A DNA stretch of 60,606 nt, from the IMG/VR virus record IMGVR_UViG_3300037258_000158, positions 1-60,606 of that record, one strand, 5' to 3'. This document shows, piece by piece, positions 1 to 60,606 of this stretch. The notes beneath the pieces were generated by a model. The model was given only the letters and a program-made list of their open reading frames with translations, made no database searches and was not told where the DNA came from. Every line of letters begins with the position of its first letter. The stretch's first letter is position 1. The translations under genes were made by a program, and so were the position numbers. This DNA is from a virus.

Positions 1-127
1 ACATAATACTGGACAAAAAAGGCTTACGTAGGACCGAATTTAAATCTACGAACAATTACATGCACTTAGAGTGTCAACCCATTCAAATAACTATTTTCCG
101 CGTTTGAAAATGGTTTTTACAAAAATG
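1..127. repeat. Terminal direct repeat, left copy
   Basis: These 127 bases are identical to the last 127 bases of the window. A length of 127 matches a common assembler k-mer size, so the repeat is most simply the overlap of a circular assembly graph. It shows that the contig is complete, not that the virion DNA has 127-bp direct terminal repeats. The segment is AT-rich and has no convincing gene. Confidence 0.95.
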
Positions 128-437
128 ACGTTCCCGCGCGCGCGAAAAACCAATAACGATAGTATAAGAATCTTAAAGAAAGAATATTAGATTAGTTAGA
201 AGCACTAGTATATTCGACAAGAGTTTTGGGATCACCGTGTATGGTTGATGGAACGAGGCCTCGTAAAGCTCGCCACGAGCGAGGGATCGTCTCGGTTGGC
301 CCTCCCCGGCCCCCGGTCCGGAATGCTTTAGGCACTACCCTACCTTCCAGCACCCCTCTCATTGCCCTCTCAACCCTCTCCCAGAGCTCTTAGACCATTG
401 CCCGGTATGCCACAGCCACCCCACCCCCAACGAGTCC
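128..437. other. Gene-free segment right of the contig junction
   Basis: No convincing gene lies here. The first part is AT-rich after a run of alternating CG near 134-144. A perfect 12-base palindrome (ACGAGGCCTCGT, 253-264) is followed closely by a short hairpin (GCTCG/CGAGC). On the circular map this joins the gene-free stretch at the end of the window, giving about 1.3 kb that probably holds replication or transcription control elements. Confidence 0.6.
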
Positions 438-683
438 CTACACGTCCGCCCTGCGGTAGCGAATTATATCAGGAAAGTGCTTCAAAAGCGTTTCGGCGCC
501 AGCGCAATCATAACGATAGACGATATTCCCAGCAACACCAGTATGATCTTTAACAAAGATAGGAAACGTGCCAAGACTGTTATGTCCCGATCCTACACAG
601 ACCCATCTACAGTTCTTCGTATCATGGACAACATCACCGAATCCAATATCGTAAACATGCTCTGCACGAATCCACTCACCCAT
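438..683 (-). CDS. Small phage protein, tandem paralog A
   Basis: Function is not recognised. The 81-residue product is clearly related to the product of the next upstream gene: both share RAE-VY, GDVVHD, WVCVG, FPIFVKD and a C-terminal A-AETL-FPD-YR pattern, about 45% alike by eye. The ATG was chosen because it follows GGGGAGGGGG and avoids a long overlap with the paralog; a more distal start would extend it. It is the last gene of a long minus-strand chain and borders the gene-free junction region. Confidence 0.7.
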   Translation of the reverse strand: MGEWIRAEHVYDIGFGDVVHDTKNCRWVCVGSGHNSLGTFPIFVKDHTGVAGNIVYRYDCAGAETLLKHFPDIIRYRRADV

Positions 684-732
684 TCCCCCTCCCCGGCTCG
701 GCCTAATTGCGTGGTGATACCAATCACCAGTT

Positions 733-999
733 CTAGTCCCATAGGTGTTGCTCCGGTTTGCGATACTTTTCCACATCGGGAAACTTCCGCGCCAGCGTTT
801 CAGCCTCGGCACAATGATAATGAAACACCGTCCACCACCAATCAGTTCGTGCTGGAACAGTGATCGGCGTTTGGTCCTTTACGAAGATAGGGAATCGCCC
901 TGCCTTGTTCGTTCGCCAACCGACACAGACCCAGATGTTGTCGCCCACGTCGTGGACGACATCACCCGCGTCTAGCCGATATACGTCTTCAGCTCGCAT
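733..999 (-). CDS. Small phage protein, tandem paralog B
   Basis: This is an 88-residue protein of unknown function, paralogous to the neighbour downstream on the same strand. It shares the GDVVHD, WVCVG and FPIFVKDQT blocks and the C-terminal AEAETLARKFPDVEKYRK segment. The chosen ATG follows a GAGG motif; an in-frame TTG 15 bases further upstream is the alternative. The coding region overlaps the end of the preceding gene by 11 bases, as is usual in this cluster. Tandem duplication explains the pair. Confidence 0.7.
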   Translation of the reverse strand: MRAEDVYRLDAGDVVHDVGDNIWVCVGWRTNKAGRFPIFVKDQTPITVPARTDWWWTVFHYHCAEAETLARKFPDVEKYRKPEQHLWD

Positions 1000-1252
1000 C
1001 ACGCCTCGCTTCAAAAGCCTCGGTGTACGCCTTCAATTCAACATCCCAACCGTCGAGTAAAGCGACCAAATCATCGGATACTTTTTCTAGACCAAGTGAC
1101 GCGATTACTTGATCATAAACGATAGCTGCTCCGGTATAGAACACATGCTTCACGAATTCAGGATCTATACTCATTACGTGAGTACGATTCCGTGCCTTGA
1201 AGATTTCCCACGCTGCTACGATACTTGGATCTTTCATAATCATGTCAGCCAT
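989..1252 (-). CDS. Hypothetical phage protein, 87 aa
   Basis: No function is recognised. The product is mostly predicted helix, with SIVAAWEIFKARN at the N-terminus and a central HVFYTGAAIVYDQVI segment. The ATG has AAAGGAA at good distance. It overlaps both neighbours slightly, consistent with one polycistronic message running right to left. Nothing suggests a signal peptide or membrane segment. Confidence 0.75.
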   Translation of the reverse strand: MADMIMKDPSIVAAWEIFKARNRTHVMSIDPEFVKHVFYTGAAIVYDQVIASLGLEKVSDDLVALLDGWDVELKAYTEAFEARRDAS

Positions 1253-1433
1253 TGCTATTCCTTTCTGTTAAGAGGATTGCTGCATATCGCCGGGCAACGT
1301 CGCGACATAATCCCTCACAAACACCCTCTCCTAGATCAATCCAACCGCACTGATCTACGGATCGAAGCCATTCGCTCGGGGCCACCGAAAATGGGAGTTC
1401 CTTCCCGTCGTTATAGAACCTAAGTTCCTTCAT
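1245..1433 (-). CDS. Hypothetical phage protein, 62 aa
   Basis: Function is unknown. The 62-residue product begins MKELRFYNDG and contains two cysteines in a VCEGLC arrangement, too few for a zinc site by themselves. The start ATG has an AAGGA sequence upstream at slightly long spacing. Both ends overlap neighbouring genes by 8 to 14 bases, which supports co-translation with them. Confidence 0.65.
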   Translation of the reverse strand: MKELRFYNDGKELPFSVAPSEWLRSVDQCGWIDLGEGVCEGLCRDVARRYAAILLTERNSNG

Positions 1434-1644
1434 TAGCCAAGATCCTTAATGCGACGATGCCACCGTGCAGACGACAGTAGTTCTTGCCGTCTACATGATA
1501 GTGAGCGCTGCGCATACACCGAAAATTCATGTTCCGCGCAGTTCTCCGCGTCTTGATGTAGTGTTCTTCCACGTCAGCGTCGCACCTTGGCAGAGTCACG
1601 TTCAGTGGACCCGGCTTTTCGTATAGCTTCACAACTCGCGGCAT
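1420..1644 (-). CDS. Small Cys/His protein, possible zinc-binding
   Basis: The 74-residue product carries C-(x5)-H-(x6)-YCRLHGG in its second half, preceded by RCMRSAHYHV. This Cys/His spacing is typical of small phage zinc-binding proteins, with C and H pairs about 10 residues apart. No enzymatic motif is visible. It starts at ATG and overlaps the upstream gene by 16 bases. The zinc assignment is inference from the ligands only. Confidence 0.65.
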   Translation of the reverse strand: MPRVVKLYEKPGPLNVTLPRCDADVEEHYIKTRRTARNMNFRCMRSAHYHVDGKNYCRLHGGIVALRILANEGT

Positions 1645-1940
1645 TGTCGTAATCCATCAGCTATTCCCTTTCCCATACCATGATTATCGAGCGCTTCTTC
1701 GTATGTGGCCGAACGTCGAGACCAGATGATTTCAGGTCCATCGAAGACCATAGTCTCGAAGAACAGCGGTTCGCCGAAACCATACGATAGATCCATTCCC
1801 AGGAAGATGGTGGACACCAGATAAGCGTCGTACTGATTGTATGCCAGATGGTGATCGCCACCGCGCGATTTCACCCATCCCAGACTATCGTCGGTCTCGA
1901 CAGGCTTGTTGTCCTTATCGAGTGTGTAGAACTTGATCAT
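1629..1940 (-). CDS. Hypothetical phage protein, 103 aa
   Basis: Function is unknown. The product is soluble, acidic and rich in aromatic residues (HHLAYNQYDAYLVSTIF, FGEPLFFETMVF), which suggests a compact mixed fold. The ATG overlaps the stop of a 27-codon gene upstream in an ATGA arrangement, so translation is probably coupled. No homologous family was recognised. Confidence 0.7.
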   Translation of the reverse strand: MIKFYTLDKDNKPVETDDSLGWVKSRGGDHHLAYNQYDAYLVSTIFLGMDLSYGFGEPLFFETMVFDGPEIIWSRRSATYEEALDNHGMGKGIADGLRQCREL

Positions 1941-2020
1941 AGTTCCCAGTCATTCCCTTCTTCTGCAGTCGCACCCATGCAACGGAGGAAGTTTCGCCAG
2001 CATCGGTAAAGCCATCTCAT
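1937..2020 (-). CDS. Putative 27-aa coupled small ORF
   Basis: This very short frame is joined at both ends by ATGA overlaps: its ATG lies over the stop of the membrane peptide gene upstream, and its TGA lies over the ATG of the 103-residue gene downstream. The product (MRWLYRCWRNFLRC...) is strongly basic and aromatic at the N-terminus, then acidic. It could be a genuine microprotein or mainly a coupling device that carries ribosomes to the next gene. No function can be assigned. Confidence 0.45.
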   Translation of the reverse strand: MRWLYRCWRNFLRCMGATAEEGNDWEL

Positions 2021-2142
2021 CGTTGCATCCATGCCCATGCGTCACGGAAGACGCCATCTTGATAAAACGTCATCGTGAGCGCCAACAGAAGGACAAACAT
2101 CACGAATAGAATGAATAAGCATACTGGATACCACCTGTCCAT
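2017..2142 (-). CDS. 41-aa single-pass membrane peptide
   Basis: The product is 41 residues long, with one strongly hydrophobic segment at about residues 5-27 (CLFILFVMFVLLLALTM), then a short soluble tail with three tryptophans or aromatics. The ATG is preceded by GAGGAG at 8-9 bases. Its ATG overlaps by one base the stop of the second half of a broken zinc-ribbon gene upstream, and its TGA overlaps the next ATG. The function of such phage membrane peptides is unknown; superinfection or host-membrane effects are possible. Confidence 0.6.
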   Translation of the reverse strand: MDRWYPVCLFILFVMFVLLLALTMTFYQDGVFRDAWAWMQR

Positions 2143-2371
2143 CAGTGTATTCTCCTCTTTCTGGGAGGACCTATTTCCTCCCGCGCTTGTTTCAGACTAT
2201 CCACGATAGTCTGATGTGCCTCTGTGAACTCGTTCATGTCTTCTGCAGTCGGTGTACGAACACCGAAACCGTCTCCTGTGAAACGCAGAAGGTAAAGTCA
2301 CCATCCTCTGGTAAGTCTACATTCGTTTCGACCGGCGTGACAAACCCACAAGACGGACACTTAATCTCCAC
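2142..2371 (-). pseudogene. Zinc-ribbon-like gene split by a -1 frameshift
   Basis: Reading from a GTG with GGAGA upstream gives VEIKCPSCGFVTPVETN-VDLPEDGDFTFC and then runs out of frame to a stop at 2234. The adjacent -1 frame continues as FTGDGFGVRTPTAEDMNEF... and ends exactly over the ATG of the membrane peptide gene. Joined at the TTC TGC codons, the two give a normal-looking 76-residue zinc-ribbon protein, except that one expected C-terminal cysteine pair is damaged. No classical slippery heptamer is visible, so a real indel or an assembly error is likelier than programmed frameshifting. Confidence 0.55.
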
Positions 2372-2588
2372 GACTTATTCTCCGCTTCGGCCTCGGGTGT
2401 TTCTCGATATATTTCTCGAACGCCTTCAGCGCGTTCAACATAGTTTCGCGGTCATATTCACGTGTAGAACTGCGAAGCTGTCGCCGATAGCCGAACAATT
2501 CCACAATCATCATATCGGCCATGTGCTGAGTAGATGTAATCTGCTTTTCAAGCCGATCACGCCACCATTCTTCACTTCTCAGCGCCAT
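2361..2588 (-). CDS. Hypothetical helical phage protein, 75 aa
   Basis: Function is unknown. The product is helical and charged (SEEWWRDRLEKQITSTQHMADMM, FGYRRQL, MLNALKAFEKYIEKHP). A related FGYRRQL / AGYRQTSLD pattern occurs in the neighbouring 97-residue gene, hinting at shared ancestry of the two. The ATG was preferred over a GTG nine bases upstream because a GGGGTGG sequence lies at workable spacing. Confidence 0.65.
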   Translation of the reverse strand: MALRSEEWWRDRLEKQITSTQHMADMMIVELFGYRRQLRSSTREYDRETMLNALKAFEKYIEKHPRPKRRISRGD

Positions 2589-2644
2589 TGATTCCACCCC
2601 ATGTTTCTACACTATTGTACGCCCACGGAACCATGATTACAAAG

Positions 2645-2938
2645 TCACTTTTCCTTTATGAATACGATTTCGCTGCCGGGTGGATAATTCTTCCACTGTT
2701 CTTCGAACTTTGCCATATCAAAGTCCTTCGGCAATACGATCACGTGTTCGTCGTGCGTTGCCCGCCACGCATCCAAAGCTGATGCCAGATTATCACCATC
2801 GGTTGCCCGATCCAACGATGTCTGCCGATAGCCCGCAAGATTCAGCAGAATCACACGCGCGAAAGCTTCACTCGTACTTGCAGCCCGAGCGCGCTTCTGC
2901 CATTCCATGACCGATGTGTGTTCAGCCCTCTTCTTCAC
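2645..2938 (-). CDS. Hypothetical phage protein, 97 aa
   Basis: Function is unknown. The GTG start is supported by a GTGA overlap with the stop of the upstream gene. The N-terminal half is helical and basic (KKRAEHTSVMEWQKRARA); the C-terminal half is more structured (HVIVLPKDFDMAKFEEQW). The LLNLAGYRQTSLDRATDGDNL segment resembles part of the next gene downstream, so the two may be diverged paralogs. Confidence 0.65.
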   Translation of the reverse strand: MKKRAEHTSVMEWQKRARAASTSEAFARVILLNLAGYRQTSLDRATDGDNLASALDAWRATHDEHVIVLPKDFDMAKFEEQWKNYPPGSEIVFIKEK

Positions 2939-3165
2939 AGTCCCTGCGCCTTCTGGATACCGAGTTGTCGGGCTGTTACCTGAGCATGGATATCACTCAC
3001 CTTATTCATGAGATATTCTCCCAACGAATCCTCGAACCCGCATCGGCGCAGAACCATCCCGAGTTCAACGCACTGACGCCGCGCCAACTCCAACTCTGGC
3101 AAACTTCGCCGCTGCTGTTCCGCAACATGCGCATTCACATAATCAGTCCCACGATCGTCGCCCAT
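2935..3165 (-). CDS. Hypothetical helical phage protein, 76 aa
   Basis: Function is unknown. The product is largely alpha-helical with heptad-like runs (VAEQQRRSLPELELARRQ, LGEYLMNKVSDIHAQV). The ATG is the second of a GTG-ATG pair and overlaps the previous stop as TGATG, indicating coupled translation. No cysteine cluster or membrane segment is present. Confidence 0.65.
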   Translation of the reverse strand: MGDDRGTDYVNAHVAEQQRRSLPELELARRQCVELGMVLRRCGFEDSLGEYLMNKVSDIHAQVTARQLGIQKAQGL

Positions 3166-3407
3166 CACGCTTTCCCCATCGTATCTTTGAGTTGTTCCAA
3201 GATCATGTGATTGCCGATTTCGATATTATCGGTGATGATACGCATCGCACTTTCTTTCGTGTGCTTGCGCTGGTCCTGCATCGCCAGACACTGTCCGAGC
3301 ATCTGTGACATCAACGCCAGTAGTTCATCGGCGGGTAGATCGCCGGTCCATTTCGTCAACAGAGCCAACGCTTCGGTCCGAAACTTGGCGTGTTTGTCGC
3401 CCGGCAT
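3165..3407 (-). CDS. Hypothetical phage protein, 80 aa
   Basis: Function is unknown. The product has a helical pattern with several methionines (LLALMSQMLGQCLAMQDQRKH) and a C-terminal MRIITDNIEIGNHMILEQL segment. The start is uncertain: the chosen ATG lies just after the upstream stop without a clear ribosome site, and tandem TTG codons 18-21 bases further upstream are alternatives. The stop overlaps the next ATG. Confidence 0.6.
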   Translation of the reverse strand: MPGDKHAKFRTEALALLTKWTGDLPADELLALMSQMLGQCLAMQDQRKHTKESAMRIITDNIEIGNHMILEQLKDTMGKA

Positions 3408-3414
3408 CACTGTT

Positions 3415-3639
3415 CTAATGTTCAACAATTTCCGCCTCCACGATGGTTGTGCGACGTAGGAAGATAGCCGCAGCTTCCCATGTCACCGACTCACGGATTT
3501 CCGTTTCTTTCACTTTCTGGATTGTGGCGGCGTTCGCTCTGGCCTGAGCCCGCGCGGCCATTTCAATGAACTGATCGGCTATGTCGTCCAGGGACGTAGC
3601 CGTGTATTTCAGTCCAACGTCACCCTCTATACGTTTCAT
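3415..3639 (-). CDS. Hypothetical helical phage protein, 74 aa
   Basis: Function is unknown. The product is alanine-rich and helical over residues 15-50 (DDIADQFIEMAARAQARAN) and could form a coiled coil. Its ATG overlaps the stop of a 30-residue membrane peptide gene as ATGA, so both are probably made from one coupled message. Confidence 0.65.
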   Translation of the reverse strand: MKRIEGDVGLKYTATSLDDIADQFIEMAARAQARANAATIQKVKETEIRESVTWEAAAIFLRRTTIVEAEIVEH

Positions 3640-3728
3640 CTAAAGACACCCGCTATACACCATCCGATCAACACGCCAGCGACAGATGCCGCGAATACGG
3701 ATAATGGCCACCAGTCTCTCTTCAACAT
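3636..3728 (-). CDS. 30-aa single-pass membrane peptide
   Basis: The tiny product begins MLKRDWW and then has one transmembrane segment (PLSVFAASVAGVLIGWCIAG, residues 8-27), with the positive residues at the N-terminus, so an N-in orientation is likely. A clear AGGAG lies about 8 bases before the ATG, and the TGA overlaps the next ATG. These signals make it a credible gene despite its size. Function is unknown. Confidence 0.6.
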   Translation of the reverse strand: MLKRDWWPLSVFAASVAGVLIGWCIAGVFR

Positions 3729-3737
3729 CACACACTC

Positions 3738-4304
3738 CTATTGCTTTGGGACCCCAGATTCGTCAAGGCTGTCCAGGGCACTCAGCCACGGTGATTCCAG
3801 ATAGTTCAATTCGCCATCATCGAACACCGCATCGAGAATGGCGAAAGCGATAGGACAACTCTGTCCTATCTCTTCACTTTCTTCACCCATCGCCAGTGTT
3901 TCCATCTGTTCATGGGTGATTGCCGCCAGTTCACGTTGCGCCGCCGCGAACCGTTCTTCCCAGTCCTTAGGGATAACACCATCCCACAAAGGATCGAAGC
4001 CATTATCCACGCCTAGAAGCCGCACCGACTCCAACACAAGCGGATAGTGATACAGCCTGGACGGAAGATCGTCCATGCCAGTCCCCGCAGTCCCCTCCCC
4101 GGTCTCACGAGCAGCCGCCGCTATTTCCAGTAGAGTCTGCTTCGCGGAATCAGGCCAGTCAACCGGGGAGGGGGTGGCGACGAACCCTTCCAGGAAGCTA
4201 CCGACGATGTATCCGACACGTGAACCGTTCATCGGGTCGCCATGTTCGGCTTCATAGGATGCTGCGACAGCGGTACATAGATCAGCTATTGTTCTTTCGG
4301 CCAA
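3738..4304 (-). CDS. Hypothetical phage protein, 188 aa
   Basis: This is the second-longest gene of the left cluster after the 192-residue gene near 6.7 kb; its family is not recognised. The product is acidic and probably globular, with an N-terminal helical part (TIADLCTAVAASYEAEHGD) and a C-terminal part rich in Asp/Glu. The TTG start is chosen because AAGGAG sits 8 bases upstream. It overlaps the preceding gene by 23 bases. No catalytic motif or membrane segment was seen. Confidence 0.7.
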   Translation of the reverse strand: MAERTIADLCTAVAASYEAEHGDPMNGSRVGYIVGSFLEGFVATPSPVDWPDSAKQTLLEIAAAARETGEGTAGTGMDDLPSRLYHYPLVLESVRLLGVDNGFDPLWDGVIPKDWEERFAAAQRELAAITHEQMETLAMGEESEEIGQSCPIAFAILDAVFDDGELNYLESPWLSALDSLDESGVPKQ

Positions 4305-4680
4305 GTGGCGTCTCCTTTGCTACGATTTCTTCGAGGTTGAAGCGTTGAGCCAGAGATATCAGATACGATTTCCACTGACGTGGTTCACGGTTGTCATGAA
4401 TCTGCTGCAACTCCACCAGCAAATCCATATAGCGTTCGTAGTCTCCCTGCATACGGATCGGAAGAACCCCGGCGCTAGTCAGCACAGACTCGATCGAAAG
4501 GCTGCGCACGATATTGCCTTCAAGGTCTGGCCTATACAGATTGTCCGGTATCAGCCAGCCTACCGGACATCGGCATCCGTTCGGTGAACGATAGAAACAG
4601 TTACCGCTCGTGTTCTTCGCAGCTTCTCCCTGCTGAAGCATGTGCATCGCTGCCGTGTCGAAAACCTCCTGCAGAGTCAT
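4282..4680 (-). CDS. Phage protein with C-x-Y/R-PNG-C motif
   Basis: The 132-residue protein contains NCFYRSPNGCRCPVGWLIP followed by LYRPDLEGN. This matches a pattern I recall from many phage and bacterial proteins of unknown function, in which a short Cys-containing hairpin with G-(x)-KC-A/P-VG precedes a 'LI-D--Y-P-LEG' segment. The C-terminus is helical (LLVELQQIHDNREPRQWKS). The ATG overlaps the upstream stop. No enzymatic role can be claimed. Confidence 0.7.
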   Translation of the reverse strand: MTLQEVFDTAAMHMLQQGEAAKNTSGNCFYRSPNGCRCPVGWLIPDNLYRPDLEGNIVRSLSIESVLTSAGVLPIRMQGDYERYMDLLVELQQIHDNREPRQWKSYLISLAQRFNLEEIVAKETPLGRKNNS

Positions 4681-4886
4681 GGCAACTTCCTCAATAGTTG
4701 TTTGACGTGGTCGATATGAAAACGTATCGACGCCAGCGTATTGTCGGCCCGCGCATGGCCGTCAACGATCTGCTGATATATTTCTTCATCAAGGGCATTG
4801 ACTACCCTGATCCAGTTGGACTTATCATCAGCCCAACTCGGGCTCGCCTCCCCTCTCAGCGAGCCCGGTTTGCGTGATTTAACCAT
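4677..4886 (-). CDS. Hypothetical phage protein, 69 aa
   Basis: Function is unknown. The N-terminus is basic (MVKSRKPGSLRG) and the rest helical (VVNALDEEIYQQIVDGHARA). The ATG follows AAAGGTGG at ideal spacing, which is why a longer in-frame extension was not used. The stop overlaps the next ATG (ATGA). Confidence 0.65.
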   Translation of the reverse strand: MVKSRKPGSLRGEASPSWADDKSNWIRVVNALDEEIYQQIVDGHARADNTLASIRFHIDHVKQLLRKLP

Positions 4887-5205
4887 TCGCCACCTTTCGC
4901 TGACGGAACGGGATAACCTTATCATCGCCCAGACCGAGGATGAAGTTGCTCACCATTCGCCTAGCTTCTGGGCCGATGGCTGTCGCGACCGCTAAGACCG
5001 TTGCGTTGAATGGGCGTTTGGTCCCTCCCTTGAACCAGCCCTCGAACGTGGTGACCGTGACCCCTGATTCTTGGGATATGATATGTTGCATCACCTTCAT
5101 GGTAACACCGCGCCGCTTCGCCTCGTCCTGCATGGCAGTACGAAGCACGTCGATGATCGGATCCTTGTTGATGAACCGATACGTCTGATAGACTCTTACC
5201 TTCAT
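4879..5205 (-). CDS. Small HTH-like DNA-binding protein
   Basis: The 108-residue product has a central segment reading as a lambda-repressor-type helix-turn-helix: MKVMQHIISQESGVTVTTFEGWFKGGTKRP, where SQESGV-TVTTFEGW matches the helix 2-turn-helix 3 spacing. The flanks are helical and basic. It may be a transcriptional regulator of the phage; whether it controls this cluster cannot be told. It is coupled to both neighbours by stop-start overlaps. The assignment is by motif only. Confidence 0.55.
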   Translation of the reverse strand: MKVRVYQTYRFINKDPIIDVLRTAMQDEAKRRGVTMKVMQHIISQESGVTVTTFEGWFKGGTKRPFNATVLAVATAIGPEARRMVSNFILGLGDDKVIPFRQRKVANG

Positions 5206-5552
5206 AGCTTATTTCCCTTCGCGGTTGTGCGCCACTTATCATCCGGCCCCTTGAGAATAAGACCTCTGTCCCGCAGACGCATGAGTGTCTGCCGAGCGGC
5301 CCCCTCTGTGCCTTCGTACTTGGCGACGATTGTTGCTGCTGGAATCCCGGTCTTGCCCGCCTGTTTGACCATTTCAAACACGAGGTCTGTTCCCTCATTT
5401 GTTCTTCCGCCATTGCCACGGCCGGGACCATCGGCGGTCTTTATGGGAGTAGCATTCGTTACTTCAAGATTCTGGACTTCCTTGCCCAGAAGATATCCGT
5501 TGATGGGACCCCAGTCCACATCGTTTACGATGAATGATACGCGCAACCTCAT
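5202..5552 (-). CDS. Putative winged-helix-type protein, 116 aa
   Basis: The first 50 residues are beta-like and then a glycine/arginine linker (GPGRGNGGRTNEG) leads to a segment that reads like a winged helix: FEMVKQAGKTGIPAATIVAKYEGTEGAARQTLMRLRDRGLI. A sequence-specific or structural DNA-binding role is plausible. The stop overlaps the ATG of the HTH-like gene, so the two could act together. No experimental family was recognised. Confidence 0.55.
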   Translation of the reverse strand: MRLRVSFIVNDVDWGPINGYLLGKEVQNLEVTNATPIKTADGPGRGNGGRTNEGTDLVFEMVKQAGKTGIPAATIVAKYEGTEGAARQTLMRLRDRGLILKGPDDKWRTTAKGNKL

Positions 5553-5592
5553 TGTACGCCTCCATGTTTTGTTTCAAGTATAGTGTACAGCA

Positions 5593-5618
5593 TATGAGCC
5601 TACGACTATAGGCTCATA
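5593..5618 (-). terminator. Inverted repeat after a small zinc-ribbon gene
   Basis: TATGAGCCTA and TAGGCTCATA form a perfect 10-bp stem with a 6-base loop, directly behind the stop codon of the minus-strand zinc-ribbon gene. No T-run follows, so it may act as a processing or protective hairpin, a weak terminator or an operator for the next gene. Confidence 0.5.
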
Positions 5619-5795
5619 CTAATCACAAGCCGGGCATTTATGTGGATGATGAGACAGCCCGCACTTCGTGCATACGCGCTCATCATCCACAAGATCCGGC
5701 AGTTTACCCTCGCGGATCAGCCGCGATTCCTCCTCGTTCTCCCTGTGCCTCCTCCTTATGTTTTCTTCTACGATCTCGCTTGGTGTTTTTGACAT
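5619..5795 (-). CDS. 58-aa zinc-ribbon protein, overlaps next gene out of frame
   Basis: The product begins MSKTPSEIVEENIRRRHREN, is highly charged and helical, and ends in VCTKCGLSHHPHKCPACD, a compact C-x2-C...C-x2-C zinc ribbon. The ATG follows GAGGAAG at good spacing. Its first 92 bases overlap, in another frame, the C-terminal part of the 79-residue gene upstream. The zinc ribbon leaves little doubt that this frame is real. A nucleic-acid-binding or host-interaction role is possible. Confidence 0.7.
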   Translation of the reverse strand: MSKTPSEIVEENIRRRHRENEEESRLIREGKLPDLVDDERVCTKCGLSHHPHKCPACD

Positions 5796-5943
5796 CGTAC
5801 TTCCTCATAGCCTTGGTTGCTTCCGATTCACAGACGTATGGTCCGTTGTGAAATTTCCAGCGGGGACCACTGAAAAACCACCATGCATCGCCCCAGAGAA
5901 ATGTCCGTTTCCCTTCGGCCCTCTTCGCATCAAGTGTGCCCAT
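5704..5943 (-). CDS. Hypothetical phage protein, 79 aa
   Basis: Function is unknown. The N-terminal half (GKRTFLWGDAWWFFSGPRW, FHNGPYVCESEATKAMRKYD) has a conserved look rich in aromatics; the last 30 residues are basic and low complexity and coincide with the overlapping zinc-ribbon gene in another frame. A natural protein might end near residue 55, so the tail may simply be read-through into the neighbour's coding sequence. Confidence 0.55.
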   Translation of the reverse strand: MGTLDAKRAEGKRTFLWGDAWWFFSGPRWKFHNGPYVCESEATKAMRKYDVKNTKRDRRRKHKEEAQGERGGIAADPRG

Positions 5944-6139
5944 CTTCTTCCCCTTCTTCTACGAGTCTAATTGGTTTCGGTGCAGGACTATCCTGTTCCA
6001 TGAGTAGATCCATTACGGCGATGCTTATCTGCTCAACTTGAGCATCGCTTCCTTGTATGCCAGCGTCGATGAGGATATCGTCGATCTTCTCGTACATATC
6101 CTCCTCCGGCGTATTTGGTTTCTTACATCGCATATTCAT
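5930..6139 (-). CDS. Hypothetical acidic phage protein, 69 aa
   Basis: Function is unknown. The product is acidic and helical (EEDMYEKIDDILIDAGIQGS, QVEQISIAVMDLLMEQ). A related DVLANAGFKASEEQIELIG segment occurs in the next gene upstream, suggesting that both carry the same small helical unit. The ATG has GAGGAG eight bases upstream. Confidence 0.65.
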   Translation of the reverse strand: MNMRCKKPNTPEEDMYEKIDDILIDAGIQGSDAQVEQISIAVMDLLMEQDSPAPKPIRLVEEGEEDGHT

Positions 6140-6143
6140 GTTG

Positions 6144-6722
6144 TTACTCCTCTGGCAATGACGCGAACCACGCGTCGTATTGGTTCGGACGGAATGTCAC
6201 CTTTGCTCCTTGTTCAATGGCTTGGATCGCGTTCAGCAATTTCTGGGTGAAATTTACGATCCCGTTCCATTGACAGAATAGGTCGAAGATCGTGTACGCA
6301 TCAGCGGATTCTACTTTCTTTCTCGCCGCTTCGTCTAATCTTTTGTTCAACTTCTTCTTCGTGATAACAGACGGCGTTGGAAGCGCGGATATAATTTCAT
6401 CCTTAACTTCTTCCCTCATCTGTTCCTTGAACCACTCTGGCAACTGGTCGTACCGAACCATGCCGTCTGCACGACCATGCCAGAGCTGACTGTGGTCCTG
6501 TTCTGCTTCATGCCTGCCCATCGTATGGGACCTAGTTTCAGCAAGAGCCAGCTTATCCGCCCAATGCTTACCGATGAGTTCTATCTGTTCTTCCGAAGCC
6601 TTAAATCCTGCATTCGCAAGGACATCGGCTACGTCTTCCATCAATAGTTCCCATTCTGCGTCTTCTGCCCGGTTTCCCGGCAACATACCATCTGTTACTC
6701 CAGGTGGGAGATTGCTGTTCAT
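6144..6722 (-). CDS. Hypothetical phage protein, 192 aa, first gene of left cluster
   Basis: Function is unknown. The 192-residue product has a helical N-terminal unit (ELLMEDVADVLANAGFKAS) like that in the following 69-residue gene, a middle MREEVKDEIISALPTPSVI segment, and a C-terminal helical part. It is the promoter-proximal gene of the leftward cluster and faces a plus-strand unit across a 200-bp divergent region. Codon use and composition match its neighbours. Confidence 0.7.
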   Translation of the reverse strand: MNSNLPPGVTDGMLPGNRAEDAEWELLMEDVADVLANAGFKASEEQIELIGKHWADKLALAETRSHTMGRHEAEQDHSQLWHGRADGMVRYDQLPEWFKEQMREEVKDEIISALPTPSVITKKKLNKRLDEAARKKVESADAYTIFDLFCQWNGIVNFTQKLLNAIQAIEQGAKVTFRPNQYDAWFASLPEE

Positions 6723-6929
6723 GGTTTATACTCCTATCAAGCGCCCCCTTGGCGCACCCATATAGTAATGTGTGCGATTGGGGACAGCACGCTTCTTTAC
6801 TAACAAAGTTAATCAGAGGTTAAATCTGTGTTATAGTGGAAATGGAGCACCTGACAGCGTTCATCCCCCTGGACGTATAGGTCGTTAGGCTCGATGGTGC
6901 TCCACCCACATTCAGCTAAAGGGAAACAG
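6723..6929. promoter_or_regulatory. Divergent intergenic region with leader inverted repeat
   Basis: The left cluster starts on one side and the glycosyltransferase gene on the other. On the plus strand, TTAATC and TTATAG are separated by 16 bases just before 6840, a weak sigma70-like pair. The leader that would follow contains TGGAGCACC (6843-6851) and GGTGCTCCA (6896-6904), a perfect 9-bp inverted repeat enclosing 44 bases, ending 25 bases before the ATG. It could fold into a structured 5' leader. Promoter use is inference. Confidence 0.45.
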
Positions 6930-7649
6930 ATGAAGATCTATATACCTACTCTCGGTAGGGCCGGTCGCGTCAAGACGTTGGATCTACTAGGACACCGTCT
7001 TCGAGACGTTGTCCTCGTGGTTCAGCCCCAAGAAACTACTGACTACCGCGCTGCCTATCCAAATCTCAATATCCAACCGCTTCCTTCAAAGATGCATATC
7101 GGCGAGACACGCAAGTGGATCATGAAGCAAGCTGGTCAGAATCACTGGCAGATGGATGATGATGTCCTTGCCCGGTGCATGGAAGGAGTCAACTTCGTCG
7201 AAGCACTGGAATTGAGGGAACTTCACATTCCTTCAACGCCTCTGGTCGGTTTCGGTCGCCAGTACATGGGAACGCAGGTCTACGAGAAAGGCCGGTTCCA
7301 CAAGAACATGGGAGTCTGGCACATGCTCGGCATCAACTGGAAGCGGATGTCATCCGCTCCAGTTCAGCATTTCTCGCTTTACGAAGACACGGTCATGAAC
7401 ATCCATGCCCGGGAAGCCGGGGGGACCAATGTGGATTATGGTGTCCTGCTTGGAAACGCGTCTTACACGAAACGCGATGGGACTGGCTGTTCCAGCTATC
7501 GGTCGATCGAGGCTATTGAACAGAACATGCGCGAGCTCGTTCTACTCTATCCCAAGTATTGCACCATCGTGCCATCGGATAAACTGACGCAGGGTCTTCC
7601 GGTTGGAAAAACAGTCAAAACTAGCTGGTCAAAGATAAGACCCTTGTAG
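6930..7649 (+). CDS. TAGT-like (GT-A fold) glycosyltransferase, copy 1
   Basis: The 239-residue protein begins MKIYIPTLGRAGRVKTL and has a DDD metal/nucleotide-sugar motif (QMDDDVLARC), a YED segment and a GTGCSSYRS motif. These are the features of the TET/JBP-associated glycosyltransferases described in phages (Iyer et al. 2013), predicted to decorate hydroxymethylated pyrimidines in DNA. A paralog lies in the DNA-modification operon (16.9-17.7 kb), sharing IP-LGR, DDD, ED and G-CS-YR. The ATG follows AAAGGGA. It is the first gene of the plus-strand unit. The acceptor could be modified phage DNA; this is inference. Confidence 0.7.
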   Translation: MKIYIPTLGRAGRVKTLDLLGHRLRDVVLVVQPQETTDYRAAYPNLNIQPLPSKMHIGETRKWIMKQAGQNHWQMDDDVLARCMEGVNFVEALELRELHIPSTPLVGFGRQYMGTQVYEKGRFHKNMGVWHMLGINWKRMSSAPVQHFSLYEDTVMNIHAREAGGTNVDYGVLLGNASYTKRDGTGCSSYRSIEAIEQNMRELVLLYPKYCTIVPSDKLTQGLPVGKTVKTSWSKIRPL

Positions 7650-7699
7650 TCACTTATTCGCATGGTTAACACTTAACCTACGTTACAAGAAGGGACGAA

Positions 7700-8119
7700 A
7701 TGAAAACCAAATCTTACACGACATCGTTAGGAGCCGCTGTCGCTGATGCTTACAGTGAGCTTGAAACCCTCGGCGAAGAGTGCCGGGAAGTATCTGAAAA
7801 CATGCCCGAATCTACTCAAAGTTCAGCGCGGTACACGGCGCTATCGGATTCGGGTGATACCCTCGTCGGTCTTGAAGCGCCGGATATACCGGAAAGCCTC
7901 TCCGACATAAAGATCACATTCCAGCAATACGAACCGGCATCTCGTTCACGCCCATTAGGCCGAGGCTTGAGGCGAGATAATGCGGTCATGGCTCTTAAGG
8001 CAGCAATGGAAGCCTTGAAGAGTCTTGAAGCAAACGAAGACGCAGACGGCCTATCAACCCAACTGGATGATGCAATCCAAGAAGCAGATGGTTGCGAGTT
8101 TCCAGGTATGTTTGGCTGA
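7700..8119 (+). CDS. Acidic phage protein, 139 aa, conserved hypothetical
   Basis: The protein is acidic and mostly helical. It contains VADAYSELETLGEECREVSENMPESTQS, a DTLVGLEAPDIPESLSDI stretch, an arginine-rich RPLGRGLRRDNAVMAL segment and a C-terminal EADGCEFPGMFG. I recall this arrangement from a widespread phage hypothetical family, but no function is established. AAGGGA lies just ahead of the ATG. It precedes the first copy of the repeated small domain described below. Confidence 0.7.
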   Translation: MKTKSYTTSLGAAVADAYSELETLGEECREVSENMPESTQSSARYTALSDSGDTLVGLEAPDIPESLSDIKITFQQYEPASRSRPLGRGLRRDNAVMALKAAMEALKSLEANEDADGLSTQLDDAIQEADGCEFPGMFG

Positions 8120-8139
8120 ACGCCTCAAGGGGGAATGAC

Positions 8140-8724
8140 ATGACAGACGATCTTCCTGAATATCTCATCAGGAAAAAAGGCGAAGTTCCGCCTATGCCAG
8201 ATAAGCATCTACTCGCTATCTGGGGTCTTACCGAAGAACAAGCCAATATCGTCTGGCAGAGATGCCAGCAGAGGAGCATCAAGTTTCCAAAGAAGACGGA
8301 CATTCCAGATGACGATAGGAAGAAGGCTTTGATCTATGCGCTCTTAAAGGCGCGTATGGATCAGGCTGACGTCATTATGGCGATGGTTCGTGAAACGAGT
8401 ACTGAGGGCGTCAAGGCCATCGAACAGATGGTAGGTAAGCCGATCACGCGCCTCGAAGAAAAGGCGCGCAAGGCCAGAGATGCGAGACCAGATAAACCGC
8501 AGAAGACTAGTGTTGGGAGAAAGAAAACTGTCACCTTTTCTCCAACCCAAACTATCCATCTACTGGTGAAAGAGAACCCGAAGAGAAAAGGCGGCGCTCC
8601 CTACGAGCGTTTCGCCAAGTATGTGGACGGCATGTCTATCGCGGATGCTCTTTCCGCCGGTGTCTTTGAAGCTGACGTTGTTTGGGACGTGAAACACAAG
8701 TTCATAGAGTTGCACGGCGAGTAA
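8140..8724 (+). CDS. Protein with C-terminal copy 1 of a repeated phage domain
   Basis: Of 194 residues, the first 140 are charged and helical with a basic linker (KARKARDARPDKPQ). The last 45 residues contain NPKRKGG...ERFAKYVDGMSIADAL, then FEADVVWDVKHKFIEL. This tail recurs in genes at 21.3 kb and 59.2 kb. The domain looks like a small alpha/beta unit, and its basic flanks suggest DNA or RNA binding, but no biochemical role is known to me. GGGGGA precedes the ATG. It is followed by a hairpin-rich non-coding region. Confidence 0.65.
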   Translation: MTDDLPEYLIRKKGEVPPMPDKHLLAIWGLTEEQANIVWQRCQQRSIKFPKKTDIPDDDRKKALIYALLKARMDQADVIMAMVRETSTEGVKAIEQMVGKPITRLEEKARKARDARPDKPQKTSVGRKKTVTFSPTQTIHLLVKENPKRKGGAPYERFAKYVDGMSIADALSAGVFEADVVWDVKHKFIELHGE

Positions 8725-8876
8725 CCACGTTGCCGGGTGGACGCTTGTAGTCCGCGTTCTACCCGGCCACACTGGCAAGGTGCCGCCTGCGGGATATCGA
8801 AAGCGTACTCCAATCGGCCCCCCCTTGAGGAGCGCAACCGAATCCTTCAGGCGGCACACTTTTCAAGGGGGTCTTC
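8725..8876 (+). promoter_or_regulatory. Hairpin-rich intergenic leader with repeated element
   Basis: Two nested structures fill this gap. GCCGGGT (8732-8738) pairs with ACCCGGC (8761-8767) around the element GGACGCTTGTAGTCCG (8739-8754), which recurs exactly at 58340. Then GTGCCGCCTG (8780-8789) pairs perfectly with CAGGCGGCAC (8848-8857). If GGACGC marks a promoter, TTGTAG would be its -35, but the -10 position (CACACT) is poor here. The second inverted repeat could fold in the leader of the 68-residue gene. Confidence 0.5.
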
Positions 8877-9083
8877 ATGCGATACAAAGAAGCAGAAGCG
8901 TTAGTCGGCCGCATTTGGCCGACATGGGAAACACTTGAACCCAACTCCACGAGTGGTTGGGATATTGAGTGTGAAGATGGCAGGGGTCACCATATAAACG
9001 ATGATGGGAGACCCACCTGTCATCTTCAATGCAAACAACGAGAAGCTCTTAACCGCGAATCAGGAGGATATATAGAGACATGA
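8877..9083 (+). CDS. Hypothetical phage protein, 68 aa
   Basis: Function is unknown. The product contains ALVGRIWPTWETLEPNSTSG and a polar region with three Cys/His near the middle (GHHINDDGRPTCHLQC), possibly a metal site. AAGGGGG lies 6-7 bases before the ATG. It follows the structured leader and overlaps the next gene by 4 bases. Confidence 0.65.
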   Translation: MRYKEAEALVGRIWPTWETLEPNSTSGWDIECEDGRGHHINDDGRPTCHLQCKQREALNRESGGYIET

Positions 9084-9469
9084 GAGTCGTGGTCCGAACT
9101 CTCCTGTACCCGGTCCGTGACCGGTACGCCTATCCTTGGCGGTTCGAGGAATTTGAGACTTATGAGGGTGAAGTCGTTGACAATCCATCGTGGTTGTCCA
9201 ACGACTTCATCTCCATGACAACAGGGATACCGCATTTCCCAATCCGGTCTTTCGCTAAGGACCGTATAGTCCAGGAGGATAAGAAAATGCCAAAGCGTGA
9301 ACCGGCGAAGCCTCGGGCCCGAACGTACAAGGTCCCGAGTTCCAGCGGGCAGGGACACTACATCGTTACCGTGGATAACGATATATGGTCCTGCACCTGC
9401 CCGGGATACGAGTTCCGTCAGCACTGTAAGCATATCGTCGCAACCCAGAACAAGAGGCGTAAGAAATGA
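9080..9469 (+). CDS. Two-part protein ending in a SWIM zinc finger
   Basis: Residues 1-69 (YPVRDRYAYPWRFEEFETY, DFISMTTGIPHFPIRSFAK) resemble a conserved phage domain of unknown function. Residues 70-129 form a SWIM-type zinc finger: C105-x-C107-P-G-Y...C116-x-H118. SWIM domains bind nucleic acid or proteins. Codon 70 is an ATG with AGGAGG at ideal spacing, so a separate 60-residue SWIM protein is probably also, or instead, translated. In related phages these may be two genes fused here by loss of a stop. Confidence 0.7.
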   Translation: MRVVVRTLLYPVRDRYAYPWRFEEFETYEGEVVDNPSWLSNDFISMTTGIPHFPIRSFAKDRIVQEDKKMPKREPAKPRARTYKVPSSSGQGHYIVTVDNDIWSCTCPGYEFRQHCKHIVATQNKRRKK

Positions 9470-9738
9470 GGCAGATATGGAAATTCCCGATAGGCAATGA
9501 AGCTCAAGCTACGATAAAGATGCCTATCGGAGCATCTATACTCAGGATAGCCGTACAGAAAGACAGCGGTCTGTGTATCTGGGCATTTGTCGATCCCGAA
9601 CTGGCGCTCGAAGACCGGTCATTCAAACTCTTCGGTACAGGCCACAATGTCCCGGGAAATTTCGCCTATGTTGGTACGGTTGATGAAGGACCGTTTGTCT
9701 GGCATCTGTTTGAAAGGACCACGGCTCATGACAACTAA
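9466..9738 (+). CDS. DUF7352-like phage protein, 90 aa
   Basis: The product begins MRQIWKFPIGNEAQATIKMP, continues with GASILRIAVQKDSGLCIWAFVDPE and ends near VGTVDEGPFVWHLFE. This closely resembles the common phage family I know as DUF7352, a small all-beta protein of unknown role. The ATG overlaps the upstream TGA, and the gene overlaps the following one. The family assignment is from memory of the pattern. Confidence 0.65.
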   Translation: MRQIWKFPIGNEAQATIKMPIGASILRIAVQKDSGLCIWAFVDPELALEDRSFKLFGTGHNVPGNFAYVGTVDEGPFVWHLFERTTAHDN

Positions 9739-10243
9739 AGACGAAATGCACCGTCTTGTCGTTGCCGGTATCGCCAACGAGACCTTCCAGCACGAAACCC
9801 TCGGCCACTTCGACATCACCATGATGCGTCGGGCCATCGAACTAGTCAAAGATAGGCTCACTGTCTATTCGTGCAACTTCGATCAACTTGGGATGGTCGA
9901 TGGCATAGAAGCCGATGGTTATACCTACCTGACGCAGCACCGTGAAATAGATCGAGAACGGGTCAAGAATCTAACTGATGAACAGATCGAAGAGCCTCTC
10001 ATCATCTTGGACTGTCCCGCAGGTACGAACGGGACGGGGCGGTCCGATCTACTGGTGGATGGGATACATCGGCTCGTTGCCAGAAAGGAGCGCGGCAAAG
10101 AAGGATTCAGCTTCTACCGCCTGCCACTTGAACATGCGCCCAGGATAGATGACTCCAAGGTCGGTGTGGACTTTGTTCAACTGCAATGGGGCGAAAAAGA
10201 TCTGATCCCGGGCCAAGGTCTCGTCGAAAGGAAAAAGAAATGA
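9728..10243 (+). CDS. ParB/Srx-like nuclease-fold protein
   Basis: The 171-residue protein has LTDEQIEEPLIILDCPAGTN followed by DLLVDGIHRLVARKERG. The VDG-HR signature after a loop and strand matches the ParB/sulfiredoxin-like fold, in which the motif binds nucleotide or phosphate. Such stand-alone domains in phages may bind or cut DNA or act on nucleotides. The N-terminal 90 residues are helical and unassigned. It starts at an ATG inside the end of the previous gene. Confidence 0.55.
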   Translation: MTTKDEMHRLVVAGIANETFQHETLGHFDITMMRRAIELVKDRLTVYSCNFDQLGMVDGIEADGYTYLTQHREIDRERVKNLTDEQIEEPLIILDCPAGTNGTGRSDLLVDGIHRLVARKERGKEGFSFYRLPLEHAPRIDDSKVGVDFVQLQWGEKDLIPGQGLVERKKK

Positions 10244-10503
10244 TGCTCAAATGGAAGCAGGTCAAGGTTGACCGATTCGGTAATACCGAGTGGCGTCTGT
10301 ATGCTGGGACTATAGAACTGGCGAGCGCATGGTACTCGAATTTATCTTCTAGAACTGAAGAGAAGAATTATATGTCTCAAACATACGTGGGCCGCAATTC
10401 TATTGCTTCTCGCCGATTCTTGACTATCGAAGAAGCCAAGATAGCGGCCGAAGAGCAACTGCACTCGATCTTCAAAATGATGGGGATTGGGATTACGATT
10501 TAA
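10240..10503 (+). CDS. Hypothetical phage protein, 87 aa
   Basis: Function is unknown. The product is basic at the N-terminus (MMLKWKQVKVDRFGNTEWR) and reads as an alternating beta strand pattern followed by one helix (FLTIEEAKIAAEEQLHSIF). The ATG overlaps the stop of the ParB-like gene (ATGA). It is the last gene of the plus-strand unit. Confidence 0.65.
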   Translation: MMLKWKQVKVDRFGNTEWRLYAGTIELASAWYSNLSSRTEEKNYMSQTYVGRNSIASRRFLTIEEAKIAAEEQLHSIFKMMGIGITI

Positions 10504-10702
10504 CGACCAAACGGTACGTTCTAACTACGTCGTAACCCCTTGGTTTTGCTCGCTTTTTAATCCCTAGTGCCTGGGACGCGTTACGGGACGCTGCGGTGAT
10601 CGGTAAAGCGCCCCCTTGCAACCATACCACCCACATGTCCCGAGGGCGTCAGGCGCGTCCCCCTGCGGGCCGTTTTTGGTCCCAAACGCCCGAAAAGCCG
10701 CC
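10504..10702. other. Convergent gap with a repeat of SNF2-gene sequence
   Basis: Plus-strand and minus-strand units converge here. No gene was found. A short AACC/GGTT hairpin and a run of five T just after 10503 could be a weak plus-strand terminator. Bases 10585-10607 are identical to bases 27471-27493 inside the SNF2-type helicase gene. A partial second copy of GGGACGC stands just before. The 23-base identity is far beyond chance. Confidence 0.6.
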
Positions 10703-11137
10703 CTACGGTGCAAGCGGCAGTCCGATGGTCGTTGCGACGCTATACCAGTCCCAATTTGACGGACCGCCTTCATAAGGTCGAATGCCGACCTTATGCAGCC
10801 CTTCTTCATGCAGCTTGATGACCAGTCTACCGGGGATGAGCCAAAGCTCATCTCCAGCAGAACCCTTACGAACACCGCCTTCGTGGATGCGCCGGACGGC
10901 TATCCAGACTCGGCCTCCGCACCGCGACCTGCGGTCGATCCAGCCCACCTGCTCTGGCCGTAGGTTCGCACTCCACTTGCTGGTCTTCTTGTTCTCGATC
11001 CAACCCTCCACGCCCGCATAGCAGAAGTTCACGTCGGGAATACCCCTCCCCGTTCCTCCCGTTTCAATCCGCTGCCAGTCGATACCGGGGTGGAGATGTT
11101 TCTTGAACTGGTCGTAGAGGCCACCGTCAAGTTTCAT
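10703..11137 (-). CDS. VRR-NUC nuclease
   Basis: The 144-residue protein is a compact PD-(D/E)xK nuclease of the VRR-NUC class, a family that cleaves branched or damaged DNA, including Holliday-like structures. The catalytic set is visible: G-I-P-D35 in TGRGIPDVNF, and E48-x-K50 in GWIENKK, followed by LRPEQVGWIDRRSRCGGRVW, the family's Q-x2-W helix. Its length is normal for stand-alone phage members. It ends the replication operon and overlaps the preceding membrane peptide by 4 bases. A role in resolving replication or packaging intermediates is inferred. Confidence 0.85.
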   Translation of the reverse strand: MKLDGGLYDQFKKHLHPGIDWQRIETGGTGRGIPDVNFCYAGVEGWIENKKTSKWSANLRPEQVGWIDRRSRCGGRVWIAVRRIHEGGVRKGSAGDELWLIPGRLVIKLHEEGLHKVGIRPYEGGPSNWDWYSVATTIGLPLAP

Positions 11138-11298
11138 GATGTCACCAAGAATATCGCTATACCGATGATAACGAGTATCACTCCTATCGACATATCTGAT
11201 AGTTTGTCGGATATGAACGCTTTCGCCATGAAAGCCATTCCAGCTAAGATCGCGGCGAATGCTACCAATCCTGCGAGCACCAATGCTAGAGTACTCAT
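11134..11298 (-). CDS. 54-aa two-helix membrane protein
   Basis: The product has two hydrophobic segments, about residues 3-24 (TLALVLAGLVAFAAILAGMA) and 37-53 (IGVILVIIGIAIFLV), joined by a short charged loop (KAFISDKLSD). It overlaps both neighbours by ATGA junctions, which makes it a convincing gene. A two-pass peptide of this size can be a holin or a membrane anchor, but its place between an exonuclease and a nuclease gives no clear hint. Confidence 0.6.
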   Translation of the reverse strand: MSTLALVLAGLVAFAAILAGMAFMAKAFISDKLSDMSIGVILVIIGIAIFLVTS

Positions 11299-11978
11299 CG
11301 CCGTGACATCTTCAGGTAGTAGTCGGCGGTGAATTTGACATCGTTGTCAATGTCGTCCTGCTTCATCACCCATTCGAGATACCAGCGCGGCACTTCTTTC
11401 CATTGCTGGCCCTTGAACTTGCCGAACCGAACTTTCGTGAGAACGACCGGCATCGTGGACATCAGGAACAGGGCCTCGGCCGTGCGCGTCTCGAGCATTT
11501 TCTCGAGAATGAGCGCCGTTGTCCATGCATCATACAGAGCACGATGTGGAGCGTATCCCTTGATAATCCAGTCGGGCAGCGTAACCCCGAGCCAGTACCG
11601 CAGGATCTGGTTGCTGTGACCCGGTGCGTCGGGCCAGATATGGCTGGCACATCGCCAAGTACAGATCCACTTTCTATCCCGTAGCTGAGGTAGGTATCGC
11701 TTGTCGAATTCGGCGTTATGCGCCGCGATGTACTCCCGCCCGGCCAGAGGCATGTATTCGTAGACCTCGGACAGACTGGCTTCGTTGGCTACCATTTCAT
11801 TGGTGATGTGATGAATGGACATAGCCTCCAGTCCAATAGGGACTGTCGGTTTGACGATCGCGCAGAACGTACCTGTATCTTTCCCTTTGGTTGGAAGAAG
11901 TACGGCCGCGATTTCAACGACCTCGTCCTTGTCGCCCATGCCGGTTGTTTCGGTGTCGATGACTGCGATGTTGTTCAT
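11295..11978 (-). CDS. DnaQ-like 3'-5' exonuclease with DUF3820-like tail
   Basis: The protein is a DEDDh exonuclease: D8-x-E10 in AVIDTETTG, AHNAEFDKRYL and HRALYDAWTTALI supply the acidic residues and the histidine. Such proteins proofread or trim DNA 3' ends. After the nuclease domain (about 1-175), residues 183-210 (VRFGKFKGQQWKEVPRWYL) match the small DUF3820-type module. The ATG overlaps the polymerase stop as ATGA. The polymerase already has its own exonuclease-like domain, so this enzyme may serve nucleotide recycling or recombination. Confidence 0.8.
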   Translation of the reverse strand: MNNIAVIDTETTGMGDKDEVVEIAAVLLPTKGKDTGTFCAIVKPTVPIGLEAMSIHHITNEMVANEASLSEVYEYMPLAGREYIAAHNAEFDKRYLPQLRDRKWICTWRCASHIWPDAPGHSNQILRYWLGVTLPDWIIKGYAPHRALYDAWTTALILEKMLETRTAEALFLMSTMPVVLTKVRFGKFKGQQWKEVPRWYLEWVMKQDDIDNDVKFTADYYLKMSRR

Positions 11979-14017
11979 GCTGCTAAGGCCTCTTCCCATG
12001 ATTTCTTGGCTGAACCCCATCGTTTACCGAATTCGTCGTCTACGCGGACAGGGACTCGCAGTTTGACGACGTTAATCATGATGGACTTTGCTTTGCGAGC
12101 CTGATCTTGGCTCCCGAAACTAAAGTCCAATTCATCATGCATCTGTAGGAGTGGAATAATCTTCTGCCGCCAGCACTCACGCATAGCCATCTTGGTCTGG
12201 CGCGCGGCGCTACCTTGAATGAGTGCATTCATGGATTTATGAGTGAACGCCCTCTTGATCCTACCATTCCACGGATGGTCTGGGTCGGCAACGCGACGCC
12301 TAGCTTCATCCAAAAGACACGGTGCCACGAGGCCTTCATCGTGTCCTCGCTTAACCCACTCATATTCAGCTTCACGATCACGCCAACGTGGTTCCCACCT
12401 ATTGAATCGTACCCGCGCTCCATCTAGTAAGCGGATGTAACCCCGCTTATCAACGAGATTAGAACTAAACTCCATGAGCCTGCGGATGAAAGGAACCGAA
12501 TCATGATATTTCTCCATAATGACTTTTGCTTCGTCGTAGGAGACACCGAGGCTGGCCGCGAGTTTCCAGATCCCCATACCATACGCCAGACCCAGATTAA
12601 TGATCTTGGCTTTCGGTCGTGGCATTCCTGTGAGTTTCGCCACCATTGTATGATAATCGGGCTTTGGATCGTTATTGTAATAGTCCACCGCGACCTCTGC
12701 GCCTGCTACACCGCACAGAGATGCGAAATGAACCGTCAGGCAGGGTTCTTGCTGACTATAATCGAGCGCGCCCCACAATTCTCCATCTTCTGGAAGGAAG
12801 ATGTCGCGAATTATCTTCCCGATTGCCGGATGCTTATCCGGGCTGGTCATCTGCTGAAGCGGAGGATTGCTGTACGCGAACCTAGTCGTTCGCGTACCGC
12901 CACGATCATCTTTGAACTGATGCGGCTCGGCGTGTAATCGGCCCATGTGCGAGTAGCCGAGGATATAGTCGCCGATGAATTTCTTGGCTGCGTCCTGTAT
13001 CTGCAAGACTTTGGACACGCCCTGCGGGAGCCAGTGTTCCCGTTGAACCATCCATTCCGTCTTAAACGAGGCCGTTCCTTGTGGCCTCGTTTTGGATGCA
13101 GGAGTACGAGGAAAAGATACCTGCTCCGCAGTAAATATCTTCTCCAAAAACTTCTCTGATGACAGATCGCTGATGGTGACCTGCCTACCTATCGAGAGTC
13201 TTCGTGATAGGTCGCCTAGTATTTCTTCTCGCTGCCTGAACAGTTCCTTCTGGGCCTGGAGCGCGAAGTCTACGTCGATAGGAATGCCTCTCTTGCGCAT
13301 CTCGAGAACTAAGGGCATTATATCAATCTCCAATTGATATGCCCTTAGTAGGTCATCCTTCTCCATCATAGGATATATCAACTCAAACGCTTCTAGCGTC
13401 GATACTGCGTCACCCTCACCGTAGGGTCCAACGTACCGCGCCGGTAGACGGTAGAGATTCTCCTTGACCTCTCGGTTTGTCTTGGCACCGAAATATGCTG
13501 CCGCTGCATCGATGAGTAGCGCGTCGTCCTTACCGGGTATATCGAGGCGGCGACAGATCGCATCCAGATTGTATTCCATCTGGGTTTCGTCGATGATGTA
13601 CGCCGCCGCCATGACATCTTGAATCCGCTCTGGCGGCTCAAGTCCCCATTCGGCCCATGCCCATCCCATATCGTACGCGGCATTCTGGAACACGATTTCC
13701 AGAACGGACCAATGGTCTTGGACCCATCTGCCAACCGCATCGACATCAAAGTTCTGGGTTTCTGGGTGGCGCATCGGCACATAGATCGCGCCGCCTTTCC
13801 ACGCCATAGATACACCGGCGATATGACCAGCCCGATAGACCCATCCCGGGCCTCGACCTTGAGCCAGCCCATCGTCCTTGGTTTCGCAGTCGTATGCCGC
13901 TCGGCCGACCCGACGGAGATCAGGTAACTCCGTCGGGACAGTCCATTCCGAAGAAGGTGTCAGGAGCGGAAGTTGTCCCGCTCCTGCCGCCTTGGAATAC
14001 TTTCCGCCTTTAGGCAA
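11975..14017 (-). CDS. Family A DNA polymerase (Pol I type)
   Basis: The replicative polymerase, 680 residues. An N-terminal 3'-5' exonuclease-like domain shows AAYDCETKDDG and QNAAYDMGWAW. The polymerase domain has motif A (GALDYSQQEP), motif B (KAKIINLGLAYGMG) and motif C (MHDELDF, near residue 627). No 5' nuclease domain is present, as usual in phages. The start is a TTG with GGAG 7 bases upstream, overlapping the preceding gene. The C-terminal part is standard length. Neighbouring exonuclease, helicase and primase genes complete the replisome. Confidence 0.92.
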   Translation of the reverse strand: MPKGGKYSKAAGAGQLPLLTPSSEWTVPTELPDLRRVGRAAYDCETKDDGLAQGRGPGWVYRAGHIAGVSMAWKGGAIYVPMRHPETQNFDVDAVGRWVQDHWSVLEIVFQNAAYDMGWAWAEWGLEPPERIQDVMAAAYIIDETQMEYNLDAICRRLDIPGKDDALLIDAAAAYFGAKTNREVKENLYRLPARYVGPYGEGDAVSTLEAFELIYPMMEKDDLLRAYQLEIDIMPLVLEMRKRGIPIDVDFALQAQKELFRQREEILGDLSRRLSIGRQVTISDLSSEKFLEKIFTAEQVSFPRTPASKTRPQGTASFKTEWMVQREHWLPQGVSKVLQIQDAAKKFIGDYILGYSHMGRLHAEPHQFKDDRGGTRTTRFAYSNPPLQQMTSPDKHPAIGKIIRDIFLPEDGELWGALDYSQQEPCLTVHFASLCGVAGAEVAVDYYNNDPKPDYHTMVAKLTGMPRPKAKIINLGLAYGMGIWKLAASLGVSYDEAKVIMEKYHDSVPFIRRLMEFSSNLVDKRGYIRLLDGARVRFNRWEPRWRDREAEYEWVKRGHDEGLVAPCLLDEARRRVADPDHPWNGRIKRAFTHKSMNALIQGSAARQTKMAMRECWRQKIIPLLQMHDELDFSFGSQDQARKAKSIMINVVKLRVPVRVDDEFGKRWGSAKKSWEEALAA

Positions 14018-15086
14018 CCCATGCTCCGCGGAATATTTCCTTCAGTTGCATTTCACCTTCGACTCCCGGACGTGGCTCGTAGAACTCCTTGTCAGCATCA
14101 GCCATGCGACCAAAGTCGGATTTCGACACCGTTGCTGAAAGTGGCCTGAACAGTTCCATTCGCTCTTTTTCATCGTATCGGCGCCGATCGACCTGAGCAT
14201 ATTGCCCGGTGACTATAAACCGGGAGATAAGGTCGGGGTCTTTCAGCTTGCGGAACAGTGTAGCACTGATTAGCGGCTTCACCTTCCATGTACCGTCGCC
14301 CTGTTTCGTCCCGGCCTTGGAGTCCCAGTCAGGTTCATGGATAGCCGACTTGGCGATGTGGGCGTCTTTCGTGTGGCCACAGTCCATGCACCGACCGTTC
14401 ATGTAATTTGATCGGTAGCTGCTACAGACCGCACGACCTACGTCGTTCATGGGGAATTCAGCAGCATGGGCCGAGTCGGAGTGATGTCGATTGGAGTCTT
14501 CTCGATTATTTTCAGCATCACGTTTTCGCATCAGTATCACGCGTAAATGATCGCGAGATAAACGACGGTTGGCGGCGTCGAGAATTTTTCGACTTTCTGT
14601 GTCGTCAGGAAAGTTGGTCTGATATCCGTAGGCGATAATGGTTCGTTTGACCTTAGGTCGAGGAATGTTCAATTCCCTTGAAATATCATCATACAGATTA
14701 CTCGGATCAGCGTATGCAATTTGATCGATGGTCATGGGTGAATGACTTTCGCCGAGAAGAGTTTTGGTCTGCGGTCTGCTGCCCGCCATCCGTGACTGTA
14801 TCTCAGCCTCAACCAGAAGAAGGTATTGCCGGAGGTCACGAACTTCGGCCAGCACCGACCCATCAGCACCGTTCGTATCAGCCAGACAGCCGGCGAAGAT
14901 ATCCTGCCCGAACTGGCGCTCGAGAATGTTGTCCAGTCGATCCCACTTACGGACCACCATTGCGAAGGCGAAAACGCCGCCTCGTTTCTTCCAACTACCT
15001 TGGTACGTTGATTCCTTATGCCGAAGAGTCTGGATATCACGTTTCGCGACATCCTCGATAAAGTCCATGTGCTTCATGTCGTGCAT
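14010..15086 (-). CDS. DNA-metabolism protein with Nmad1/MazG-like N-terminus and zinc motif
   Basis: The first 100 residues (RHKESTYQGSWKKRGGVFAF, VRKWDRLDNIL, LAEVRDLRQYLLLVEAEI) form a helical domain recalling DUF1599/Nmad1 and MazG-like nucleotide-metabolism domains, in which K-E-x2-Y...W, KWDRL and DL-x2-Y are hallmarks. The middle has LPYDDISRELN-type DNA-binding-like sequence and the latter part a C-x2-Y...C-x2-CGH-x4-H zinc motif. The combination is not one I can name. It lies between the polymerase and a dNMP-phosphatase-like gene. Confidence 0.5.
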   Translation of the reverse strand: MHDMKHMDFIEDVAKRDIQTLRHKESTYQGSWKKRGGVFAFAMVVRKWDRLDNILERQFGQDIFAGCLADTNGADGSVLAEVRDLRQYLLLVEAEIQSRMAGSRPQTKTLLGESHSPMTIDQIAYADPSNLYDDISRELNIPRPKVKRTIIAYGYQTNFPDDTESRKILDAANRRLSRDHLRVILMRKRDAENNREDSNRHHSDSAHAAEFPMNDVGRAVCSSYRSNYMNGRCMDCGHTKDAHIAKSAIHEPDWDSKAGTKQGDGTWKVKPLISATLFRKLKDPDLISRFIVTGQYAQVDRRRYDEKERMELFRPLSATVSKSDFGRMADADKEFYEPRPGVEGEMQLKEIFRGAWVA

Positions 15087-15610
15087 GTATTGAACTCCTT
15101 CATGTGGTTGACGATCCGTTCACTGACGCGCTTACCTTCGCCAGTACAAAACCGATCCAGTTGTTCTGTCATGTCGAAGATAGCCTGAGCTGTTCGTTCA
15201 ACGATAGGGATCGCCAGCTTATTTCCCATCGCTAATTCCTGTTTGCCGTACTCCCACATTTCCAGAAGATCGCATATCTTGACACGAATCTTCATTTCAT
15301 CGCCAATAGTCACTTTCGGCGCGCCCATGTGAAAGAGGCCGTGGTCTTCGAGTTTATCCATTTCCCTCTTGATTAATTCGTTCTTGGCTTTGACGGGAAA
15401 TGGCAGGTCCCCACAAGATATTTCGCCGGCGTCATGGTAAAGGATGAACGTATAGACATCCTTGTCCGGTGCCCCGAATAACTGTGTGAAGATACGCATG
15501 ATCTGCCATGTGTGCTCCGCGACAGTCTGTTCACGAAGCACCGGCCAAGTGTGATATCGCTTGACCTGACCTGCGAATCGCTGACAGCCGGTAATTTGAT
15601 CGGCGTTCAT
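15074..15610 (-). CDS. HD-domain dNMP 5'-nucleotidase, YfbR-like
   Basis: The 178-residue protein has the HD phosphohydrolase residues H33 (QTVAEHTW), H59-D60 (YHDAGE) and a later D, plus an N-terminal arginine, as in the YfbR family that dephosphorylates deoxynucleoside monophosphates. Next to thymidylate synthase-family and dCTP deaminase genes, it may remove dTMP or dCMP so that modified nucleotides dominate the pool. The ATG overlaps the stop of the TS-family gene. The preferred substrate cannot be read from sequence. Confidence 0.75.
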   Translation of the reverse strand: MNADQITGCQRFAGQVKRYHTWPVLREQTVAEHTWQIMRIFTQLFGAPDKDVYTFILYHDAGEISCGDLPFPVKAKNELIKREMDKLEDHGLFHMGAPKVTIGDEMKIRVKICDLLEMWEYGKQELAMGNKLAIPIVERTAQAIFDMTEQLDRFCTGEGKRVSERIVNHMKEFNTCTT

Positions 15611-16596
15611 TTGGCCCTCCGGCTGAGAAATTGCTTCGCAGCCCATTTCCAGTCTTCAGCCTTGATCGCATGTAGAGCAACGACCGCAGCCGACGCACCG
15701 TCGCTCCGCCAGACCTTGGCGACATTGAGCATTGGCTTCGCCACTTCGGGGAAGAAGCGGTTCGCATAGATGTGTTCCGAAACACCACTCATGAAGGCGA
15801 ATAGGTCTTTGTCGAAGCGCCCGAAGTCATCGACGAGCGGCACTGTATGAACACGATTCAACCTATACGGGTCGTCCATTCCAGTGCCATCTTTCATGAT
15901 CTTTTCAAACACATCGACGTAGGCGTGGAAGTTGTTGGAAAGCTGATACAGCTTTCCTACTCCTACACCTATCCCCGCCGCGAGGTACTCTTGAAGAATG
16001 CTGAAATGAACAGCATTAGCGCCATACGCGCCCCAGATAATATCGTTGGATCGGCAGCATACTGTGATATCCAGTGCGCCATTGACTATCCTCGGGTAGA
16101 CGTGAGTGTTGCAGGGAAGATCCTTGGGTTCCGGTATATCGAGATCCTGGTAGTCCCGAAGTTCACACAGATCGTAGGTCGGATCCCACATTGTAAGGAC
16201 CACCCGGCGATCATCTGGGTTCTTCGTCAAACGATCCACAATTACCTTGAGTTGGTCCATATCGAAATGGTTTCGCCACCGATGACCATAAGCACCCCAG
16301 AGCAGACCGTTCGTTTCGGCGAACCGAGATGAGAAGTCTTTCACGAACTGATCAAGCCAACGGGCATCCTGTCCCCCGTTGAGCATCCACAATGACTCCA
16401 TGAGGTGGAAGAAGGGATTTGCATCCCTTGCCCATGAAAACAGAACCCGTTCCGTCGGTTTATCGTACACCGACATGACTGGGTGGTCACAGACCAGCAC
16501 ATCGCCGGCTCGTGACTTCTGCAACTTCCCATAGTCTCGCAAATACAGACACCCTTCCGCGAAGACATGGTTAACGTTCCGTCCCTTAATCAACAT
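15607..16596 (-). CDS. Thymidylate synthase-family enzyme, likely dUMP hydroxymethylase
   Basis: This enzyme has the TS fold: nucleophile C162 in LPCNTHVYP and phosphate-binding R182 in CCRSNDIIWGAYGANAVHFS. The asparagine in GANAVH (N194) sits where TS and dUMP enzymes have Asn; dCMP hydroxymethylases have Asp, so dUMP is the likely substrate. The loop differs from canonical TS (PFN replaced by YGAN; PCH replaced by PCN), as in phage hydroxymethylases. With the downstream modification genes, 5-hydroxymethyl-dUMP synthesis is the best reading; ordinary dTMP synthesis is the alternative. GGAG lies 6 bases before the chosen ATG. Confidence 0.75.
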   Translation of the reverse strand: MLIKGRNVNHVFAEGCLYLRDYGKLQKSRAGDVLVCDHPVMSVYDKPTERVLFSWARDANPFFHLMESLWMLNGGQDARWLDQFVKDFSSRFAETNGLLWGAYGHRWRNHFDMDQLKVIVDRLTKNPDDRRVVLTMWDPTYDLCELRDYQDLDIPEPKDLPCNTHVYPRIVNGALDITVCCRSNDIIWGAYGANAVHFSILQEYLAAGIGVGVGKLYQLSNNFHAYVDVFEKIMKDGTGMDDPYRLNRVHTVPLVDDFGRFDKDLFAFMSGVSEHIYANRFFPEVAKPMLNVAKVWRSDGASAAVVALHAIKAEDWKWAAKQFLSRRAK

Positions 16597-16597
16597 T

Positions 16598-16921
16598 CTA
16601 TTCTCCATCCTTGAAGCCTGGAAGAAAACGAACACCGACGGTGTTCACGATAGCAGGTCGCCACGCCATTCCACAGTGCTGGCAAGCATGGGTGTGATGT
16701 GGCTTCGATGCAAACTCCCCTTCGTCAATGTGACGTTCCCCGCATAATGGGCAAGTGAGGAGCATCGGTATGACCGGCGGCACCGAATAAAAATCACCTT
16801 TGCGACTCCAATGTAGTCCGCAAATCGTAACAATGTCGTCATCAATGACATTGTGATATAACCATCTGGTTACGTCATTAGCAGTTGAAACGATATTTTC
16901 TGGTGGATCTCTATACACCAT
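16598..16921 (-). CDS. Zinc-ribbon phage protein, 107 aa
   Basis: A widespread small phage protein type. The core CPLCGERHIDEGEFASKPHH is followed by HACQHCGMAWRP, a C-x2-C...C-x2-C zinc ribbon. The N-terminal part is helical. The role of these ribbon proteins is unknown. It lies between the glycosyltransferase and TS-family genes of the modification operon, but also occurs in phages without such genes, so linkage may be incidental. Confidence 0.75.
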   Translation of the reverse strand: MVYRDPPENIVSTANDVTRWLYHNVIDDDIVTICGLHWSRKGDFYSVPPVIPMLLTCPLCGERHIDEGEFASKPHHTHACQHCGMAWRPAIVNTVGVRFLPGFKDGE

Positions 16922-17714
16922 ATCGATATGCCTTCTTCCATTGCACCGTCACCTCAGTGCGAGTCCCAAACTTCCCCCGGTCAGTCTTGTTTTCCTTCTG
17001 GCGCAAACTCACGAGGCCGGGGTGGAGTTCTGCCAGCTTGTGCGCGGAGCGCTCATGCAACTCGTGTGTCCGGTACGTTGAACAGCCGCCCGACGCATTC
17101 GTCATCTGTTGATCGTGCGCCCAATAGGCGAAGACCACGTTATGGAATCCCTTGCGCAGAAGCTGGAGTTGCACGTCGAAATCCTCCATGACTTCTACAC
17201 GACCATGTTCGCACGCATTGAATTCCTTGACCCGGAATGCGAGTGCCCGTAAGGCTCGCGTATCGGTCTGGGCCATTGGCGCTGGTCCTACGCCGAAGCG
17301 GTTGTTGCCCTCGCGGCTGCTGATCGACACCTGAGCGTAGGTGCCCAGATATTCTTCGACCGTCTGCATCATCTCCGTGAACTCGGTATCGTTTACTGCA
17401 AGAAGATGATAATCATCGGCGCTGACGTGTCGAAAGAATTTTAGGTCATCATCGAGCATGATAAACTTCGGTTCGCCAATTTGGTCAGCAAACCGCCCGA
17501 TGCCTTGTCGTACCCCAGATATTCCGCCACCTGGGTCTTCCACGAAACTCACTCCTTTATCGACGTATTTTTGGAGATAAGATTTATACCGTGGAATATC
17601 TTTTCCCGGCGTTATGATCCAGGTATTTGCCAGATATGTCGGTGGAATCTGGGCCAGTGTGCGAGCGCCGACGACACCGGGACGTCCCAGACTTGGTATG
17701 AAGATTGGAATCAT
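16911..17714 (-). CDS. TAGT-like (GT-A fold) glycosyltransferase, copy 2
   Basis: The 267-residue protein starts MIPIFIPSLGRPGVVGAR, has LDDDLKFFRH as the DxD-type motif, VMEDFDVQL, and GGCSTYRT near the C-terminus. These match the TET/JBP-associated glycosyltransferases. A paralog with the same motif order is at 6.9 kb. The ATG overlaps the radical SAM stop (ATGA), so the two enzymes are co-translated, arguing for a shared pathway on modified thymine. A sugar or other nucleotide-activated group would be the donor; neither donor nor acceptor is provable here. Confidence 0.72.
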   Translation of the reverse strand: MIPIFIPSLGRPGVVGARTLAQIPPTYLANTWIITPGKDIPRYKSYLQKYVDKGVSFVEDPGGGISGVRQGIGRFADQIGEPKFIMLDDDLKFFRHVSADDYHLLAVNDTEFTEMMQTVEEYLGTYAQVSISSREGNNRFGVGPAPMAQTDTRALRALAFRVKEFNACEHGRVEVMEDFDVQLQLLRKGFHNVVFAYWAHDQQMTNASGGCSTYRTHELHERSAHKLAELHPGLVSLRQKENKTDRGKFGTRTEVTVQWKKAYRYGV

Positions 17715-18697
17715 TTCTCCCATTCCCTTTTGATTGGTTGCGTGTATGGTGAACCAGAGATTGCTTTCAGCAGAGCAGCCTCGCTTTCACGGTCAGGATC
17801 TGGCATCTGCTCTTTACCCAATGGGTCTGGTAGAAGTCCCACTCGATAGGATAAGGCGTCACATCCTTGACAAGGTGCGAATGACCGGTCACCCTTGACA
17901 AGATGTCTTCGAGCTGCGTCCATCGCCGTAGAATCCCAGACTGCGACAAGTCCGTCTGTGACAATGTTTCCACACTTGAAGACGCCACGCCAGTCGTTGC
18001 AACATATCGCCACATTGCCGTCCCACCTGATTGACATTTCGCGGAAAGGTTTCGCACATCGTTTATGCTTTGCCACAAGAGACGGCGGGAACGCCGCCCC
18101 TGCATGATTGTTGAGGCTACTGTGGGTTCCGGAATTGGACGCGCTTATATCGCGGATATAGCTGATCAACCCAGATCCGCGATCTAACCGACGATGCGGA
18201 TTACCACGGGCATCTCCAGGATAATCGCATACCAGAACATCATGGCCGTCCGCTTTAAGTTTCGCTTCCAGTTCATCTTGTATCTCCCTGACTTTGCCGA
18301 TGATTTGCACATCTTGGTAGTCGTCGAGCGCCAAGATCGTCAACCCTGCATTGAATAATGCAGGGATAGTGATCATAGGTCCACCGTGCATGAGCAGACC
18401 GCCGCCGTTGCTGGTCACCATCAACTGATTCTTGGGCATGTGCGCCCGAGCTATGCGGATCATTTCCACGTAAGACGGATGCATGGTCGGTTCGCCATGC
18501 ATGGCAAATTCAACTCGTGCTGTCCATTTCTCCTGCGTCACCTGATCACCTAACGAAGCTAGGGTATCGGGCGACATGAACTTGAAGTTCTTATTCTTGT
18601 ATTCACGTATCCCGCGCAGGCCGCAGAAAGAGCAATAGAGATTGCATCCTTCCGATAACTCAACCTGAATCGCATACGGGGGAGTCTGGGTTCTCAT
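17711..18697 (-). CDS. SPASM-type radical SAM enzyme
   Basis: The 328-residue protein has the 4Fe-4S site C18-x3-C22-x2-C25 (CNLYCSFC), then GEP and other radical SAM barrel segments. The C-terminal region carries C213, C231-C232, C241, C275 and C278 (ICCNDWRG, PCQGCD), the pattern of a SPASM auxiliary iron-sulfur domain. Radical SAM enzymes rearrange amino-acid-derived groups on 5-hydroxymethyluracil in phage DNA hypermodification (Lee et al. 2022). Its operon mates support that role. A peptide or nucleoside substrate is the alternative. Confidence 0.8.
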   Translation of the reverse strand: MRTQTPPYAIQVELSEGCNLYCSFCGLRGIREYKNKNFKFMSPDTLASLGDQVTQEKWTARVEFAMHGEPTMHPSYVEMIRIARAHMPKNQLMVTSNGGGLLMHGGPMITIPALFNAGLTILALDDYQDVQIIGKVREIQDELEAKLKADGHDVLVCDYPGDARGNPHRRLDRGSGLISYIRDISASNSGTHSSLNNHAGAAFPPSLVAKHKRCAKPFREMSIRWDGNVAICCNDWRGVFKCGNIVTDGLVAVWDSTAMDAARRHLVKGDRSFAPCQGCDALSYRVGLLPDPLGKEQMPDPDRESEAALLKAISGSPYTQPIKREWEK

Positions 18698-18705
18698 GTT
18701 GTCTC

Positions 18706-18921
18706 CTACGTTCGCGGTGTACCATCAGGATGACGAGTGATGGCGACATTCGCCCACATAGCATTCGAACGATGAGCACGGATTACAAAGGTCTTGTCTG
18801 GTCCGTCAGGTAATTCTGCATCCAAGACATCGTTGAACGCCTTGGCGGCTGCTCGTACACGAGCCATCTTTGCAATCTGTTCTTCGGTGGGTTGAAGATA
18901 TTCGTAAGTTGAGGGATGCAT
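18706..18921 (-). CDS. Candidate Acb2/Tad1-like cyclic-nucleotide sponge
   Basis: The 71-residue helical protein reads PTEEQIAKMARVRAAAKAF, then a short turn, then VIRAHRSNAMWANVAITR. This two-helix pattern with a late 'AR...MWA-x-AI' helix matches the Acb2/Tad1-type hairpin family (small phage proteins that bind cyclic nucleotides and block CBASS or Thoeris). The match is by pattern, not by alignment; binding residues cannot be checked. The ATG chosen has AAAGGAA at 7-8 bases; an ATG 18 bases further upstream is the alternative. It lies inside the modification operon, a fitting place for an immune-evasion gene. Confidence 0.5.
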   Translation of the reverse strand: MHPSTYEYLQPTEEQIAKMARVRAAAKAFNDVLDAELPDGPDKTFVIRAHRSNAMWANVAITRHPDGTPRT

Positions 18922-18974
18922 ACCGGGATTCCTTTCCATGAGTAGACCCGCAGTGAGCAGATCTGCTCATAGTA

Positions 18975-19631
18975 TTACCCAGATATGTGGTGGAGGTAAA
19001 GTGTCTCTAATCGTTGGGCGAGTGCTAGATTGACATGCGCTCCTTCCCACCGAACAGCAAAATCATTGCGAGATGGGCACACGAACCAGAAGACCCTATT
19101 CTTGACATACCATTGAAACGAATGTAGAGGTTTGAGCCCTAGGGCGCTCAAGACCTCGCGGTCTACAATCATCACAATACGACCGCGCAGAGATTTCCAA
19201 AGATCCGGTGCTGCGACCTTCGCCTCTCCCATCATCTTGGAGAAGTCATCATCATAATTTCGCACCATGCACCGGCGATCGAACGCCCTCAGATAGTCTG
19301 ACTGACTGACACCTTTCTCAGCCAGCATCTCCCATAGGGTCCCCCCAACGCCTTTGGTCGGATAATAGATGTGAGTCCAAGGCTGATGGTAATCATGGAA
19401 GCCGAGGAGCACCGGTCGTTTCCTCATTGTGACTGGACCGAATCGTTGAAGAGTCAGTTTATTGATCTGGTCTTCGACGTCTGGAGGAATCTTCTTACGG
19501 CCCGATAATAGCTTGTCAATATCTTTTCTTGGATATGATAAATAGAACGAAAGCACATTCGCTAACTCCTCATTCCAACGACATGCGGGGAATAGGCGAT
19601 ATGCTTTCGTTATCAGTTCATTCTTATTCAT
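18975..19631 (-). CDS. UDG-superfamily-like protein with altered catalytic motif
   Basis: The 218-residue protein aligns by eye with phage UDG-like proteins. Motif I (usually GE-P) reads VLLGFHDYHQPW; then KGVGGTLWEMLAEKGVSQSD, YLRAFDR, LRGRIVMIVDREVLSALGL, and a degenerate HPS-x-N motif, FVCPSRNDFAVRW, before a closing helix. Because both key motifs are altered, glycosylase activity is doubtful; it may bind modified bases or serve as a synthesis enzyme. The stop-start overlap with the hypermodification gene suggests joint function. The UDG link is inference from order and spacing of motifs. Confidence 0.45.
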   Translation of the reverse strand: MNKNELITKAYRLFPACRWNEELANVLSFYLSYPRKDIDKLLSGRKKIPPDVEDQINKLTLQRFGPVTMRKRPVLLGFHDYHQPWTHIYYPTKGVGGTLWEMLAEKGVSQSDYLRAFDRRCMVRNYDDDFSKMMGEAKVAAPDLWKSLRGRIVMIVDREVLSALGLKPLHSFQWYVKNRVFWFVCPSRNDFAVRWEGAHVNLALAQRLETLYLHHISG

Positions 19632-20557
19632 CCGCGATATCTGTAACGAGCCTTCGGCTTGCCTTCATCAGTACGTGTCCGTTCGTACTTGTCGAACTCG
19701 CAGAGCGTATGTTCGATTTCACGCATCTCGAGTGGCGTCCATCCTTGACGTTGCGGCCAGAATTGGCGATCTCTTGACATTTTCAAGAGATCGCGCATTT
19801 CTTCAATCATGGCAGACTTGGACACTTTCTTCTGGACAGCGCGATAGCTCACACCGCGACCCGTAACGCGAGCGAGGCCACGTTCCGCGCCGGGTCCCGG
19901 ATTCGCCCATGTCATGATGTCGGGCGCACATCCTAATAGATCCGTGTGCCTGAGATCGGTCACGACCTCATATGAAATGAAGTCGCCGCTGTACGGGTAT
20001 TGCCTGAACCAATCCCAGACGCTCTGAAGGCTCTCACGACCCTCTAGGCAACTCTCAGCCACGGCCCGCCAGTGCCGTCCACCATATACTTCCGACGAGT
20101 TCCAGACCGTCCGTATGCAAGCCAGAACACCATCCAACTTGGGCATCCCTTGCTGCCCAAGAATGATATACGCGCCGTTCACATACGGACCCTCGCCGCA
20201 CATCAGTTTGATAGATTCGCGCATCTTGCCGGTGTCGCCGGTCTCCAAGAAATAGTCCCAGGAACTGCGACCATCATCAAGGAATCCTTGACTGAAGATA
20301 GCTTCGCCGGTCGTGGGTCTGTTGAACCAACGGAAGGCGATTGTTGCGAGCAACACCTCTGGGGTTGCTCTCATCGGTTCACGGACATGGTCCTTGAACC
20401 ACTGTGTCACACGATCCAATTCACGGTACACGTTCGTGAAACTGTAGGTCTGCAAGATAGGATCATCGGTCCAAGGCCACGGCTTCCCGGCCTTACGGTC
20501 CAAGTATATTTGGTGTCGCTTTCTGGCAAATTCAAAGAATTCGTTTGCGTGGTTCAT
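19628..20557 (-). CDS. Thymine hypermodification protein (HMUDK_hel/aGPT-PPlase family)
   Basis: The 309-residue protein starts with NEFFEFARKRHQIYLDRKAG, PWTDDPILQTYSFTNVYREL and DRVTQWF, a signature I associate with the 5-hydroxymethyluracil DNA kinase helical domain and alpha-glutamyl/putrescinyl-thymine pyrophosphorylase families (Iyer et al. 2013). Characterised members attach amino acids to 5-hydroxymethyluracil in phage DNA (amino acid:DNA transferases, Lee et al. 2022). Which clade this is cannot be decided without alignment. No P-loop is present, so it is not the kinase itself. GGAG precedes the ATG at 8 bases. Its neighbours are a UDG-like gene and dCTP deaminase. Confidence 0.75.
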   Translation of the reverse strand: MNHANEFFEFARKRHQIYLDRKAGKPWPWTDDPILQTYSFTNVYRELDRVTQWFKDHVREPMRATPEVLLATIAFRWFNRPTTGEAIFSQGFLDDGRSSWDYFLETGDTGKMRESIKLMCGEGPYVNGAYIILGQQGMPKLDGVLACIRTVWNSSEVYGGRHWRAVAESCLEGRESLQSVWDWFRQYPYSGDFISYEVVTDLRHTDLLGCAPDIMTWANPGPGAERGLARVTGRGVSYRAVQKKVSKSAMIEEMRDLLKMSRDRQFWPQRQGWTPLEMREIEHTLCEFDKYERTRTDEGKPKARYRYRG

Positions 20558-20720
20558 TGATATATCTCCGGTTGTTTTCGTCATCCTCTTTAAGCATGGA
20601 ATAGTCTACGTGTCCTTCACAGGTGTAGAACGCATCTCCTTGATCGGTTAAATGATAGAATATCATTTCTCCCCAACAAGGATATTTTTCTCCACCCACG
20701 AATTTGAAGAGGCAGCTCAC
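20532..20720 (-). CDS. Hypothetical small protein, 62 aa
   Basis: Function is unknown. The product begins with a short basic/aromatic section (SCLFKFVGGEKYPCWGEM) and has an acidic C-terminal half. Three cysteines (C3, C15, C34) do not form a clear metal site. The GTG start overlaps the stop of the dCTP deaminase gene (GTGA), and its tail overlaps the hypermodification gene by 26 bases, so it is translated with the modification set. Confidence 0.6.
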   Translation of the reverse strand: MSCLFKFVGGEKYPCWGEMIFYHLTDQGDAFYTCEGHVDYSMLKEDDENNRRYINEPRKRIL

Positions 20721-21175
20721 CCTCGTGCTCCCTGTGGTCCTTCTTCCTGATCCTGATACTTGCCTTCGTAGGCTCTTCCCCCTTCGACGTAATGGAACGC
20801 GATCTGGGCAATCGGCATACCTTTCTTCAGGCGTACGAAACCCGAATTATGATATAGAAGTTCCAGAGTAAGGAAACCGCGCCAGCCGGGGTCGATCAGT
20901 GTGTTTTGGACAGTTAGTCCAAGACGCACTAATGAACTCTTGTCATGCACTATGCCAAGCATGTATCCGGGCATTTTGAATTTCTCGAACGTAGATGCAA
21001 GAACCATTCCATCGTGTCGAGTGATCCGTAGTTCTTGATCGAGACGCACATCATAGCTACCGAAGCCGAGCCCATAACTCAACTTCATGCCATTCCAGTC
21101 AAACGTTGACCTTTCACAGAAGGGCTCGACCACCTTGGTCTCCATCTGCGCCAGATATTCAGCTCCATAGATCAT
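20717..21175 (-). CDS. dcd: dCTP deaminase
   Basis: The 152-residue protein is a trimeric dUTPase/dCTP deaminase-fold enzyme: GSYDVRL, HDKSSLVRLGLTVQNTL, IDPGWRGFLTLEL and PIAQIAF are family motifs. The glutamate in LTLELLYHN corresponds to the deaminase catalytic Glu rather than the dUTPase Asp, so it converts dCTP to dUTP; bifunctional deaminase-diphosphatase activity is possible. It would feed dUMP to the TS-family hydroxymethylase. AAAGGAG lies 6 bases before the ATG. A terminator separates it from the upstream gene. Confidence 0.85.
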   Translation of the reverse strand: MIYGAEYLAQMETKVVEPFCERSTFDWNGMKLSYGLGFGSYDVRLDQELRITRHDGMVLASTFEKFKMPGYMLGIVHDKSSLVRLGLTVQNTLIDPGWRGFLTLELLYHNSGFVRLKKGMPIAQIAFHYVEGGRAYEGKYQDQEEGPQGARG

Positions 21176-21190
21176 GGCTTCTCCTTTAAG

Positions 21191-21222
21191 AAAACAAAAA
21201 GGACCGCCCTTTCGAGCGATCC
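21191..21222 (-). terminator. Rho-independent terminator upstream of dCTP deaminase
   Basis: On the minus strand, GGATCGCTC and GGGCGGTCC form a 9-bp stem (two G-U pairs) with a GAAA tetraloop, followed by TTTTTGTTTT. This is a textbook intrinsic terminator, placed between the gene with repeated-domain copy 2 and the dCTP deaminase gene. It should reduce read-through into the modification operon, so either partial termination or a separate promoter governs the downstream genes. Confidence 0.85.
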
Positions 21223-21249
21223 CTTTTGCACTTCCCATCGCGGGGGAAG

Positions 21250-21552
21250 TTAGTTCAGTGTGATGAAACCCTTGCCGACGTCCCAGGCAATGTCGGCGGC
21301 CGAAATTCCGGCGTCGAGTGCCTTCTGGACTGTCATGCCGTCGGTGTAAAGAGCAAACCGTTCGCCGGCCTTGCGCCGCTTCGGGTTGTTGTCCTTGCCG
21401 TACGACTTGCCCTCTTTGTCCTTGCCGAAAAGAATCTTGGCGCTGAGCGGCTTGCCCGCGACCAGCTTCTCCTTGACTTCCTTCTCCGGCTTGGCTGCTT
21501 CGGCGGCCGGTTTCGTTGCTTCCGCGGCCGGAGCCGCTGCTTTCTTTGCCAC
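21250..21552 (-). CDS. Protein with Ala/Lys/Glu-rich tail and repeated domain copy 2
   Basis: The 100-residue protein has an N-terminal low-complexity stretch of Ala, Lys, Glu and Pro (residues 1-30, AKKAAAPAAEATKPAAEAAK) and a C-terminal domain with RKAGERFALYTDGMTVQKAL, SAADIAWDVGKGFITL. The same domain ends the 8.1-8.7 kb protein and forms the core of the 59.2 kb protein. The tail resembles histone-like or linker sequences. The GTG start has AAAGGGA at 10 bases. A strong terminator follows, typical of a highly expressed gene. Nucleoid or DNA binding is a guess. Confidence 0.65.
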   Translation of the reverse strand: MAKKAAAPAAEATKPAAEAAKPEKEVKEKLVAGKPLSAKILFGKDKEGKSYGKDNNPKRRKAGERFALYTDGMTVQKALDAGISAADIAWDVGKGFITLN

Positions 21553-21645
21553 GAATATAAGTCCCTTTCAACGGAGACAGCACCATGCTTGTCTCACTGA
21601 GATGCACCTTATTCCAGAAGAAAAGTGATTGCAAGCGTTTTCTTC

Positions 21646-23148
21646 TTAGAGAGGATACTGCAAACGCGTCGCAGGCGCAACGATCGTACAGGACACCCTT
21701 GTCCGTGTCACAGCGACATACCACGCCCTCGCCTCGTCTTCAGGGAACTTGATCATTTCGGCGTAAGTCTTCGGCGCCATGTCACGAAATAAGATCACGT
21801 GGTCGCCCTGCGCGCCCTTGGATCCGTGTATCGTTGACACCCTAACTCGCGGTTTCTTCAATAGACTTTCGCCCTTCTTACGAGCCCGAAGCATGTAGAG
21901 TTTCTCTTCTTCAGGGATACGATCCAATGCTTCGTGCCATATATCTTCGCGCAACAGCCCTCCCCGGCTCACCAGATCGCGCATCGAGACTTCATCACCG
22001 GGGCCGAAACCGGGGAGGGTCTTAAATCCTCGCTTGACGCCCTTGCCAGTGGACATCAGCGTGTAGACTTGGCGCGCTTCGTCCGCGGTTATAGTCTTGT
22101 CGGCCCTGAGTGCTTCCCACGCCATCACGCCATTCAACGTGACCTTACTCACGCTTGAATGTCCTTTCCAGTCGTACACGACACCCTCACGTTGAAGATA
22201 GCGCATCACCGGCTTGAGGACATAGGTGTTCCGACCCAGAATCAGTATCTCTCGGTTGTCGAATAAGTCCACTTCGCCGATCCGTATGGTACGAATGAGC
22301 TTGCCGTCTTCGGGTCGCGGGTTCCATTCCTTGGGTCGGCGCTTATGGACCTGCGAGATGATACGATCGCTCAGTTGTTGGACAGTCCTTGGGACTCTCC
22401 AAGACTGAGTGAGCACCTTCACATGTCCTTCCATGTCCACGAAATGGTCAACGTCGGCACCGGCCCACTTATAGATCGCTTGGTCGTCATCGCCGGCGAT
22501 CACCACCCGTTTGCATCCGCGCGCCAGCTTCTCGACAACTTTCCATTGAAGAAGCGACAGGTCCTGCGCCTCATCAACATAGAGTTCATCTAGCGCCGGT
22601 GACCATTCGCTCTTTACGAATAGTGACAGCATGTCGGTATAATCTACCAGAGAGTGCGCTCGCTTGTATTCGACCAGACCTCGCGACAATCGCTCAACCA
22701 TATCCCACGGCAACGCGTCATCATCGCGATCGTAAAGCTGACGGAGTGGGATCATCTTGATACGAGACAAGTTCTCCATGAACATGCCTCGGTCACCTGG
22801 ATTATATCCGAAGGTACTACCTTCGTCCATACTCACTGACTCGCTAAGTTTAATTCCGAGCCAGTCTCCAAACTCAACGACTTTCTTCCCCTCGAAGACG
22901 TCACCATTGGAAAGGCCAGCCGCCTGGAAACATAACGAGTGTAGAGTCCTGAAATAACGTAGCTTGTTTCGAGATAGGTTGAATTTAGCCATCGCGCGTT
23001 CGATAGCTTCGTTGGCTCCTCGCTTTGTGAATGTGACATACGCTATCCTTTCTGGATCAGTACCATTGGCGAGAGAAGCTTCCACTCTCGACAATAGTTC
23101 GGTTGTCTTGCCGGTGCCCGGAGGGCCAAGTACGATTTCAGGCATCAT
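21646..23148 (-). CDS. UvrD/Rep-family SF1 DNA helicase
   Basis: The 500-residue protein has the SF1 motif series: Walker A G8-PPGTGKT-15, DYTDML, LYVDEAQDLS (motif II), VIAGDDDQAIYKWAG (motif III region), TIHGSKGAQGDHVIL (motif V) and WYVAVTRTR (motif VI). It is shorter than bacterial UvrD, as in many phages. It likely unwinds DNA at the replication fork or in repair. It starts on the second stop-start overlap in a run (ATGA with the 59-residue gene). The start could be either of two adjacent ATG codons. Confidence 0.9.
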   Translation of the reverse strand: MMPEIVLGPPGTGKTTELLSRVEASLANGTDPERIAYVTFTKRGANEAIERAMAKFNLSRNKLRYFRTLHSLCFQAAGLSNGDVFEGKKVVEFGDWLGIKLSESVSMDEGSTFGYNPGDRGMFMENLSRIKMIPLRQLYDRDDDALPWDMVERLSRGLVEYKRAHSLVDYTDMLSLFVKSEWSPALDELYVDEAQDLSLLQWKVVEKLARGCKRVVIAGDDDQAIYKWAGADVDHFVDMEGHVKVLTQSWRVPRTVQQLSDRIISQVHKRRPKEWNPRPEDGKLIRTIRIGEVDLFDNREILILGRNTYVLKPVMRYLQREGVVYDWKGHSSVSKVTLNGVMAWEALRADKTITADEARQVYTLMSTGKGVKRGFKTLPGFGPGDEVSMRDLVSRGGLLREDIWHEALDRIPEEEKLYMLRARKKGESLLKKPRVRVSTIHGSKGAQGDHVILFRDMAPKTYAEMIKFPEDEARAWYVAVTRTRVSCTIVAPATRLQYPL

Positions 23149-23324
23149 AGCTTAAATCCGATCTTCTCTGCCAATGCGACGATAGCGTGTCCTCTTGAAT
23201 CCACTAATCCGGTAGGTCGGTGATCTGGTTCCAAGAAGACCGTTGTCTGCGGCCGAGAGTACGACGGCCAATAATCAAACTCATCCCAATGTTGTTTCTC
23301 GGGCCGAGTGGCGTATATTGTCAT
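23145..23324 (-). CDS. Hypothetical phage protein, 59 aa
   Basis: Function is unknown. The product is MTIYATRPEKQHWDEFDYWP, then SYSRPQTTVFLEPDHRPTGL and a helical end (HAIVALAEKIGFKL). It is held between ATGA overlaps with the DUF4031 gene upstream and the helicase gene downstream, and GGGAG precedes the ATG, so it is a real gene despite its length. Confidence 0.65.
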   Translation of the reverse strand: MTIYATRPEKQHWDEFDYWPSYSRPQTTVFLEPDHRPTGLVDSRGHAIVALAEKIGFKL

Positions 23325-23569
23325 TTCAGTTTCTCCCTGAACTTGCGGCGAATTTCGACGGCCTGACGTTCAGTGATATTGATCGCCCCGCATTCTCGCG
23401 CCAGCGCCCGCTTCGCCATGCAGATATCATAATGATCTTTCTGATACCAGCGCCGCGAGACGCAGATCTTGTCCGCCATCGCGTGTAATTCTTCTTCAGT
23501 ATCAGCGAGCATATGACACATGATCATGCGACCATAGTTGTGTCGAGCATCATCAACGTAGACCGACAT
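23321..23569 (-). CDS. DUF4031 family protein
   Basis: The 82-residue protein begins MSVYVDDARHNYGRMIMCHM, followed by LADTEEELHAMADKI, RRWYQKDHYDICMAKRALA and ITERQAVEIRR. That matches DUF4031, a small domain found in phages and bacteria with conserved Asp and His residues (D6, D7, H57) whose function is unproven. The stop overlaps the next ATG and the ATG overlaps the previous stop. Confidence 0.8.
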   Translation of the reverse strand: MSVYVDDARHNYGRMIMCHMLADTEEELHAMADKICVSRRWYQKDHYDICMAKRALARECGAINITERQAVEIRRKFREKLK

Positions 23570-23823
23570 CACACATGCTCCACAGATTCGATCCACTTTT
23601 CCAAGTTCTCGACTTCTTTCTGTAGGTCTGCGCCTGTGATCTTCACGCCGTTGATCGCTGCTGCCCGGACAACCATGTCCAGCAACGTGATCCGCAGTTG
23701 CATCCTCGGGGTTATATGGAACTTCGGGCCGCACAGTTCTACCAAGACTTCTTGCACGTTTGACCGACCTTGCGGCGGACGTGACTTATCACCATCATCC
23801 GTAGGCTGATAACCGTCCTTCAT
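23569..23823 (-). CDS. Hypothetical phage protein, 84 aa
   Basis: Function is unknown. The N-terminus is polar and flexible (MKDGYQPTDDGDKSRPPQGR), the rest helical (MQLRITLLDMVVRAAAING, LQKEVENLEKWIESVE). It overlaps the primase-polymerase gene at its ATG and DUF4031 at its stop. It may be an accessory factor to primase or polymerase, based on position only. Confidence 0.65.
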   Translation of the reverse strand: MKDGYQPTDDGDKSRPPQGRSNVQEVLVELCGPKFHITPRMQLRITLLDMVVRAAAINGVKITGADLQKEVENLEKWIESVEHV

Positions 23824-25340
23824 ATTGGGGTTTCCTTCATTTTCGGCAAGTCCAACTTCACAGGTGTCTCGAACATATCGCCCGGCACCCAGAGTACATT
23901 AACACCACGACTTTTGATTTGAAAAAACGATGTACCACCGATTTTCTGGATAGTGGAACTGACTTTGTTTCGGCCCCACTCGAATTTAGCTCGGGATAAG
24001 TGATCCATTAGATCTCTTAACCTGAAATAAAACCGACGACCTTCTTCATCTTCCCAAGGCTTGCCGCTGAGGATATCGTCCTTTGATTCTGCCCGATAAC
24101 GATTCATACAAAACTCTTGTAGAAGTTCGACGAAGTGCCCTTCAATGGATGCATCGGGCGGCGCCGAAATCTTGTTCACGTTCTGCATGGCCTCGCCAAG
24201 AATCTCGAGCCATGTGTCCGGCTTCAGCCGCTGGTAGATCGTATGCACCGCTTCCATACATCGGCGCTGAAATTTGTTATAGTCCTGAAGCTGTTCCGTT
24301 GTCAATTCGATACGCTGACCATCTACATCAAGAAACCACAGTGGCGGATCGGTCTCCAAAACAGATATTCCCCCGATCGCCGGAAACTTCGCACCGTTTC
24401 CTCCATTCCCAACCCCATGTCGTCTGGTCCTACAAAGCGATGAATTGCAATGAGCATTGATCGGCGCATCCTTACACTTGTATTCAAAACTCTTTTTCTT
24501 AAGGTTCTTGATGACTTCCTGGACTTCATCGGACGGAAGTGGTGGAGACATGAACTGACGATTCATATTCTCCAGATGACCTTCCCATTCATCGCCATAT
24601 TTCTTCTTGGCGAATGTTCCCAGAGCGAAGAGACCGGCGTTGCGGGAACCGGGGGTGAACCCTACTGTGGTCAGGTACTGGAGGCATGGAGGCCCGTCCT
24701 TGAACTCATCGTTGAGCTTGACCGTACCGGCGCTCTTCTGCAGAGGCTGGCGATGCTCGTCGGCATACTCGATGAACTCCGCCATTGTCATAGCGGCTGC
24801 GGTCTTCTTGACTCCGTAACGGTCCGTGCGGTTGCCTGCGAAGTACGGCATGTTCAGCCAGTTGCCGACATCACCCCTTTCTGCTAGGATTTGGGTCTGT
24901 TTGGGGAATATCTCACTTCCCCCAAATCCTAGCAGACCGGCCATTTCAGTCAACACGTCACGAAGATCGGCTGCATGAGCTGGCTGACTTAAGAACAGGA
25001 ACAGATGCAAGCCGCCCGACTTCGTTCTACACGCGACCAGAGGCAACTTCCGCTTTTCTATTTCCTCAACTACCGCCGCCATGTTCAGGTCATAACGGTC
25101 AATGTCTATGCAGCCCCACGAGCATGTGCCATCCGGACGAATAGGAATGACGCCAAGAGACCGCTTCCCTTCTAAATGCGCCTGCCACAGTTCAAGCGTA
25201 ACAGGTTCGCGGATAGTGCGAGCGGTAGCCTTGATCTCTAGCTTACCGCCCTTCTGCATACTCTTATCTAATCGGTCATAGGTCCCATAAGCATCAGGGA
25301 ACCCATCGAACAATGCCATGAAAGTTCGTGCGTATTCCAT
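23820..25340 (-). CDS. Primase-polymerase (AEP superfamily)
   Basis: The 506-residue protein has the archaeo-eukaryotic primase signature: CSWGCIDIDRYDLN (D-x-D) near residue 75, KSGGLHLFLFL with the conserved His, and an IFPKQTQILAERGDVGNWL segment, resembling the primase module of the TOTE family. A long C-terminal region (from about 200) carries helical segments and a zinc-like C-x6-H-C-x4-C region (CKDAPINAHCNSSLC). No helicase P-loop is present, so unwinding comes from other genes. It initiates DNA synthesis for the family A polymerase. Confidence 0.82.
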   Translation of the reverse strand: MEYARTFMALFDGFPDAYGTYDRLDKSMQKGGKLEIKATARTIREPVTLELWQAHLEGKRSLGVIPIRPDGTCSWGCIDIDRYDLNMAAVVEEIEKRKLPLVACRTKSGGLHLFLFLSQPAHAADLRDVLTEMAGLLGFGGSEIFPKQTQILAERGDVGNWLNMPYFAGNRTDRYGVKKTAAAMTMAEFIEYADEHRQPLQKSAGTVKLNDEFKDGPPCLQYLTTVGFTPGSRNAGLFALGTFAKKKYGDEWEGHLENMNRQFMSPPLPSDEVQEVIKNLKKKSFEYKCKDAPINAHCNSSLCRTRRHGVGNGGNGAKFPAIGGISVLETDPPLWFLDVDGQRIELTTEQLQDYNKFQRRCMEAVHTIYQRLKPDTWLEILGEAMQNVNKISAPPDASIEGHFVELLQEFCMNRYRAESKDDILSGKPWEDEEGRRFYFRLRDLMDHLSRAKFEWGRNKVSSTIQKIGGTSFFQIKSRGVNVLWVPGDMFETPVKLDLPKMKETPI

Positions 25341-25351
25341 AGTGGTGATAT

Positions 25352-25381
25352 ATCGGGCGGATCAGCTAAGACCCGCCCGAT
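25352..25381 (-). terminator. Strong hairpin between two replication genes
   Basis: ATCGGGCGGATC and GACCCGCCCGAT form a 12-bp stem with one G-U pair and a 6-base loop. It lies between the stop of the 287-residue gene and the ATG of the primase-polymerase gene. No T-run follows, so it is more likely an mRNA-processing or translational element than a full terminator. Confidence 0.55.
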
Positions 25382-25398
25382 TTGCCCCTTATGACCGA

Positions 25399-26262
25399 TT
25401 ATATGGGAACGGTTGCGTCGATAATCGTACCGTTTTCTTCCACGACGGGGTTCGACATCTTGACCTCGTTATTCTTGCAGGCCAGAGCGAACTCCTTGCA
25501 GAAGGCACGGAGTTTGGGGTCTTCATTCTGGCCCTCGACTTCGGGAGCCCACAGATACCACTGATTGTCGCCGTCGTCCTTGTAGACGGTCTTGAAGCGC
25601 CACAGATTCCAGTAGGCAGGCTGAACCAAGATCCTACCGTTCACTTGGATCTTGAAGCTGTCGATGATCGCCTGCAACTTTCGACTCGCACCGAGTTGCG
25701 TGGATGACATGGGCACGATGACCGGCGTCCATGTTTCGGCGACAACGCAGAAATAATGGTGAGTCATGACAAGCTGATCACCATCCGGCAAATCGAGAAT
25801 ATCACGCCTCGTCTTGCCGTTCTTGTCCACCCACTGTCTCGCACCCTTGAGAAGCGGTGTGTCACGTGGTTCGGACCCATGGAAGCCGCCGCCCAGATCG
25901 CGAGGCGTCCACTTGTTCCAGTTCGCGCGGAAGTAGCACGGCAGAAGCAGAACACCTTCGGCTTCGGCAGCGTACGATTCGCCCGTCAGGTTATTGAACA
26001 CATCGCCGAATTCGAGGCCCTGAATATACTTGTCCTGCTTCTTGTCGAGCTGAGGACTGCCCTTCTGCGCGATGTAGAATAGTGGTACGCCACGATCTTC
26101 GACGTTATCGGAAAGACCGGCACCTTCGACGCCCTGAAGTTCGGCTATCTCGGTGACATCATCGACGACACGAACTGATGGAAGTATTTTCCTGTCGTCA
26201 ACGACCGCTACTTCTTGCTTTGGCTCTTCCGGCTTCGCAGCCGGGGTTTTCTTACCAGCCAT
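25399..26262 (-). CDS. Putative replication accessory protein, 287 aa
   Basis: The family is not firmly recognised. The N-terminus is Lys/Pro/Glu-rich and flexible (KKTPAAKPEEPKQEVAVVDD). The rest is a mostly beta protein with many aromatic residues (FYIAQKGSPQLDKKQDKYI, CYFRANWNKWTPRDLGGGF, VYKDDGDNQWYLWAPE), as in single-strand DNA-binding or recombination-mediator proteins. Position next to a coiled-coil protein and the primase supports a replication role. TAATG coupling to the upstream gene fixes the start. Confidence 0.5.
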   Translation of the reverse strand: MAGKKTPAAKPEEPKQEVAVVDDRKILPSVRVVDDVTEIAELQGVEGAGLSDNVEDRGVPLFYIAQKGSPQLDKKQDKYIQGLEFGDVFNNLTGESYAAEAEGVLLLPCYFRANWNKWTPRDLGGGFHGSEPRDTPLLKGARQWVDKNGKTRRDILDLPDGDQLVMTHHYFCVVAETWTPVIVPMSSTQLGASRKLQAIIDSFKIQVNGRILVQPAYWNLWRFKTVYKDDGDNQWYLWAPEVEGQNEDPKLRAFCKEFALACKNNEVKMSNPVVEENGTIIDATVPI

Positions 26263-26843
26263 TACTTCTTTCTCCCTTTGACTTTCACGATACGCCCCAC
26301 TGTAGCACCGAGAGTGTCGAGGGGCAAAACGACACCCTTTTCGACCTGTTCCTTTACGAACGCGGTCAGTGTATTCCACGGGACACCCATCGCCATTTCC
26401 GGCTCGGGTATCGTATATTTCTTGGATGAGATTTTCTTAATCTGTGCGACCAGGAAATGGGCCGCTGCCAGAGCTCGACGAGGGAAGGTGATTGAAACAG
26501 TAGTCTTGATCAAATCACCGTGTCCGTGCTTCTCGAGCCATGCGAAAGCCTTTTCACGTCGTTCCGGTTCCCACTCCGCTGCGATATTGGCGTGATAGTA
26601 TGGTTCCAGAACAAGATCGACGTTGGAGCCGGGGAGGCCAATTTTGTCCTGGCCGATGCGCTCCATGAAGTCTGGAATTTCTTTGAACGCCATCTCGTTT
26701 CGGCGCTTACTCGTTTCCTCCAATTCTTTTTTCAACCTGTCAATCTTGGTGTCCAGGTCGGTGAGCTCCTGTCCCAGTCTCGCCAGCTTCTTGCTTTCTG
26801 CTGCTGACGGTGCGTCCGTAAAGCCGACGACTTCATCGTCCAT
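26262..26843 (-). CDS. Coiled-coil phage protein, replication operon
   Basis: The 193-residue protein has a long N-terminal coiled coil (ESKKLARLGQELTDLDTKID, LKKELEETSKRRNEMAFK), then LEPYYHANIAAEWEPERREK, AFAWLEKHGHGDLIK, and TLTAFVKEQVEKGVVLPLD. The pattern resembles a phage family (gene next to ssDNA-binding proteins) of unknown function. GGGAG precedes the ATG. It is the first gene of the replication-modification operon, just after the divergent promoter region. Confidence 0.6.
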   Translation of the reverse strand: MDDEVVGFTDAPSAAESKKLARLGQELTDLDTKIDRLKKELEETSKRRNEMAFKEIPDFMERIGQDKIGLPGSNVDLVLEPYYHANIAAEWEPERREKAFAWLEKHGHGDLIKTTVSITFPRRALAAAHFLVAQIKKISSKKYTIPEPEMAMGVPWNTLTAFVKEQVEKGVVLPLDTLGATVGRIVKVKGRKK

Positions 26844-27229
26844 GAAGTGCTCCCTGTTTTCGTGGGCAGGCATTGTGCCACCGACTAGGTCCGGGTGCAA
26901 AGCGGGGATATTGGTTGCGTCTTGTACGCGGGCGAGCGCGAGACCAAAATTTTGCAGCATCGCGCCTACGCGCGCGAGAAACCAATACTTGAACAGCTAA
27001 CCCGTTGTGCGGGCGATATAATTTGCTTTCTGTCCGTACATTGGTTTGGCCTCCCGTACATTGCTTTTGACCGTCTGAAGGCTTAAAGCTCATAAAAACC
27101 GACGGATGCCGAACGAGCTTTAACTTCAAAAGTAATATCCCGGTTTATATGTATATAGAAGTATGGGCTGCGAAATTATCGTCACGCCGAGCTCAGTGGT
27201 ACTATACTCCCCGGTCAAGGGAGTGGTTC
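26844..27229. promoter_or_regulatory. Divergent promoter region of replication and SNF2 genes
   Basis: No gene is seen. For the plus strand, TTGACC and CATAAA stand 18 bases apart near 27068-27098, an acceptable promoter for the SNF2-type gene. On the minus strand, CAATGTACGG occurs twice exactly 20 bases apart (27034-27063), two helix turns, as in an operator. A CCCG/CGGG hairpin lies nearby. TATACT just before the SNF2 gene is a second -10-like site. All assignments are by eye. Confidence 0.45.
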
Positions 27230-28675
27230 ATGTATCAGGAAAAAACGAAGTCATTTCAGCATCAGGTAGCTGCCAGAGGCAAGTCCCGTCGTAAGCGGGG
27301 TTTCGCCTTTTTCATGGAGATGGGCACTGGCAAGACCAAGGTCGATATTGATGAATCATGTGAACTATACGTTGATAAAGAAATTGACATATGGATCATC
27401 ATAGCTCCGAAAGGTGTCTATTCAAACTGGCCTGACGTCGAGTTTCCCGTACACATGCCTGACCCTATTAGGGACGCTGCGGTGATCGGTAAATGGGGGG
27501 CGGGTGCCAATGCGGCCCGCCAGCTTGAGAGGCTCTTGAAACCGTCTGAGAGCTTCAGGATACTCATAATAAACGTGGAGGCCTTTAGCGCCGGTGGCCG
27601 AGCAACCGCCTACTGCGAGCAGTTAATCAAAACTGCTCGTCGTGGCGTCAAAATCACTGTCGATGAAAGTCCAACGATCAAGAACGTTGGATCACGGCGT
27701 ACCCGTGAGATCGTGTGCCTTGGCAAGATGGCGAAGTATAAACGAATCCTAACCGGGAGCCCTGTACTCAATTCCCCGCTTGACCTGTACGCTCAGTTTG
27801 CGTTTTTGGATGAGAAATTATTGGGTTTCTCATCCTATTATTCTTTCCGCGCGCGCTATGCGATATTGCGGAAGATAGACTTCGGTGGGCGAAAGGTACA
27901 GGTCGTGGTAGGATTTCGTGAGACCGAGGATCTATCGAAAAAGATCACTCCGCATTCTTATCGGGTACTAAAATCACAGTGCCTTGATCTACCGCCCAAG
28001 ATTTATGTTCAACGGGAAGTGGGGCTAACCGATCAGCAGGCCCGAATGTATAAGGAACTGCTGAACAACGCTACGACCAAGATCGATGAACTTGGGCCGC
28101 ATGTCACGGCAACTGAAGTGATTGTACAGATCACCCGCCTGCATCAATTGGTCTGCGGTCATATCGTCGATGAAGAAGATAATGTCCATGCGATAGACAA
28201 TAATCGGCTGAGTACCTTGATGGAGGTCTTGAGTGAAACGAGCGAGAAGGCGGTCATCTGGTCACGGTACAGATTTGATCTTGCTAAGATCGTTGAAGCC
28301 ATATCAAAGGAATATGGTGAGACATCTATTGTCCAATACCACGGAGGCGTTAGTGATGACGATCGCAAGACCGCGATCAACCGATTTCAAGCGGATCCAA
28401 CCTGCCGGTTCTTTGTTGGAAATGCTGCGACGGCCGGGAGGGGGCTGACGCTCACAGCCGCTGGCGTGGTGATCTACTATTCCAACGATTTCAGCTTGGA
28501 TAACCGAATCCAGTCAGAAGACCGGGTTCATCGCCAAGGCCTCACCAAGTCCGTAACGTATGTGGACTTGGTGACGCCTAAGACGATTGACATGAAGGTA
28601 TTGAAGGCATTGAGGAATAAGATCAACATCAGCTCCGCCATCATGGGTGATGGAGCTAAGGCTTGGTTGATCTAA
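27230..28675 (+). CDS. SNF2/SF2-type DNA helicase
   Basis: The 481-residue protein has Walker A in FFMEMGTGKTKVDI, a VDESPTIKN DExx-type motif II, LTGSPVLNSPLDLYAQF (SNF2-like motif III), and C-terminal helicase motifs FVGNAATAGRGLTLTAA and QSEDRVHRQGLT (motif VI). It would translocate on or unwind DNA, or remodel protein-DNA complexes during replication. The ATG was chosen for GGGAG at 6 bases; an upstream in-frame ATG at 27149 would add 27 residues. Bases 27471-27493 recur at 10585. It converges on the next gene with a 4-base overlap. Confidence 0.85.
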   Translation: MYQEKTKSFQHQVAARGKSRRKRGFAFFMEMGTGKTKVDIDESCELYVDKEIDIWIIIAPKGVYSNWPDVEFPVHMPDPIRDAAVIGKWGAGANAARQLERLLKPSESFRILIINVEAFSAGGRATAYCEQLIKTARRGVKITVDESPTIKNVGSRRTREIVCLGKMAKYKRILTGSPVLNSPLDLYAQFAFLDEKLLGFSSYYSFRARYAILRKIDFGGRKVQVVVGFRETEDLSKKITPHSYRVLKSQCLDLPPKIYVQREVGLTDQQARMYKELLNNATTKIDELGPHVTATEVIVQITRLHQLVCGHIVDEEDNVHAIDNNRLSTLMEVLSETSEKAVIWSRYRFDLAKIVEAISKEYGETSIVQYHGGVSDDDRKTAINRFQADPTCRFFVGNAATAGRGLTLTAAGVVIYYSNDFSLDNRIQSEDRVHRQGLTKSVTYVDLVTPKTIDMKVLKALRNKINISSAIMGDGAKAWLI

Positions 28676-29037
28676 CGAATGAGGGCCGGTGTTCTGGCCT
28701 GTGCCAGAGACAGAGCACGGTGGTCGGTCTGCATACGTTCCTGGAAGTCCTTCGCCCCGTAAGCCTTGTGAAGTTCGAGTTCTTGTGCGGCCTTGTGCTC
28801 GCCGGCGATATCAACGAGCCGCAGGCTACGGAGTTCGCTACCGAACCCTGCGAATGTGGCCCCGAAATCATCTTCGACTTTGAAGGGTACGACGACACCT
28901 TCGCAGTGATATTTGCGCGAGGCTTCGAAGAGAGTGGTCAGGCAAGACTTGGCAGATGCTTCGCCTTTGAACTGAAGATTGTGATTCACGTTGGAGCAAC
29001 AGGCGACGAGAGTATGGATTGTAGGTCTGTTGGACAA
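28672..29037 (-). CDS. Hypothetical phage protein, 121 aa
   Basis: The family is not recognised. The product is soluble and mixed alpha/beta, with SNRPTIHTLVACCSNVNHNL and CEGVVVPFKVEDDFGATF. The start is a TTG with AAGGGAG at 7 bases; the frame is open further upstream but that part overlaps the lipase gene. It converges tail to tail with the SNF2 gene, and it is the last gene of the late operon. Confidence 0.6.
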   Translation of the reverse strand: MSNRPTIHTLVACCSNVNHNLQFKGEASAKSCLTTLFEASRKYHCEGVVVPFKVEDDFGATFAGFGSELRSLRLVDIAGEHKAAQELELHKAYGAKDFQERMQTDHRALSLAQARTPALIR

Positions 29038-29048
29038 GATAGTCTCCC

Positions 29049-29693
29049 TTAGGTCTTTGGAGGATACAACGCCTCCATGGCGGTTGCGTAGAGGTTGAAG
29101 TGGTGGTCGGCAAGCGGACCCCATGCGTCCATAAGCGATGGAGCCACGTTCACCGTATAGAAGGTCGTTGCATCGACATACTTGAAGTCGCCGATGTTGA
29201 CCGGCACATCCGTCACAGGATCTTTCCTGTTCTTGTAGGATGTGATATTGAACTTAGGTCGGTTTAAGATATCCCGGAGTTGCTGGAAGCCGGGACGTGG
29301 ACAGCCCCACAGAGTGACTTTCTGTGGAGCACGGCCTGCGAGAATAAGTTTCGCGGCATGGATCGCAGCGTGACCTGCGCCGAGTGAATGACCGATGACA
29401 TAAACTCTCGACGATGCGACAGCGGCAGTCACGGAATCCATGATGCTGTTCACGCCGCCAAGGAATCCTGAATGAACCATACCTAGATCATGGTCCATTA
29501 CAGGGACGGCCTGGAAGTCTTCAAGCCAATCGAACAGGGTGGTTGAACCCCGCCAGCACACGACGATCTCGTCGCCGATTTGCTTGATACCCACATATCC
29601 ACCATCATGTGGGAAAAGTCGGTCCCAATAGTCGGTGGGCTGGTCCAGGTAGAGGGTCCAGCATACCTTCGACAATTCACGATCGTTAAGCAT
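29049..29693 (-). CDS. Class 3 lipase-like alpha/beta hydrolase
   Basis: The 214-residue protein is a lipase-type hydrolase: nucleophile S103 in VIGHSLGAGHAA, with KDPVTDVP and LADHHFNLY supplying the expected Asp and His. Class 3 lipases hydrolyse acylglycerols; in a phage lysis region this enzyme could cut host membrane lipids or O-antigen-related acyl groups. There is no signal peptide, so release may need the holin or lysis. It adjoins a lipoprotein and holin-like genes. Lipases are uncommon in phage lysis cassettes. Confidence 0.75.
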   Translation of the reverse strand: MLNDRELSKVCWTLYLDQPTDYWDRLFPHDGGYVGIKQIGDEIVVCWRGSTTLFDWLEDFQAVPVMDHDLGMVHSGFLGGVNSIMDSVTAAVASSRVYVIGHSLGAGHAAIHAAKLILAGRAPQKVTLWGCPRPGFQQLRDILNRPKFNITSYKNRKDPVTDVPVNIGDFKYVDATTFYTVNVAPSLMDAWGPLADHHFNLYATAMEALYPPKT

Positions 29694-29709
29694 ACTGGAC
29701 CCTTCCCCG

Positions 29710-30114
29710 TTAACCGATCTTGATGCCGATACCGGCGAGCAGGGCGATGATCTTGGACTGGTGCTTCATCCATGCGGGTCCGCAGTCCAGAAAGAACTGA
29801 TCGGGGATTCCGCCGGATACACCATTGATCACCACGACAGCTTCGGCGAAGTCGCCGCCCGGAGTGTTGATCTGGACGGACGCGCCCTTCACACCCGAAA
29901 GACTGTCGAGCCATGTCTGAATGCCGCTGGAACACTGAGCATCGATCTTATCGCCAGCCGCCGTGAACACGGCGGTCGCCTGTGAAAGGTTGGCGTCGAA
30001 ATTGGCGATGACACTCTGATCACCACCAGACAGCGAGAGACCGCCGCCCATCGTGCCGCACCCGGAAAGGAACGACATTGCAGCGACAGTCGCTGCGAGT
30101 AGGATACGCTTCAT
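29710..30114 (-). CDS. Predicted lipoprotein, possible outer-membrane lysis protein
   Basis: The 134-residue product has a signal peptide (MKRILLAATVAAMSFLSGC) with an LSGC lipobox, so it should be lipidated and anchored in the envelope. The mature part contains DANLSQATAVFTAAGDKIDA and ends in a hydrophobic segment (KIIALLAGIGIKIG). It lies in the lysis cassette. A spanin-like role is possible, but the length and composition differ from typical spanins. It could also be a moron-type lipoprotein. Confidence 0.65.
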   Translation of the reverse strand: MKRILLAATVAAMSFLSGCGTMGGGLSLSGGDQSVIANFDANLSQATAVFTAAGDKIDAQCSSGIQTWLDSLSGVKGASVQINTPGGDFAEAVVVINGVSGGIPDQFFLDCGPAWMKHQSKIIALLAGIGIKIG

Positions 30115-30127
30115 AATTCTCTCCTTG

Positions 30128-30346
30128 TTAGCTCAGCTTCTTTGTCAGCCAAGCGATGAACATCATGCTAACACTGACTACCCCGATACTGCAACCCGTG
30201 ATGAATTGCACTACTGGAGATGGTGGCACGATCTGATGAAGGGACATCACCCAGACCACTGTCTGGGATAGTCCCTCACCTAACGTGGCGGCAGACAGCA
30301 CATGAGACAGAGGTGCTTGACCTGACGCGATATCCATAATCGACAT
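30128..30346 (-). CDS. Small membrane protein, holin candidate
   Basis: The 72-residue protein has weakly hydrophobic sequence in the middle (LSQTVVWVMSLHQIV) and a stronger segment near the C-terminus (CSIGVVSVSMMFIAWLTKKL), ending in positive residues. Placed between the lipoprotein gene and a coiled-coil membrane protein in the lysis region, it is a holin candidate of the one- or two-segment type. No family match was recognised. Confidence 0.5.
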   Translation of the reverse strand: MSIMDIASGQAPLSHVLSAATLGEGLSQTVVWVMSLHQIVPPSPVVQFITGCSIGVVSVSMMFIAWLTKKLS

Positions 30347-30356
30347 AGTAATCTCC

Positions 30357-30824
30357 CTATTTGGCTGTCCAGTGAACGATCAGCCCTCCTACTGCCCCGC
30401 TTCCAATGACCGCGAGTGTGATTTTCCAGACAGCGGAGAATGTGCCGCCGAGTAAGTTTCGCCAGAACATGACTTCGCTTTCGATCTGCGGAAAACCAGC
30501 GACCAGCTTTTCCAGAGCATCAAGGCGATCCCCGCATTTTTCAACAGCGATATTGGCGACCACGCTCGTCGTAGATTTCAATGCAGATTCGATGTTGGTC
30601 AACGAACCACGAAGAGCATCGATCTTTTCCTTTTGCTCGTCGATCTTATCCGACAACCGTTTGGATAGTTCATCGGATTTACCGTTCTGGTCATCGAGTC
30701 GCTTCAATACTTCCGCGCGGTATTCTTCCGCATTTTTGAGCGATTGCGATATTGCGCCCAACTCTCGTTGAACCTGCATCATTTGATCGGCTGACATACC
30801 CGTTGATCCCCGTCTCGGTGCCAT
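30357..30824 (-). CDS. Coiled-coil protein with C-terminal membrane anchor
   Basis: The 155-residue product has a long heptad region (ELGAISQSLKNAEEYRAEVLK through LEKLVAGFP) and a single C-terminal transmembrane segment (FSAVWKITLAVIGSGAVGGLI). Its arrangement resembles lysis-region proteins of other phages, and it may be a holin or an i-spanin-like protein in reverse orientation. Its start overlaps the lysozyme stop (TAATG). The exact role is inference. Confidence 0.6.
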   Translation of the reverse strand: MAPRRGSTGMSADQMMQVQRELGAISQSLKNAEEYRAEVLKRLDDQNGKSDELSKRLSDKIDEQKEKIDALRGSLTNIESALKSTTSVVANIAVEKCGDRLDALEKLVAGFPQIESEVMFWRNLLGGTFSAVWKITLAVIGSGAVGGLIVHWTAK

Positions 30825-31261
30825 TATGAAGACCCCTCACAGAACAGAGCGGCTTCCTCGAGCCTTCGCTTCAGAAGGCCGAGCATTTCTTTACCGCCCG
30901 CATGATCATAGTTAATGAACGCTTTCGCGGCACTAAGATAGTTTCGGCTAGTGATGAACTTCAGTATGTCTGACCGATATAATGCTCCAGCTCCCGTGTT
31001 ATACTCGAACGAGATTAGAGCGGCAGTCTGCATTTCGCTGAGGCGATAACGCGCCGTCAGTTTCATGACAGATGTTTCGAATTCATTGAACCGCACAAGA
31101 AGTCGAGCATCGGCTTCTTCTTGGGTCCATTCGGTATCGCGCGTAACGTCGGGGCCAGTGTCACCCCATCCACAGGTCCACCGTTCGCCCTCAGCATCCC
31201 AATATGCCTTGAGACGACATTGCTCATTCTTCTTAATGAGGGCGAGCGCGATAGCGTTCAT
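30824..31261 (-). CDS. GH24 endolysin (T4-type lysozyme)
   Basis: The 145-residue protein is a muramidase: E13 (KKNEQCRLKAYWD), D22 and T29 (WTCGWGDTG) match the Glu-Asp-Thr catalytic pattern of T4 lysozyme. It cleaves the NAM-NAG bond of peptidoglycan. No signal or SAR sequence is present, so export needs a holin. It overlaps the preceding and following genes by stop-start junctions and sits in the lysis cassette with holin candidates. Confidence 0.88.
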   Translation of the reverse strand: MNAIALALIKKNEQCRLKAYWDAEGERWTCGWGDTGPDVTRDTEWTQEEADARLLVRFNEFETSVMKLTARYRLSEMQTAALISFEYNTGAGALYRSDILKFITSRNYLSAAKAFINYDHAGGKEMLGLLKRRLEEAALFCEGSS

Positions 31262-31785
31262 TCGTACACATCTCCATAAGCGTAGATGTCGGCGGTGGCC
31301 GCTGCTCCTTGAGGCGTGGTCAACGAGAAATAGACCGGGGTGCCGGTCGGTAGCACAACACTCGGGGCATTGAGTGTAGGCTCTTCAGCGATGTACTGAG
31401 ATGACAGCGTCGTATAGGTTTGACCGGAACCTACGAGAGTAGTCCCAGTCTTTCCTGCGCCGGTATAGAATCCTCCCGCCGCCGTCGTCAGGCTAATCGA
31501 CGCATTCCAGACCACGAATCGCTTGATGCGATAGATGCCATTGATCAGCATACTCATTCGCTGATCAGTAGTCACGTTGAAGTTGGCTTGGAGCAGTACA
31601 CCGAGAAGATCAGTTGGCGGCGGAGTGAGTTGCGCGCAACCGGCAGAGATCAGGCTGGCGATGTCAGCCTGTGACTGTAGGTTCGTAATGATACCGTTGA
31701 TATCAGCCGTATAGATGTTGCCACTCGGCAAGACATATGTCTTGTACGGAGTAGGCGACAAGACTAAAGTTTGTGCGAGCGACAT
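31258..31785 (-). CDS. Virion-associated protein, 175 aa
   Basis: The protein begins MSLAQTLVLSPTPYKTYVLPS and has many Thr, Gly and Ser strands (TTAAGGFYTGAGKTGTTLVG), a sign of an all-beta structural protein. It stands between lysis genes and the putative tail fibre. It may be a tail-fibre chaperone or a minor virion protein. AAGGAGG lies 5 bases ahead of the ATG. Confidence 0.6.
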   Translation of the reverse strand: MSLAQTLVLSPTPYKTYVLPSGNIYTADINGIITNLQSQADIASLISAGCAQLTPPPTDLLGVLLQANFNVTTDQRMSMLINGIYRIKRFVVWNASISLTTAAGGFYTGAGKTGTTLVGSGQTYTTLSSQYIAEEPTLNAPSVVLPTGTPVYFSLTTPQGAAATADIYAYGDVYE

Positions 31786-31794
31786 GTTGCCTCC

Positions 31795-33186
31795 TTAGGG
31801 CGAAGTTGCTTTCATCCATGGAACGGTGAGATAAGTGTGTTCGCCGAATATGTAGGTGTTATCGTTGCCATCAATCTGACCAACGAATCCAAGTTCAGTT
31901 TCGGTGAGAAAAGCCGTGTGCGATTCAGAATAGATGGGCGTCCAATTTGTTCCATCACGAGACAGACTATATATTCGATTCGTACCATTGTTCTGGATTT
32001 GAAAGTATTCAAATTCGTCGGCAGCCACATCGACTGGACTTGTATTTAGTGTAGTCGTATTCGTAAACTGCCCAAGCTGAATATGCGGGGCACCATTCGT
32101 GTGGCTTACCATCGCCAGCATGATATACTTGGTTCCATCAGAAACACAGATCCCTGTGCCTCGATAACTGTAAGGAGTACGATTGCCCCTTATTCTAGCT
32201 GAGAATGTGTAAGTCGATCCAGGGACCGCTTGAACAACTCCTCGAATGAGATTGCCTGTCAAATTATTTGGTCCCATATCAATGACAAGACCAAGATTGG
32301 ACACACTGTTCAAGGTAGGATTCGTCGAGTCTCCGGAAAACGTAGTCCAACCACCAGAACTCGGCGGCCCGTAAGGGTCAATACAGACATTGGCGTTTTG
32401 AAATAGAGGAAGGTTGCTATCCCAATGAATAGCATTCATCGTAACCGTTTGCGAAAAACCATTGACGCCGATACCAACCAAAGTCGGACCAGCGGAAAAG
32501 AATGCCGTTCTCGATGCAGAATAAACCACATAAGAAGAAACACCATCGTAACTGACAAGAAAATTCAGATTAGTTCCATCATCCTGTACACCGACATAAG
32601 GGGGCCAAAAAACACCCTGTCCGGCACTTGGACCATAGACCGATGACCCATATGTGGTGGGATTTGTATATTCTTCAATATTGAAACAGTAGGCGTTATT
32701 CGTATTCAAGTCCCAATGTATGATCTTACCAGACCCATCTGCTACCGCGATACCGAATTCATAGTAGTTACTCCAATTCGGTAGAGCAGATAACCGCAGC
32801 CATCGTGTCCATGGCGTTGCTGGAGCGGCCTCTGTTAGAAGAGCCATATTTCGACCTCCGCCAGCCGACGGAGTAAATACCTGAAGTCCCCTGCCGTTCG
32901 GAAGATTTGTCTGGGTTGCGCCGGAGGGTTGATTGGTCCAAGAGAACGTAGCCGTGCTAGGCGGGACATAGACTACACCGCCGCCTCCGCCGCCTCCGCC
33001 GCCTCCACTGACTTCGGTCCATGTGGATGTGCCGACATCATAGCACCAGAGGGTACTCGTGTCCGTTTCAAACCACAGATACGACGAAGCTGGTCCACTA
33101 GCCGGAGTAGGTGGGCTCGGCGTGAACGCGAGTCTCTGCGAATTCGTGCCTTGAGAAAGGAATCTATTCAGAGTTGAATCAGTCAT
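31795..33186 (-). CDS. Tail fibre/receptor-binding protein
   Basis: The 463-residue protein has an N-terminal segment (RLAFTPSPPTPASGPASSYL) resembling fibre attachment regions, then a ten-glycine hinge (VSGGGGGGGGGGVVYVP, about residue 60), and a long beta-rich region of repeated aromatic and Asn-rich strands, compatible with a lectin-like sandwich. Polyglycine hinges allow flexible attachment of receptor-binding domains. It would mediate host recognition. It is the most distal tail protein by order. Confidence 0.65.
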   Translation of the reverse strand: MTDSTLNRFLSQGTNSQRLAFTPSPPTPASGPASSYLWFETDTSTLWCYDVGTSTWTEVSGGGGGGGGGGVVYVPPSTATFSWTNQPSGATQTNLPNGRGLQVFTPSAGGGRNMALLTEAAPATPWTRWLRLSALPNWSNYYEFGIAVADGSGKIIHWDLNTNNAYCFNIEEYTNPTTYGSSVYGPSAGQGVFWPPYVGVQDDGTNLNFLVSYDGVSSYVVYSASRTAFFSAGPTLVGIGVNGFSQTVTMNAIHWDSNLPLFQNANVCIDPYGPPSSGGWTTFSGDSTNPTLNSVSNLGLVIDMGPNNLTGNLIRGVVQAVPGSTYTFSARIRGNRTPYSYRGTGICVSDGTKYIMLAMVSHTNGAPHIQLGQFTNTTTLNTSPVDVAADEFEYFQIQNNGTNRIYSLSRDGTNWTPIYSESHTAFLTETELGFVGQIDGNDNTYIFGEHTYLTVPWMKATSP

Positions 33187-33193
33187 CGTAACC

Positions 33194-34363
33194 TCACGGT
33201 GTGAAAGCGACTGCGATCAACACGCCTGCGCCATCTGTTATGAAAACTGGCGGTTCAGCTCCATCTACAAGTGGAAGCCAGCTTCCACCTCCGCCACCTC
33301 CGCCGGTAATACTTACATCAGCAACGCCACTCCCGCCAGCAGAAACAGTCGCACCTGAAGTAAAGTTGATCTCAGTTGCTCCAGTAACCGTCGTAGTTCC
33401 GTCTGTAACTTCGATACCTACGCCACCAGAACCAGATGTCCCATTAACTCCCGATGTATGAGATGATGTTCCAGCGGCATTCGTAGCGGTCAGAAAGAAC
33501 GTGTAACTGGTAGATCCCGGTAATCCAGTGAACCCGAATACACTGGACAGACCAGAGAAGATTTGAACCGCGCTACTGAACGGCTGTGATAGACCCGGTG
33601 CCGCATAGAGTGTGTACAATTGAACATTATCCTGACGAGCGTTCATACTCCAGGATACATCTATCTGCCCAGAACCCGCGGTCGCAGTCAACCCCGTCGG
33701 CGTCAAAGGAACCCCGAGCGCCCCTAATCCATACCCCCGGCCAGTCGGCGTGTATTGATATGCGGTCAGAGTCGAAAGATCTTGGTTTCCCAGATTGAAG
33801 AGATTAAAGCTGGCGAATTTAAGAAGAAGGGTTTGACCGATGTACTGAACGGGGAGGGGGATACTCAGGACTGACCCGCTCTGTTTGCTGATATCGATGA
33901 GCGTGAACTGTTCGCCGATGGCGTGTGAAGCATGACCGTTACCGTAGATCCCTCGGTAGAGATAGGTCAAGTTCGCAGTGTAGGTGCCGGTCGTGGCGAC
34001 GTTGCCGTAGGAGATTAGCTCGGGTTGCTGAATGACGTTCGCTATCGGTGCCGGTTGAATTACTGACAGAGTTCGAAAAGAGGTAGCATCGACATGAGTT
34101 ACAGGCTGTAAGATTTGACCGCTCTCTGTTAAATCTACGGAGAGTGTATCGGTCGTGTCAGGATTCGACCCGCTGTAGTCTGGCAGATTTGCCGTCAACA
34201 GACCCTGTTTCGCGTTGGCCGTGATGCGCCCTATACGAGAGTAGGATGATCCGCCATTAACGCTGATATAGATATCTGCTCCGCCCCACTCATCGCCGCC
34301 GGACAGAGCGCACCAGATCGAGCCGTATTCTAGATCTGAATCAGGTTCAAAGACGCAAGGCAT
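33194..34363 (-). CDS. Tail tip protein with FnIII-like domain
   Basis: The 389-residue product starts MPCVFEPDSDLEYGSIWCAL, with VNGGSSYSRIGRI in a beta-rich region like the distal part of tail hub proteins. A fibronectin-like stretch (LTPTGLTATAGSGQIDVSWS ... YTFFLTATNAAGT) follows at about 225-310. Near the end is a seven-glycine linker (ITGGGGGGGSWLP). It overlaps the hub gene as TGATG, so hub and tip are likely two parts of what is one gene in related phages. Confidence 0.65.
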   Translation of the reverse strand: MPCVFEPDSDLEYGSIWCALSGGDEWGGADIYISVNGGSSYSRIGRITANAKQGLLTANLPDYSGSNPDTTDTLSVDLTESGQILQPVTHVDATSFRTLSVIQPAPIANVIQQPELISYGNVATTGTYTANLTYLYRGIYGNGHASHAIGEQFTLIDISKQSGSVLSIPLPVQYIGQTLLLKFASFNLFNLGNQDLSTLTAYQYTPTGRGYGLGALGVPLTPTGLTATAGSGQIDVSWSMNARQDNVQLYTLYAAPGLSQPFSSAVQIFSGLSSVFGFTGLPGSTSYTFFLTATNAAGTSSHTSGVNGTSGSGGVGIEVTDGTTTVTGATEINFTSGATVSAGGSGVADVSITGGGGGGGSWLPLVDGAEPPVFITDGAGVLIAVAFTP

Positions 34364-35700
34364 CAGTTTACATTCCCTGGATCAGCGAGTTGGTTGACTT
34401 CCACATAGGAGCCGGTCTGTTGATCGTGCGGATAGTAGATGCCGAGTGTACCGGGCCATTCTTCAGCGAGTACCGACAATTCGCCCTTGTCATTCTCTTC
34501 AATCGTGCGAATACGAACAGGCAAGTTCGTAATCGCTTGAATGAATGGATGAGTGATGGTTACGAGGTCACCCGGTTCAAGGCGCAGAAACCGATATGGG
34601 AGCGTGAATTCGTATGTGTTCCGCAGATAGGCCGCGCGCTGACCGATCAATGTAGCGCAGATCAATCCGATACTGGCTTGACAAATTTCCTTAGCGTCGA
34701 TGTCATTGCTATCGCGAAGACCGTACTGCGTGATCAAATTGGCTGCGAGATAGAATATCGGATTTGAATTGTATTGCTGCGCTCTATCCGAGATAGTGAC
34801 GCGAGTACGATTGAAGGCGTCCGCCGGGTCAATCCGGTTTACCTTGATCGGTATTTCCTTGCCGACGAAAACTTCCGGTCCAATGCTGTACTGGATAGCT
34901 GTCGTCGGCGTGTAAGTATATCCATTTGCTGTGATCGCTGCGTCACCGAGCGGTACGAATTTGATGGCGTTACCGGACCAGAAAATCCATGAATTTGTGA
35001 GCTGTGCCCAACGATCCAAGATAGTGGTCGCTTTCTCGGCGTTATACAGGAAGGGCGACATAAAGATGCCCTGAGCCTGAACATATGTCTTGTAATAGGC
35101 CAGCGATGTTGAATCAATGTTCGACATCGTAAGACCCATACCGTAACGAGGATAGGTCAAGAAATCAGGAATGAATTGTGATGGATCAGCATCCGGCGAA
35201 CCATCTCCGGCAGTATAGCTCAGCTTCATCTTCGCTTCCATTGCAATGGATGGAAGCGAGGCTGCAGAACCTAGATTTGCATTATCGTTATAGATGTAAG
35301 ACGTATTCGCGTATGACAGAGCCTGAGACGGGTAGTTGGCGACGACATAGCCCCACGGAGTTTGAGTGGCTGTACCAGACGCGAAACTATATCCCATATT
35401 GCTGAGGGTCGTAGTCGTATTCTGGTTGTAATAGACCGTGACTATTTCATCAATAATTCCTTCACCCAAAGCAAGGATCACTGCCGCGGAATAGGTGTAA
35501 TTATCGCCCTTTCCACCGCCCTTACCGAAGAGACCACCTTCATCGTGCTTTTGAAAGTTGTTATACCAGATAAGGTTGAAGCTGATACGATTTTGACCGT
35601 AACCGTATGGGATAGGCATGTCCAGAGCACTGGTCTGAACCTGAATACCAGTGTAGATGATTGGTTGGACTGAACTACCACCGAATAGAAAATTACCCAC
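34363..35700 (-). CDS. Tail hub/tip-attachment protein
   Basis: The 445-residue protein resembles the conserved 'phage tail protein' domain of siphovirus hubs (Phage-tail_3 type): IQVQTSALDMPIPYGYGQNRI, LPYRFLRLEPGDLVTITHPF, ending shortly after. In related genomes the same region continues into the next gene in one frame. It should form the central tail tip that contacts the tape measure end. The neighbours NlpC, DUF2163-like, DUF2460-like and tape measure support this. Confidence 0.75.
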   Translation of the reverse strand: MGNFLFGGSSVQPIIYTGIQVQTSALDMPIPYGYGQNRISFNLIWYNNFQKHDEGGLFGKGGGKGDNYTYSAAVILALGEGIIDEIVTVYYNQNTTTTLSNMGYSFASGTATQTPWGYVVANYPSQALSYANTSYIYNDNANLGSAASLPSIAMEAKMKLSYTAGDGSPDADPSQFIPDFLTYPRYGMGLTMSNIDSTSLAYYKTYVQAQGIFMSPFLYNAEKATTILDRWAQLTNSWIFWSGNAIKFVPLGDAAITANGYTYTPTTAIQYSIGPEVFVGKEIPIKVNRIDPADAFNRTRVTISDRAQQYNSNPIFYLAANLITQYGLRDSNDIDAKEICQASIGLICATLIGQRAAYLRNTYEFTLPYRFLRLEPGDLVTITHPFIQAITNLPVRIRTIEENDKGELSVLAEEWPGTLGIYYPHDQQTGSYVEVNQLADPGNVN

Positions 35701-36232
35701 GACGCACCTCGTAAAATTTGACCGGGCGTTTTAGACCACCCTTTGTCACCCTGAGGCCAGTGTCGTCTAAAGTGGTCACATAGACACAACGTCCTTTCGC
35801 CTGTGCATGTACGATCTGATTCACCCCCAGATATATCGCACCATGACTGAAGCAGCGACCATAGAAGAAGACGGCTACATCGCCAAGTTGCGGTGATGCA
35901 ACTTCCCGTCCATGCAATTCAACTTCGATCCAGTTAAGGAATTTCGGTTCATCGTTATGCAGATACCACTGTGGATCATACGGTCTTGGGTCAAATGGAG
36001 CCAGTACGTTCGTATCAACATATGATCGCACAAGAAGCATCGCACAATCGACACCGCCATTCTTTCCTTTGATGTCCGCACAATTGACGAAAGGTGTTCC
36101 AACCCATGAATAACCTTCTGTCGCGATGGCGGCACGCGAACTAGCTTCTTCGGGTGTTGCGAAGATATAGCGTTCTTTCAGTCCATAGTATTGGACTGAA
36201 ACCACATTATCTTTTGCGACTGCACTATACAT
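35693..36232 (-). CDS. NlpC/P60 tail tip peptidase
   Basis: The 179-residue protein has the NlpC/P60 catalytic Cys in GVDCAMLLVR and His in SHGAIYLGVNQIVHA, with GDVAVFFYG between. In siphoviruses this endopeptidase at the tail tip digests peptidoglycan during DNA entry. The ATG was chosen just after the upstream stop; longer in-frame starts would overlap. The order DUF2163-like, NlpC, hub is standard for this tail type. Confidence 0.85.
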   Translation of the reverse strand: MYSAVAKDNVVSVQYYGLKERYIFATPEEASSRAAIATEGYSWVGTPFVNCADIKGKNGGVDCAMLLVRSYVDTNVLAPFDPRPYDPQWYLHNDEPKFLNWIEVELHGREVASPQLGDVAVFFYGRCFSHGAIYLGVNQIVHAQAKGRCVYVTTLDDTGLRVTKGGLKRPVKFYEVRRG

Positions 36233-36239
36233 CCAACAC

Positions 36240-37121
36240 CTAGAAATTTTGAAAGGCAGGTGGTACGAATGGAAACCCGCGCCAATTCTGTTCGTTACCA
36301 CGAGACGTACAGGTCGCGTTAGTTTTATCACAACCTTCGAAGACCGTGAAGGTATCGCCGGGCTGTGGGACGTCATACAGAGGGTACTCGAGATACACCC
36401 CGGTACTGTCAGCAAAGGCAATGTCACGTGACTGCCCTGACGCAGCACCGCTCGTCATAGTCAGCGCGCCAAGCTGGAATAGCGTGATAGGACTCACCGC
36501 AGGGGCAGTCGTCCACGGGACATATATCTTCGAGGCCGCAGGCGATGACGGCACCGTGCAATCGTAAGTGAACGATGCAGCGTTCAGCGTACATCCGCTA
36601 TCGCAGAAGTTATGCAGACAACCGATCTGGAAAAGATTCCTCGGTGCATACTGATCGAGTTTATTATTCGCACCCTTGACTTTGAGTGTGGTTTTCACAC
36701 CTTCAATCTCAATGGTGCTGAGTACACCACCGAAGTAGAGTATTGTCCCCAATGATGTATCGATCGGCAACGTCACCGGGTAAAGCATGAACAGGCGATT
36801 AAGAATTAAGGTCGCACCATCGAACAGACCATTGTGCATCTGCGACATAAGATCCGCACCGCCATTGAAACTGGCGTCGGTCGCGAGCATTGTGATCTCT
36901 AATGTCGGGATAGACATTGTGTTCACGGTCTGAACTTTAGTCCTTTGAAGAAAAGGACCATAGTTCGTGTAGGTGTTTCCACCATAAGGGATTTCTACAT
37001 CAAAATTCGTCCAATGGAATACAGTGCCGCTCTGAGTGGTGACGTCATAAAGATCAGCCTGAGCCAGTTCTACCTGACCCGAGGCTAACAGGGCTGCGAG
37101 CGCTGTTCCACAATCTCTCAT
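36240..37121 (-). CDS. DUF2163-type tail assembly protein
   Basis: The 293-residue protein resembles the DUF2163/phage BR0599 family: an N-terminal LASGQVELAQADLYDVTT, a beta core, a C-rich segment (CLHNFCDSGCTLN), and a C-terminal CTSRGNEQNWRGFPFVPP that closes the domain. It is a tail tip component in siphoviruses and gene transfer agents of alphaproteobacteria. The ATG overlaps the previous stop. Confidence 0.8.
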   Translation of the reverse strand: MRDCGTALAALLASGQVELAQADLYDVTTQSGTVFHWTNFDVEIPYGGNTYTNYGPFLQRTKVQTVNTMSIPTLEITMLATDASFNGGADLMSQMHNGLFDGATLILNRLFMLYPVTLPIDTSLGTILYFGGVLSTIEIEGVKTTLKVKGANNKLDQYAPRNLFQIGCLHNFCDSGCTLNAASFTYDCTVPSSPAASKIYVPWTTAPAVSPITLFQLGALTMTSGAASGQSRDIAFADSTGVYLEYPLYDVPQPGDTFTVFEGCDKTNATCTSRGNEQNWRGFPFVPPAFQNF

Positions 37122-38029
37122 GTGCCAGCCTTACAAGACCGCAGAGTTACTTTCTTCACGGACCACAGATTATACATGAACTTCTCGAAAGTATTCGTAT
37201 CTTCAGTGAACTTGCAATAGTAGAAATAGGACATATCGATCGTAACGGTCTGATCGGCCGACGGCGTGTTAAAGAACTTGAGTTGCTGATTCATCGGCAA
37301 TGTCTGTAGAATTTGAAATGAACTGGCCGCTTGCTTCACGCCGTTGAGGTAGACGTTGACGGGCTGCGTCAAATCAACATAACCGACGGGTTCTGTAGAA
37401 TTGTTTCCCCCGTAACCAAAGGTACGATTCAACGGACCGAATACCGATGTACTTCCATCGGTAGTTGCGACGAACTGTCCAGTCACCGAACGGTCATCTA
37501 TGTTGGGATATAAGAATCGACCGACCTGTCCGCCCATTGCCAAGAAGAAACTGAAAAAGATCTTGAACTCGGGAGTGTTCGACATGAACGCGCCATTCGC
37601 GCGCAAAAAGTCATAGGTCAGTTCAAACTCATGGACGGGTGTCGATGATAGAGCCACGTCAATATTCGCACCGGCGCTGGCGACCTCACTCTGATTAAAG
37701 AAGTGAGGATTCCAGAACTGTGAATACCCGAGGCCGGGCAAATCAGGGTAGAGCGCAGGCATCGGAAGTGTTATCCCTAGACAGAGGACTTCGAGAACAA
37801 TCTGACTGACGCGAGCATTCGGATGTCTGGTATTAAGAACTTCTTTAACGATCTGACTGACGCGAGCATTCGCTGTACCAGATACGAGTGATTCAATGAC
37901 TTCCTGAGATACACGAGCGTTCGGTGTGCCAGATACGAGTGGTTCAATGACCTCCTGTGAGACGCGCGCATTTGGTGTCCCATCGACAAGAGCTTCAATG
38001 ACTTCTTGACTGACTCTAGCATTCGTCAT
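37118..38029 (-). CDS. DUF2460-like tail protein with five 17-residue repeats
   Basis: The 303-residue protein has N-terminal tandem repeats: NARVSQEVIE starts at residues 3, 20, 37, 54 and 71, a strict period of 17, with the last two copies more diverged. The C-terminal 200 residues (SQFWNPHFFNQSEVASAGAN ... GPLNRTFGYGGN) resemble DUF2460-type tail assembly proteins. The repeated motif suggests an extended rod or a binding strip on the tail tip. It overlaps the DUF2163-like gene and the upstream gene. Confidence 0.7.
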   Translation of the reverse strand: MTNARVSQEVIEALVDGTPNARVSQEVIEPLVSGTPNARVSQEVIESLVSGTANARVSQIVKEVLNTRHPNARVSQIVLEVLCLGITLPMPALYPDLPGLGYSQFWNPHFFNQSEVASAGANIDVALSSTPVHEFELTYDFLRANGAFMSNTPEFKIFFSFFLAMGGQVGRFLYPNIDDRSVTGQFVATTDGSTSVFGPLNRTFGYGGNNSTEPVGYVDLTQPVNVYLNGVKQAASSFQILQTLPMNQQLKFFNTPSADQTVTIDMSYFYYCKFTEDTNTFEKFMYNLWSVKKVTLRSCKAGT

Positions 38030-39123
38030 GCCGCCACATTATATCCCGCCGCCATCGCATTGACACCACTCACGGTCCAGTTCAAGTCAGTATTTGGATC
38101 CAAGATCCATTGGTCGGTGAAGTAGACGTATAGTTCTTCACCGAGTGCGTGGTCAGGTCCGTAGACCTCAGTAGACCCCGACTTGACTGCTTGTTTAATC
38201 TGACGCCCACCCGAGTCATCTTTACGATAAGCGCCCGTTAATTGAACACCGAAAACAACCACAGTTCCGCTCGGCAGAGCACCGAAATTAAGTAAATCTT
38301 CTTGACCGACGGTGGGACTGTAGTTATATGATGTGTCAGAATCCATGGAGATTTCAGAAACTTCCTGCCAATTCGTACCTGTGAGTGGGGTCCATTGGAC
38401 AGAATTATTCCCCACCGCAAACAGAGTAGCGACGTGACAATCACCGATCGGTGATTCAGCGGGATGGATCCCTGCGCCGGTTGTCGTGTCACCATAATAG
38501 AAGTCATCGATAACAACGCCTTCGCCACTCGCACCGCTGACATACATGATATCCCACCATGCGTTCGATGTGACCTGCGTATCAACCCCGGTAACGTTCG
38601 CTACCACGATGTTATTGAAGCGAACTTCGAACGAACCGGCGGACGAGTCTATGGTGGGCCAGATTTCCACAAAAAACCAACTCGCGGGTGTGAACGCATT
38701 GTTGCCAGAAAGATAGAGTGGTGTCCCAGGACCACCCCCATCGCCATTGACTTCCACACCGGCAATTTCAGCATTTCCCTTAAACAGACCGAAGCTGTAG
38801 TTATCGAATCGAAACATGAACGTACATTGGTTTCGTGCGCCGATACTATCATAGAACTCAAAAGTCACTGGCGCGAGACCCTGTGCCAAGTTCAACGCGA
38901 ACCCGACAAATGCCGATGCAACTCGTTGCTGGAACACATAGTTGAATCCGGTATAGCTGAGGCCAGCCTTGTTCCAGGTCACAGCCCGCTGAACGCCGTT
39001 ACGCCCGGTAACGAATTGAATCGTGCTCTGCCCACCGACACCATACTGCAAGAACCCGGATCTTGCAAGAAAATCCGATTCATCATTATAGTGGTCGTAA
39101 CCATCCCAAATTTGAAGTGCCAT
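38026..39123 (-). CDS. Minor tail protein, 365 aa
   Basis: The product begins MALQIWDGYDHYNDESDFLA and consists of beta-rich sequence with jelly-roll-like segments (FFVEIWPTIDSSAGSFEVRF, VDTQVTSNAWWDIMYVSGA). This is a common minor tail protein type in siphoviruses next to the tape measure. A lectin-like carbohydrate-binding function is possible. The ATG lies on the stop of the tape measure gene (TAATG). Confidence 0.7.
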   Translation of the reverse strand: MALQIWDGYDHYNDESDFLARSGFLQYGVGGQSTIQFVTGRNGVQRAVTWNKAGLSYTGFNYVFQQRVASAFVGFALNLAQGLAPVTFEFYDSIGARNQCTFMFRFDNYSFGLFKGNAEIAGVEVNGDGGGPGTPLYLSGNNAFTPASWFFVEIWPTIDSSAGSFEVRFNNIVVANVTGVDTQVTSNAWWDIMYVSGASGEGVVIDDFYYGDTTTGAGIHPAESPIGDCHVATLFAVGNNSVQWTPLTGTNWQEVSEISMDSDTSYNYSPTVGQEDLLNFGALPSGTVVVFGVQLTGAYRKDDSGGRQIKQAVKSGSTEVYGPDHALGEELYVYFTDQWILDPNTDLNWTVSGVNAMAAGYNVAA

Positions 39124-41828
39124 TATCTGGCTCCCGCGAATGATTCAGGTTTGATAAAGCCATCACGAACTTGGGCTTGGAACCACGACCGCATGAGGCT
39201 AGAATCTTTAGCAAGATGCGCCGACAGTGATTTCGATTCCGGTGCGTTGATCTGAGGCATATAGTGAACATGGACATCGCCCATTCCTCCACCTCCCCGG
39301 TTGCCTCCTCCACCGGCCGAACGCAGACCATCGGCGTAATTCTTCGGCACGACCTGTTCGCCAGGATGTAGAAGAGCAGGCATGATCTTCGGAACTTCCC
39401 AAGCGCCGGTTTCCAGCTTCGTGATCGTGTTGTATGCCGCGACAGCCGCGAATGTCCCGGCCGCAGCTATCGGGGCCAAGATGAGGTTGACCGGGGGTGG
39501 AAGAGCTTGCATGACTGACTTGTATGCGGCGGCGGCGGACGTGTAGGCGGAGTTCATGATCGATGTGCTATCTGCCGTAGCTTCGGCAGCATTGCTCGCG
39601 GCCGCACCAGATGCTGTGATGGCTGTTCGCGCAGTCGTTCCAGCGGCAGTCGCGGCAGTCTTCTGTGTCTCCAGTGCTGCATGGAGCAGAAGGCCCTGTT
39701 GATTGAGTGTTTGGTCAGCCGCCAGTTCTGCCTGAGTGTAGAACAGGTGAGCCGTGAAGTATTGCGCGTCGGCCTCAAGTTCCTTCTTGATGAAATCGCC
39801 GAGCGCCAGACCAAGCGAAGCTATCAGAGATTTATGACCGCTGAGGATATTGTCGATCATGGAATCTTCGGCAGAAGTAATCTCGCTGAACGCCCTCTTC
39901 CAATATTCGGCGGATTGCTTCGCCGCCGTATTCTCGGCACCAGCAATCTGGTTGGAGATACGCGCCAGCTCAACTCCGGTTTGGGCGGCGATTACCTTCT
40001 TTCGGTTTTCAGCATCTTCCCATGCTACCGAACCCTGAGCATATGCTTTCTCTTCAACATTTACTGCGTCAATTTCAGCTTGACCTTCGGCAATCGCGAT
40101 AGCCTTCAGTTTCTCGAGTTCCTCGGTCTTACTCAGAAGATGTTCAGCCACCTGTTCTTGAAGAGCATCGCGTTGCTGCTGGAAACCGAGTTTTGCCAGT
40201 TGGAGGCCGGTCGATGCATCATTCTTGGCGATTTCAGCCTTCTGGTTCGCTGCCAGTTTATTCGCCTCTGCGATCGACTGATTCATGTCGATCTCGACTT
40301 CTATGCGCTGCTGAGCAGTGAGCTTAGTTCCAGCGAGAAGTTGCGCCCATACCTGGCGAATTTCGGCTAATCGTTGCTGACCTCCAAGGTTTTCGTTCGC
40401 ATTGATTTCAGAGACTGTTTCACGAGCGTTCTCGATGGCTTCCTGGCCCGCTTCTTTCGCCGCACGGATACCCGGCGCAGCTTGACGTTTCTCCAGTTGA
40501 GCAAGCTCTTCATTGGCTCCCTTAAGATCCTCTTTAAGTGTACCGAGGGCAGGTCCTTTCGCGATAGGAAGCGCAGCCTTTATCGCTGCGATCTTTTGTT
40601 TCAGTGCATCGATCTCTGTACTGGTGGACCGGATGCCTTCTCCTGCCTTCAGACCAGCCTTCAAGATATCATCAGACGACTCAGCCTGATGACCTAATGC
40701 TGTCGATGCTTGAGCCGAAGCCTTGGCCTGCTCGTTAATCCGTTCGGTATTCTTTTGCAAGATCGCCGTGGCAGTATCGGTCTTGCCCATGAACTTGTCG
40801 ATGACGCCACTCAACCCGAATGTGGCGATCACACGTGCGACCGAGAATGCGTACTGAAGCATATTCGACGTGCTGGCGGTGACATGCGAATCTGCTTCTG
40901 CCAGCGCAGGGCCGAGTTGCTTCGTCTTATCCGTCATAATTTGGATAAGAGCGGCGGCGGTCTTGTGAGCGTCACCGTTATTCTGAGTCTTCTGGAAATC
41001 TTCAGCCTGCGCAACCGTCAGTCCAGGAAAGATCTCCAGAACTTCTTTGAGCGACAACCGCTGGTCATCCAACGCTCGGCTCAGTAATTTGACCGCTTCT
41101 GGCGCTTTTTCGCCAGTCGCCTGCATGTATTCTACGGTAGCGAGCGAAAGGCCCTCGACCTCTGTTTTCGTCATACCGCCGATCTTGGCCCAACTCCCAA
41201 CAATCTCTTCGGCAGTGTCGGTCGATGTATTACCGAGTTTCTTGACCTCGTCGGTTAGAGCCGAAACCGCAGCCTTGGTGAGTTCAGCGTTGCCGGCGAA
41301 TTGAGCATGGATGGCCAGATCAGCCATCTTCATGTCTGCTTGATCAGCCTGATACCCGAGATAAGCGATACCAGCCGCCAGAGCCGCTATGCCGACCGTT
41401 GCCAGAAGAGCAGTGCCACTCAGACCAAAGACACGGTTAGCGATGATCGCCAACGTACCCGGGATACGATGGTAGTAACCGGAACTGAATTCGTCAAACA
41501 GAGCACGGAATTCACGGGTCGCTGTCGCAACCGGAACTCCCATTTTCTCTGTCGCACCGGCAGCTTCTGATGCTGCCGATCCTACACCTTGAATAGATTT
41601 GGCAGCGGCGTCAGAATATCCCGTCACCGCAGCCATCCGCTGCCCGAGCTGCGTCGTCGTATCTATGTACTGTTTGATCGGCGCAGTCGCAGCCTGAGCA
41701 GCGGAACCGGCTTGCCCGAATGTTTGAGCGAACCGTTGAGTTGCGGCCATAGAACGATTGTAGGCATCGACTACCCCATCGTCCGTAGCTGTGATTTCGA
41801 TTTCTACTCTATTGCCGGGATCAGACAC
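39123..41828 (-). CDS. Tape measure protein
   Basis: The 901-residue protein is the tail length determinant. The N-terminus (GNRVEIEITATDDGVVDAYN) and helical body are typical. Hydrophobic segments near residues 145-165 (GTALLATVGIAALAAGIAYL) and 765-800 could form membrane-crossing parts used during DNA ejection. Long coiled-coil sections are present. Tail length would be near 135 nm at 1.5 angstrom per residue, an estimate. The C-terminus carries a Gly-rich region (RSAGGGGNRGGGGMG). Confidence 0.92.
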   Translation of the reverse strand: MSDPGNRVEIEITATDDGVVDAYNRSMAATQRFAQTFGQAGSAAQAATAPIKQYIDTTTQLGQRMAAVTGYSDAAAKSIQGVGSAASEAAGATEKMGVPVATATREFRALFDEFSSGYYHRIPGTLAIIANRVFGLSGTALLATVGIAALAAGIAYLGYQADQADMKMADLAIHAQFAGNAELTKAAVSALTDEVKKLGNTSTDTAEEIVGSWAKIGGMTKTEVEGLSLATVEYMQATGEKAPEAVKLLSRALDDQRLSLKEVLEIFPGLTVAQAEDFQKTQNNGDAHKTAAALIQIMTDKTKQLGPALAEADSHVTASTSNMLQYAFSVARVIATFGLSGVIDKFMGKTDTATAILQKNTERINEQAKASAQASTALGHQAESSDDILKAGLKAGEGIRSTSTEIDALKQKIAAIKAALPIAKGPALGTLKEDLKGANEELAQLEKRQAAPGIRAAKEAGQEAIENARETVSEINANENLGGQQRLAEIRQVWAQLLAGTKLTAQQRIEVEIDMNQSIAEANKLAANQKAEIAKNDASTGLQLAKLGFQQQRDALQEQVAEHLLSKTEELEKLKAIAIAEGQAEIDAVNVEEKAYAQGSVAWEDAENRKKVIAAQTGVELARISNQIAGAENTAAKQSAEYWKRAFSEITSAEDSMIDNILSGHKSLIASLGLALGDFIKKELEADAQYFTAHLFYTQAELAADQTLNQQGLLLHAALETQKTAATAAGTTARTAITASGAAASNAAEATADSTSIMNSAYTSAAAAYKSVMQALPPPVNLILAPIAAAGTFAAVAAYNTITKLETGAWEVPKIMPALLHPGEQVVPKNYADGLRSAGGGGNRGGGGMGDVHVHYMPQINAPESKSLSAHLAKDSSLMRSWFQAQVRDGFIKPESFAGAR

Positions 41829-42102
41829 TTAATTCAACCTTCCTTTGGTCGCCTTGTAATGGTGGAAAAAATCTTCAGGACCCATAGAGCCTCTTTGGAT
41901 TTTTTCCTCCATCGTCAACGGAGCCTCATACCCGATCTGTATTGCGCGAAGTTCGTTTTCCGGAGGCCATTCCTTCCAGTATTCGTATAGCGAAGTTACG
42001 TCAGGGAGCGTCAGGTTATCGATTTCAGAGTACGACCACTTCAACGCGCTCGCTATTCGCGCGTAGATTCGGCCTAACCAGTCGCCCCCGTCGCTTCCCC
42101 CG
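41829..42102 (-). CDS. Tail assembly chaperone, downstream (T) frame
   Basis: The frame reads DWLGRIYARIASALKWSYSE, continuing to EYWKEWPPENELRAIQIGYE. This is a tail assembly chaperone C-terminal domain, but no good start codon precedes it: the first in-frame candidate (TTG at 42044) has no ribosome site. The sequence before it stays open into the end of the G gene in the -1 frame, so a -1 ribosomal frameshift making a G-T fusion is likely, as in lambda gpG-T. Two runs of five G (42085-42089, 42097-42101) lie in the overlap. Confidence 0.6.
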
Positions 42103-42421
42103 TCGTTGGTTTCTTCGCCGGTTCGGTCGCAAGACCGCTGACCACGAGAACCCGAAGGTTTGCCGCGTTCAGTTGATCGAAGGTGACGTTTTCGATCGCC
42201 TCCAGTTCAGCGACAGTTTTACCGAGCCCGGCTGAGAGGATTTCCATGGTCCCATCGTACCATTCCCCTTCAGCCTTGGCCCAGTCGTCTTCGCGTTTCA
42301 TGCCATTCGCCCCGGCGTGACGTTGCTTCGCAGCGCCCATGCCGAGTCTTTTCATGACACCGAGGGTGATGGGTCGAACGGTAAGTTCCTGGGTGCCGAG
42401 TGTTACTTTCCTGTCGTCCAT
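42074..42421 (-). CDS. Tail assembly chaperone, upstream (G) frame
   Basis: The 115-residue protein (LTVRPITLGVMKRLGMGAAK, MEILSAGLGKTVAELEAIEN) resembles the G-type chaperone that binds the tape measure. Its end (TTGEATGATG) lies in a G-rich stretch before a TAG stop. Directly beyond it the T frame is open. Placed between the major tail protein and tape measure, it fits the conserved position for the frameshifting chaperone pair. Confidence 0.7.
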   Translation of the reverse strand: MDDRKVTLGTQELTVRPITLGVMKRLGMGAAKQRHAGANGMKREDDWAKAEGEWYDGTMEILSAGLGKTVAELEAIENVTFDQLNAANLRVLVVSGLATEPAKKPTTGEATGATG

Positions 42422-42444
42422 AAAATTCTCCCTTAGTTGGACGA

Positions 42445-43419
42445 TTAACTGACCTGAGGATAGCTGACTTCGTACACTTGCTGCGCCGAATTGGCGAAGA
42501 AGCCAAAGTCCACTTCAGGCATCACAAAGTCAGTCAACTTGTGCGCCCGAGTGAGCTTACTGCTGATCGCTGCAAAGAACCGCACATAGTATGGATTGCC
42601 GTACAGCGACGAGGAATAGTCGATCTGGAAGACGGGTGTCGTCCCAATCGGCGTATTCTTCACGGTGATGGTCTGACCTCCGGTGTTCGAGGTATAGCCG
42701 TAGGTGATGAGAACACCTTCTGTTGCATCGGCGCTGGCGAACGAGTACTCACCGATGCCGGTTCCAGTACCGATGTAAGTGTATTGACCAGTAGCCGGCG
42801 AACCAGTGACGTACATGAGGGGAAGACCTGACGACGCGTAAATAACGCCCAGATCCTTATTGAATGTAGAGGCGTTGGTTACTGCGATGGAAGGTCCGAA
42901 CGTGATGGTCGTTGCGTTGGGCACATCACCAGAAACATTCTGGGTCAATGTGACTGACGTATTGGCGACCACTGAGGCCACGAAAGTGTTTGCAGGGATA
43001 TTGGTGCCCGATACACTCATTCCGGGCACGACACCAGTCGTACTGGTGAACGGAAGTACATCGCCGCTCGCAGTATCAGCACTCGTGGGATGAGTGACCG
43101 CCGCAGGAATGGTCTGTGCTTCCTGAATAGCCATCAACAACTGACCAACGTTGAACGATTGACCGTTGAAGACCGCATTCAGAGCGAGACCAGACAGGGT
43201 CGCTGCCTTGATCTTACCAGTTGCCTTGATGGTTCCCCGCGCCGCGACCAGAGCATACTGATTCGTGCCGTAGAGTTCCTTCGTTTCGGCTGCTTCGTCG
43301 TAAGAAAACTCCTGTGCATAGCCGATATTAACAGGAGTTTGATTGGCAATATCAATCCGGGTCACATAGAGTGACCCCGGTCCGAATACCGCCAGAGGCA
43401 CAGTTGAGAAGACGGACAT
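42445..43419 (-). CDS. Major tail protein with inserted beta module
   Basis: The 324-residue protein begins MSVFSTVPLAVFGPGSLYVTR and has the major tail tube character (KELYGTNQYALVAARGTIKAT). Residues about 117-175 (SGDVLPFTSTTGVVPGMSVS, GTNIPANTFVASVVANTS, VTLTQ) form a module that resembles one in the next gene upstream. AAGGAG lies 7 bases before the ATG. The module could project from the tail surface. A tail tube role is inferred from position, size and strand-rich composition. Confidence 0.8.
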   Translation of the reverse strand: MSVFSTVPLAVFGPGSLYVTRIDIANQTPVNIGYAQEFSYDEAAETKELYGTNQYALVAARGTIKATGKIKAATLSGLALNAVFNGQSFNVGQLLMAIQEAQTIPAAVTHPTSADTASGDVLPFTSTTGVVPGMSVSGTNIPANTFVASVVANTSVTLTQNVSGDVPNATTITFGPSIAVTNASTFNKDLGVIYASSGLPLMYVTGSPATGQYTYIGTGTGIGEYSFASADATEGVLITYGYTSNTGGQTITVKNTPIGTTPVFQIDYSSSLYGNPYYVRFFAAISSKLTRAHKLTDFVMPEVDFGFFANSAQQVYEVSYPQVS

Positions 43420-43430
43420 TACGTCACTCC

Positions 43431-44096
43431 TTAGGGGCCGTTCTGGATTATACGAATGGGGATCTTGGCGACGGCCTGTTGACCCAGGAACCCTTGATCT
43501 GTCACTATGGCACCTTCGATCCAAACATCGAAGACCAATCCTCCGAGAGTCTGGCGAAATTGCGCTCGACCAGCACCAGTCTTGTCAGGACCGAGTGCGT
43601 TTCGTATCAACCCCAGAAGCGTGTTCAACGCAGGAGCAGAAGGTGTTGTATCATCCGGTGCCATTGCGTAGACCCAGACCAAAGTGTTCAAGGTCCATTT
43701 CGCAAGTTGACCGGGCCTTTTCTCCGACAGTTCATTCACCTGCGTCAAAAATAGAGCCGGCTGTTGAAGTTGATCCACCACGCTCCAGTGCCTGAGTAAC
43801 CGAGCGGCAACAGGATCGGTTGTCGTAAAGCCAGCATTGAAGGAGAGTGTACCACTCTCATTCACAGGCTGGCTTAACGTGACCTGTGTCGAGCTGTCAA
43901 CTGACTGTAGGAAGTCACCGACTGGTACCCCTGCGCCCTGTACGCCCAAGCCTGCTGAGAGTTCCGACGTGTCCGCTATACCCATCAGAACAGCGCTCCC
44001 GGCCGTGGCTGTCGCCGTAAAGTCAATGCTACTCGTAATGAGTAGTGAAGCAAGCGCCGCGTAGATCGGATCAAAGTTCGGATTGGTGCTAGGCAT
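43431..44096 (-). CDS. Tail terminator-like protein with shared beta module
   Basis: The 221-residue protein starts with a short helix (PNFDPIYAALASLLI), then a module at about 30-90 (GSAVLMGIADTSELSAGLGV, QGAGVPVGDFLQSVDSSTQ, VTLSQ) like the one in the major tail protein, then a region typical of tail terminators (VAARLLRHWSVVDQLQQPAL, LAKWTLNTLVWVYA). It joins head-tail connector and tail tube genes, where the terminator gene is expected. Confidence 0.6.
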   Translation of the reverse strand: MPSTNPNFDPIYAALASLLITSSIDFTATATAGSAVLMGIADTSELSAGLGVQGAGVPVGDFLQSVDSSTQVTLSQPVNESGTLSFNAGFTTTDPVAARLLRHWSVVDQLQQPALFLTQVNELSEKRPGQLAKWTLNTLVWVYAMAPDDTTPSAPALNTLLGLIRNALGPDKTGAGRAQFRQTLGGLVFDVWIEGAIVTDQGFLGQQAVAKIPIRIIQNGP

Positions 44097-44553
44097 TGAT
44101 CGCAGCCCTCAATGTTGGCATAATTTCAGGTTGGACCTTCGCCAGCGCATCAGCCAAAAAGCTCTTCGGCGGGAACGGGGGATGGGTTACGTGCTTGGCG
44201 AAAACATCCTCCCCGTTTATCTGGAACTTGAGCGCTTTTGCGTTCACAGCCTGGATCAGCCAGTCGTGGCCCACGCCCTCGAGAAGAAATTTGCCGTATG
44301 GAGCCTTGTCCGCGTCGAACCCAACGAAAACCGATACTTTGCTGGCCTCTTCCTCGACACGGACTTCTTGTGCCCTGAGTAGTGTGCCGGACTGAGATTT
44401 TAACATTCCGCCAGACAGATTCGCTTGAACTTCTTCGAGGACACGTTTGCCGATGGCAGTCATCGCCTCGACCGTACCCTTCTTCTGGCGGTCAGAAGCC
44501 TTCTGGAAATAGGCGATAACTCTATCGGTGCCAAGGACCTCGATGCGTATCAT
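44089..44553 (-). CDS. HK97 gp10-like head-tail joining protein
   Basis: The 154-residue protein fits the HK97 gp10-like family: RIEVLGTDRVIAYFQKASDR at the N-terminus, KGTVEAMTAIGKRVLEEVQA, and a C-terminal HPPFPPKSFLADALAKVQPE, the family hallmark. It belongs to the head-tail interface between the connector and tail terminator. It overlaps both neighbours by 4-8 bases. Confidence 0.8.
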   Translation of the reverse strand: MIRIEVLGTDRVIAYFQKASDRQKKGTVEAMTAIGKRVLEEVQANLSGGMLKSQSGTLLRAQEVRVEEEASKVSVFVGFDADKAPYGKFLLEGVGHDWLIQAVNAKALKFQINGEDVFAKHVTHPPFPPKSFLADALAKVQPEIMPTLRAAINA

Positions 44554-45380
44554 GGCATGATGAACTCCACACGACGGTATTCGCGCAGACCATCCATCGC
44601 GAGTGTCGGTATCGCCGCCATATCGTATGCCGTCGTCTCACCGGCCAGAGTCTTGGACCGCTCACCGATACGGCCACGGCGATTGATCGCATTGATCACG
44701 GTGATGATACAAGCGTCCTGAATGTCCTGAGGTGTGTATCCGTAGCTGATATTCATGGCGACATTATCGCCGTCGTTGAATTGATAGAAACCATCTGGTC
44801 CAGCAGGCGGAATATACTGTCCGACCGTTGGCGCTGACGCGACGGGCGTGAGCAGCACTCCCGACGAGACATATGCTACGGACCAGTTGACCGACAGTAG
44901 TTGCGACAGTGCAGAACACTGAACCTGGAAGCTGCTATCCGGCGTCTGCTGTTCGGCAGGTGCCAGAAAACCGGCCGTATATCCGATTGTCACATTCTGC
45001 ACATCGTCGCAGAAATCATAGCCGCGGAGATACACGGTTCCTGTGTTGAGGATGGGATCAGGGTTTTGATCCCACGTGAATCCCCACGCGCAAGGATTCG
45101 TTGGCACGATCGCAGGGACTTGGCACATGCCGATAGTCACTGAACTTACGGTCATCAGAGGTCTGTTCCGTAAGGTCATTGAGCATTGGCCGGTTCCATT
45201 CCGAATTTCTGTATAAATTTTCGGCATCAACGTCCGTTCAAGGACGCGATTCAGGATGAATTGCGAACAGGCAGTGATCTCACGCTGCAACTGCGGATCG
45301 AGTGTGTTGGTAGTGAACGCTGGATCGCGCCACGCCTTCACATTCGCCAGCGTCGTGAGATCACCAATCCTGCCCGGCAT
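44550..45380 (-). CDS. Head-tail connector/DNA packaging protein
   Basis: The 276-residue protein contains GDLTTLANVKAWRDPAFTTN and a late ISYGYTPQDIQDACIITVIN segment, the pattern of gp6-like connector (DNA packaging) proteins, though longer than the usual 100-120 residues because of a beta-rich insertion (about 60-200). It forms the ring beneath the portal. It starts 4 bases after a small gene. Confidence 0.7.
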   Translation of the reverse strand: MPGRIGDLTTLANVKAWRDPAFTTNTLDPQLQREITACSQFILNRVLERTLMPKIYTEIRNGTGQCSMTLRNRPLMTVSSVTIGMCQVPAIVPTNPCAWGFTWDQNPDPILNTGTVYLRGYDFCDDVQNVTIGYTAGFLAPAEQQTPDSSFQVQCSALSQLLSVNWSVAYVSSGVLLTPVASAPTVGQYIPPAGPDGFYQFNDGDNVAMNISYGYTPQDIQDACIITVINAINRRGRIGERSKTLAGETTAYDMAAIPTLAMDGLREYRRVEFIMP

Positions 45381-45383
45381 GGG

Positions 45384-45569
45384 TTAGTCCTCGTGTTCGT
45401 TTTCGAACTCTTCAAAACTCTTCAGCGCAGGCCCAAGAGGCTTGAACTTGAGTTTGACGAGTCGGTCATTGAGACGAGCAGGCGCATCGATGACGCCTTC
45501 CAAATCGGCATCGTACTGAATGTGGTCAAGGACCACGGCATCTGTTCCTTTGGGACATTGAAATCGCAT
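45384..45569 (-). CDS. Small structural-region protein, 61 aa
   Basis: Function is unknown. The product (MRFQCPKGTDAVVLDHIQYD, LNDRLVKLKFKPLGPALKSF) ends with an acidic tail (EEFENEHED). It lies between the capsid and connector genes, where small minor head proteins are common. AGGAGA lies 5-6 bases before the ATG. Other starts in the frame are much less convincing. Confidence 0.65.
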   Translation of the reverse strand: MRFQCPKGTDAVVLDHIQYDADLEGVIDAPARLNDRLVKLKFKPLGPALKSFEEFENEHED

Positions 45570-45635
45570 GTATCTCTCCTTAGCGGTACTCGACGCGATG
45601 TAAGGGAGCAACACCGCGCCGAGCACCTAGCCGAC

Positions 45636-47264
45636 TTAGAACGAGGGGGTCCCCGCAGTCGGATTGAGGTTGGTGATGGTGGCGAAGGCCGGAGTGAAGT
45701 TGCACTCGAAAACTTCGTCCACGTAGACACCGTATTCGTACCGACGAGTACGGAGCGGCCATTCGATCTGGTAGTAATCCTGCCGCACACGAGCCTGGAG
45801 GATGTTCGCGACACCCGACAGTTCGTAGTGGATCAGGTCGGACCATAACAAGATGGTGCCCGGAGGAAGGTACGGATGGACCTCGATATCCAGGGTATTC
45901 CCGAAGAACTTATTGAGATAGGACGTTACTCGACGTCCTGCCACAATTCGGCCGGTTTCTGCTTCAGCATCGAACAGGATGCGGAACTGAGCCGCAGCGT
46001 TCTGACCGAAGAAGGTGCCAAGGAAGTTGGCGATATCGGTGGACGACATAAAGATCTTGTCGTAACCGATCTTGTACTGATCGAATGCCGCCTGGAGCAC
46101 GACATCGAATTCCTCGATGTTGGTGCCGCTGATGGTGAGACCAGTATTCGCGTTGTCCTTGGTGTAGACGATCGAACCGCCGGTGGATAGAGCGATGGTA
46201 TCGCCCGCAGTGACCACGGTCGGCAGATTCGGGTTCGTATACATGGTCGTGCTATAGCCGGATCCGAACACAGAACCATAGATCTGGCTGAGGATACCAT
46301 CCGGAACCAGAGTGTTGGTCGAGTTGTCCTGATATGCGCCACCAACTTTGAGGCTGGTGACCGGCTGATTCGTCGCAGCCGGGTTCTTGGTGAAGTTTGC
46401 CTGATTGGCCTGTGTGAGGCCGGCGAAGACTTCCGCACCGGAGGCAGTACCGACGAACCAAGCATACCCGACCGCGCCGATGACAGGAGTGACCGTTGCA
46501 GTCACGACCTGCGTCGCACCGACCGAAGCGATATTGGCTTCGACTGATGGCTGAGCAGAACCACCACCAAAGGTATCGGTGGAACCATCCGCGTTGACCT
46601 TGGTCACCTGACCAAGGATACCACCGGTCATCGTCGAGTTATTCCACGGCGTGTATGTCTGCCAGCCGAAACCGGACAGTGCGACGCAGATAACGTAGAC
46701 GGTGACGGTGCCTCCCCATGCACCGGTCGTACCACCCTTCGTGAGAGAAGGAGTTGGTGTCGTACCGAGCGGAGTCGAAGCGTTGCCGAGGACCAGAGTC
46801 TGTTCTTCACCGATCATGGTGGAGCGCAGAGTAGAGATCGACGCCGTACCCAGAGCATCGGGTCGCAGGTTCTTCGCAGCCGAACGGGCTTCGAAGGTCG
46901 TGCTGGACTCGAGACCGAGTGTCTTGTACGAAGACACCTGATCCTGCTCTTGGATGGCAATGCGAGCGCCGCGATTGCCTTCCGACACGCCGAGCGAGAT
47001 ATTCTGCGTGTTAACGGCGGTGATACGCTTCCAGTGGTGAGCCGTGCCGCCATCGCCAGGAACACGAGGGAGCCTGGAGATCAGCGGAATTAGCTCTTTG
47101 AACGGATACATGAACTGGACGACCGGGGAGAGGTCGTACCAGACAAGACCCGTTGCCTGACTGATGGTGTCGGCCTTGGACAGGTCGAAACCAAGTTTCG
47201 TTCCCAGACCTTTGAGGAAGTCCTGGTCCTGAAGCAGTTCCTGAATGAGGGCGTTGTTATTCAT
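45636..47264 (-). CDS. Major capsid protein with internal beta insertion
   Basis: The 542-residue protein is a HK97-fold-type capsid protein: helical N-terminus (LIQELLQDQDFLKGLGTKLG), E-loop-like residues 90-115, and a late segment (RILFDAEAETGRIVAGRRVT) typical of the domain. At about residues 165-310 it has an extra beta-rich region (VTVYVICVALSGFGWQTYTP, PVIGAVGYAWFVGTASGAEV), similar to surface-exposed Ig/Fn-like insertions. Normal length is about 300-400 residues, so the insertion makes it unusually long. Confidence 0.85.
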   Translation of the reverse strand: MNNNALIQELLQDQDFLKGLGTKLGFDLSKADTISQATGLVWYDLSPVVQFMYPFKELIPLISRLPRVPGDGGTAHHWKRITAVNTQNISLGVSEGNRGARIAIQEQDQVSSYKTLGLESSTTFEARSAAKNLRPDALGTASISTLRSTMIGEEQTLVLGNASTPLGTTPTPSLTKGGTTGAWGGTVTVYVICVALSGFGWQTYTPWNNSTMTGGILGQVTKVNADGSTDTFGGGSAQPSVEANIASVGATQVVTATVTPVIGAVGYAWFVGTASGAEVFAGLTQANQANFTKNPAATNQPVTSLKVGGAYQDNSTNTLVPDGILSQIYGSVFGSGYSTTMYTNPNLPTVVTAGDTIALSTGGSIVYTKDNANTGLTISGTNIEEFDVVLQAAFDQYKIGYDKIFMSSTDIANFLGTFFGQNAAAQFRILFDAEAETGRIVAGRRVTSYLNKFFGNTLDIEVHPYLPPGTILLWSDLIHYELSGVANILQARVRQDYYQIEWPLRTRRYEYGVYVDEVFECNFTPAFATITNLNPTAGTPSF

Positions 47265-47282
47265 CTAAACTTGTGCTCCTTC

Positions 47283-49298
47283 TTAGGCCGAGGCGCGCTT
47301 CAGGCCAGCCGCACCACGAAATTCAGGATCGAACAACGACTTGGCGAACGTGCTTCGGTTGTCGATCATGTTCTGAATCATGTGGGCTGCTGCCTTTCGA
47401 CGAGCTGCCGGATCCATTTGGTCGGCGAGTTCGACACCATCAAGCAGGAGCGCTGCGCGGGACGGTGTCTTCCCGTTTGCGCTTTCCTCGATGATAGCTC
47501 CCTTGTCGTAGGTCTGCATCAGTGCCGCCTTGCGCGGTGATGCAGGCGTACGACTCAGAAGTATGGTAAGATCGCCGACCTGCTTCTCCAGCAATCCCGC
47601 TTTGGTTTCGGCAACCGCTGCCTTGACCATTGCTTCGACTTGCGCCGCAGTCATCATGCCGTTGCCCGGAGCAACCCGCGCAGATGCACGATAGGGTTCG
47701 TCGGCTTCGTACCACGGGACCTCACCCTCGGTCATGTGGCTCTGGCTGATGGAACTCAGGCCCTCAGTGTTCGCACCTTCACCCGGTGCTGTCACGTCGG
47801 CTGACTTCTCCATATGATGATTGGCCAGATCCATGTGATCGGCAGCTTCGGCGAAGTGACCGTGCGCCTTTTCGAGGTGACCCATGACGGCGGCGTGACT
47901 GAACCCGTCCTTCGCGGCCTTTTCGGTGTCTTCTTCATTGGCAGCACACATCTTCGCTGCCTTTCCCATGCACTTCATTCCGGCCATGTGTGCTTCTGCG
48001 GCCTTGTGCAGATGATGAGCAGCCTTCGCCATGTGACCACGGGCGGCCTTCGAAGCCCGCTTGGCGAGATCGCTCGTGCTTGACGAAAGCGACATGATTG
48101 CAACCTCTTTTTCACCGAGCATGTAGCTCGTAAGATCGTCCGCATCAGTAAGATACAGAGCCTCGGACGCTTCATGCTCTGCCTTCTCGCTGATTACGGA
48201 CGCGAGCTCCGCGGCGACATGGCCTAGACGTTGCGCGAGCGCCGCGTCATCACCATCTTTTTCAATTGCGCCTTCTACCAGCAGCCGACGCTGACATTGG
48301 CGAATGTTTGAAAAGGCGTATGCGAGATCGGCGACAGTGCCGAGCCCCTTTGCTAAACGATCACCCACTTCCGTGGGAATCTGTAGCATGGTTGGAGCCG
48401 CCTTGGCAAGGAGACCAAGGTGTTTCCACTCAAAAGCTTCCTGATCGACTTCTTTGAGGAAGTTGACCATGACACTTTTCTCCGTCTGCGAGCTGCCTTC
48501 CCAATCGGCAGGAAGAAGGTGCGTCGCTCCCAGGCGCTTGGCCTGTTGAATGATGTGCTTCTTCGTTGCTTCAGGATTCTTGGCTCGACCGAACGCCTGA
48601 ACAGCGTTCTTGACATCATGCTCATTCTCGATGGGATATCCTCCACCGGGCATGGCATGACCTTTTTCCTCTGCTTCCTTGCGCTGCGCGGTCGAGAAGT
48701 CGCGCTTGCAGAGTTTCACGTACTCGGCGTCACCGTAAGGATCATCGACGAGCGCAGTTGGTTCCGTCCTTGGTGAACTCACTGAGTTCATCAACTTTGA
48801 AACCATCTTACGGAGGAAAGAAGTTTCACTTTCCTCTTCCTCCGTCGCCCCGAGCACGAGACCTTTCGCCATTTTCACGGCGTCTATCCTGCAATCAGGG
48901 TTCGCCGGCCGATCGACCAAACTGATTTCAATAAGTTCGATGGCAGTGATGACATCGCCCTTCTTCGTCAGCTTTTTACCGCCGATACTGAAACCCTTCA
49001 GGACTTCATGGTCCAGAAGATTGATGGCGTCAGGATCGACGATCTTGCCGGTGATATAGAGACCCTTGTTATCGACATGAGCCTCTTTCGTTGTACCGAT
49101 GGCGATAGGCTGATGCATGAGGCGAAGATTTCGCCATTCCATGTATGCCGGAACCGCAGCCTTTACCGCGTCGATCGAAACGATCTCGCCATCAAGATCT
49201 TTCGTCGGCGTGGAGGCATAGCCTGTCACTATGCGCGATCCGTCATCGCCTTTCTCCACCTTGGAGAAGGGCATGTAGAAGTTGAATTCTCCGTCCAT
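47283..49298 (-). CDS. Prohead protease fused to a scaffold-like region
   Basis: The 671-residue protein has an XkdF/HK97-type serine protease at about residues 1-150: H62 in RLMHQPIAIG and S104 in KGFSIGGKK, followed by LIEISLVDRPANPDC. After this come a KLCKRDFST-type segment near 200, and a long helical, Ala/His/Lys-rich scaffold-like region (KAARGHMAKAAHHLHKAAEA). It would process the head and act as scaffold before being cleaved out. A single protease-scaffold fusion is common in siphoviruses, but this one is long. Confidence 0.8.
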   Translation of the reverse strand: MDGEFNFYMPFSKVEKGDDGSRIVTGYASTPTKDLDGEIVSIDAVKAAVPAYMEWRNLRLMHQPIAIGTTKEAHVDNKGLYITGKIVDPDAINLLDHEVLKGFSIGGKKLTKKGDVITAIELIEISLVDRPANPDCRIDAVKMAKGLVLGATEEEESETSFLRKMVSKLMNSVSSPRTEPTALVDDPYGDAEYVKLCKRDFSTAQRKEAEEKGHAMPGGGYPIENEHDVKNAVQAFGRAKNPEATKKHIIQQAKRLGATHLLPADWEGSSQTEKSVMVNFLKEVDQEAFEWKHLGLLAKAAPTMLQIPTEVGDRLAKGLGTVADLAYAFSNIRQCQRRLLVEGAIEKDGDDAALAQRLGHVAAELASVISEKAEHEASEALYLTDADDLTSYMLGEKEVAIMSLSSSTSDLAKRASKAARGHMAKAAHHLHKAAEAHMAGMKCMGKAAKMCAANEEDTEKAAKDGFSHAAVMGHLEKAHGHFAEAADHMDLANHHMEKSADVTAPGEGANTEGLSSISQSHMTEGEVPWYEADEPYRASARVAPGNGMMTAAQVEAMVKAAVAETKAGLLEKQVGDLTILLSRTPASPRKAALMQTYDKGAIIEESANGKTPSRAALLLDGVELADQMDPAARRKAAAHMIQNMIDNRSTFAKSLFDPEFRGAAGLKRASA

Positions 49299-49309
49299 GG
49301 CAGACTCCT

Positions 49310-49879
49310 TTACGCGCCCGTGAGCGACAGGACCCTGTAGTAAGCCGTGACTTCAACGGGAGTCGTGCCGACTGACGGGTTCGTGGTGATAGCGGCGATA
49401 TCGACGCCCAGATTGACAAGCGATCCGATACTCTGGTTCGCGCCGCTGTGAGAGTTGATGCCAGCGAGACCGTAGGAATAGGCTGTGCCGTTGATGAACG
49501 GATCCGCCGCATTCGCATACGAACCATCGGCCGCTGTCGTGGTCCCGTGATACGCGAGACCTGCGCCGTCGGCCTGAGTATAGGCGCCGGTTCCCTTGTA
49601 GAAGACGTGTTCGACAACGACAAGGAAACCCGATCCCGGTGCCGGGATAAGGTTGATCGGCGTTGTGAACAGCGCGAGAACTTGCGCCGATGTAAGCGTC
49701 ACGGTCGCCGAAAGAGGCGCGAACGAGAAGCCCAACTGAAGAAGCGCCGAGACATCCTGCGTCGCAGCCTGGATGTTCCCTGCCGCATCTGGCTGATAGT
49801 TTGTGCCCGAGGGCACATACCCGGATGTTTGAAACAGACCCCCAGAATAAGAGGGGGCTTTGAGCGTAACAGTAGTCAT
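49310..49879 (-). CDS. Putative head decoration or minor structural protein
   Basis: The 189-residue protein is beta- and Gly/Ser/Thr-rich (TLKAPSYSGGLFQTSGYVPS, VVVEHVFYKGTGAYTQADGA), typical of decoration-type virion proteins. It lies between the portal and protease genes, a position used for decoration or scaffold genes. Family not recognised. The ATG has a purine-rich ribosome site. Confidence 0.55.
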   Translation of the reverse strand: MTTVTLKAPSYSGGLFQTSGYVPSGTNYQPDAAGNIQAATQDVSALLQLGFSFAPLSATVTLTSAQVLALFTTPINLIPAPGSGFLVVVEHVFYKGTGAYTQADGAGLAYHGTTTAADGSYANAADPFINGTAYSYGLAGINSHSGANQSIGSLVNLGVDIAAITTNPSVGTTPVEVTAYYRVLSLTGA

Positions 49880-49891
49880 TTCATACTCCTA

Positions 49892-51442
49892 TCAGGCAGC
49901 GCCACCTCTTGTCGCACCGCTCTGCCTGCGAGCGGGTGCTGGTGTCTTTGTAGGAGGGATTGCCGGTTGAGCTGGCTGAATCGTTTTGCCAATCATCGTA
50001 ATCGGCAACGGTCCCTGAGTAGTGTCGATCGAAATAACTTCGCCGCCGGGAACTGCGCCAAGACCAAGTTGATCGCGCCCCTCGTTTCTGGACATAACAC
50101 CTTCTTTGACGTAGCCAGTGATGATCTGCATCTGCTTCTGCTGATCAACTTCAGGATTCGGCAAGAAGTTGTACTCAATTTCATCGAACCCGAACCCGAC
50201 GTCAGGGTCCTGGATGATCATGTCCATGACCTCTTCCTTGAAGTGAGTCATCAAGGGATGGAGGCCTTCTTCCTCGGCAGTTTCCTGTGCGGTCTGTGCC
50301 GTGGCTCTATTGACTTGGCGCGTGAACGGTGTCGGCGGAATGCTGAACGCGAAGCAAACCAATCGCGCCCACCATTCATCGATATCGGCCTTCAAGCCTT
50401 CGCCGTTGGCGTTCTTAATGTCGAACGGCTTCATTCCGCCCGGCATAAACTTCACGCGCGATTTCAGCTTCGTATTGCCAGCCATCATGGCGTCGAAGTT
50501 CGCTTGGAATTGAACGACCTGAGCCGGACCCCATGTATCCGGCACGGTTACGATCAATTCCGGCATGGAACCCTGCGTCCAGAAGTCAATCTGGTACAGA
50601 AGTCGCTTCAACGCGGCCGTGATCTCGAAGTAAATCTGCTCAACCGGCGAATAACCGTAGATCGGCAATTCCGGAGTCGGGCGCATGGGCGTATAGAGTA
50701 ATTCGTTCTCCGACAGATTGACCATCGGCAAACCCTTGATGATCTGCTGGAAAGCAGGATCGGGTGCCGTCGGGCGGCGACCAGCATCGTCGATCAAGGG
50801 TTTAATGGTCGTACCATCCAGCACATCGAGTCCAATCGGCATACCCGTGATCGACTTCCAGATGTAGATGGCAGGCGCATCCGTGACCAGAAGGTCATCC
50901 AAATACAGACGACGCCACTTGCTGAACGTGTTCTTGCCGTCGGGCCGACGAAAGAAATCATGCAACTGATCAATGTACTTCGATTTCTTGCGCGGCGCTC
51001 CCTTAACCTGGAACTCCCAAGGGATACGCATGAACTGATCCTTGCGGGTCTCGATCACGGTCGACAAGAGTCCCCACCCCCGGCGCATGAGACGGAGTTG
51101 TTCGAACAATGAAAGCCGAACAGGGTGAATGTCGAGGTTGAGGCCAACTCGATAATCAAAGGTACGAGGATACGTGACAGCCGGGGGGCCGTAGGGTCGA
51201 ACCGGCTGGAACGGACTGAAGAAGTTGTTCGCGTCCAGTTCTTCGATGGCCTCACGGACGTACGAGCGCGCCATTTCCTTATAGGCATTCGTGTCCTGCA
51301 TCGACTGCTGATTATTCTTGAAACCAGCGTTCGCAGGTGTACGAGGAACAGGGCCGGTGACGGCAGGCATCGCAGTAACTTTCGCGCCTGGAGTAGTCCC
51401 GGGATATTTGGTCAGGTTGCTGCGCTTCTTTCGCTTGGACAT
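49892..51442 (-). CDS. Portal protein
   Basis: The 516-residue protein fits the phage portal family: basic N-terminus (SKRKKRSNLTKYPGTTPGAK), a wing region (YRVGLNLDIHPVRLSLFEQL), LRQVNRATAQTAQETAEEEG-like helical segment (QVNRATAQTAQETAEEEGLH), and a C-terminal proline-rich tail. It forms the dodecameric ring through which DNA is packaged and ejected. It is followed by decoration and protease genes and preceded by packaging genes, the usual order. The start is fixed by TAATG overlap. Confidence 0.85.
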   Translation of the reverse strand: MSKRKKRSNLTKYPGTTPGAKVTAMPAVTGPVPRTPANAGFKNNQQSMQDTNAYKEMARSYVREAIEELDANNFFSPFQPVRPYGPPAVTYPRTFDYRVGLNLDIHPVRLSLFEQLRLMRRGWGLLSTVIETRKDQFMRIPWEFQVKGAPRKKSKYIDQLHDFFRRPDGKNTFSKWRRLYLDDLLVTDAPAIYIWKSITGMPIGLDVLDGTTIKPLIDDAGRRPTAPDPAFQQIIKGLPMVNLSENELLYTPMRPTPELPIYGYSPVEQIYFEITAALKRLLYQIDFWTQGSMPELIVTVPDTWGPAQVVQFQANFDAMMAGNTKLKSRVKFMPGGMKPFDIKNANGEGLKADIDEWWARLVCFAFSIPPTPFTRQVNRATAQTAQETAEEEGLHPLMTHFKEEVMDMIIQDPDVGFGFDEIEYNFLPNPEVDQQKQMQIITGYVKEGVMSRNEGRDQLGLGAVPGGEVISIDTTQGPLPITMIGKTIQPAQPAIPPTKTPAPARRQSGATRGGAA

Positions 51443-51927
51443 TATGTGTGCCACCGAACTATAAGTTTCCCGCCCGTAGTGTTCGTCCCACCTGTATTGT
51501 TGATCGTATTCGCTGCCGAAATGGTGAATTCGCCTGTGAGATCAATCACATCAGTGACCGCGATTCCTGCGCCAGGATAGTAGATGACCTCGAGCAAGGT
51601 GTTGGTCGTGGCGATACCGGTCACTGTATGATTACCTGCCGCCGCTCCTACGATGATTGCATGATCTAACGACGCGGCAGCAGGAAGTGCCTCCCATGAC
51701 GCGTCTGCATCGCTATTGGAATTCTTGGTCAAAACCTGACCTGTGGTTCCACCAGACGGAATTCCAAGGGCCGCTAGACCATTGGACAAAAATGCCGCTG
51801 CGTCGGTATCATCGACATTGCAAATACAATCCACTGGCACCGACCGGTACAGTGTTCTGGTATTTGAACCGACAAATGTGATACCAAGTTGCGAGTTAGG
51901 TTGGCGCAAGATAAGAAGTGTTTGCAT
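51442..51927 (-). CDS. Beta-rich structural protein, 161 aa
   Basis: The product begins MQTLLILRQPNSQLGITFVG and contains GIPSGGTTGQVLTKNSNSDA, a short motif common in phage fibre and tail-associated proteins (GGTTGQVLTKNS), plus Gly/Thr/Asn-rich strands (GEFTISAANTINNTGGTNT). Its placement between portal and terminase genes is unusual for a fibre. It may be a head fibre or decoration protein. Overlaps both neighbours by TAATG. Confidence 0.6.
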   Translation of the reverse strand: MQTLLILRQPNSQLGITFVGSNTRTLYRSVPVDCICNVDDTDAAAFLSNGLAALGIPSGGTTGQVLTKNSNSDADASWEALPAAASLDHAIIVGAAAGNHTVTGIATTNTLLEVIYYPGAGIAVTDVIDLTGEFTISAANTINNTGGTNTTGGKLIVRWHT

Positions 51928-52148
51928 TAGTTCGGTTTCATCCTTTCTTCGACGTAGCGAAGAAACCAATTCCGCTGCTCAGGTCGTATCTGGTCACAGA
52001 GTGTCTCGATGACAGATAAAACCATTTCGTCCGCGATGTGCCCTTCAAATTGTGGCAACTGTCTCCCAAACACCGCATTGAATGCGTGATGAGCGAACTC
52101 TTCGCGGTCGATTATTGTGGCAGAGCGGGGCATCTTCCAACGTGCCAT
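51927..52148 (-). CDS. Hypothetical protein between portal and terminase, 73 aa
   Basis: Function is unknown. The product is basic at the N-terminus (MARWKMPRSATIIDREEFAH), helical (GHIADEMVLSVIETLCDQIR) and ends RPEQRNWFLRYVEERMKPN. It overlaps the terminase gene by 37 bases, and its stop overlaps the next ATG. It may be an accessory packaging factor. Nothing more can be read from sequence. Confidence 0.65.
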   Translation of the reverse strand: MARWKMPRSATIIDREEFAHHAFNAVFGRQLPQFEGHIADEMVLSVIETLCDQIRPEQRNWFLRYVEERMKPN

Positions 52149-53680
52149 GAGTTTATGCCGTCAGTGATTCTCTGACCGACGACAGGTTGGCGACAATTTT
52201 GACAGATGTCGGCGTCATCGCCCATCGCACGAGCGTATGTGTCTTGATAGACTTTGGTCAGATCAGGATTTTCTGGATCTTCCGTGGATTTGGTGACCAG
52301 CGGCGCGTTCGGATTGCCGGTTTTCGCCAAATTCGCGTAGTGACTGATCCATTGCTGAGCCAAATCGTCCACGAACAGCTTCGAGAAACCCCAAACCATC
52401 GCATCCGCGCGGTCCGGACTACGTTCGCCGACAAAACCGCCCGGAGTGAAGGCACAGAGTTGATCTTCTAGCTCCGGACTGAACGTGGCGTGTCGGATTC
52501 GTCCTGTTTCGTAGACTCCGTGTCGCGAATAGAGAGCTGCGACGGGTGAGGCTCTAACGGCCTTTCCTCTGGATGCCGTAACCCCGATGAACGAGATCGC
52601 CGGGTCAACCATCCTGATAGTGTTTTCGACCATCGCCCCCCCGTAGTTTCGTTCACCGACCACATAGTCTGCTCCCCATTTACGATATTTTTGGACAACG
52701 ATACGGCCCCATTCTGCGGGACCGAATTTACCGCTCGCGTCCTCTAGTAAATAACCAAGACCATCGACGCCACGAGCACAGACAACGATACCGACTTCAT
52801 CGGATCGTTTGTCATCAGGACCTTCGCAACCAGAAGGGTCAACCGCGACCACAACTTCAGCCAAGTGGGGTAGATCTTTTTGATCTATCCGCCTTGCCTC
52901 GATCATATCATAATCCCAGAGGGCACCTTCGGCCTCCTCCTGGAACTCGCCCAACAAGAACCGGCGCTGATCTTTCTCCGGCAAGCTGCGTAGGATTTCC
53001 ATATATTCAGGGCTGATGTTAGCCAGATTTGAGTCCGGGTTCATCTGCGCGCTGATATAATTGTCCGGATGCAGAACTGCCCTCTTCGTAATCGGTTCGA
53101 TGTGCCTGAAGAACAGAGAATATGTCCAGTGGCCCTTCGATGGCGGGTTTTCGTCGTAATAGCAACGAAGTTTCAGGCCAGCTTTCTGGGATAAACGAGT
53201 GATGGCCTTGTTTCTTGAGCCGTAGGGAATTTGAGAGCACTCGTTAAGAAAGATAGAAGAATGCTCCTGGCCCAGAATCTTTTCAGTGCGTTCCTTGTCA
53301 TCCAAACCTCCGAACAGAAGTTTACCACCGCCCTTCGGTCGCATATACCAGTCACTGCGGTTGATCACATATTGCACGCCCGGAAACGAATGTTCCATCA
53401 CTGCGGGGAGGGTTTGGTCGATGATGGACTCTTTAAGGTGGTTGAATCGAAACCGTAGAATAGCGTGTGTAGATCGTGGCGAACGCATCGCACGCGCGAC
53501 AATAGCACGGCAAATGAGAAAAGTCTTACCTGAGCGACCGCCGCCTCGTAGGAGGATGTGGGTTGCGTCACTGGTCATCACCGTTTGATTTACGAGACGT
53601 TGTCGTTCGGTTAATTCGGAACCTTCCTTCCGAACTAGCCTTCGACCATTGACCATTTCTCTTACGAGCGCTTGGTTCAC
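52112..53680 (-). CDS. terL: Terminase large subunit
   Basis: The 522-residue protein is the packaging ATPase-nuclease: Walker A GGGRSGKT (46-53), a Walker B-like IFLNECSQIP (N148-E149 in place of DE), and the nuclease motif with D282 in VVAVDPSGC. It drives DNA translocation into the prohead and cuts concatemers. The GTG start overlaps the upstream stop (GTGA). The Asn before the catalytic Glu is a normal variant in phage terminases. Packaging strategy cannot be told from this alone. Confidence 0.92.
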   Translation of the reverse strand: MNQALVREMVNGRRLVRKEGSELTERQRLVNQTVMTSDATHILLRGGGRSGKTFLICRAIVARAMRSPRSTHAILRFRFNHLKESIIDQTLPAVMEHSFPGVQYVINRSDWYMRPKGGGKLLFGGLDDKERTEKILGQEHSSIFLNECSQIPYGSRNKAITRLSQKAGLKLRCYYDENPPSKGHWTYSLFFRHIEPITKRAVLHPDNYISAQMNPDSNLANISPEYMEILRSLPEKDQRRFLLGEFQEEAEGALWDYDMIEARRIDQKDLPHLAEVVVAVDPSGCEGPDDKRSDEVGIVVCARGVDGLGYLLEDASGKFGPAEWGRIVVQKYRKWGADYVVGERNYGGAMVENTIRMVDPAISFIGVTASRGKAVRASPVAALYSRHGVYETGRIRHATFSPELEDQLCAFTPGGFVGERSPDRADAMVWGFSKLFVDDLAQQWISHYANLAKTGNPNAPLVTKSTEDPENPDLTKVYQDTYARAMGDDADICQNCRQPVVGQRITDGINSWHVGRCPALPQ

Positions 53681-53991
53681 AGTTTTGCGTCCTCCGGAGC
53701 CATGAGGATCGCGATCGGATTATCTTCATCGCCAGTGTGTTGGATAGATGCCATCTTAGGATGGATATACGGCGCGATATCGGTCGCCTGCGCGGCCGCA
53801 AGTTCTGCGCTGACAACGTCAATGATCGGCGCATCGACGGCGAGGCTTCCACCGGTCGCCAAGAACCAGTAATGTCGCATCAATCTGAGTTTCAGCGGGA
53901 TCGGCGCGATACCGGCTCGAACAGCCTCCTCCAGCGCCGCTTTCGCAGTATGAACCAACTCGCCTTCGAGCTTAACGCCACCCCGAGCCAT
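53677..53991 (-). CDS. Putative terminase small subunit-like protein
   Basis: The 104-residue protein begins MARGGVKLEGELVHTAKAAL and continues helical with PIPLKLRLMRHYWFLATGGS and a C-terminal acidic part. It lies directly before terL on the same strand and overlaps it, the classic place for the small subunit, but no clear helix-turn-helix or TerS family match is visible. The late promoter should lie just upstream. Confidence 0.45.
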   Translation of the reverse strand: MARGGVKLEGELVHTAKAALEEAVRAGIAPIPLKLRLMRHYWFLATGGSLAVDAPIIDVVSAELAAAQATDIAPYIHPKMASIQHTGDEDNPIAILMAPEDAKL

Positions 53992-54154
53992 GACTCACCT
54001 GCCTGATAAACTCGTCGCATAGCACAAGTTAATGTTCAATAGCAAGTGGACGCTTTTTATCTTGGTTCAACAGGGGTAAAATAAGTTAATTCAAGGGATG
54101 GGTTTTCATCTAGTCTTAGGTGTGACCAAACGCAAACAGCGTGGAGGCGAAGCT
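53992..54154. promoter_or_regulatory. Divergent promoter region of late and early-right operons
   Basis: The late leftward operon and the rightward small-gene operon start on either side. On the plus strand, GTGGACGCTT (54047-54056) resembles the element seen at 8739 and 58340. Following GGACGC, TTTTTA and TAAAAT are 17 bases apart, a plausible -35/-10 pair. On the minus strand TTGCTA and TATGCG stand 18 bases apart but match poorly. No gene is seen. Confidence 0.5.
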
Positions 54155-54244
54155 ATGATCAAACCATACCTGCAACAGAAGTCGGTCGTTCGGCCGTGGG
54201 TTGCCCGTCGTCTGGCTGACGTTGAAGGGTACATGCCAGAATAA
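54155..54244 (+). CDS. 29-aa leader peptide
   Basis: The short product (MIKPYLQQKSVVRPWVARRL, then ADVEGYMPE) is basic and precedes a membrane peptide gene. GGAGG lies 8-9 bases before the ATG. It is the first gene after the divergent region and may act as a small leader protein or simply as a start for coupled translation. Function unknown. Confidence 0.5.
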   Translation: MIKPYLQQKSVVRPWVARRLADVEGYMPE

Positions 54245-54259
54245 TAGGGAGGATAATGG

Positions 54260-54487
54260 ATGACCGTTCTGCGTCGCGTGTTTGTGACTCCAATAAACCG
54301 CTTACTCTCAAACACGTATTTCTTGCGTATATGCGCGGGTCTCCATAAACGTATCAGTGATCTTGCGTTCTTGGGGACGACTGCGATACTGGATCATGGT
54401 GTGATCTGGACGGCGCTCGCTGTCATGCTGGCAATCGTAGTCGTAGCAGTGTTCTGCGTATTCTTTGAGACTAGAGGGGAAACTTAA
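54260..54487 (+). CDS. 75-aa single-pass membrane protein
   Basis: The product has a basic N-terminal part (MTVLRRVFVTPINRLLSNTY) and one clear transmembrane segment at about 48-70 (VIWTALAVMLAIVVVAVFCV), with a short C-terminal end (FFETRGET). AGGGAGG precedes the ATG. Its stop overlaps the next ATG (TAATG). Function unknown; it may be an early membrane protein. Confidence 0.65.
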   Translation: MTVLRRVFVTPINRLLSNTYFLRICAGLHKRISDLAFLGTTAILDHGVIWTALAVMLAIVVVAVFCVFFETRGET

Positions 54488-54654
54488 TGTCATCGTTTAT
54501 GCGGCAATACCGTCATCTTCATCACCTATACCGCATAGGTGCGATAACAAAGGAAGAACTCAATGAAAACATAGATCATCTTAGACAGAATATACGCGCG
54601 TTGATACTGGAAACCAAGAAAAATGAACAAGGCGTCTACGAGGTGATCACATGA
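54487..54654 (+). CDS. Hypothetical 55-aa protein
   Basis: A short gene between TAATG and ATGA overlaps with its neighbours. The product (MSSFMRQYRHLHHLYRIGAI, TKEELNENIDHLRQNIRALI) is histidine- and arginine-rich at the N-terminus and helical afterwards. Translational coupling at both ends makes it credible. Function unknown. Confidence 0.6.
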   Translation: MSSFMRQYRHLHHLYRIGAITKEELNENIDHLRQNIRALILETKKNEQGVYEVIT

Positions 54655-54989
54655 GGGTTAGTCAATACACAGGTGACTGGCACCATCATCTCTGCAATAG
54701 GTGCGGACATATATGGGAACATGAGCGGCCCGTAGGCGTGAGCAGTCGCGCTTACGATAAAGCGCATGAATGCCCGAACTGCGGAAAACCGGATTGCAGT
54801 ATCCGGTTCGACAGTCAAGAAGAAGCTGAACAAAGGAGAGCGTACAATCAGGCACACGGCATACGCGACGAAGAAGACAACGACCCGCCAAGCATGGCGC
54901 AACTCGTTGAAGAACTGCAGATCATAAGGTCCCTGCTTGAAATCGCAGGCTTACTGGAAAGGTTGAACCATGAGCGTAGCTTCCACTGA
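54651..54989 (+). CDS. Zinc-ribbon protein, 112 aa
   Basis: The protein has LCNRCGHIWEHERP (C-x2-C-G-H) and ECPNCGKPDC (C-x2-C), a zinc ribbon or rubredoxin-like knuckle pair. The remainder is helical and acidic (SQEEAEQRRAYNQAHGIRDE, LVEELQIIRSLLEIAGLLER). It may bind nucleic acid or host transcription proteins. It starts at an ATGA overlap. Confidence 0.7.
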   Translation: MRVSQYTGDWHHHLCNRCGHIWEHERPVGVSSRAYDKAHECPNCGKPDCSIRFDSQEEAEQRRAYNQAHGIRDEEDNDPPSMAQLVEELQIIRSLLEIAGLLERLNHERSFH

Positions 54990-55344
54990 ACATACACTCA
55001 CCCACGCGGGCACAGGAGGGCGGACATATGGTGGCGATCCAAATCTGGTGCATATCCCCGACCATCACCGAGCAGATGTCGGTCGGGTGGTTGCAAATGA
55101 ACTCGAAGCCACGATGCGGCTTCTGGGAACGCTTGGTGTCGGCCATGACGCCAAGCCGGCGACCGGCAACGATCCGCTCTGTCCAGGTTGCTACATGATC
55201 GCACTGTACGATGCTGCGCTCGAGATGGCGCGGCGAACTGGACAACCCCTGCATGAACTTGGGGCGAGTATGGCGTGGATGTTCAAAGGGCTGGAAGATG
55301 ACCCTGAGTTCCGGCCCATCGAAGAAATGTTGGTCAGGCCGTGA
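54970..55344 (+). CDS. Hypothetical phage protein, 124 aa
   Basis: Function is unknown. The product has an H/G/T-rich N-terminus (TEHTLTHAGTGGRTYGGDPN), an LCPGCYM segment near residue 70 and a helical C-terminal half (ALYDAALEMARRTGQPLHEL). The two cysteines alone do not define a metal site. The gene overlaps both neighbours by 4-20 bases. Confidence 0.6.
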   Translation: MSVASTEHTLTHAGTGGRTYGGDPNLVHIPDHHRADVGRVVANELEATMRLLGTLGVGHDAKPATGNDPLCPGCYMIALYDAALEMARRTGQPLHELGASMAWMFKGLEDDPEFRPIEEMLVRP

Positions 55345-55772
55345 TAGCCCTGATCATCGTTCAACTTGTGGAGCGCGCCGTTCTCGGCGCGTTCTTCACC
55401 ATCACTGGAGCGCACAAGTTGTTCGACTCCCAAACAAGAACTAAGTTCAAACTCTTGTTCAGAAAACTTAATATTCCCCGGCTCTGGTGTCTGGTAGCCT
55501 GTAGCGAACTGACCGGGGGTGTGGGGATTCTATTGGGTGCGAACACCCGCGCGTTCTGTTTGATCTTGGCGTTAATCTTGATGGAAGCTATACGGCTCGA
55601 CGCCTGGAAGACAGAGATCTTGTCACGGAAGCCGAAAGACTTCAGTGACTTGATCGCGAAAGGTCTATACTGCCCAGAAGTACTGATGGTTCTTCTATTA
55701 GGGATACTTCTGGTAATCGGCGCTGGTCCATGGAGTGTGGACCACTGGCTCTTTGGAGGATGGTTAGCATGA
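55341..55772 (+). CDS. DoxX-like integral membrane protein
   Basis: The 143-residue protein is hydrophobic with four transmembrane segments: near residues 4-22, 46-66, 70-84 and 111-129. The first is followed by FFTITGAHKLFDSQTR, the second starts CLVACSELTGGVGILLGA. This resembles DoxX/DoxD-like proteins, which are mostly redox or quinone-linked in bacteria; in a phage the role is unknown. The GTG start overlaps the previous stop. Confidence 0.6.
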   Translation: MIALIIVQLVERAVLGAFFTITGAHKLFDSQTRTKFKLLFRKLNIPRLWCLVACSELTGGVGILLGANTRAFCLILALILMEAIRLDAWKTEILSRKPKDFSDLIAKGLYCPEVLMVLLLGILLVIGAGPWSVDHWLFGGWLA

Positions 55773-55927
55773 TGATGGGTGAGTCATTTCTCCTAAGTGT
55801 GCTGCTTGCTGGTGGCGTGACCACGACTTGTGGAGTACTTGTGTGGGAAAATGGCTTCTGGGGTCGGATAATCGGCTTAGGGATGATGGGTTCATCCATA
55901 TTCTTAATAGGGGTGATCTATGGCTAA
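55769..55927 (+). CDS. 52-aa two-pass membrane peptide
   Basis: The product has two hydrophobic stretches (FLLSVLLAGGVTTTCGVLV and IIGLGMMGSSIFLIGVIYG) joined by WENGFWGR. It follows the DoxX-like gene in an ATGA overlap and may be a membrane partner of it. Function unknown. Confidence 0.55.
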   Translation: MMMGESFLLSVLLAGGVTTTCGVLVWENGFWGRIIGLGMMGSSIFLIGVIYG

Positions 55928-56084
55928 TGAATACGAAGTCATCGAAAGGGACTTTATCTGCGAGGATTGCGGACGTCATGTGTGCGCGGTCGGGCCTAAC
56001 GTACTAGCGATGTTCATTGACATCTGTGCGGCCTGCCAGATACGGGCCATGTTCGGTTTAGGGCAGGAGGAAACGGTTCACTGA
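55920..56084 (+). CDS. 54-aa double CxxC zinc-binding protein
   Basis: The product has ICEDCGRHVCAVG and DICAACQIRA, giving two C-x2-C knuckles typical of a small zinc-binding fold. It overlaps the preceding membrane peptide gene. Such small zinc proteins are common in the right arms of phage genomes; the function is unknown. The coding frame ends just before a short gap. Confidence 0.65.
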   Translation: MANEYEVIERDFICEDCGRHVCAVGPNVLAMFIDICAACQIRAMFGLGQEETVH

Positions 56085-56108
56085 TGCAAGATATAAGGAT
56101 ATTAACGA

Positions 56109-56333
56109 ATGCCGGGTAACAAGAACGAGATCCACACTTTCTTCCATTGCAGACTCTGCTTGGAGGAGAAACCGCCGAGAGTCAGTGCTCGCGACTACGC
56201 GCGGTTGGAAGTAGGCTTCACGCCAGCCGGTGTCCAGGTCTGGTGCGTGAGGCACGACGCGAATGTCGTGAACATAGACTACGAAGGGCACAAGCATCCA
56301 GCCAACATGACGAGGGACAGAACCGATGGCTAA
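56109..56333 (+). CDS. Small zinc-binding protein, 74 aa
   Basis: The product has HTFFHCRLCLEEKPP near the N-terminus and VWCVRHDANV near residue 45, a C-x2-C and C-x2-H pair of the kind that binds zinc. The ATG is 24 bases after the previous stop with a weak AAGGA upstream. It overlaps the next gene as ATGGCTAA. Function unknown. Confidence 0.65.
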   Translation: MPGNKNEIHTFFHCRLCLEEKPPRVSARDYARLEVGFTPAGVQVWCVRHDANVVNIDYEGHKHPANMTRDRTDG

Positions 56334-56538
56334 GACTTGGGATGAACAAGCCGAAGAACTGTCTTCGGCAAAGAGGGCGATCTACACGGCTTACGTGAAC
56401 GCGAACCGCCCGCCACGGGACACGCGCCGCGCCGAACTCAGGGGTGTGGATCAGGAAGTATTGGACAAGGAATGGCGAGCGTGGTACAAGAAGCTGAATG
56501 ACGTGAAGGCAGAAGCCTTCAGGCGAGCCACGCGATGA
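56326..56538 (+). CDS. Hypothetical helical protein, 70 aa
   Basis: Function unknown. The product is strongly helical and basic (KTWDEQAEELSSAKRAIYTA, EVLDKEWRAWYKKLNDVKAE). It follows a zinc-binding protein gene and is followed by a GNAT gene in an ATGA overlap. Composition matches the operon. Confidence 0.6.
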   Translation: MAKTWDEQAEELSSAKRAIYTAYVNANRPPRDTRRAELRGVDQEVLDKEWRAWYKKLNDVKAEAFRRATR

Positions 56539-56837
56539 AGGGAAGATACACGATAAGAGCGGGCGGTCAACTCAGGGGCATGGCAATGGTCACATGGGTT
56601 GAAGATCGATGGTTGCTCGTCTGGCTATATGTCGTGCCAGAGTACCGCAGGCACGGATATGGGACCCGCTTGCTGGAAGAAATAGTAGGGGATGCTGATA
56701 CTGATGGCGTGGATATATGGCTCGTGCCAGCCCCCGGTCCCGGCGGCATGTCCGGCATGCAATTGATCAAGTGGTACAGACAATACGGTTTCCAGTTGGT
56801 GGAAGGCGAACCGTTCGATATGGTCAGGAGGCCGTGA
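56535..56837 (+). CDS. GNAT-family acetyltransferase, short
   Basis: The 100-residue protein has LYVVPEYRRHGYGTRLLEEI, the acetyl-CoA-binding motif A (R-x2-G-x-G) of GNAT enzymes, and a C-terminal WYRQYGFQLVEG typical of the fold's end. The length is shorter than usual, and the N-terminal strands are abbreviated. The acceptor could be a host protein or a modified base. Acetyltransferases are known tailoring enzymes for hypermodified thymines, but this gene is distant from the modification cluster. Confidence 0.72.
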   Translation: MKGRYTIRAGGQLRGMAMVTWVEDRWLLVWLYVVPEYRRHGYGTRLLEEIVGDADTDGVDIWLVPAPGPGGMSGMQLIKWYRQYGFQLVEGEPFDMVRRP

Positions 56838-57130
56838 TGCCGAAATATGAAGCTGGCTCTGAGGGCAACCCGCTGGACGTTCTGGTGGAAGAAGCGGCTG
56901 AAGTGATACAGGCTGTGATGAAGATCAAACGCTTCGGTCTCGCCGGTACTCGTGGTCCAGGTCACCAGACTCCGCGCGAAAAACTGGTCCAAGAATTAGG
57001 TGACCTCATAGTCGTAGCCGCATGGCTGTCGCAGGACGGCGTATTCACAGACGAAGAAATGGAGGCAGCTATGGACAACAAGGTCGAACGGTTGAAAGAA
57101 CTGTTCGGCATAAAGGTCAGGAGGCCATGA
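56837..57130 (+). CDS. MazG-like nucleotide pyrophosphohydrolase
   Basis: The 97-residue protein has VLVEEAAEVIQAVMKIKRFG and KLVQELGDLIVVAAWL, the EE-x2-E and E-x2-D metal-binding pattern of MazG-like all-alpha NTP pyrophosphohydrolases. It may remove non-canonical dNTPs or lower ppGpp during infection. GGAGG lies before the ATG, which overlaps the previous stop (TGATG). The catalytic set is complete. Confidence 0.8.
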   Translation: MPKYEAGSEGNPLDVLVEEAAEVIQAVMKIKRFGLAGTRGPGHQTPREKLVQELGDLIVVAAWLSQDGVFTDEEMEAAMDNKVERLKELFGIKVRRP

Positions 57131-57276
57131 TGGTGACGTACGGAGGAGCATTCGTACTGCTGATCGGGATGCTACGGATCAGCATCTGTGACGGCGTTCA
57201 GTGGGTTCGCTGGTCAGCACTCGCGTTGATTGGCGCAGCATTCATGGGGTTTGGGATATGGAGCGGACAATGCTGA
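57127..57276 (+). CDS. 49-aa membrane peptide
   Basis: The product has a hydrophobic segment at residues 4-19 (TYGGAFVLLIGMLRIS) and another at 31-45 (LALIGAAFMGFGIWS). It is coupled to MazG-like by ATGA. The stop lies within the next gene's start region. Function unknown. Confidence 0.55.
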   Translation: MMVTYGGAFVLLIGMLRISICDGVQWVRWSALALIGAAFMGFGIWSGQC

Positions 57277-57644
57277 CTAAACCGAAGTACGGTGATCCAT
57301 GCAACCGATGCGGATTGTGCTGCAATCAGGCTCCCTGTCCCTTGGGCGCATGGCTCTTCAAGGTGAAGTGGGGTCGTTGCCCCGCCCTTCGCTTCGATGA
57401 GAACGACCAATCCTCCTGCGGGCTGGTCGTCGCCCCTGAGGTCTACGCCCCCGTTCGTGCCGCGATTGTCGGCAAGGAAGCACTGTCCGCAGCATCAGCC
57501 TTTCTTATCGGTGCTGGCAACGGCTGCGATTCAAGGTTAACGACTGAACCCGAAAATCCTGAATACAGCGCGAGCCTCGCCCGACACGCGGAAGCCGAAA
57601 AAGATCGGGCGGCTGCGATGCGCCATATATGGGGAGTAAGATGA
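57270..57644 (+). CDS. CxxCxxCC zinc/iron-binding protein (YkgJ-like)
   Basis: The 124-residue protein begins MLTKPKYGDPCNRCGLCCNQ, a C-x2-C-x2-CC motif followed by APCPLG and CPALRF, as in the YkgJ-type zinc/iron-chelating domain proteins. The middle has a second cysteine (SSCGLV) and later NGCDS. Function of the family is unproven; metal binding is likely. The ATG has GGAG 7 bases upstream. Confidence 0.7.
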   Translation: MLTKPKYGDPCNRCGLCCNQAPCPLGAWLFKVKWGRCPALRFDENDQSSCGLVVAPEVYAPVRAAIVGKEALSAASAFLIGAGNGCDSRLTTEPENPEYSASLARHAEAEKDRAAAMRHIWGVR

Positions 57645-58123
57645 AGGGATTAGAAGAACTTGGTCGTATCCTATTCGACATAGTCAAGGGCTATATAGAG
57701 ACGCACCCTGACAAGGAAGCGCCTCCATCATGGTTCTTGTTCAAGAAGAATGGTGATAGCATCCACATCACTACCCCCTTCTTTGGTGAAGATACCAAGA
57801 ACGTGACCGCCGCCGAGATTCGTCAAAAGATCGCCGAAAACAACGTCGTCGCCTATTTCTTCGTAAGCGAAGGCTGGAGTCGGACAGTCCCCACGGCGAA
57901 GATTATGGATCTGTCTATCCCCGTGCGCGATCACCCCGACCGCACTGAAGTTCTCGTGGTAAACGGAGAAGACCGGGGAGGGGCTACCGTACTGATCGTA
58001 GGTGAGATTGCGGAGGGTCGTAAGGTGCGTGAACCTGAAGTGAGTGTGGGCGGTAAGAGCGAGAGCAGGTTCGTGGGGATGTTCAAGGAACCGGAAAGAG
58101 GGGTAAGGGTAACTGATGGCTGA
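57641..58123 (+). CDS. Hypothetical phage protein, 160 aa
   Basis: Function unknown. The product (MKGLEELGRILFDIVKGYIE, IHITTPFFGEDTKNVTAAEI, SEGWSRTVPTAKIMDL) is a mixed alpha/beta protein; VVAYFFVSEGWSR and EVLVVNGEDRGGATVLIVGE suggest strands. It resembles small conserved proteins of bacterial genomes without a known role. It starts at an ATGA overlap. Confidence 0.6.
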   Translation: MKGLEELGRILFDIVKGYIETHPDKEAPPSWFLFKKNGDSIHITTPFFGEDTKNVTAAEIRQKIAENNVVAYFFVSEGWSRTVPTAKIMDLSIPVRDHPDRTEVLVVNGEDRGGATVLIVGEIAEGRKVREPEVSVGGKSESRFVGMFKEPERGVRVTDG

Positions 58124-58337
58124 GTGCAGGACATGCGGGGTGCCGATGGGTGACTACCACCGGCTGACTACGGACTGTGGAGGTGGCTGTCTGCTCTGCA
58201 TGGCGATGTGCGGCGACGCAGATGCGATGGACGAAGTGGTGCAGTTCCTTAGCGAGAGGCGGAAATTGCTCTGGCCGTGGAAGGAGTTCAAAGATCCGGG
58301 GCAGGGGCCGAGGCGGGCGCGGGTAGGGACATATTAG
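58116..58337 (+). CDS. Cys-rich protein, 73 aa, possible zinc-binding
   Basis: The product has ECRTCGVPMGDYHRL and DCGGGCLLCMAMCGD, giving at least three C-x2-C-like pairs that could bind zinc. The C-terminal part is helical then basic (GQGPRRARVGTY). It overlaps the previous gene by 8 bases. Its stop is just before the duplicated GGACGC element. Confidence 0.65.
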   Translation: MAECRTCGVPMGDYHRLTTDCGGGCLLCMAMCGDADAMDEVVQFLSERRKLLWPWKEFKDPGQGPRRARVGTY

Positions 58338-58339
58338 GG

Positions 58340-58414
58340 GGACGCTTGTAGTCCGGTTTCCGGGCCTTTACCATGTGTGTATGGGGAATGGTCCCCAGAT
58401 CAAGGGAGTAGCAT
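58340..58414 (+). promoter_or_regulatory. Leader with duplicated GGACGCTTGTAGTCCG element
   Basis: The first 16 bases are identical to 8739-8754. After GGACGC, TTGTAG and TACCAT are 17 bases apart, a reasonable sigma70-like -35/-10 pair. The element also forms a small GGAC/GTCC hairpin, so it could instead be a transcript structure. The small acidic gene follows with AAGGGAG before its ATG. Confidence 0.55.
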
Positions 58415-58561
58415 ATGTCGAAGAGCCATAAGGAAAAGGTTCAAGCTACGAAGGCCGCAGCCGCAAAGATTGATTCGGCTGGTGGTGACCAAGAGAATGA
58501 GGCTGCTGCGTTGCAGGAGCTGATGGACGTTCTTGGTGACGGTGGCGACGACGACAATTAG
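58415..58561 (+). CDS. 48-aa highly charged small protein
   Basis: The product begins basic (MSKSHKEKVQATKAAAAKID) and ends strongly acidic (ELMDVLGDGGDDDN), helical between. AAGGGAG lies 7-8 bases before the ATG; a candidate promoter stands upstream and a strong terminator follows, so this is an individually transcribed small gene and probably abundant. The acidic tail could mimic nucleic acid or bind a host factor; that is a guess. Confidence 0.65.
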   Translation: MSKSHKEKVQATKAAAAKIDSAGGDQENEAAALQELMDVLGDGGDDDN

Positions 58562-58574
58562 TCGCGGTTGACGG

Positions 58575-58603
58575 CCCCGGGATCGTGAGGTCCCGGGGTT
58601 TTT
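58575..58603 (+). terminator. Strong intrinsic terminator
   Basis: CCCCGGGA and TCCCGGGG form a perfect 8-bp GC stem with an 8-base loop, followed directly by TTTTTATTT. It sits 13 bases after the stop of the 48-residue gene and should end that transcript efficiently. It is the clearest plus-strand terminator in the genome. Confidence 0.92.
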
Positions 58604-58618
58604 ATTTGGAGGATGGTT

Positions 58619-58801
58619 ATGATAATGAAGCCAAATATCGTTCTCCAGTATTTCCGAGCCTGGAGGTCTGGTTTCGACTTCTACCACGATGGTTTCGGGC
58701 TCGTGGTTGCTAGACCGAGATCCGGTGAGTTTGGGCTCCGGTTCGAGCCACTCTACAGCATGGCTTACGAGCAGAAAGACATAGATGGTATGCTGAAGTA
58801 A
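58619..58801 (+). CDS. Hypothetical phage protein, 60 aa
   Basis: Function unknown. The product (MIMKPNIVLQYFRAWRSGFD, FYHDGFGLVVARPRSGEFGL) is aromatic and may fold as a small beta protein. GGAGG lies 6 bases before the chosen ATG; nearby in-frame ATG codons at 58613 and 58625 are alternatives. Behind the strong terminator it may depend on read-through or its own promoter. Confidence 0.6.
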   Translation: MIMKPNIVLQYFRAWRSGFDFYHDGFGLVVARPRSGEFGLRFEPLYSMAYEQKDIDGMLK

Positions 58802-58868
58802 TCATTTGGACATGAAGTGAAATTTGGTCTTAATTTTTTGGACGGGAATTCGGGATTGAGCCTCCGAT

Positions 58869-58914
58869 CGTTGGTTCAAAACGAGTCAGCTTAGTGACCC
58901 GAAATGAACCAACG
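58869..58914. repeat. Nested inverted repeat between convergent genes
   Basis: CGTTGGTTC (58869-58877) pairs with GAACCAACG (58906-58914), and inside it GTCA pairs with TGAC around a 6-base loop, with 7-base unpaired spacers on both sides. The structure lies in a gap between convergent genes and may end transcription from either side. No T-run follows. No gene is seen between 58802 and 58931. Confidence 0.6.
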
Positions 58915-58931
58915 ACCTCGAGGCGTGGGAT

Positions 58932-59114
58932 TCATGCGAAGTAGACGATGATGAAAGAACTCACCGCCACGATCGCTATAAGCGCGATCCATGCATCGCG
59001 GCCGAAGGATTCGGCTCTGGCGACCTGAGCGCGAAGCGCCGCCATGCGGGCAGCCTCGAGCTCGTGAGCGCGAGCGACCTGAGCAGACGTGGTGAATGCG
59101 ATAGGACGTGACAT
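58932..59114 (-). CDS. 60-aa protein with C-terminal membrane anchor
   Basis: The product (MSRPIAFTTSAQVARAHELE, AARMAALRAQVARAESFG) is an Ala/Arg-rich helix followed by one transmembrane segment (AWIALIAIVAVSSFIIVYFA) at the C-terminus. It may form a coiled-coil membrane-anchored assembly. It follows the repeated-domain copy 3 gene on the same strand. Function unknown. Confidence 0.6.
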   Translation of the reverse strand: MSRPIAFTTSAQVARAHELEAARMAALRAQVARAESFGRDAWIALIAIVAVSSFIIVYFA

Positions 59115-59135
59115 TGGACTAACCTTTCGTTAAGC

Positions 59136-59168
59136 ATCGCCCCTGCACCATATCGGCACAGGGGCGAT
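59136..59168 (-). terminator. Hairpin after the repeated-domain gene
   Basis: ATCGCCCCTG and CAGGGGCGAT form a 10-bp perfect stem with a 13-base loop, just after the stop of the 59.2 kb gene on the minus strand. There is no strong T-run, so it is a weak terminator or an mRNA-stabilising hairpin. Confidence 0.6.
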
Positions 59169-59181
59169 TGTTGCTGAATGA

Positions 59182-59619
59182 TTACGCGGCCGGACGCGGT
59201 TCGGCCTTGCCCTTGCCCTTGGCGGGCGATTTGGAGGCGGGCTTCGTCTTTGCAGGCTTGGACTCAGCTTCCGGCTTTACCGCGCCCTGACGACCGCGGA
59301 CCGGAGCGCCGAGAGGTTCCAGCTTGAAACCTTCGATGCTGATGAACTTATGGTTGAAATCCCACATCACATCAGCTTTGGCAAGACCGAGTCGGTTGCC
59401 AGCCTTCACGCTGGCGTCGAGATACGCTTGGACCGTCATGCCATTGCGATACAAGGCATAACGCTGACCGCCCTTGGTCGAAGCCGCTTTGGGCTGAGCT
59501 TCGAGTATGGTGATCTTGCCCGTAACAGGTGCGGTGAACGGGCCAGTGTAGGAGCGCTTGGCTTCAGCCGTAGCAGGCGTGACCGTGGCGGCCGAAGTTT
59601 TGTTGGCTTGCGTTGTCAT
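59182..59619 (-). CDS. Basic-tailed protein with repeated domain copy 3
   Basis: The 145-residue protein has a Thr/Ala N-terminal part, the domain GGQRYALYRNGMTVQAYL ... LGLAKADVMWDFNHKFISIE (about 50-100), with an eight-residue insertion relative to the other copies, and a C-terminal tail of Lys, Ala, Pro and Ser (ESKPAKTKPASKSPAKGKGK) like eukaryotic linker histones. DNA binding or compaction is plausible. AAGGGAG precedes the ATG. The region upstream is the long non-coding stretch, where its promoter must lie. Confidence 0.65.
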   Translation of the reverse strand: MTTQANKTSAATVTPATAEAKRSYTGPFTAPVTGKITILEAQPKAASTKGGQRYALYRNGMTVQAYLDASVKAGNRLGLAKADVMWDFNHKFISIEGFKLEPLGAPVRGRQGAVKPEAESKPAKTKPASKSPAKGKGKAEPRPAA

Positions 59620-60479
59620 GATAAAAACTCCCTTAATGAGTGGACCACATAGCGGAATGCTATGCGGAAGCGGCAACTGTCGGGTTTCGGCCCGCGGCTC
59701 TAGCCCGCGCGGCGGTCCCATCAAAGGGCGACCCGGCTTTAGTACCGACCTAGCGGGGGGGACCGTAGTCACATGCCCGTTTCAGCAACTGCACACTAGC
59801 ACAGTAGAAATGGGAGTACAGCCTAAACCTGGAAACTGGTTAACAAAGAGTAAACAAGTAATGATCGCGTTATGGGCGAACTAATTAGTTAGCGATCTAA
59901 CTAAATAACGCGATTTGGAGTCGCATTCGCTTCCCCCATGCTACCATACTGCTGAGTCATGCTTTGAAGCATTGCGTTTGACGCATAGCTCATGGCACGA
60001 TTCGTGCATATATCGTTAACGCGATCGCGTGCTCGTTAATCATTCGTTAATCATACTCGCGTTAACGGAACATGGTAAACGGATCGTTAATTCGGGGTCA
60101 GACGGAGCGAATATAAATCTTAACGATCTGTTAACCATGACGATCCGCGCTCGTTAACCTTAACGACGATTAACCTTAACGAACGATTAAGGTTAACGAT
60201 CGGTTAAGATTGATCGGAGCGAGTTAACCAGTTCCGTTAACTCTATCGCTCACAAATACCCTCTCTCAATGAGCGAGTTTACCAATCGTTCGGGCCGAGA
60301 TCCTATCGTTCGGGGCCACCGATAAGTCGCCGGGTTGATGGCCAAATGATGGGTTAATCATATGTATTAGTTTAATAATCAAAAGTAATGTGTTTGTGTC
60401 TAAATGATGTATGCGTGATAACATCTGATGACTATATGATGTGTGTGAGCGGGGGGCTAACCTGTTCGGTTATTCAGTA
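59620..60479. other. Long gene-free region left of the contig junction
   Basis: No convincing gene was found. From 59620 to about 59900 it is a leader or promoter zone for the minus-strand gene. From 59990 to 60245 it contains the GTTAAC cluster listed separately. From 60340 on it is AT-rich with scattered ATGATG and TAAT runs. With the first 437 bases it forms about 1.3 kb on the circle. An origin of replication or transcription-control region is likely. Confidence 0.7.
60015..60241. repeat. Cluster of GTTAAC palindromes, candidate origin
   Basis: The palindrome GTTAAC occurs at 60015, 60061, 60130, 60153, 60192, 60223 and 60236: seven exact copies in 227 bases. Several more CGTTAA/TTAACG variants lie between, often flanked by C or G. 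Spacing is irregular (46, 69, 23, 39, 31, 13). A binding-site array (iterons) for a replication initiator or regulator is the best reading. The hexamer is also the HpaI site. Confidence 0.65.
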
Positions 60480-60606
60480 ACATAATACTGGACAAAAAAG
60501 GCTTACGTAGGACCGAATTTAAATCTACGAACAATTACATGCACTTAGAGTGTCAACCCATTCAAATAACTATTTTCCGCGTTTGAAAATGGTTTTTACA
60601 AAAATG
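60480..60606. repeat. Terminal direct repeat, right copy
   Basis: Identical to bases 1-127. It closes the circle; the unique genome is therefore 60,479 bases. Physical ends of the virion DNA cannot be inferred from it. Confidence 0.95.

Follow-up and report, generated by a model that had tools for sequence, protein, structure and literature searches.

A phage operon predicted to make a glycosylated 5-hydroxymethyluracil, with a BtrN-like radical SAM enzyme as candidate modifier of the sugar

The locus and the question it raises

Which modified base, if any, is specified by a phage operon in which a thymidylate synthase (TS) homologue, a glycosyltransferase and a radical SAM enzyme are encoded together? 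The window analysed here is the whole viral record IMGVR_UViG_3300037258_000158 (60,606 nt); a 127-bp terminal direct repeat suggests that it is a single, complete circular assembly of 60,479 bp. The five neighbouring genes that a first-pass annotation had assigned to a hypermodified-thymine route were all located on the minus strand, between positions 15607 and 21175, and the profiles agree with the assignments. Except for TIGR02274, all profile matches for these five genes exceed the curated cut-offs, including those to PF18723, to the TAGT family (PF20691) and to SPASM (PF13186). Four further genes lie in or beside the stretch: orf218, orf77, Zn107 and a YfbR-like HD gene. A family A DNA polymerase gene (PolA; 11975..14017, minus strand; PF00476, 6e-35) adjoins the cassette, as it does in Pseudomonas phage M6 and its relatives, and a second TAGT gene lies far upstream of the operon, on the opposite strand (6894..7649, plus).

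Precursor supply and the dUMP hydroxymethylase

The dCTP deaminase gene (20717..21175, minus strand) matches PF22769 (8.9e-18) and scores 90.2 bits against TIGR02274, where the cut-off is 92.8; the motif KSSLVRLGL and an LEL stretch can be read directly. On this homology, the enzyme is the predicted supplier of dUTP/dUMP.

The TS homologue (15607..16635, minus strand; PF00303, 5.5e-19; PHROG 5131, 5.6e-97) had been described as a probable dUMP hydroxymethylase with altered active-site surroundings, and the residues bear this out. Trp80 is replaced by Ser, His147 by Asn (so that the Cys-His pair becomes Cys-Asn) and Gln165 by Cys; the catalytic C146 is kept, together with R166, S167, D169, N177, H207 and Y209. 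The Ser at position 80, the Asn at position 147 and the retained N177, which is the dUMP-binding Asn, are common to the hydroxymethylases of SPO1, M6, ViI and phiW-14. The protein is 42% identical to the TS of M6/Pam3/Epa5. In phmmer comparisons, the SPO1 enzyme gives 112 bits and E. coli ThyA 27; of the functionally characterised enzymes, the hydroxymethylases of SPO1, M6, ViI and phiW-14 score best, ahead of ThyA, and T4 gp42 was left unmatched. Strong homology thus points to a predicted dUMP hydroxymethylase of the SPO1 gp29/M6 type. The YfbR-like HD 5'-deoxynucleotidase gene (15074..15646, minus strand; PF12917, 1.5e-9) has counterparts adjoining TS in M6, Pam3 and many relatives, and its product is probably a dNMP phosphatase.

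A radical SAM enzyme that travels with glycosyltransferases

The radical SAM/SPASM enzyme (17711..18697, minus strand; PF04055, 5e-8; PF13186, 7e-11) is of the twitch type. Cys18, Cys22 and Cys25, forming a CX3CX2C motif, and Cys214, Cys232, Cys276 and Cys279 are invariant in 21 members, and the auxiliary-cluster cysteines line up with those of the twitch/SPASM domain of BtrN. Among solved structures, its closest relatives in both profile and predicted fold are BtrN and SpeY: the family profile matches BtrN at 1e-17, and a Foldseek search with the predicted model (pLDDT 84.5) retrieves BtrN at 4e-13 (TM 0.61 by query, 0.80 by target) and SpeY at 7e-7. BtrN and SpeY are radical SAM dehydrogenases of aminoglycoside sugars and cyclitols, which take a cyclitol or an assembled glycoside as substrate. 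The phage enzyme differs from both in being phage-borne and linked to DNA-modifying genes, and its identity to BtrN is just 15-18%, a level at which a dehydrogenase cannot be told apart from an epimerase. We propose that it is a putative sugar dehydrogenase or epimerase acting on glycosylated 5-hmdU, as suggested by the modelled fold and by gene co-occurrence. A collection of 50,697 phage records yielded no relative of the gene.

TAGT glycosyltransferase 1, a GT-A protein (16911..17723, minus strand; PF20691, 1e-12; PHROG 842, 1.8e-41), carries a DDD motif at residues 91-93 that is conserved in 96-100% of 67 relatives; in the second TAGT (PF20691, 3.6e-12, 47 bits), the motif MDDDV was read directly. 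Both proteins lie above the PF20691 cut-off. A single-sequence scan of IMG/VR returned no TAGT relatives, and phmmer against the PDB gave no useful match. The TAGT of T2/T6 (beta-glucosyl-HMC-alpha-glucosyltransferase) belongs to the same Pfam family; unlike T2/T6, this phage has no known alpha- or beta-glucosyltransferase for the first glycoside, and the expected base is 5-hmU, not 5-hmC. TAGTs whose activity has been measured transfer a further glucose to hmC that already bears one (PMC13216743, PMC13390438), and a first-sugar activity is assumed for the TAGTs of this phage.

A survey of 84 IMG/VR loci carrying this radical SAM gene found a glycosyltransferase in 77 (46/52 at 90% non-redundancy, 24/27 at 60%). 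The same association is seen from the side of PF18723, whose loci contain a glycosyltransferase in all 8 cases with the radical SAM gene versus 7 of the 72 without it (Fisher p 2e-7). Non-homologous glycosyltransferases interchange in these loci, the position being taken by a TAGT, by either of two other families or by a PF00534-like protein. Some relatives also have sugar-tailoring genes near the cassette (a cytidylyltransferase with a mannose-6-phosphate isomerase; an FkbM methyltransferase), which supports a sugar-based modification. Neighbours of about 340 amino acids were considered as GT-B enzymes and rejected, their Pfam matches being sub-threshold throughout and the PDB profile search giving no match.

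Proposed pathway

With moderate confidence, we propose that the product of the operon is a hypermodified thymine that is glycosylated and not derived from an amino acid: 5-hmdU would enter the DNA and receive a sugar, which would then be oxidised or epimerised by radical chemistry. The dCTP deaminase would enlarge the dUTP/dUMP pool. The TS homologue would place the folate methylene on dUMP, hydration releasing 5-hydroxymethyl-dUMP, and the HD enzyme may clear competing dTMP. Kinases, probably those of the host, would phosphorylate the product to 5-hmdUTP for use by the phage polymerase. After replication, one or both TAGTs would glycosylate the 5-hydroxymethyl group or extend a first sugar with a second, probably with help from the PF18723 protein in finding or flipping the base. 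Finally, the BtrN-like enzyme would abstract a hydrogen from a sugar carbon, the auxiliary 4Fe-4S cluster accepting the electron, to give a keto or epimerised sugar. The first three steps are predicted from strong homology and the glycosylation from homology and co-occurrence; the radical sugar chemistry is suggested by fold and co-occurrence only. The resulting decoration appears not yet to have been described chemically, in keeping with the earlier suggestion that the final base may be a new one.

The alternative that survives best, although we consider it rather unlikely, is that the TAGTs add one or two sugars to 5-hmdU, and that the free sugar nucleotide, not the sugar on the DNA, is what the radical SAM enzyme produces or modifies. 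The gene set is the same for this reading, and the cytidylyltransferase and mannose-6-phosphate isomerase of some relatives are sugar-nucleotide genes. The cultured Brevibacterium phage LuckyBarnes (NC_047851) likewise has a TS homologue, two TAGTs and PF18723 and no PF18748 kinase; it differs in that no relative of the radical SAM gene was found there and in its far more divergent TS. That BtrN and SpeY act on a cyclitol or an assembled glycoside, and that the radical SAM gene is flanked here by DNA-modifying genes, speaks against this alternative, though not decisively.

The amino-acid route of M6 and ViI

The M6/YuA-type cassette (phage M6; SN1, PMC9476957) shares with this phage the dUMP hydroxymethylase homologue, PF18723, the HD nucleotidase, the adjacent PolA and the gp48 homologue. 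It also contains a radical SAM gene, and PF18723 is common to M6, ViI, PaMx11 and this phage. One could therefore imagine that the PF18723 protein attaches an amino acid, which the radical SAM enzyme rearranges before a TAGT glycosylates the product; we regard this as quite improbable. Two components define the M6/ViI route: the 5-hmdU DNA kinase PF18748, present in M6, Pam3, Epa5 and ViI, and the amino acid:DNA transferase PF18724, present in M6, PaMx11, Pam3 and Epa5. Both gave zero matches in the complete genome. A hidden kinase was sought with PF18748, with a purpose-built kinase HMM (E up to 10) and with a Walker A scan, all of which came back empty: convincing Walker A motifs are limited to a helicase and the terminase, and the genome has no small P-loop ORF. 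Nor does it contain a PLP enzyme or any match to the profile of the M6 radical SAM enzyme. What this phage has instead is two TAGTs, where M6, PaMx11, Pam3 and Epa5 have none, and the BtrN-like enzyme.

The relatives tell the same story. None of the 22 tested records with the radical SAM gene contains PF18724, its HMM finds nothing in the 84 loci, and PF18748 and PF18724 are missing from nearly all relatives with the same radical SAM gene. A kinase was counted in 2 of the 84 loci; the combination of radical SAM, glycosyltransferase and kinase in L008, L009, L053 and L057 makes a phosphorylated branch possible in such relatives.

The PF18723 protein itself (HMUDK_hel/aGPT-PPlase1; 19628..20584, minus strand; 1.4e-46, 159.6 bits against a cut-off of 25) is all-helical in its AF2 model (pLDDT 92). 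Its fold matches are weak, to the PaMx11 gp46 glycinyltransferase (8z2n/8z2m, E about 0.1) and to OGG1 (E about 0.6). A default reading as amino-acid transferase was rejected because the solved glycinyltransferase, gp46, is a PF18724 protein, the PF18723 protein of PaMx11 being gp50. The family takes its name from the kinase. A role as kinase-only partner was also discarded, since 51 of 80 PF18723 loci are without any nearby P-loop ORF; the same number have neither kinase nor glycosyltransferase nearby. The linkage of PF18723 with PolA recurs across many phages, and we predict a putative partner associated with 5-hmdU DNA. The first-pass annotation had combined amino-acid attachment, radical rearrangement and glycosylation in one new permutation; the 5-hmdU-based operon and the glycosylation stand, and the other two elements are not supported, the rearrangement having been borrowed from the M6 enzyme.

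orf218 (18975..19631, minus strand) was linked by phmmer to locus L009 and to M6 gp48, and belongs with a family of about 150 amino acids in sister cassettes, to which it adds an N-terminal part. In alignment, the relatives show uracil-DNA-glycosylase-like motifs, GxNP and HPSG, that are degenerate in orf218, and M6 gp48 reaches 18.7 bits against PF03167, below the cut-off. A relation to UDGs is suggested by the motifs only and was not adopted, a profile search of the PDB giving no solved-structure match; a single-sequence scan of IMG/VR found no relatives. orf77 (18706..18939, minus strand), read directly, has no homologue among the collected loci. Zn107 (16598..16921, minus strand) has four zinc-ligand-like Cys and zinc-ribbon/Lar-like matches, all sub-threshold.

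Sister cassettes

Pelagiphage clusters (PMC9599517) resemble this locus in placing TS, aG/PT-PPlase1 (PF18723), a nucleotidase and a putative beta-glucosyl-HMC-alpha-glucosyltransferase near PolA; a radical SAM gene is not mentioned there, and the proposal is of broadened functionality, with no further chemistry. In three loci of our survey (L021, L029, L031), a TET/JBP oxygenase replaces the TS hydroxymethylase and a TAGT is present in each; the Actinomadura locus L190 pairs a GT-B enzyme with TET. These four share the radical SAM family and a glycosyltransferase with our phage and have no PF18723. The hydroxymethyl group is presumably made on the DNA in the TET/JBP loci, as opposed to by a dUMP hydroxymethylase here.

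A source of hydroxymethylpyrimidine, TS or TET, is present in 48 of the 52 non-redundant radical SAM loci, which might mean that the base itself is the substrate of the radical SAM enzyme, at the 5-hydroxymethyl carbon or the ring, with glycosylation as a separate, parallel event. We give this slightly less credence than the amino-acid route: glycosyltransferases co-occur about equally often, few PF18723 loci have one when the radical SAM gene is missing, and the nearest folds act on sugar-like alcohols. That the DNA is unmodified, the TS homologue (a PF00303 member) being an ordinary thymidylate synthase and the glycosyltransferases acting, as such enzymes often do, on host-surface or virion glycans, is very improbable given the hydroxymethylase-type active site, the recurrent PF18723-PolA linkage and the replacement of TS by TET/JBP.

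Radical modification of a DNA-bound sugar on 5-hydroxymethyluracil may extend beyond this genome. We suggest, more tentatively than the pathway itself and at a little under even confidence, that widespread, so far uncultured phages use an aminoglycoside-type radical SAM enzyme to oxidise or epimerise this sugar in place, and that one radical SAM and glycosyltransferase module works with hydroxymethylation by either of two unrelated routes, through a dUMP hydroxymethylase or through TET/JBP.

Significance

The pathway bears on the role of PF18723 without a kinase and on that of solitary TAGTs, which occur in 288 of 753 phage genomes (PMC13216743). The cassettes are compact enough for reconstitution in vitro. 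If the proposal is true, radical sugar chemistry joins the post-replicative modifications of DNA, and phage DNA could carry chemically addressable keto- or epi-sugars that block host nucleases.

Gene content of the window

The window is an entire virus record of 60,606 bp, and the 127-bp direct repeat at its termini suggests a single, complete circular assembly (60,479 bp). All five genes that the first-pass annotation had named in an operon for hypermodified thymine were borne out by profile searches: in transcription order on the minus strand, they encode a dCTP deaminase (20717-21175), a PF18723/HMUDK_hel protein (19628-20584), a radical SAM/SPASM protein (17711-18697), a TAGT, or PF20691 glycosyltransferase (16911-17723), and a thymidylate synthase (TS) homologue (15607-16635). 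Orf218 (18975-19631) and orf77 (18706-18939) lie between the second and third of these, and a small zinc-ligand protein (16598-16921) between the last two; a YfbR-like HD protein (15074-15646), orf358 and a family A polymerase follow, also on the minus strand. A second TAGT gene (6894-7649), outside the stretch first flagged, is distant from the operon and on the plus strand, which suggests two sugars or two specificities. Immediately upstream of the deaminase gene, a terminator-like hairpin (21194-21229, minus strand) is a possible transcription-unit boundary, and a 12-bp inverted repeat (GCGATCTCTTGA...TCAAGAGATCGC) lies at 19766-19794 within the PF18723 gene. An SNF2-type helicase (27149-28675, plus) and a TOTE-type archaeo-eukaryotic primase homologue (23820-25340, minus) are encoded near the cassette.

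Judged by its sequence, the TS homologue is a predicted dUMP hydroxymethylase. It shares about 42% identity with the enzymes of phages M6, Pam3 and Epa5. Bit scores reach 112 for SPO1, 99 for ViI and 69 for phiW-14 but just 27 for E. coli ThyA, and T4 gp42 gave no match at 1e-3. In an alignment with reference enzymes, Trp80 is replaced by Ser and His147 by Asn; the absence of Trp80 and an Asn at the His147 position are also seen in all four reference dUMP hydroxymethylases. Asn177, absent from T4 dCMP hydroxymethylase, is retained.

The radical SAM gene and its glycosyltransferase partners

No relative of the radical SAM gene turned up in 50,697 phage records and a single one in 84,980 species genomes; IMG/VR gave 114 confirmed matches. 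By profile searches of 84 fetched loci, chosen through similarity to this gene and hence not a random sample, 77 carry a glycosyltransferase, 75 TS, 70 PF18723, two a kinase and none a PF18724-type protein. Among the 52 loci non-redundant at 90%, the corresponding numbers are 46, 45, 43, 1 and 0, and at 60% a glycosyltransferase is present in 24 of 27. In four of the seven loci without a glycosyltransferase call (L012, L028, L132, L140) the contig ends beside the radical SAM gene; in L142 a PF00534-like protein adjoins it, and L169 has a sugar-type FkbM methyltransferase, an ORF shared with L165. In a control anchored on PF18723, a glycosyltransferase accompanied 8/8 loci with a radical SAM gene versus 7/72 without (Fisher p 2e-7). 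Among the radical SAM loci, 60 have a TAGT and 28 a member of two other families, some loci having both; these two families were assigned as glycosyltransferases on the basis of motifs and Pfam hits below threshold. Since the glycosyltransferases come from different families, the link is more than shared gene order.

The FkbM-type gene lies immediately upstream of the radical SAM gene (L165, 1326-2051; L169, 6264-6989), and its product possibly O-methylates a DNA-borne sugar. Between the GT-B and radical SAM genes of L142, a 234-aa protein (6283-6996) has a GTGSSGTKY motif, resembling by eye, without Pfam support, a sulfotransferase P-loop. In L008, L009, L053 and L057 a radical SAM gene occurs alongside both a GT-B-like gene and a P-loop kinase gene; the product of this mixed arrangement may be a different base.

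Clusters of TS, aGPT-PPlase1 and TAGT-like genes were already reported in pelagiphages (PMC9599517), solitary TAGTs have been singled out as candidate novel transferases (PMC13216743), and in T6-like phages TAGTs attach a second glucose (PMC13390438). In the literature searched, which did not extend to Iyer 2013 and Lee 2018/2022, we found no DNA glycosyltransferase described with a radical SAM partner; we do not claim priority.

Against solved proteins, the radical SAM family profile matched BtrN best (1e-17, eleven orders ahead of the runner-up). The AlphaFold2 model (pLDDT 84.5, pTM 0.88) also matched BtrN first (4e-13, TMt 0.80), then SpeY (7e-7). BtrN catalyzes the two-electron oxidation of 2-deoxy-scyllo-inosamine and binds an auxiliary 4Fe-4S cluster through four cysteines (PMC9012708). 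The phage family has four invariant cysteines aligning with these. With profile, fold and cysteines all pointing to BtrN, our best guess is that the window enzyme would be a sugar-alcohol dehydrogenase or epimerase, acting on a substrate that we infer.

Amino-acid attachment and the role of PF18723

The first-pass annotation had also proposed amino-acid attachment, which the analysis did not support. The M6-like cassette comprises hydroxymethylase, Nmad5, aGPT-PPlase1, kinase, radical SAM, PLP enzyme and aGPT-PPlase2 (PMC9476957); in Pfam terms the kinase is PF18748 and the aGPT-PPlase2 protein, an amino acid:DNA transferase, PF18724. Whereas M6-like phages have the kinase, PF18724 and the PLP enzyme, profile searches of the window genome found neither PF18748 nor PF18724; relatives of the M6 radical SAM and PLP proteins are likewise absent (E up to 10), as is any small P-loop ORF. 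PF18723 was rejected as a sign of this route: in PaMx11 the 5-PmdU glycinyltransferase of solved structure (8z2m/8z2n) is gp46, which belongs to PF18724 and shares 53% identity with M6 gp51, and the PF18723 protein is the distinct gp50. Given these assignments and the missing genes, PF18723 is no evidence for amino-acid attachment.

In 5-hmdU phages, PF18723 may serve a more general function than its name, kinase helical domain, conveys. SPO1, with plain 5-hmU, lacks it; in LuckyBarnes it is present and PF18748 was not found. No kinase or glycosyltransferase was found near it in 51 of 80 PF18723 loci, a neighbourhood search in which a distant kinase is possible because the PF18748 and PF18723 genes of ViI are about 49 kb apart. 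A role in DNA or base recognition is suggested; the PF18723 model (pLDDT 92) matches solved folds weakly (E about 0.1 at best, to PaMx11 gp46 and OGG1). Many of the phages behind those 51 loci, which fall within L052-L131, have TS and PF18723 near PolA. Orf218 has relatives in L009, L055, L133 and L136 and in M6 (gp48), a family that recurs in these cassettes and whose motifs (GMNNP, HPSG) are like those of uracil-DNA glycosylases; orf218 has lost both and its N-terminus is longer by about 70 residues.

Sugar genes and the hydroxymethyl step

L024 (5129-5998) encodes a fusion of a cytidylyltransferase with the C-terminal domain of a mannose-6-phosphate isomerase, consistent with sugar chemistry; homologues are present in L027 (5123-5986), L020 and L018. 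Its position between PF18723 and GT-B hints at a phage-made sugar nucleotide. The final modified base of the window phage is a prediction.

Three loci (L021, L029, L031) lack TS and PF18723, and each has a TET/JBP relative (in L031, PF12851 at 1.7e-19) with a TAGT; the bacterial locus L190 has GT-B and TET. The radical SAM and glycosyltransferase pair thus accompanies hydroxymethyl-pyrimidine formation by either the TS or the TET/JBP route, so that the chemistry of the pair falls after hydroxymethylation and does not depend on the amino-acid pathway.
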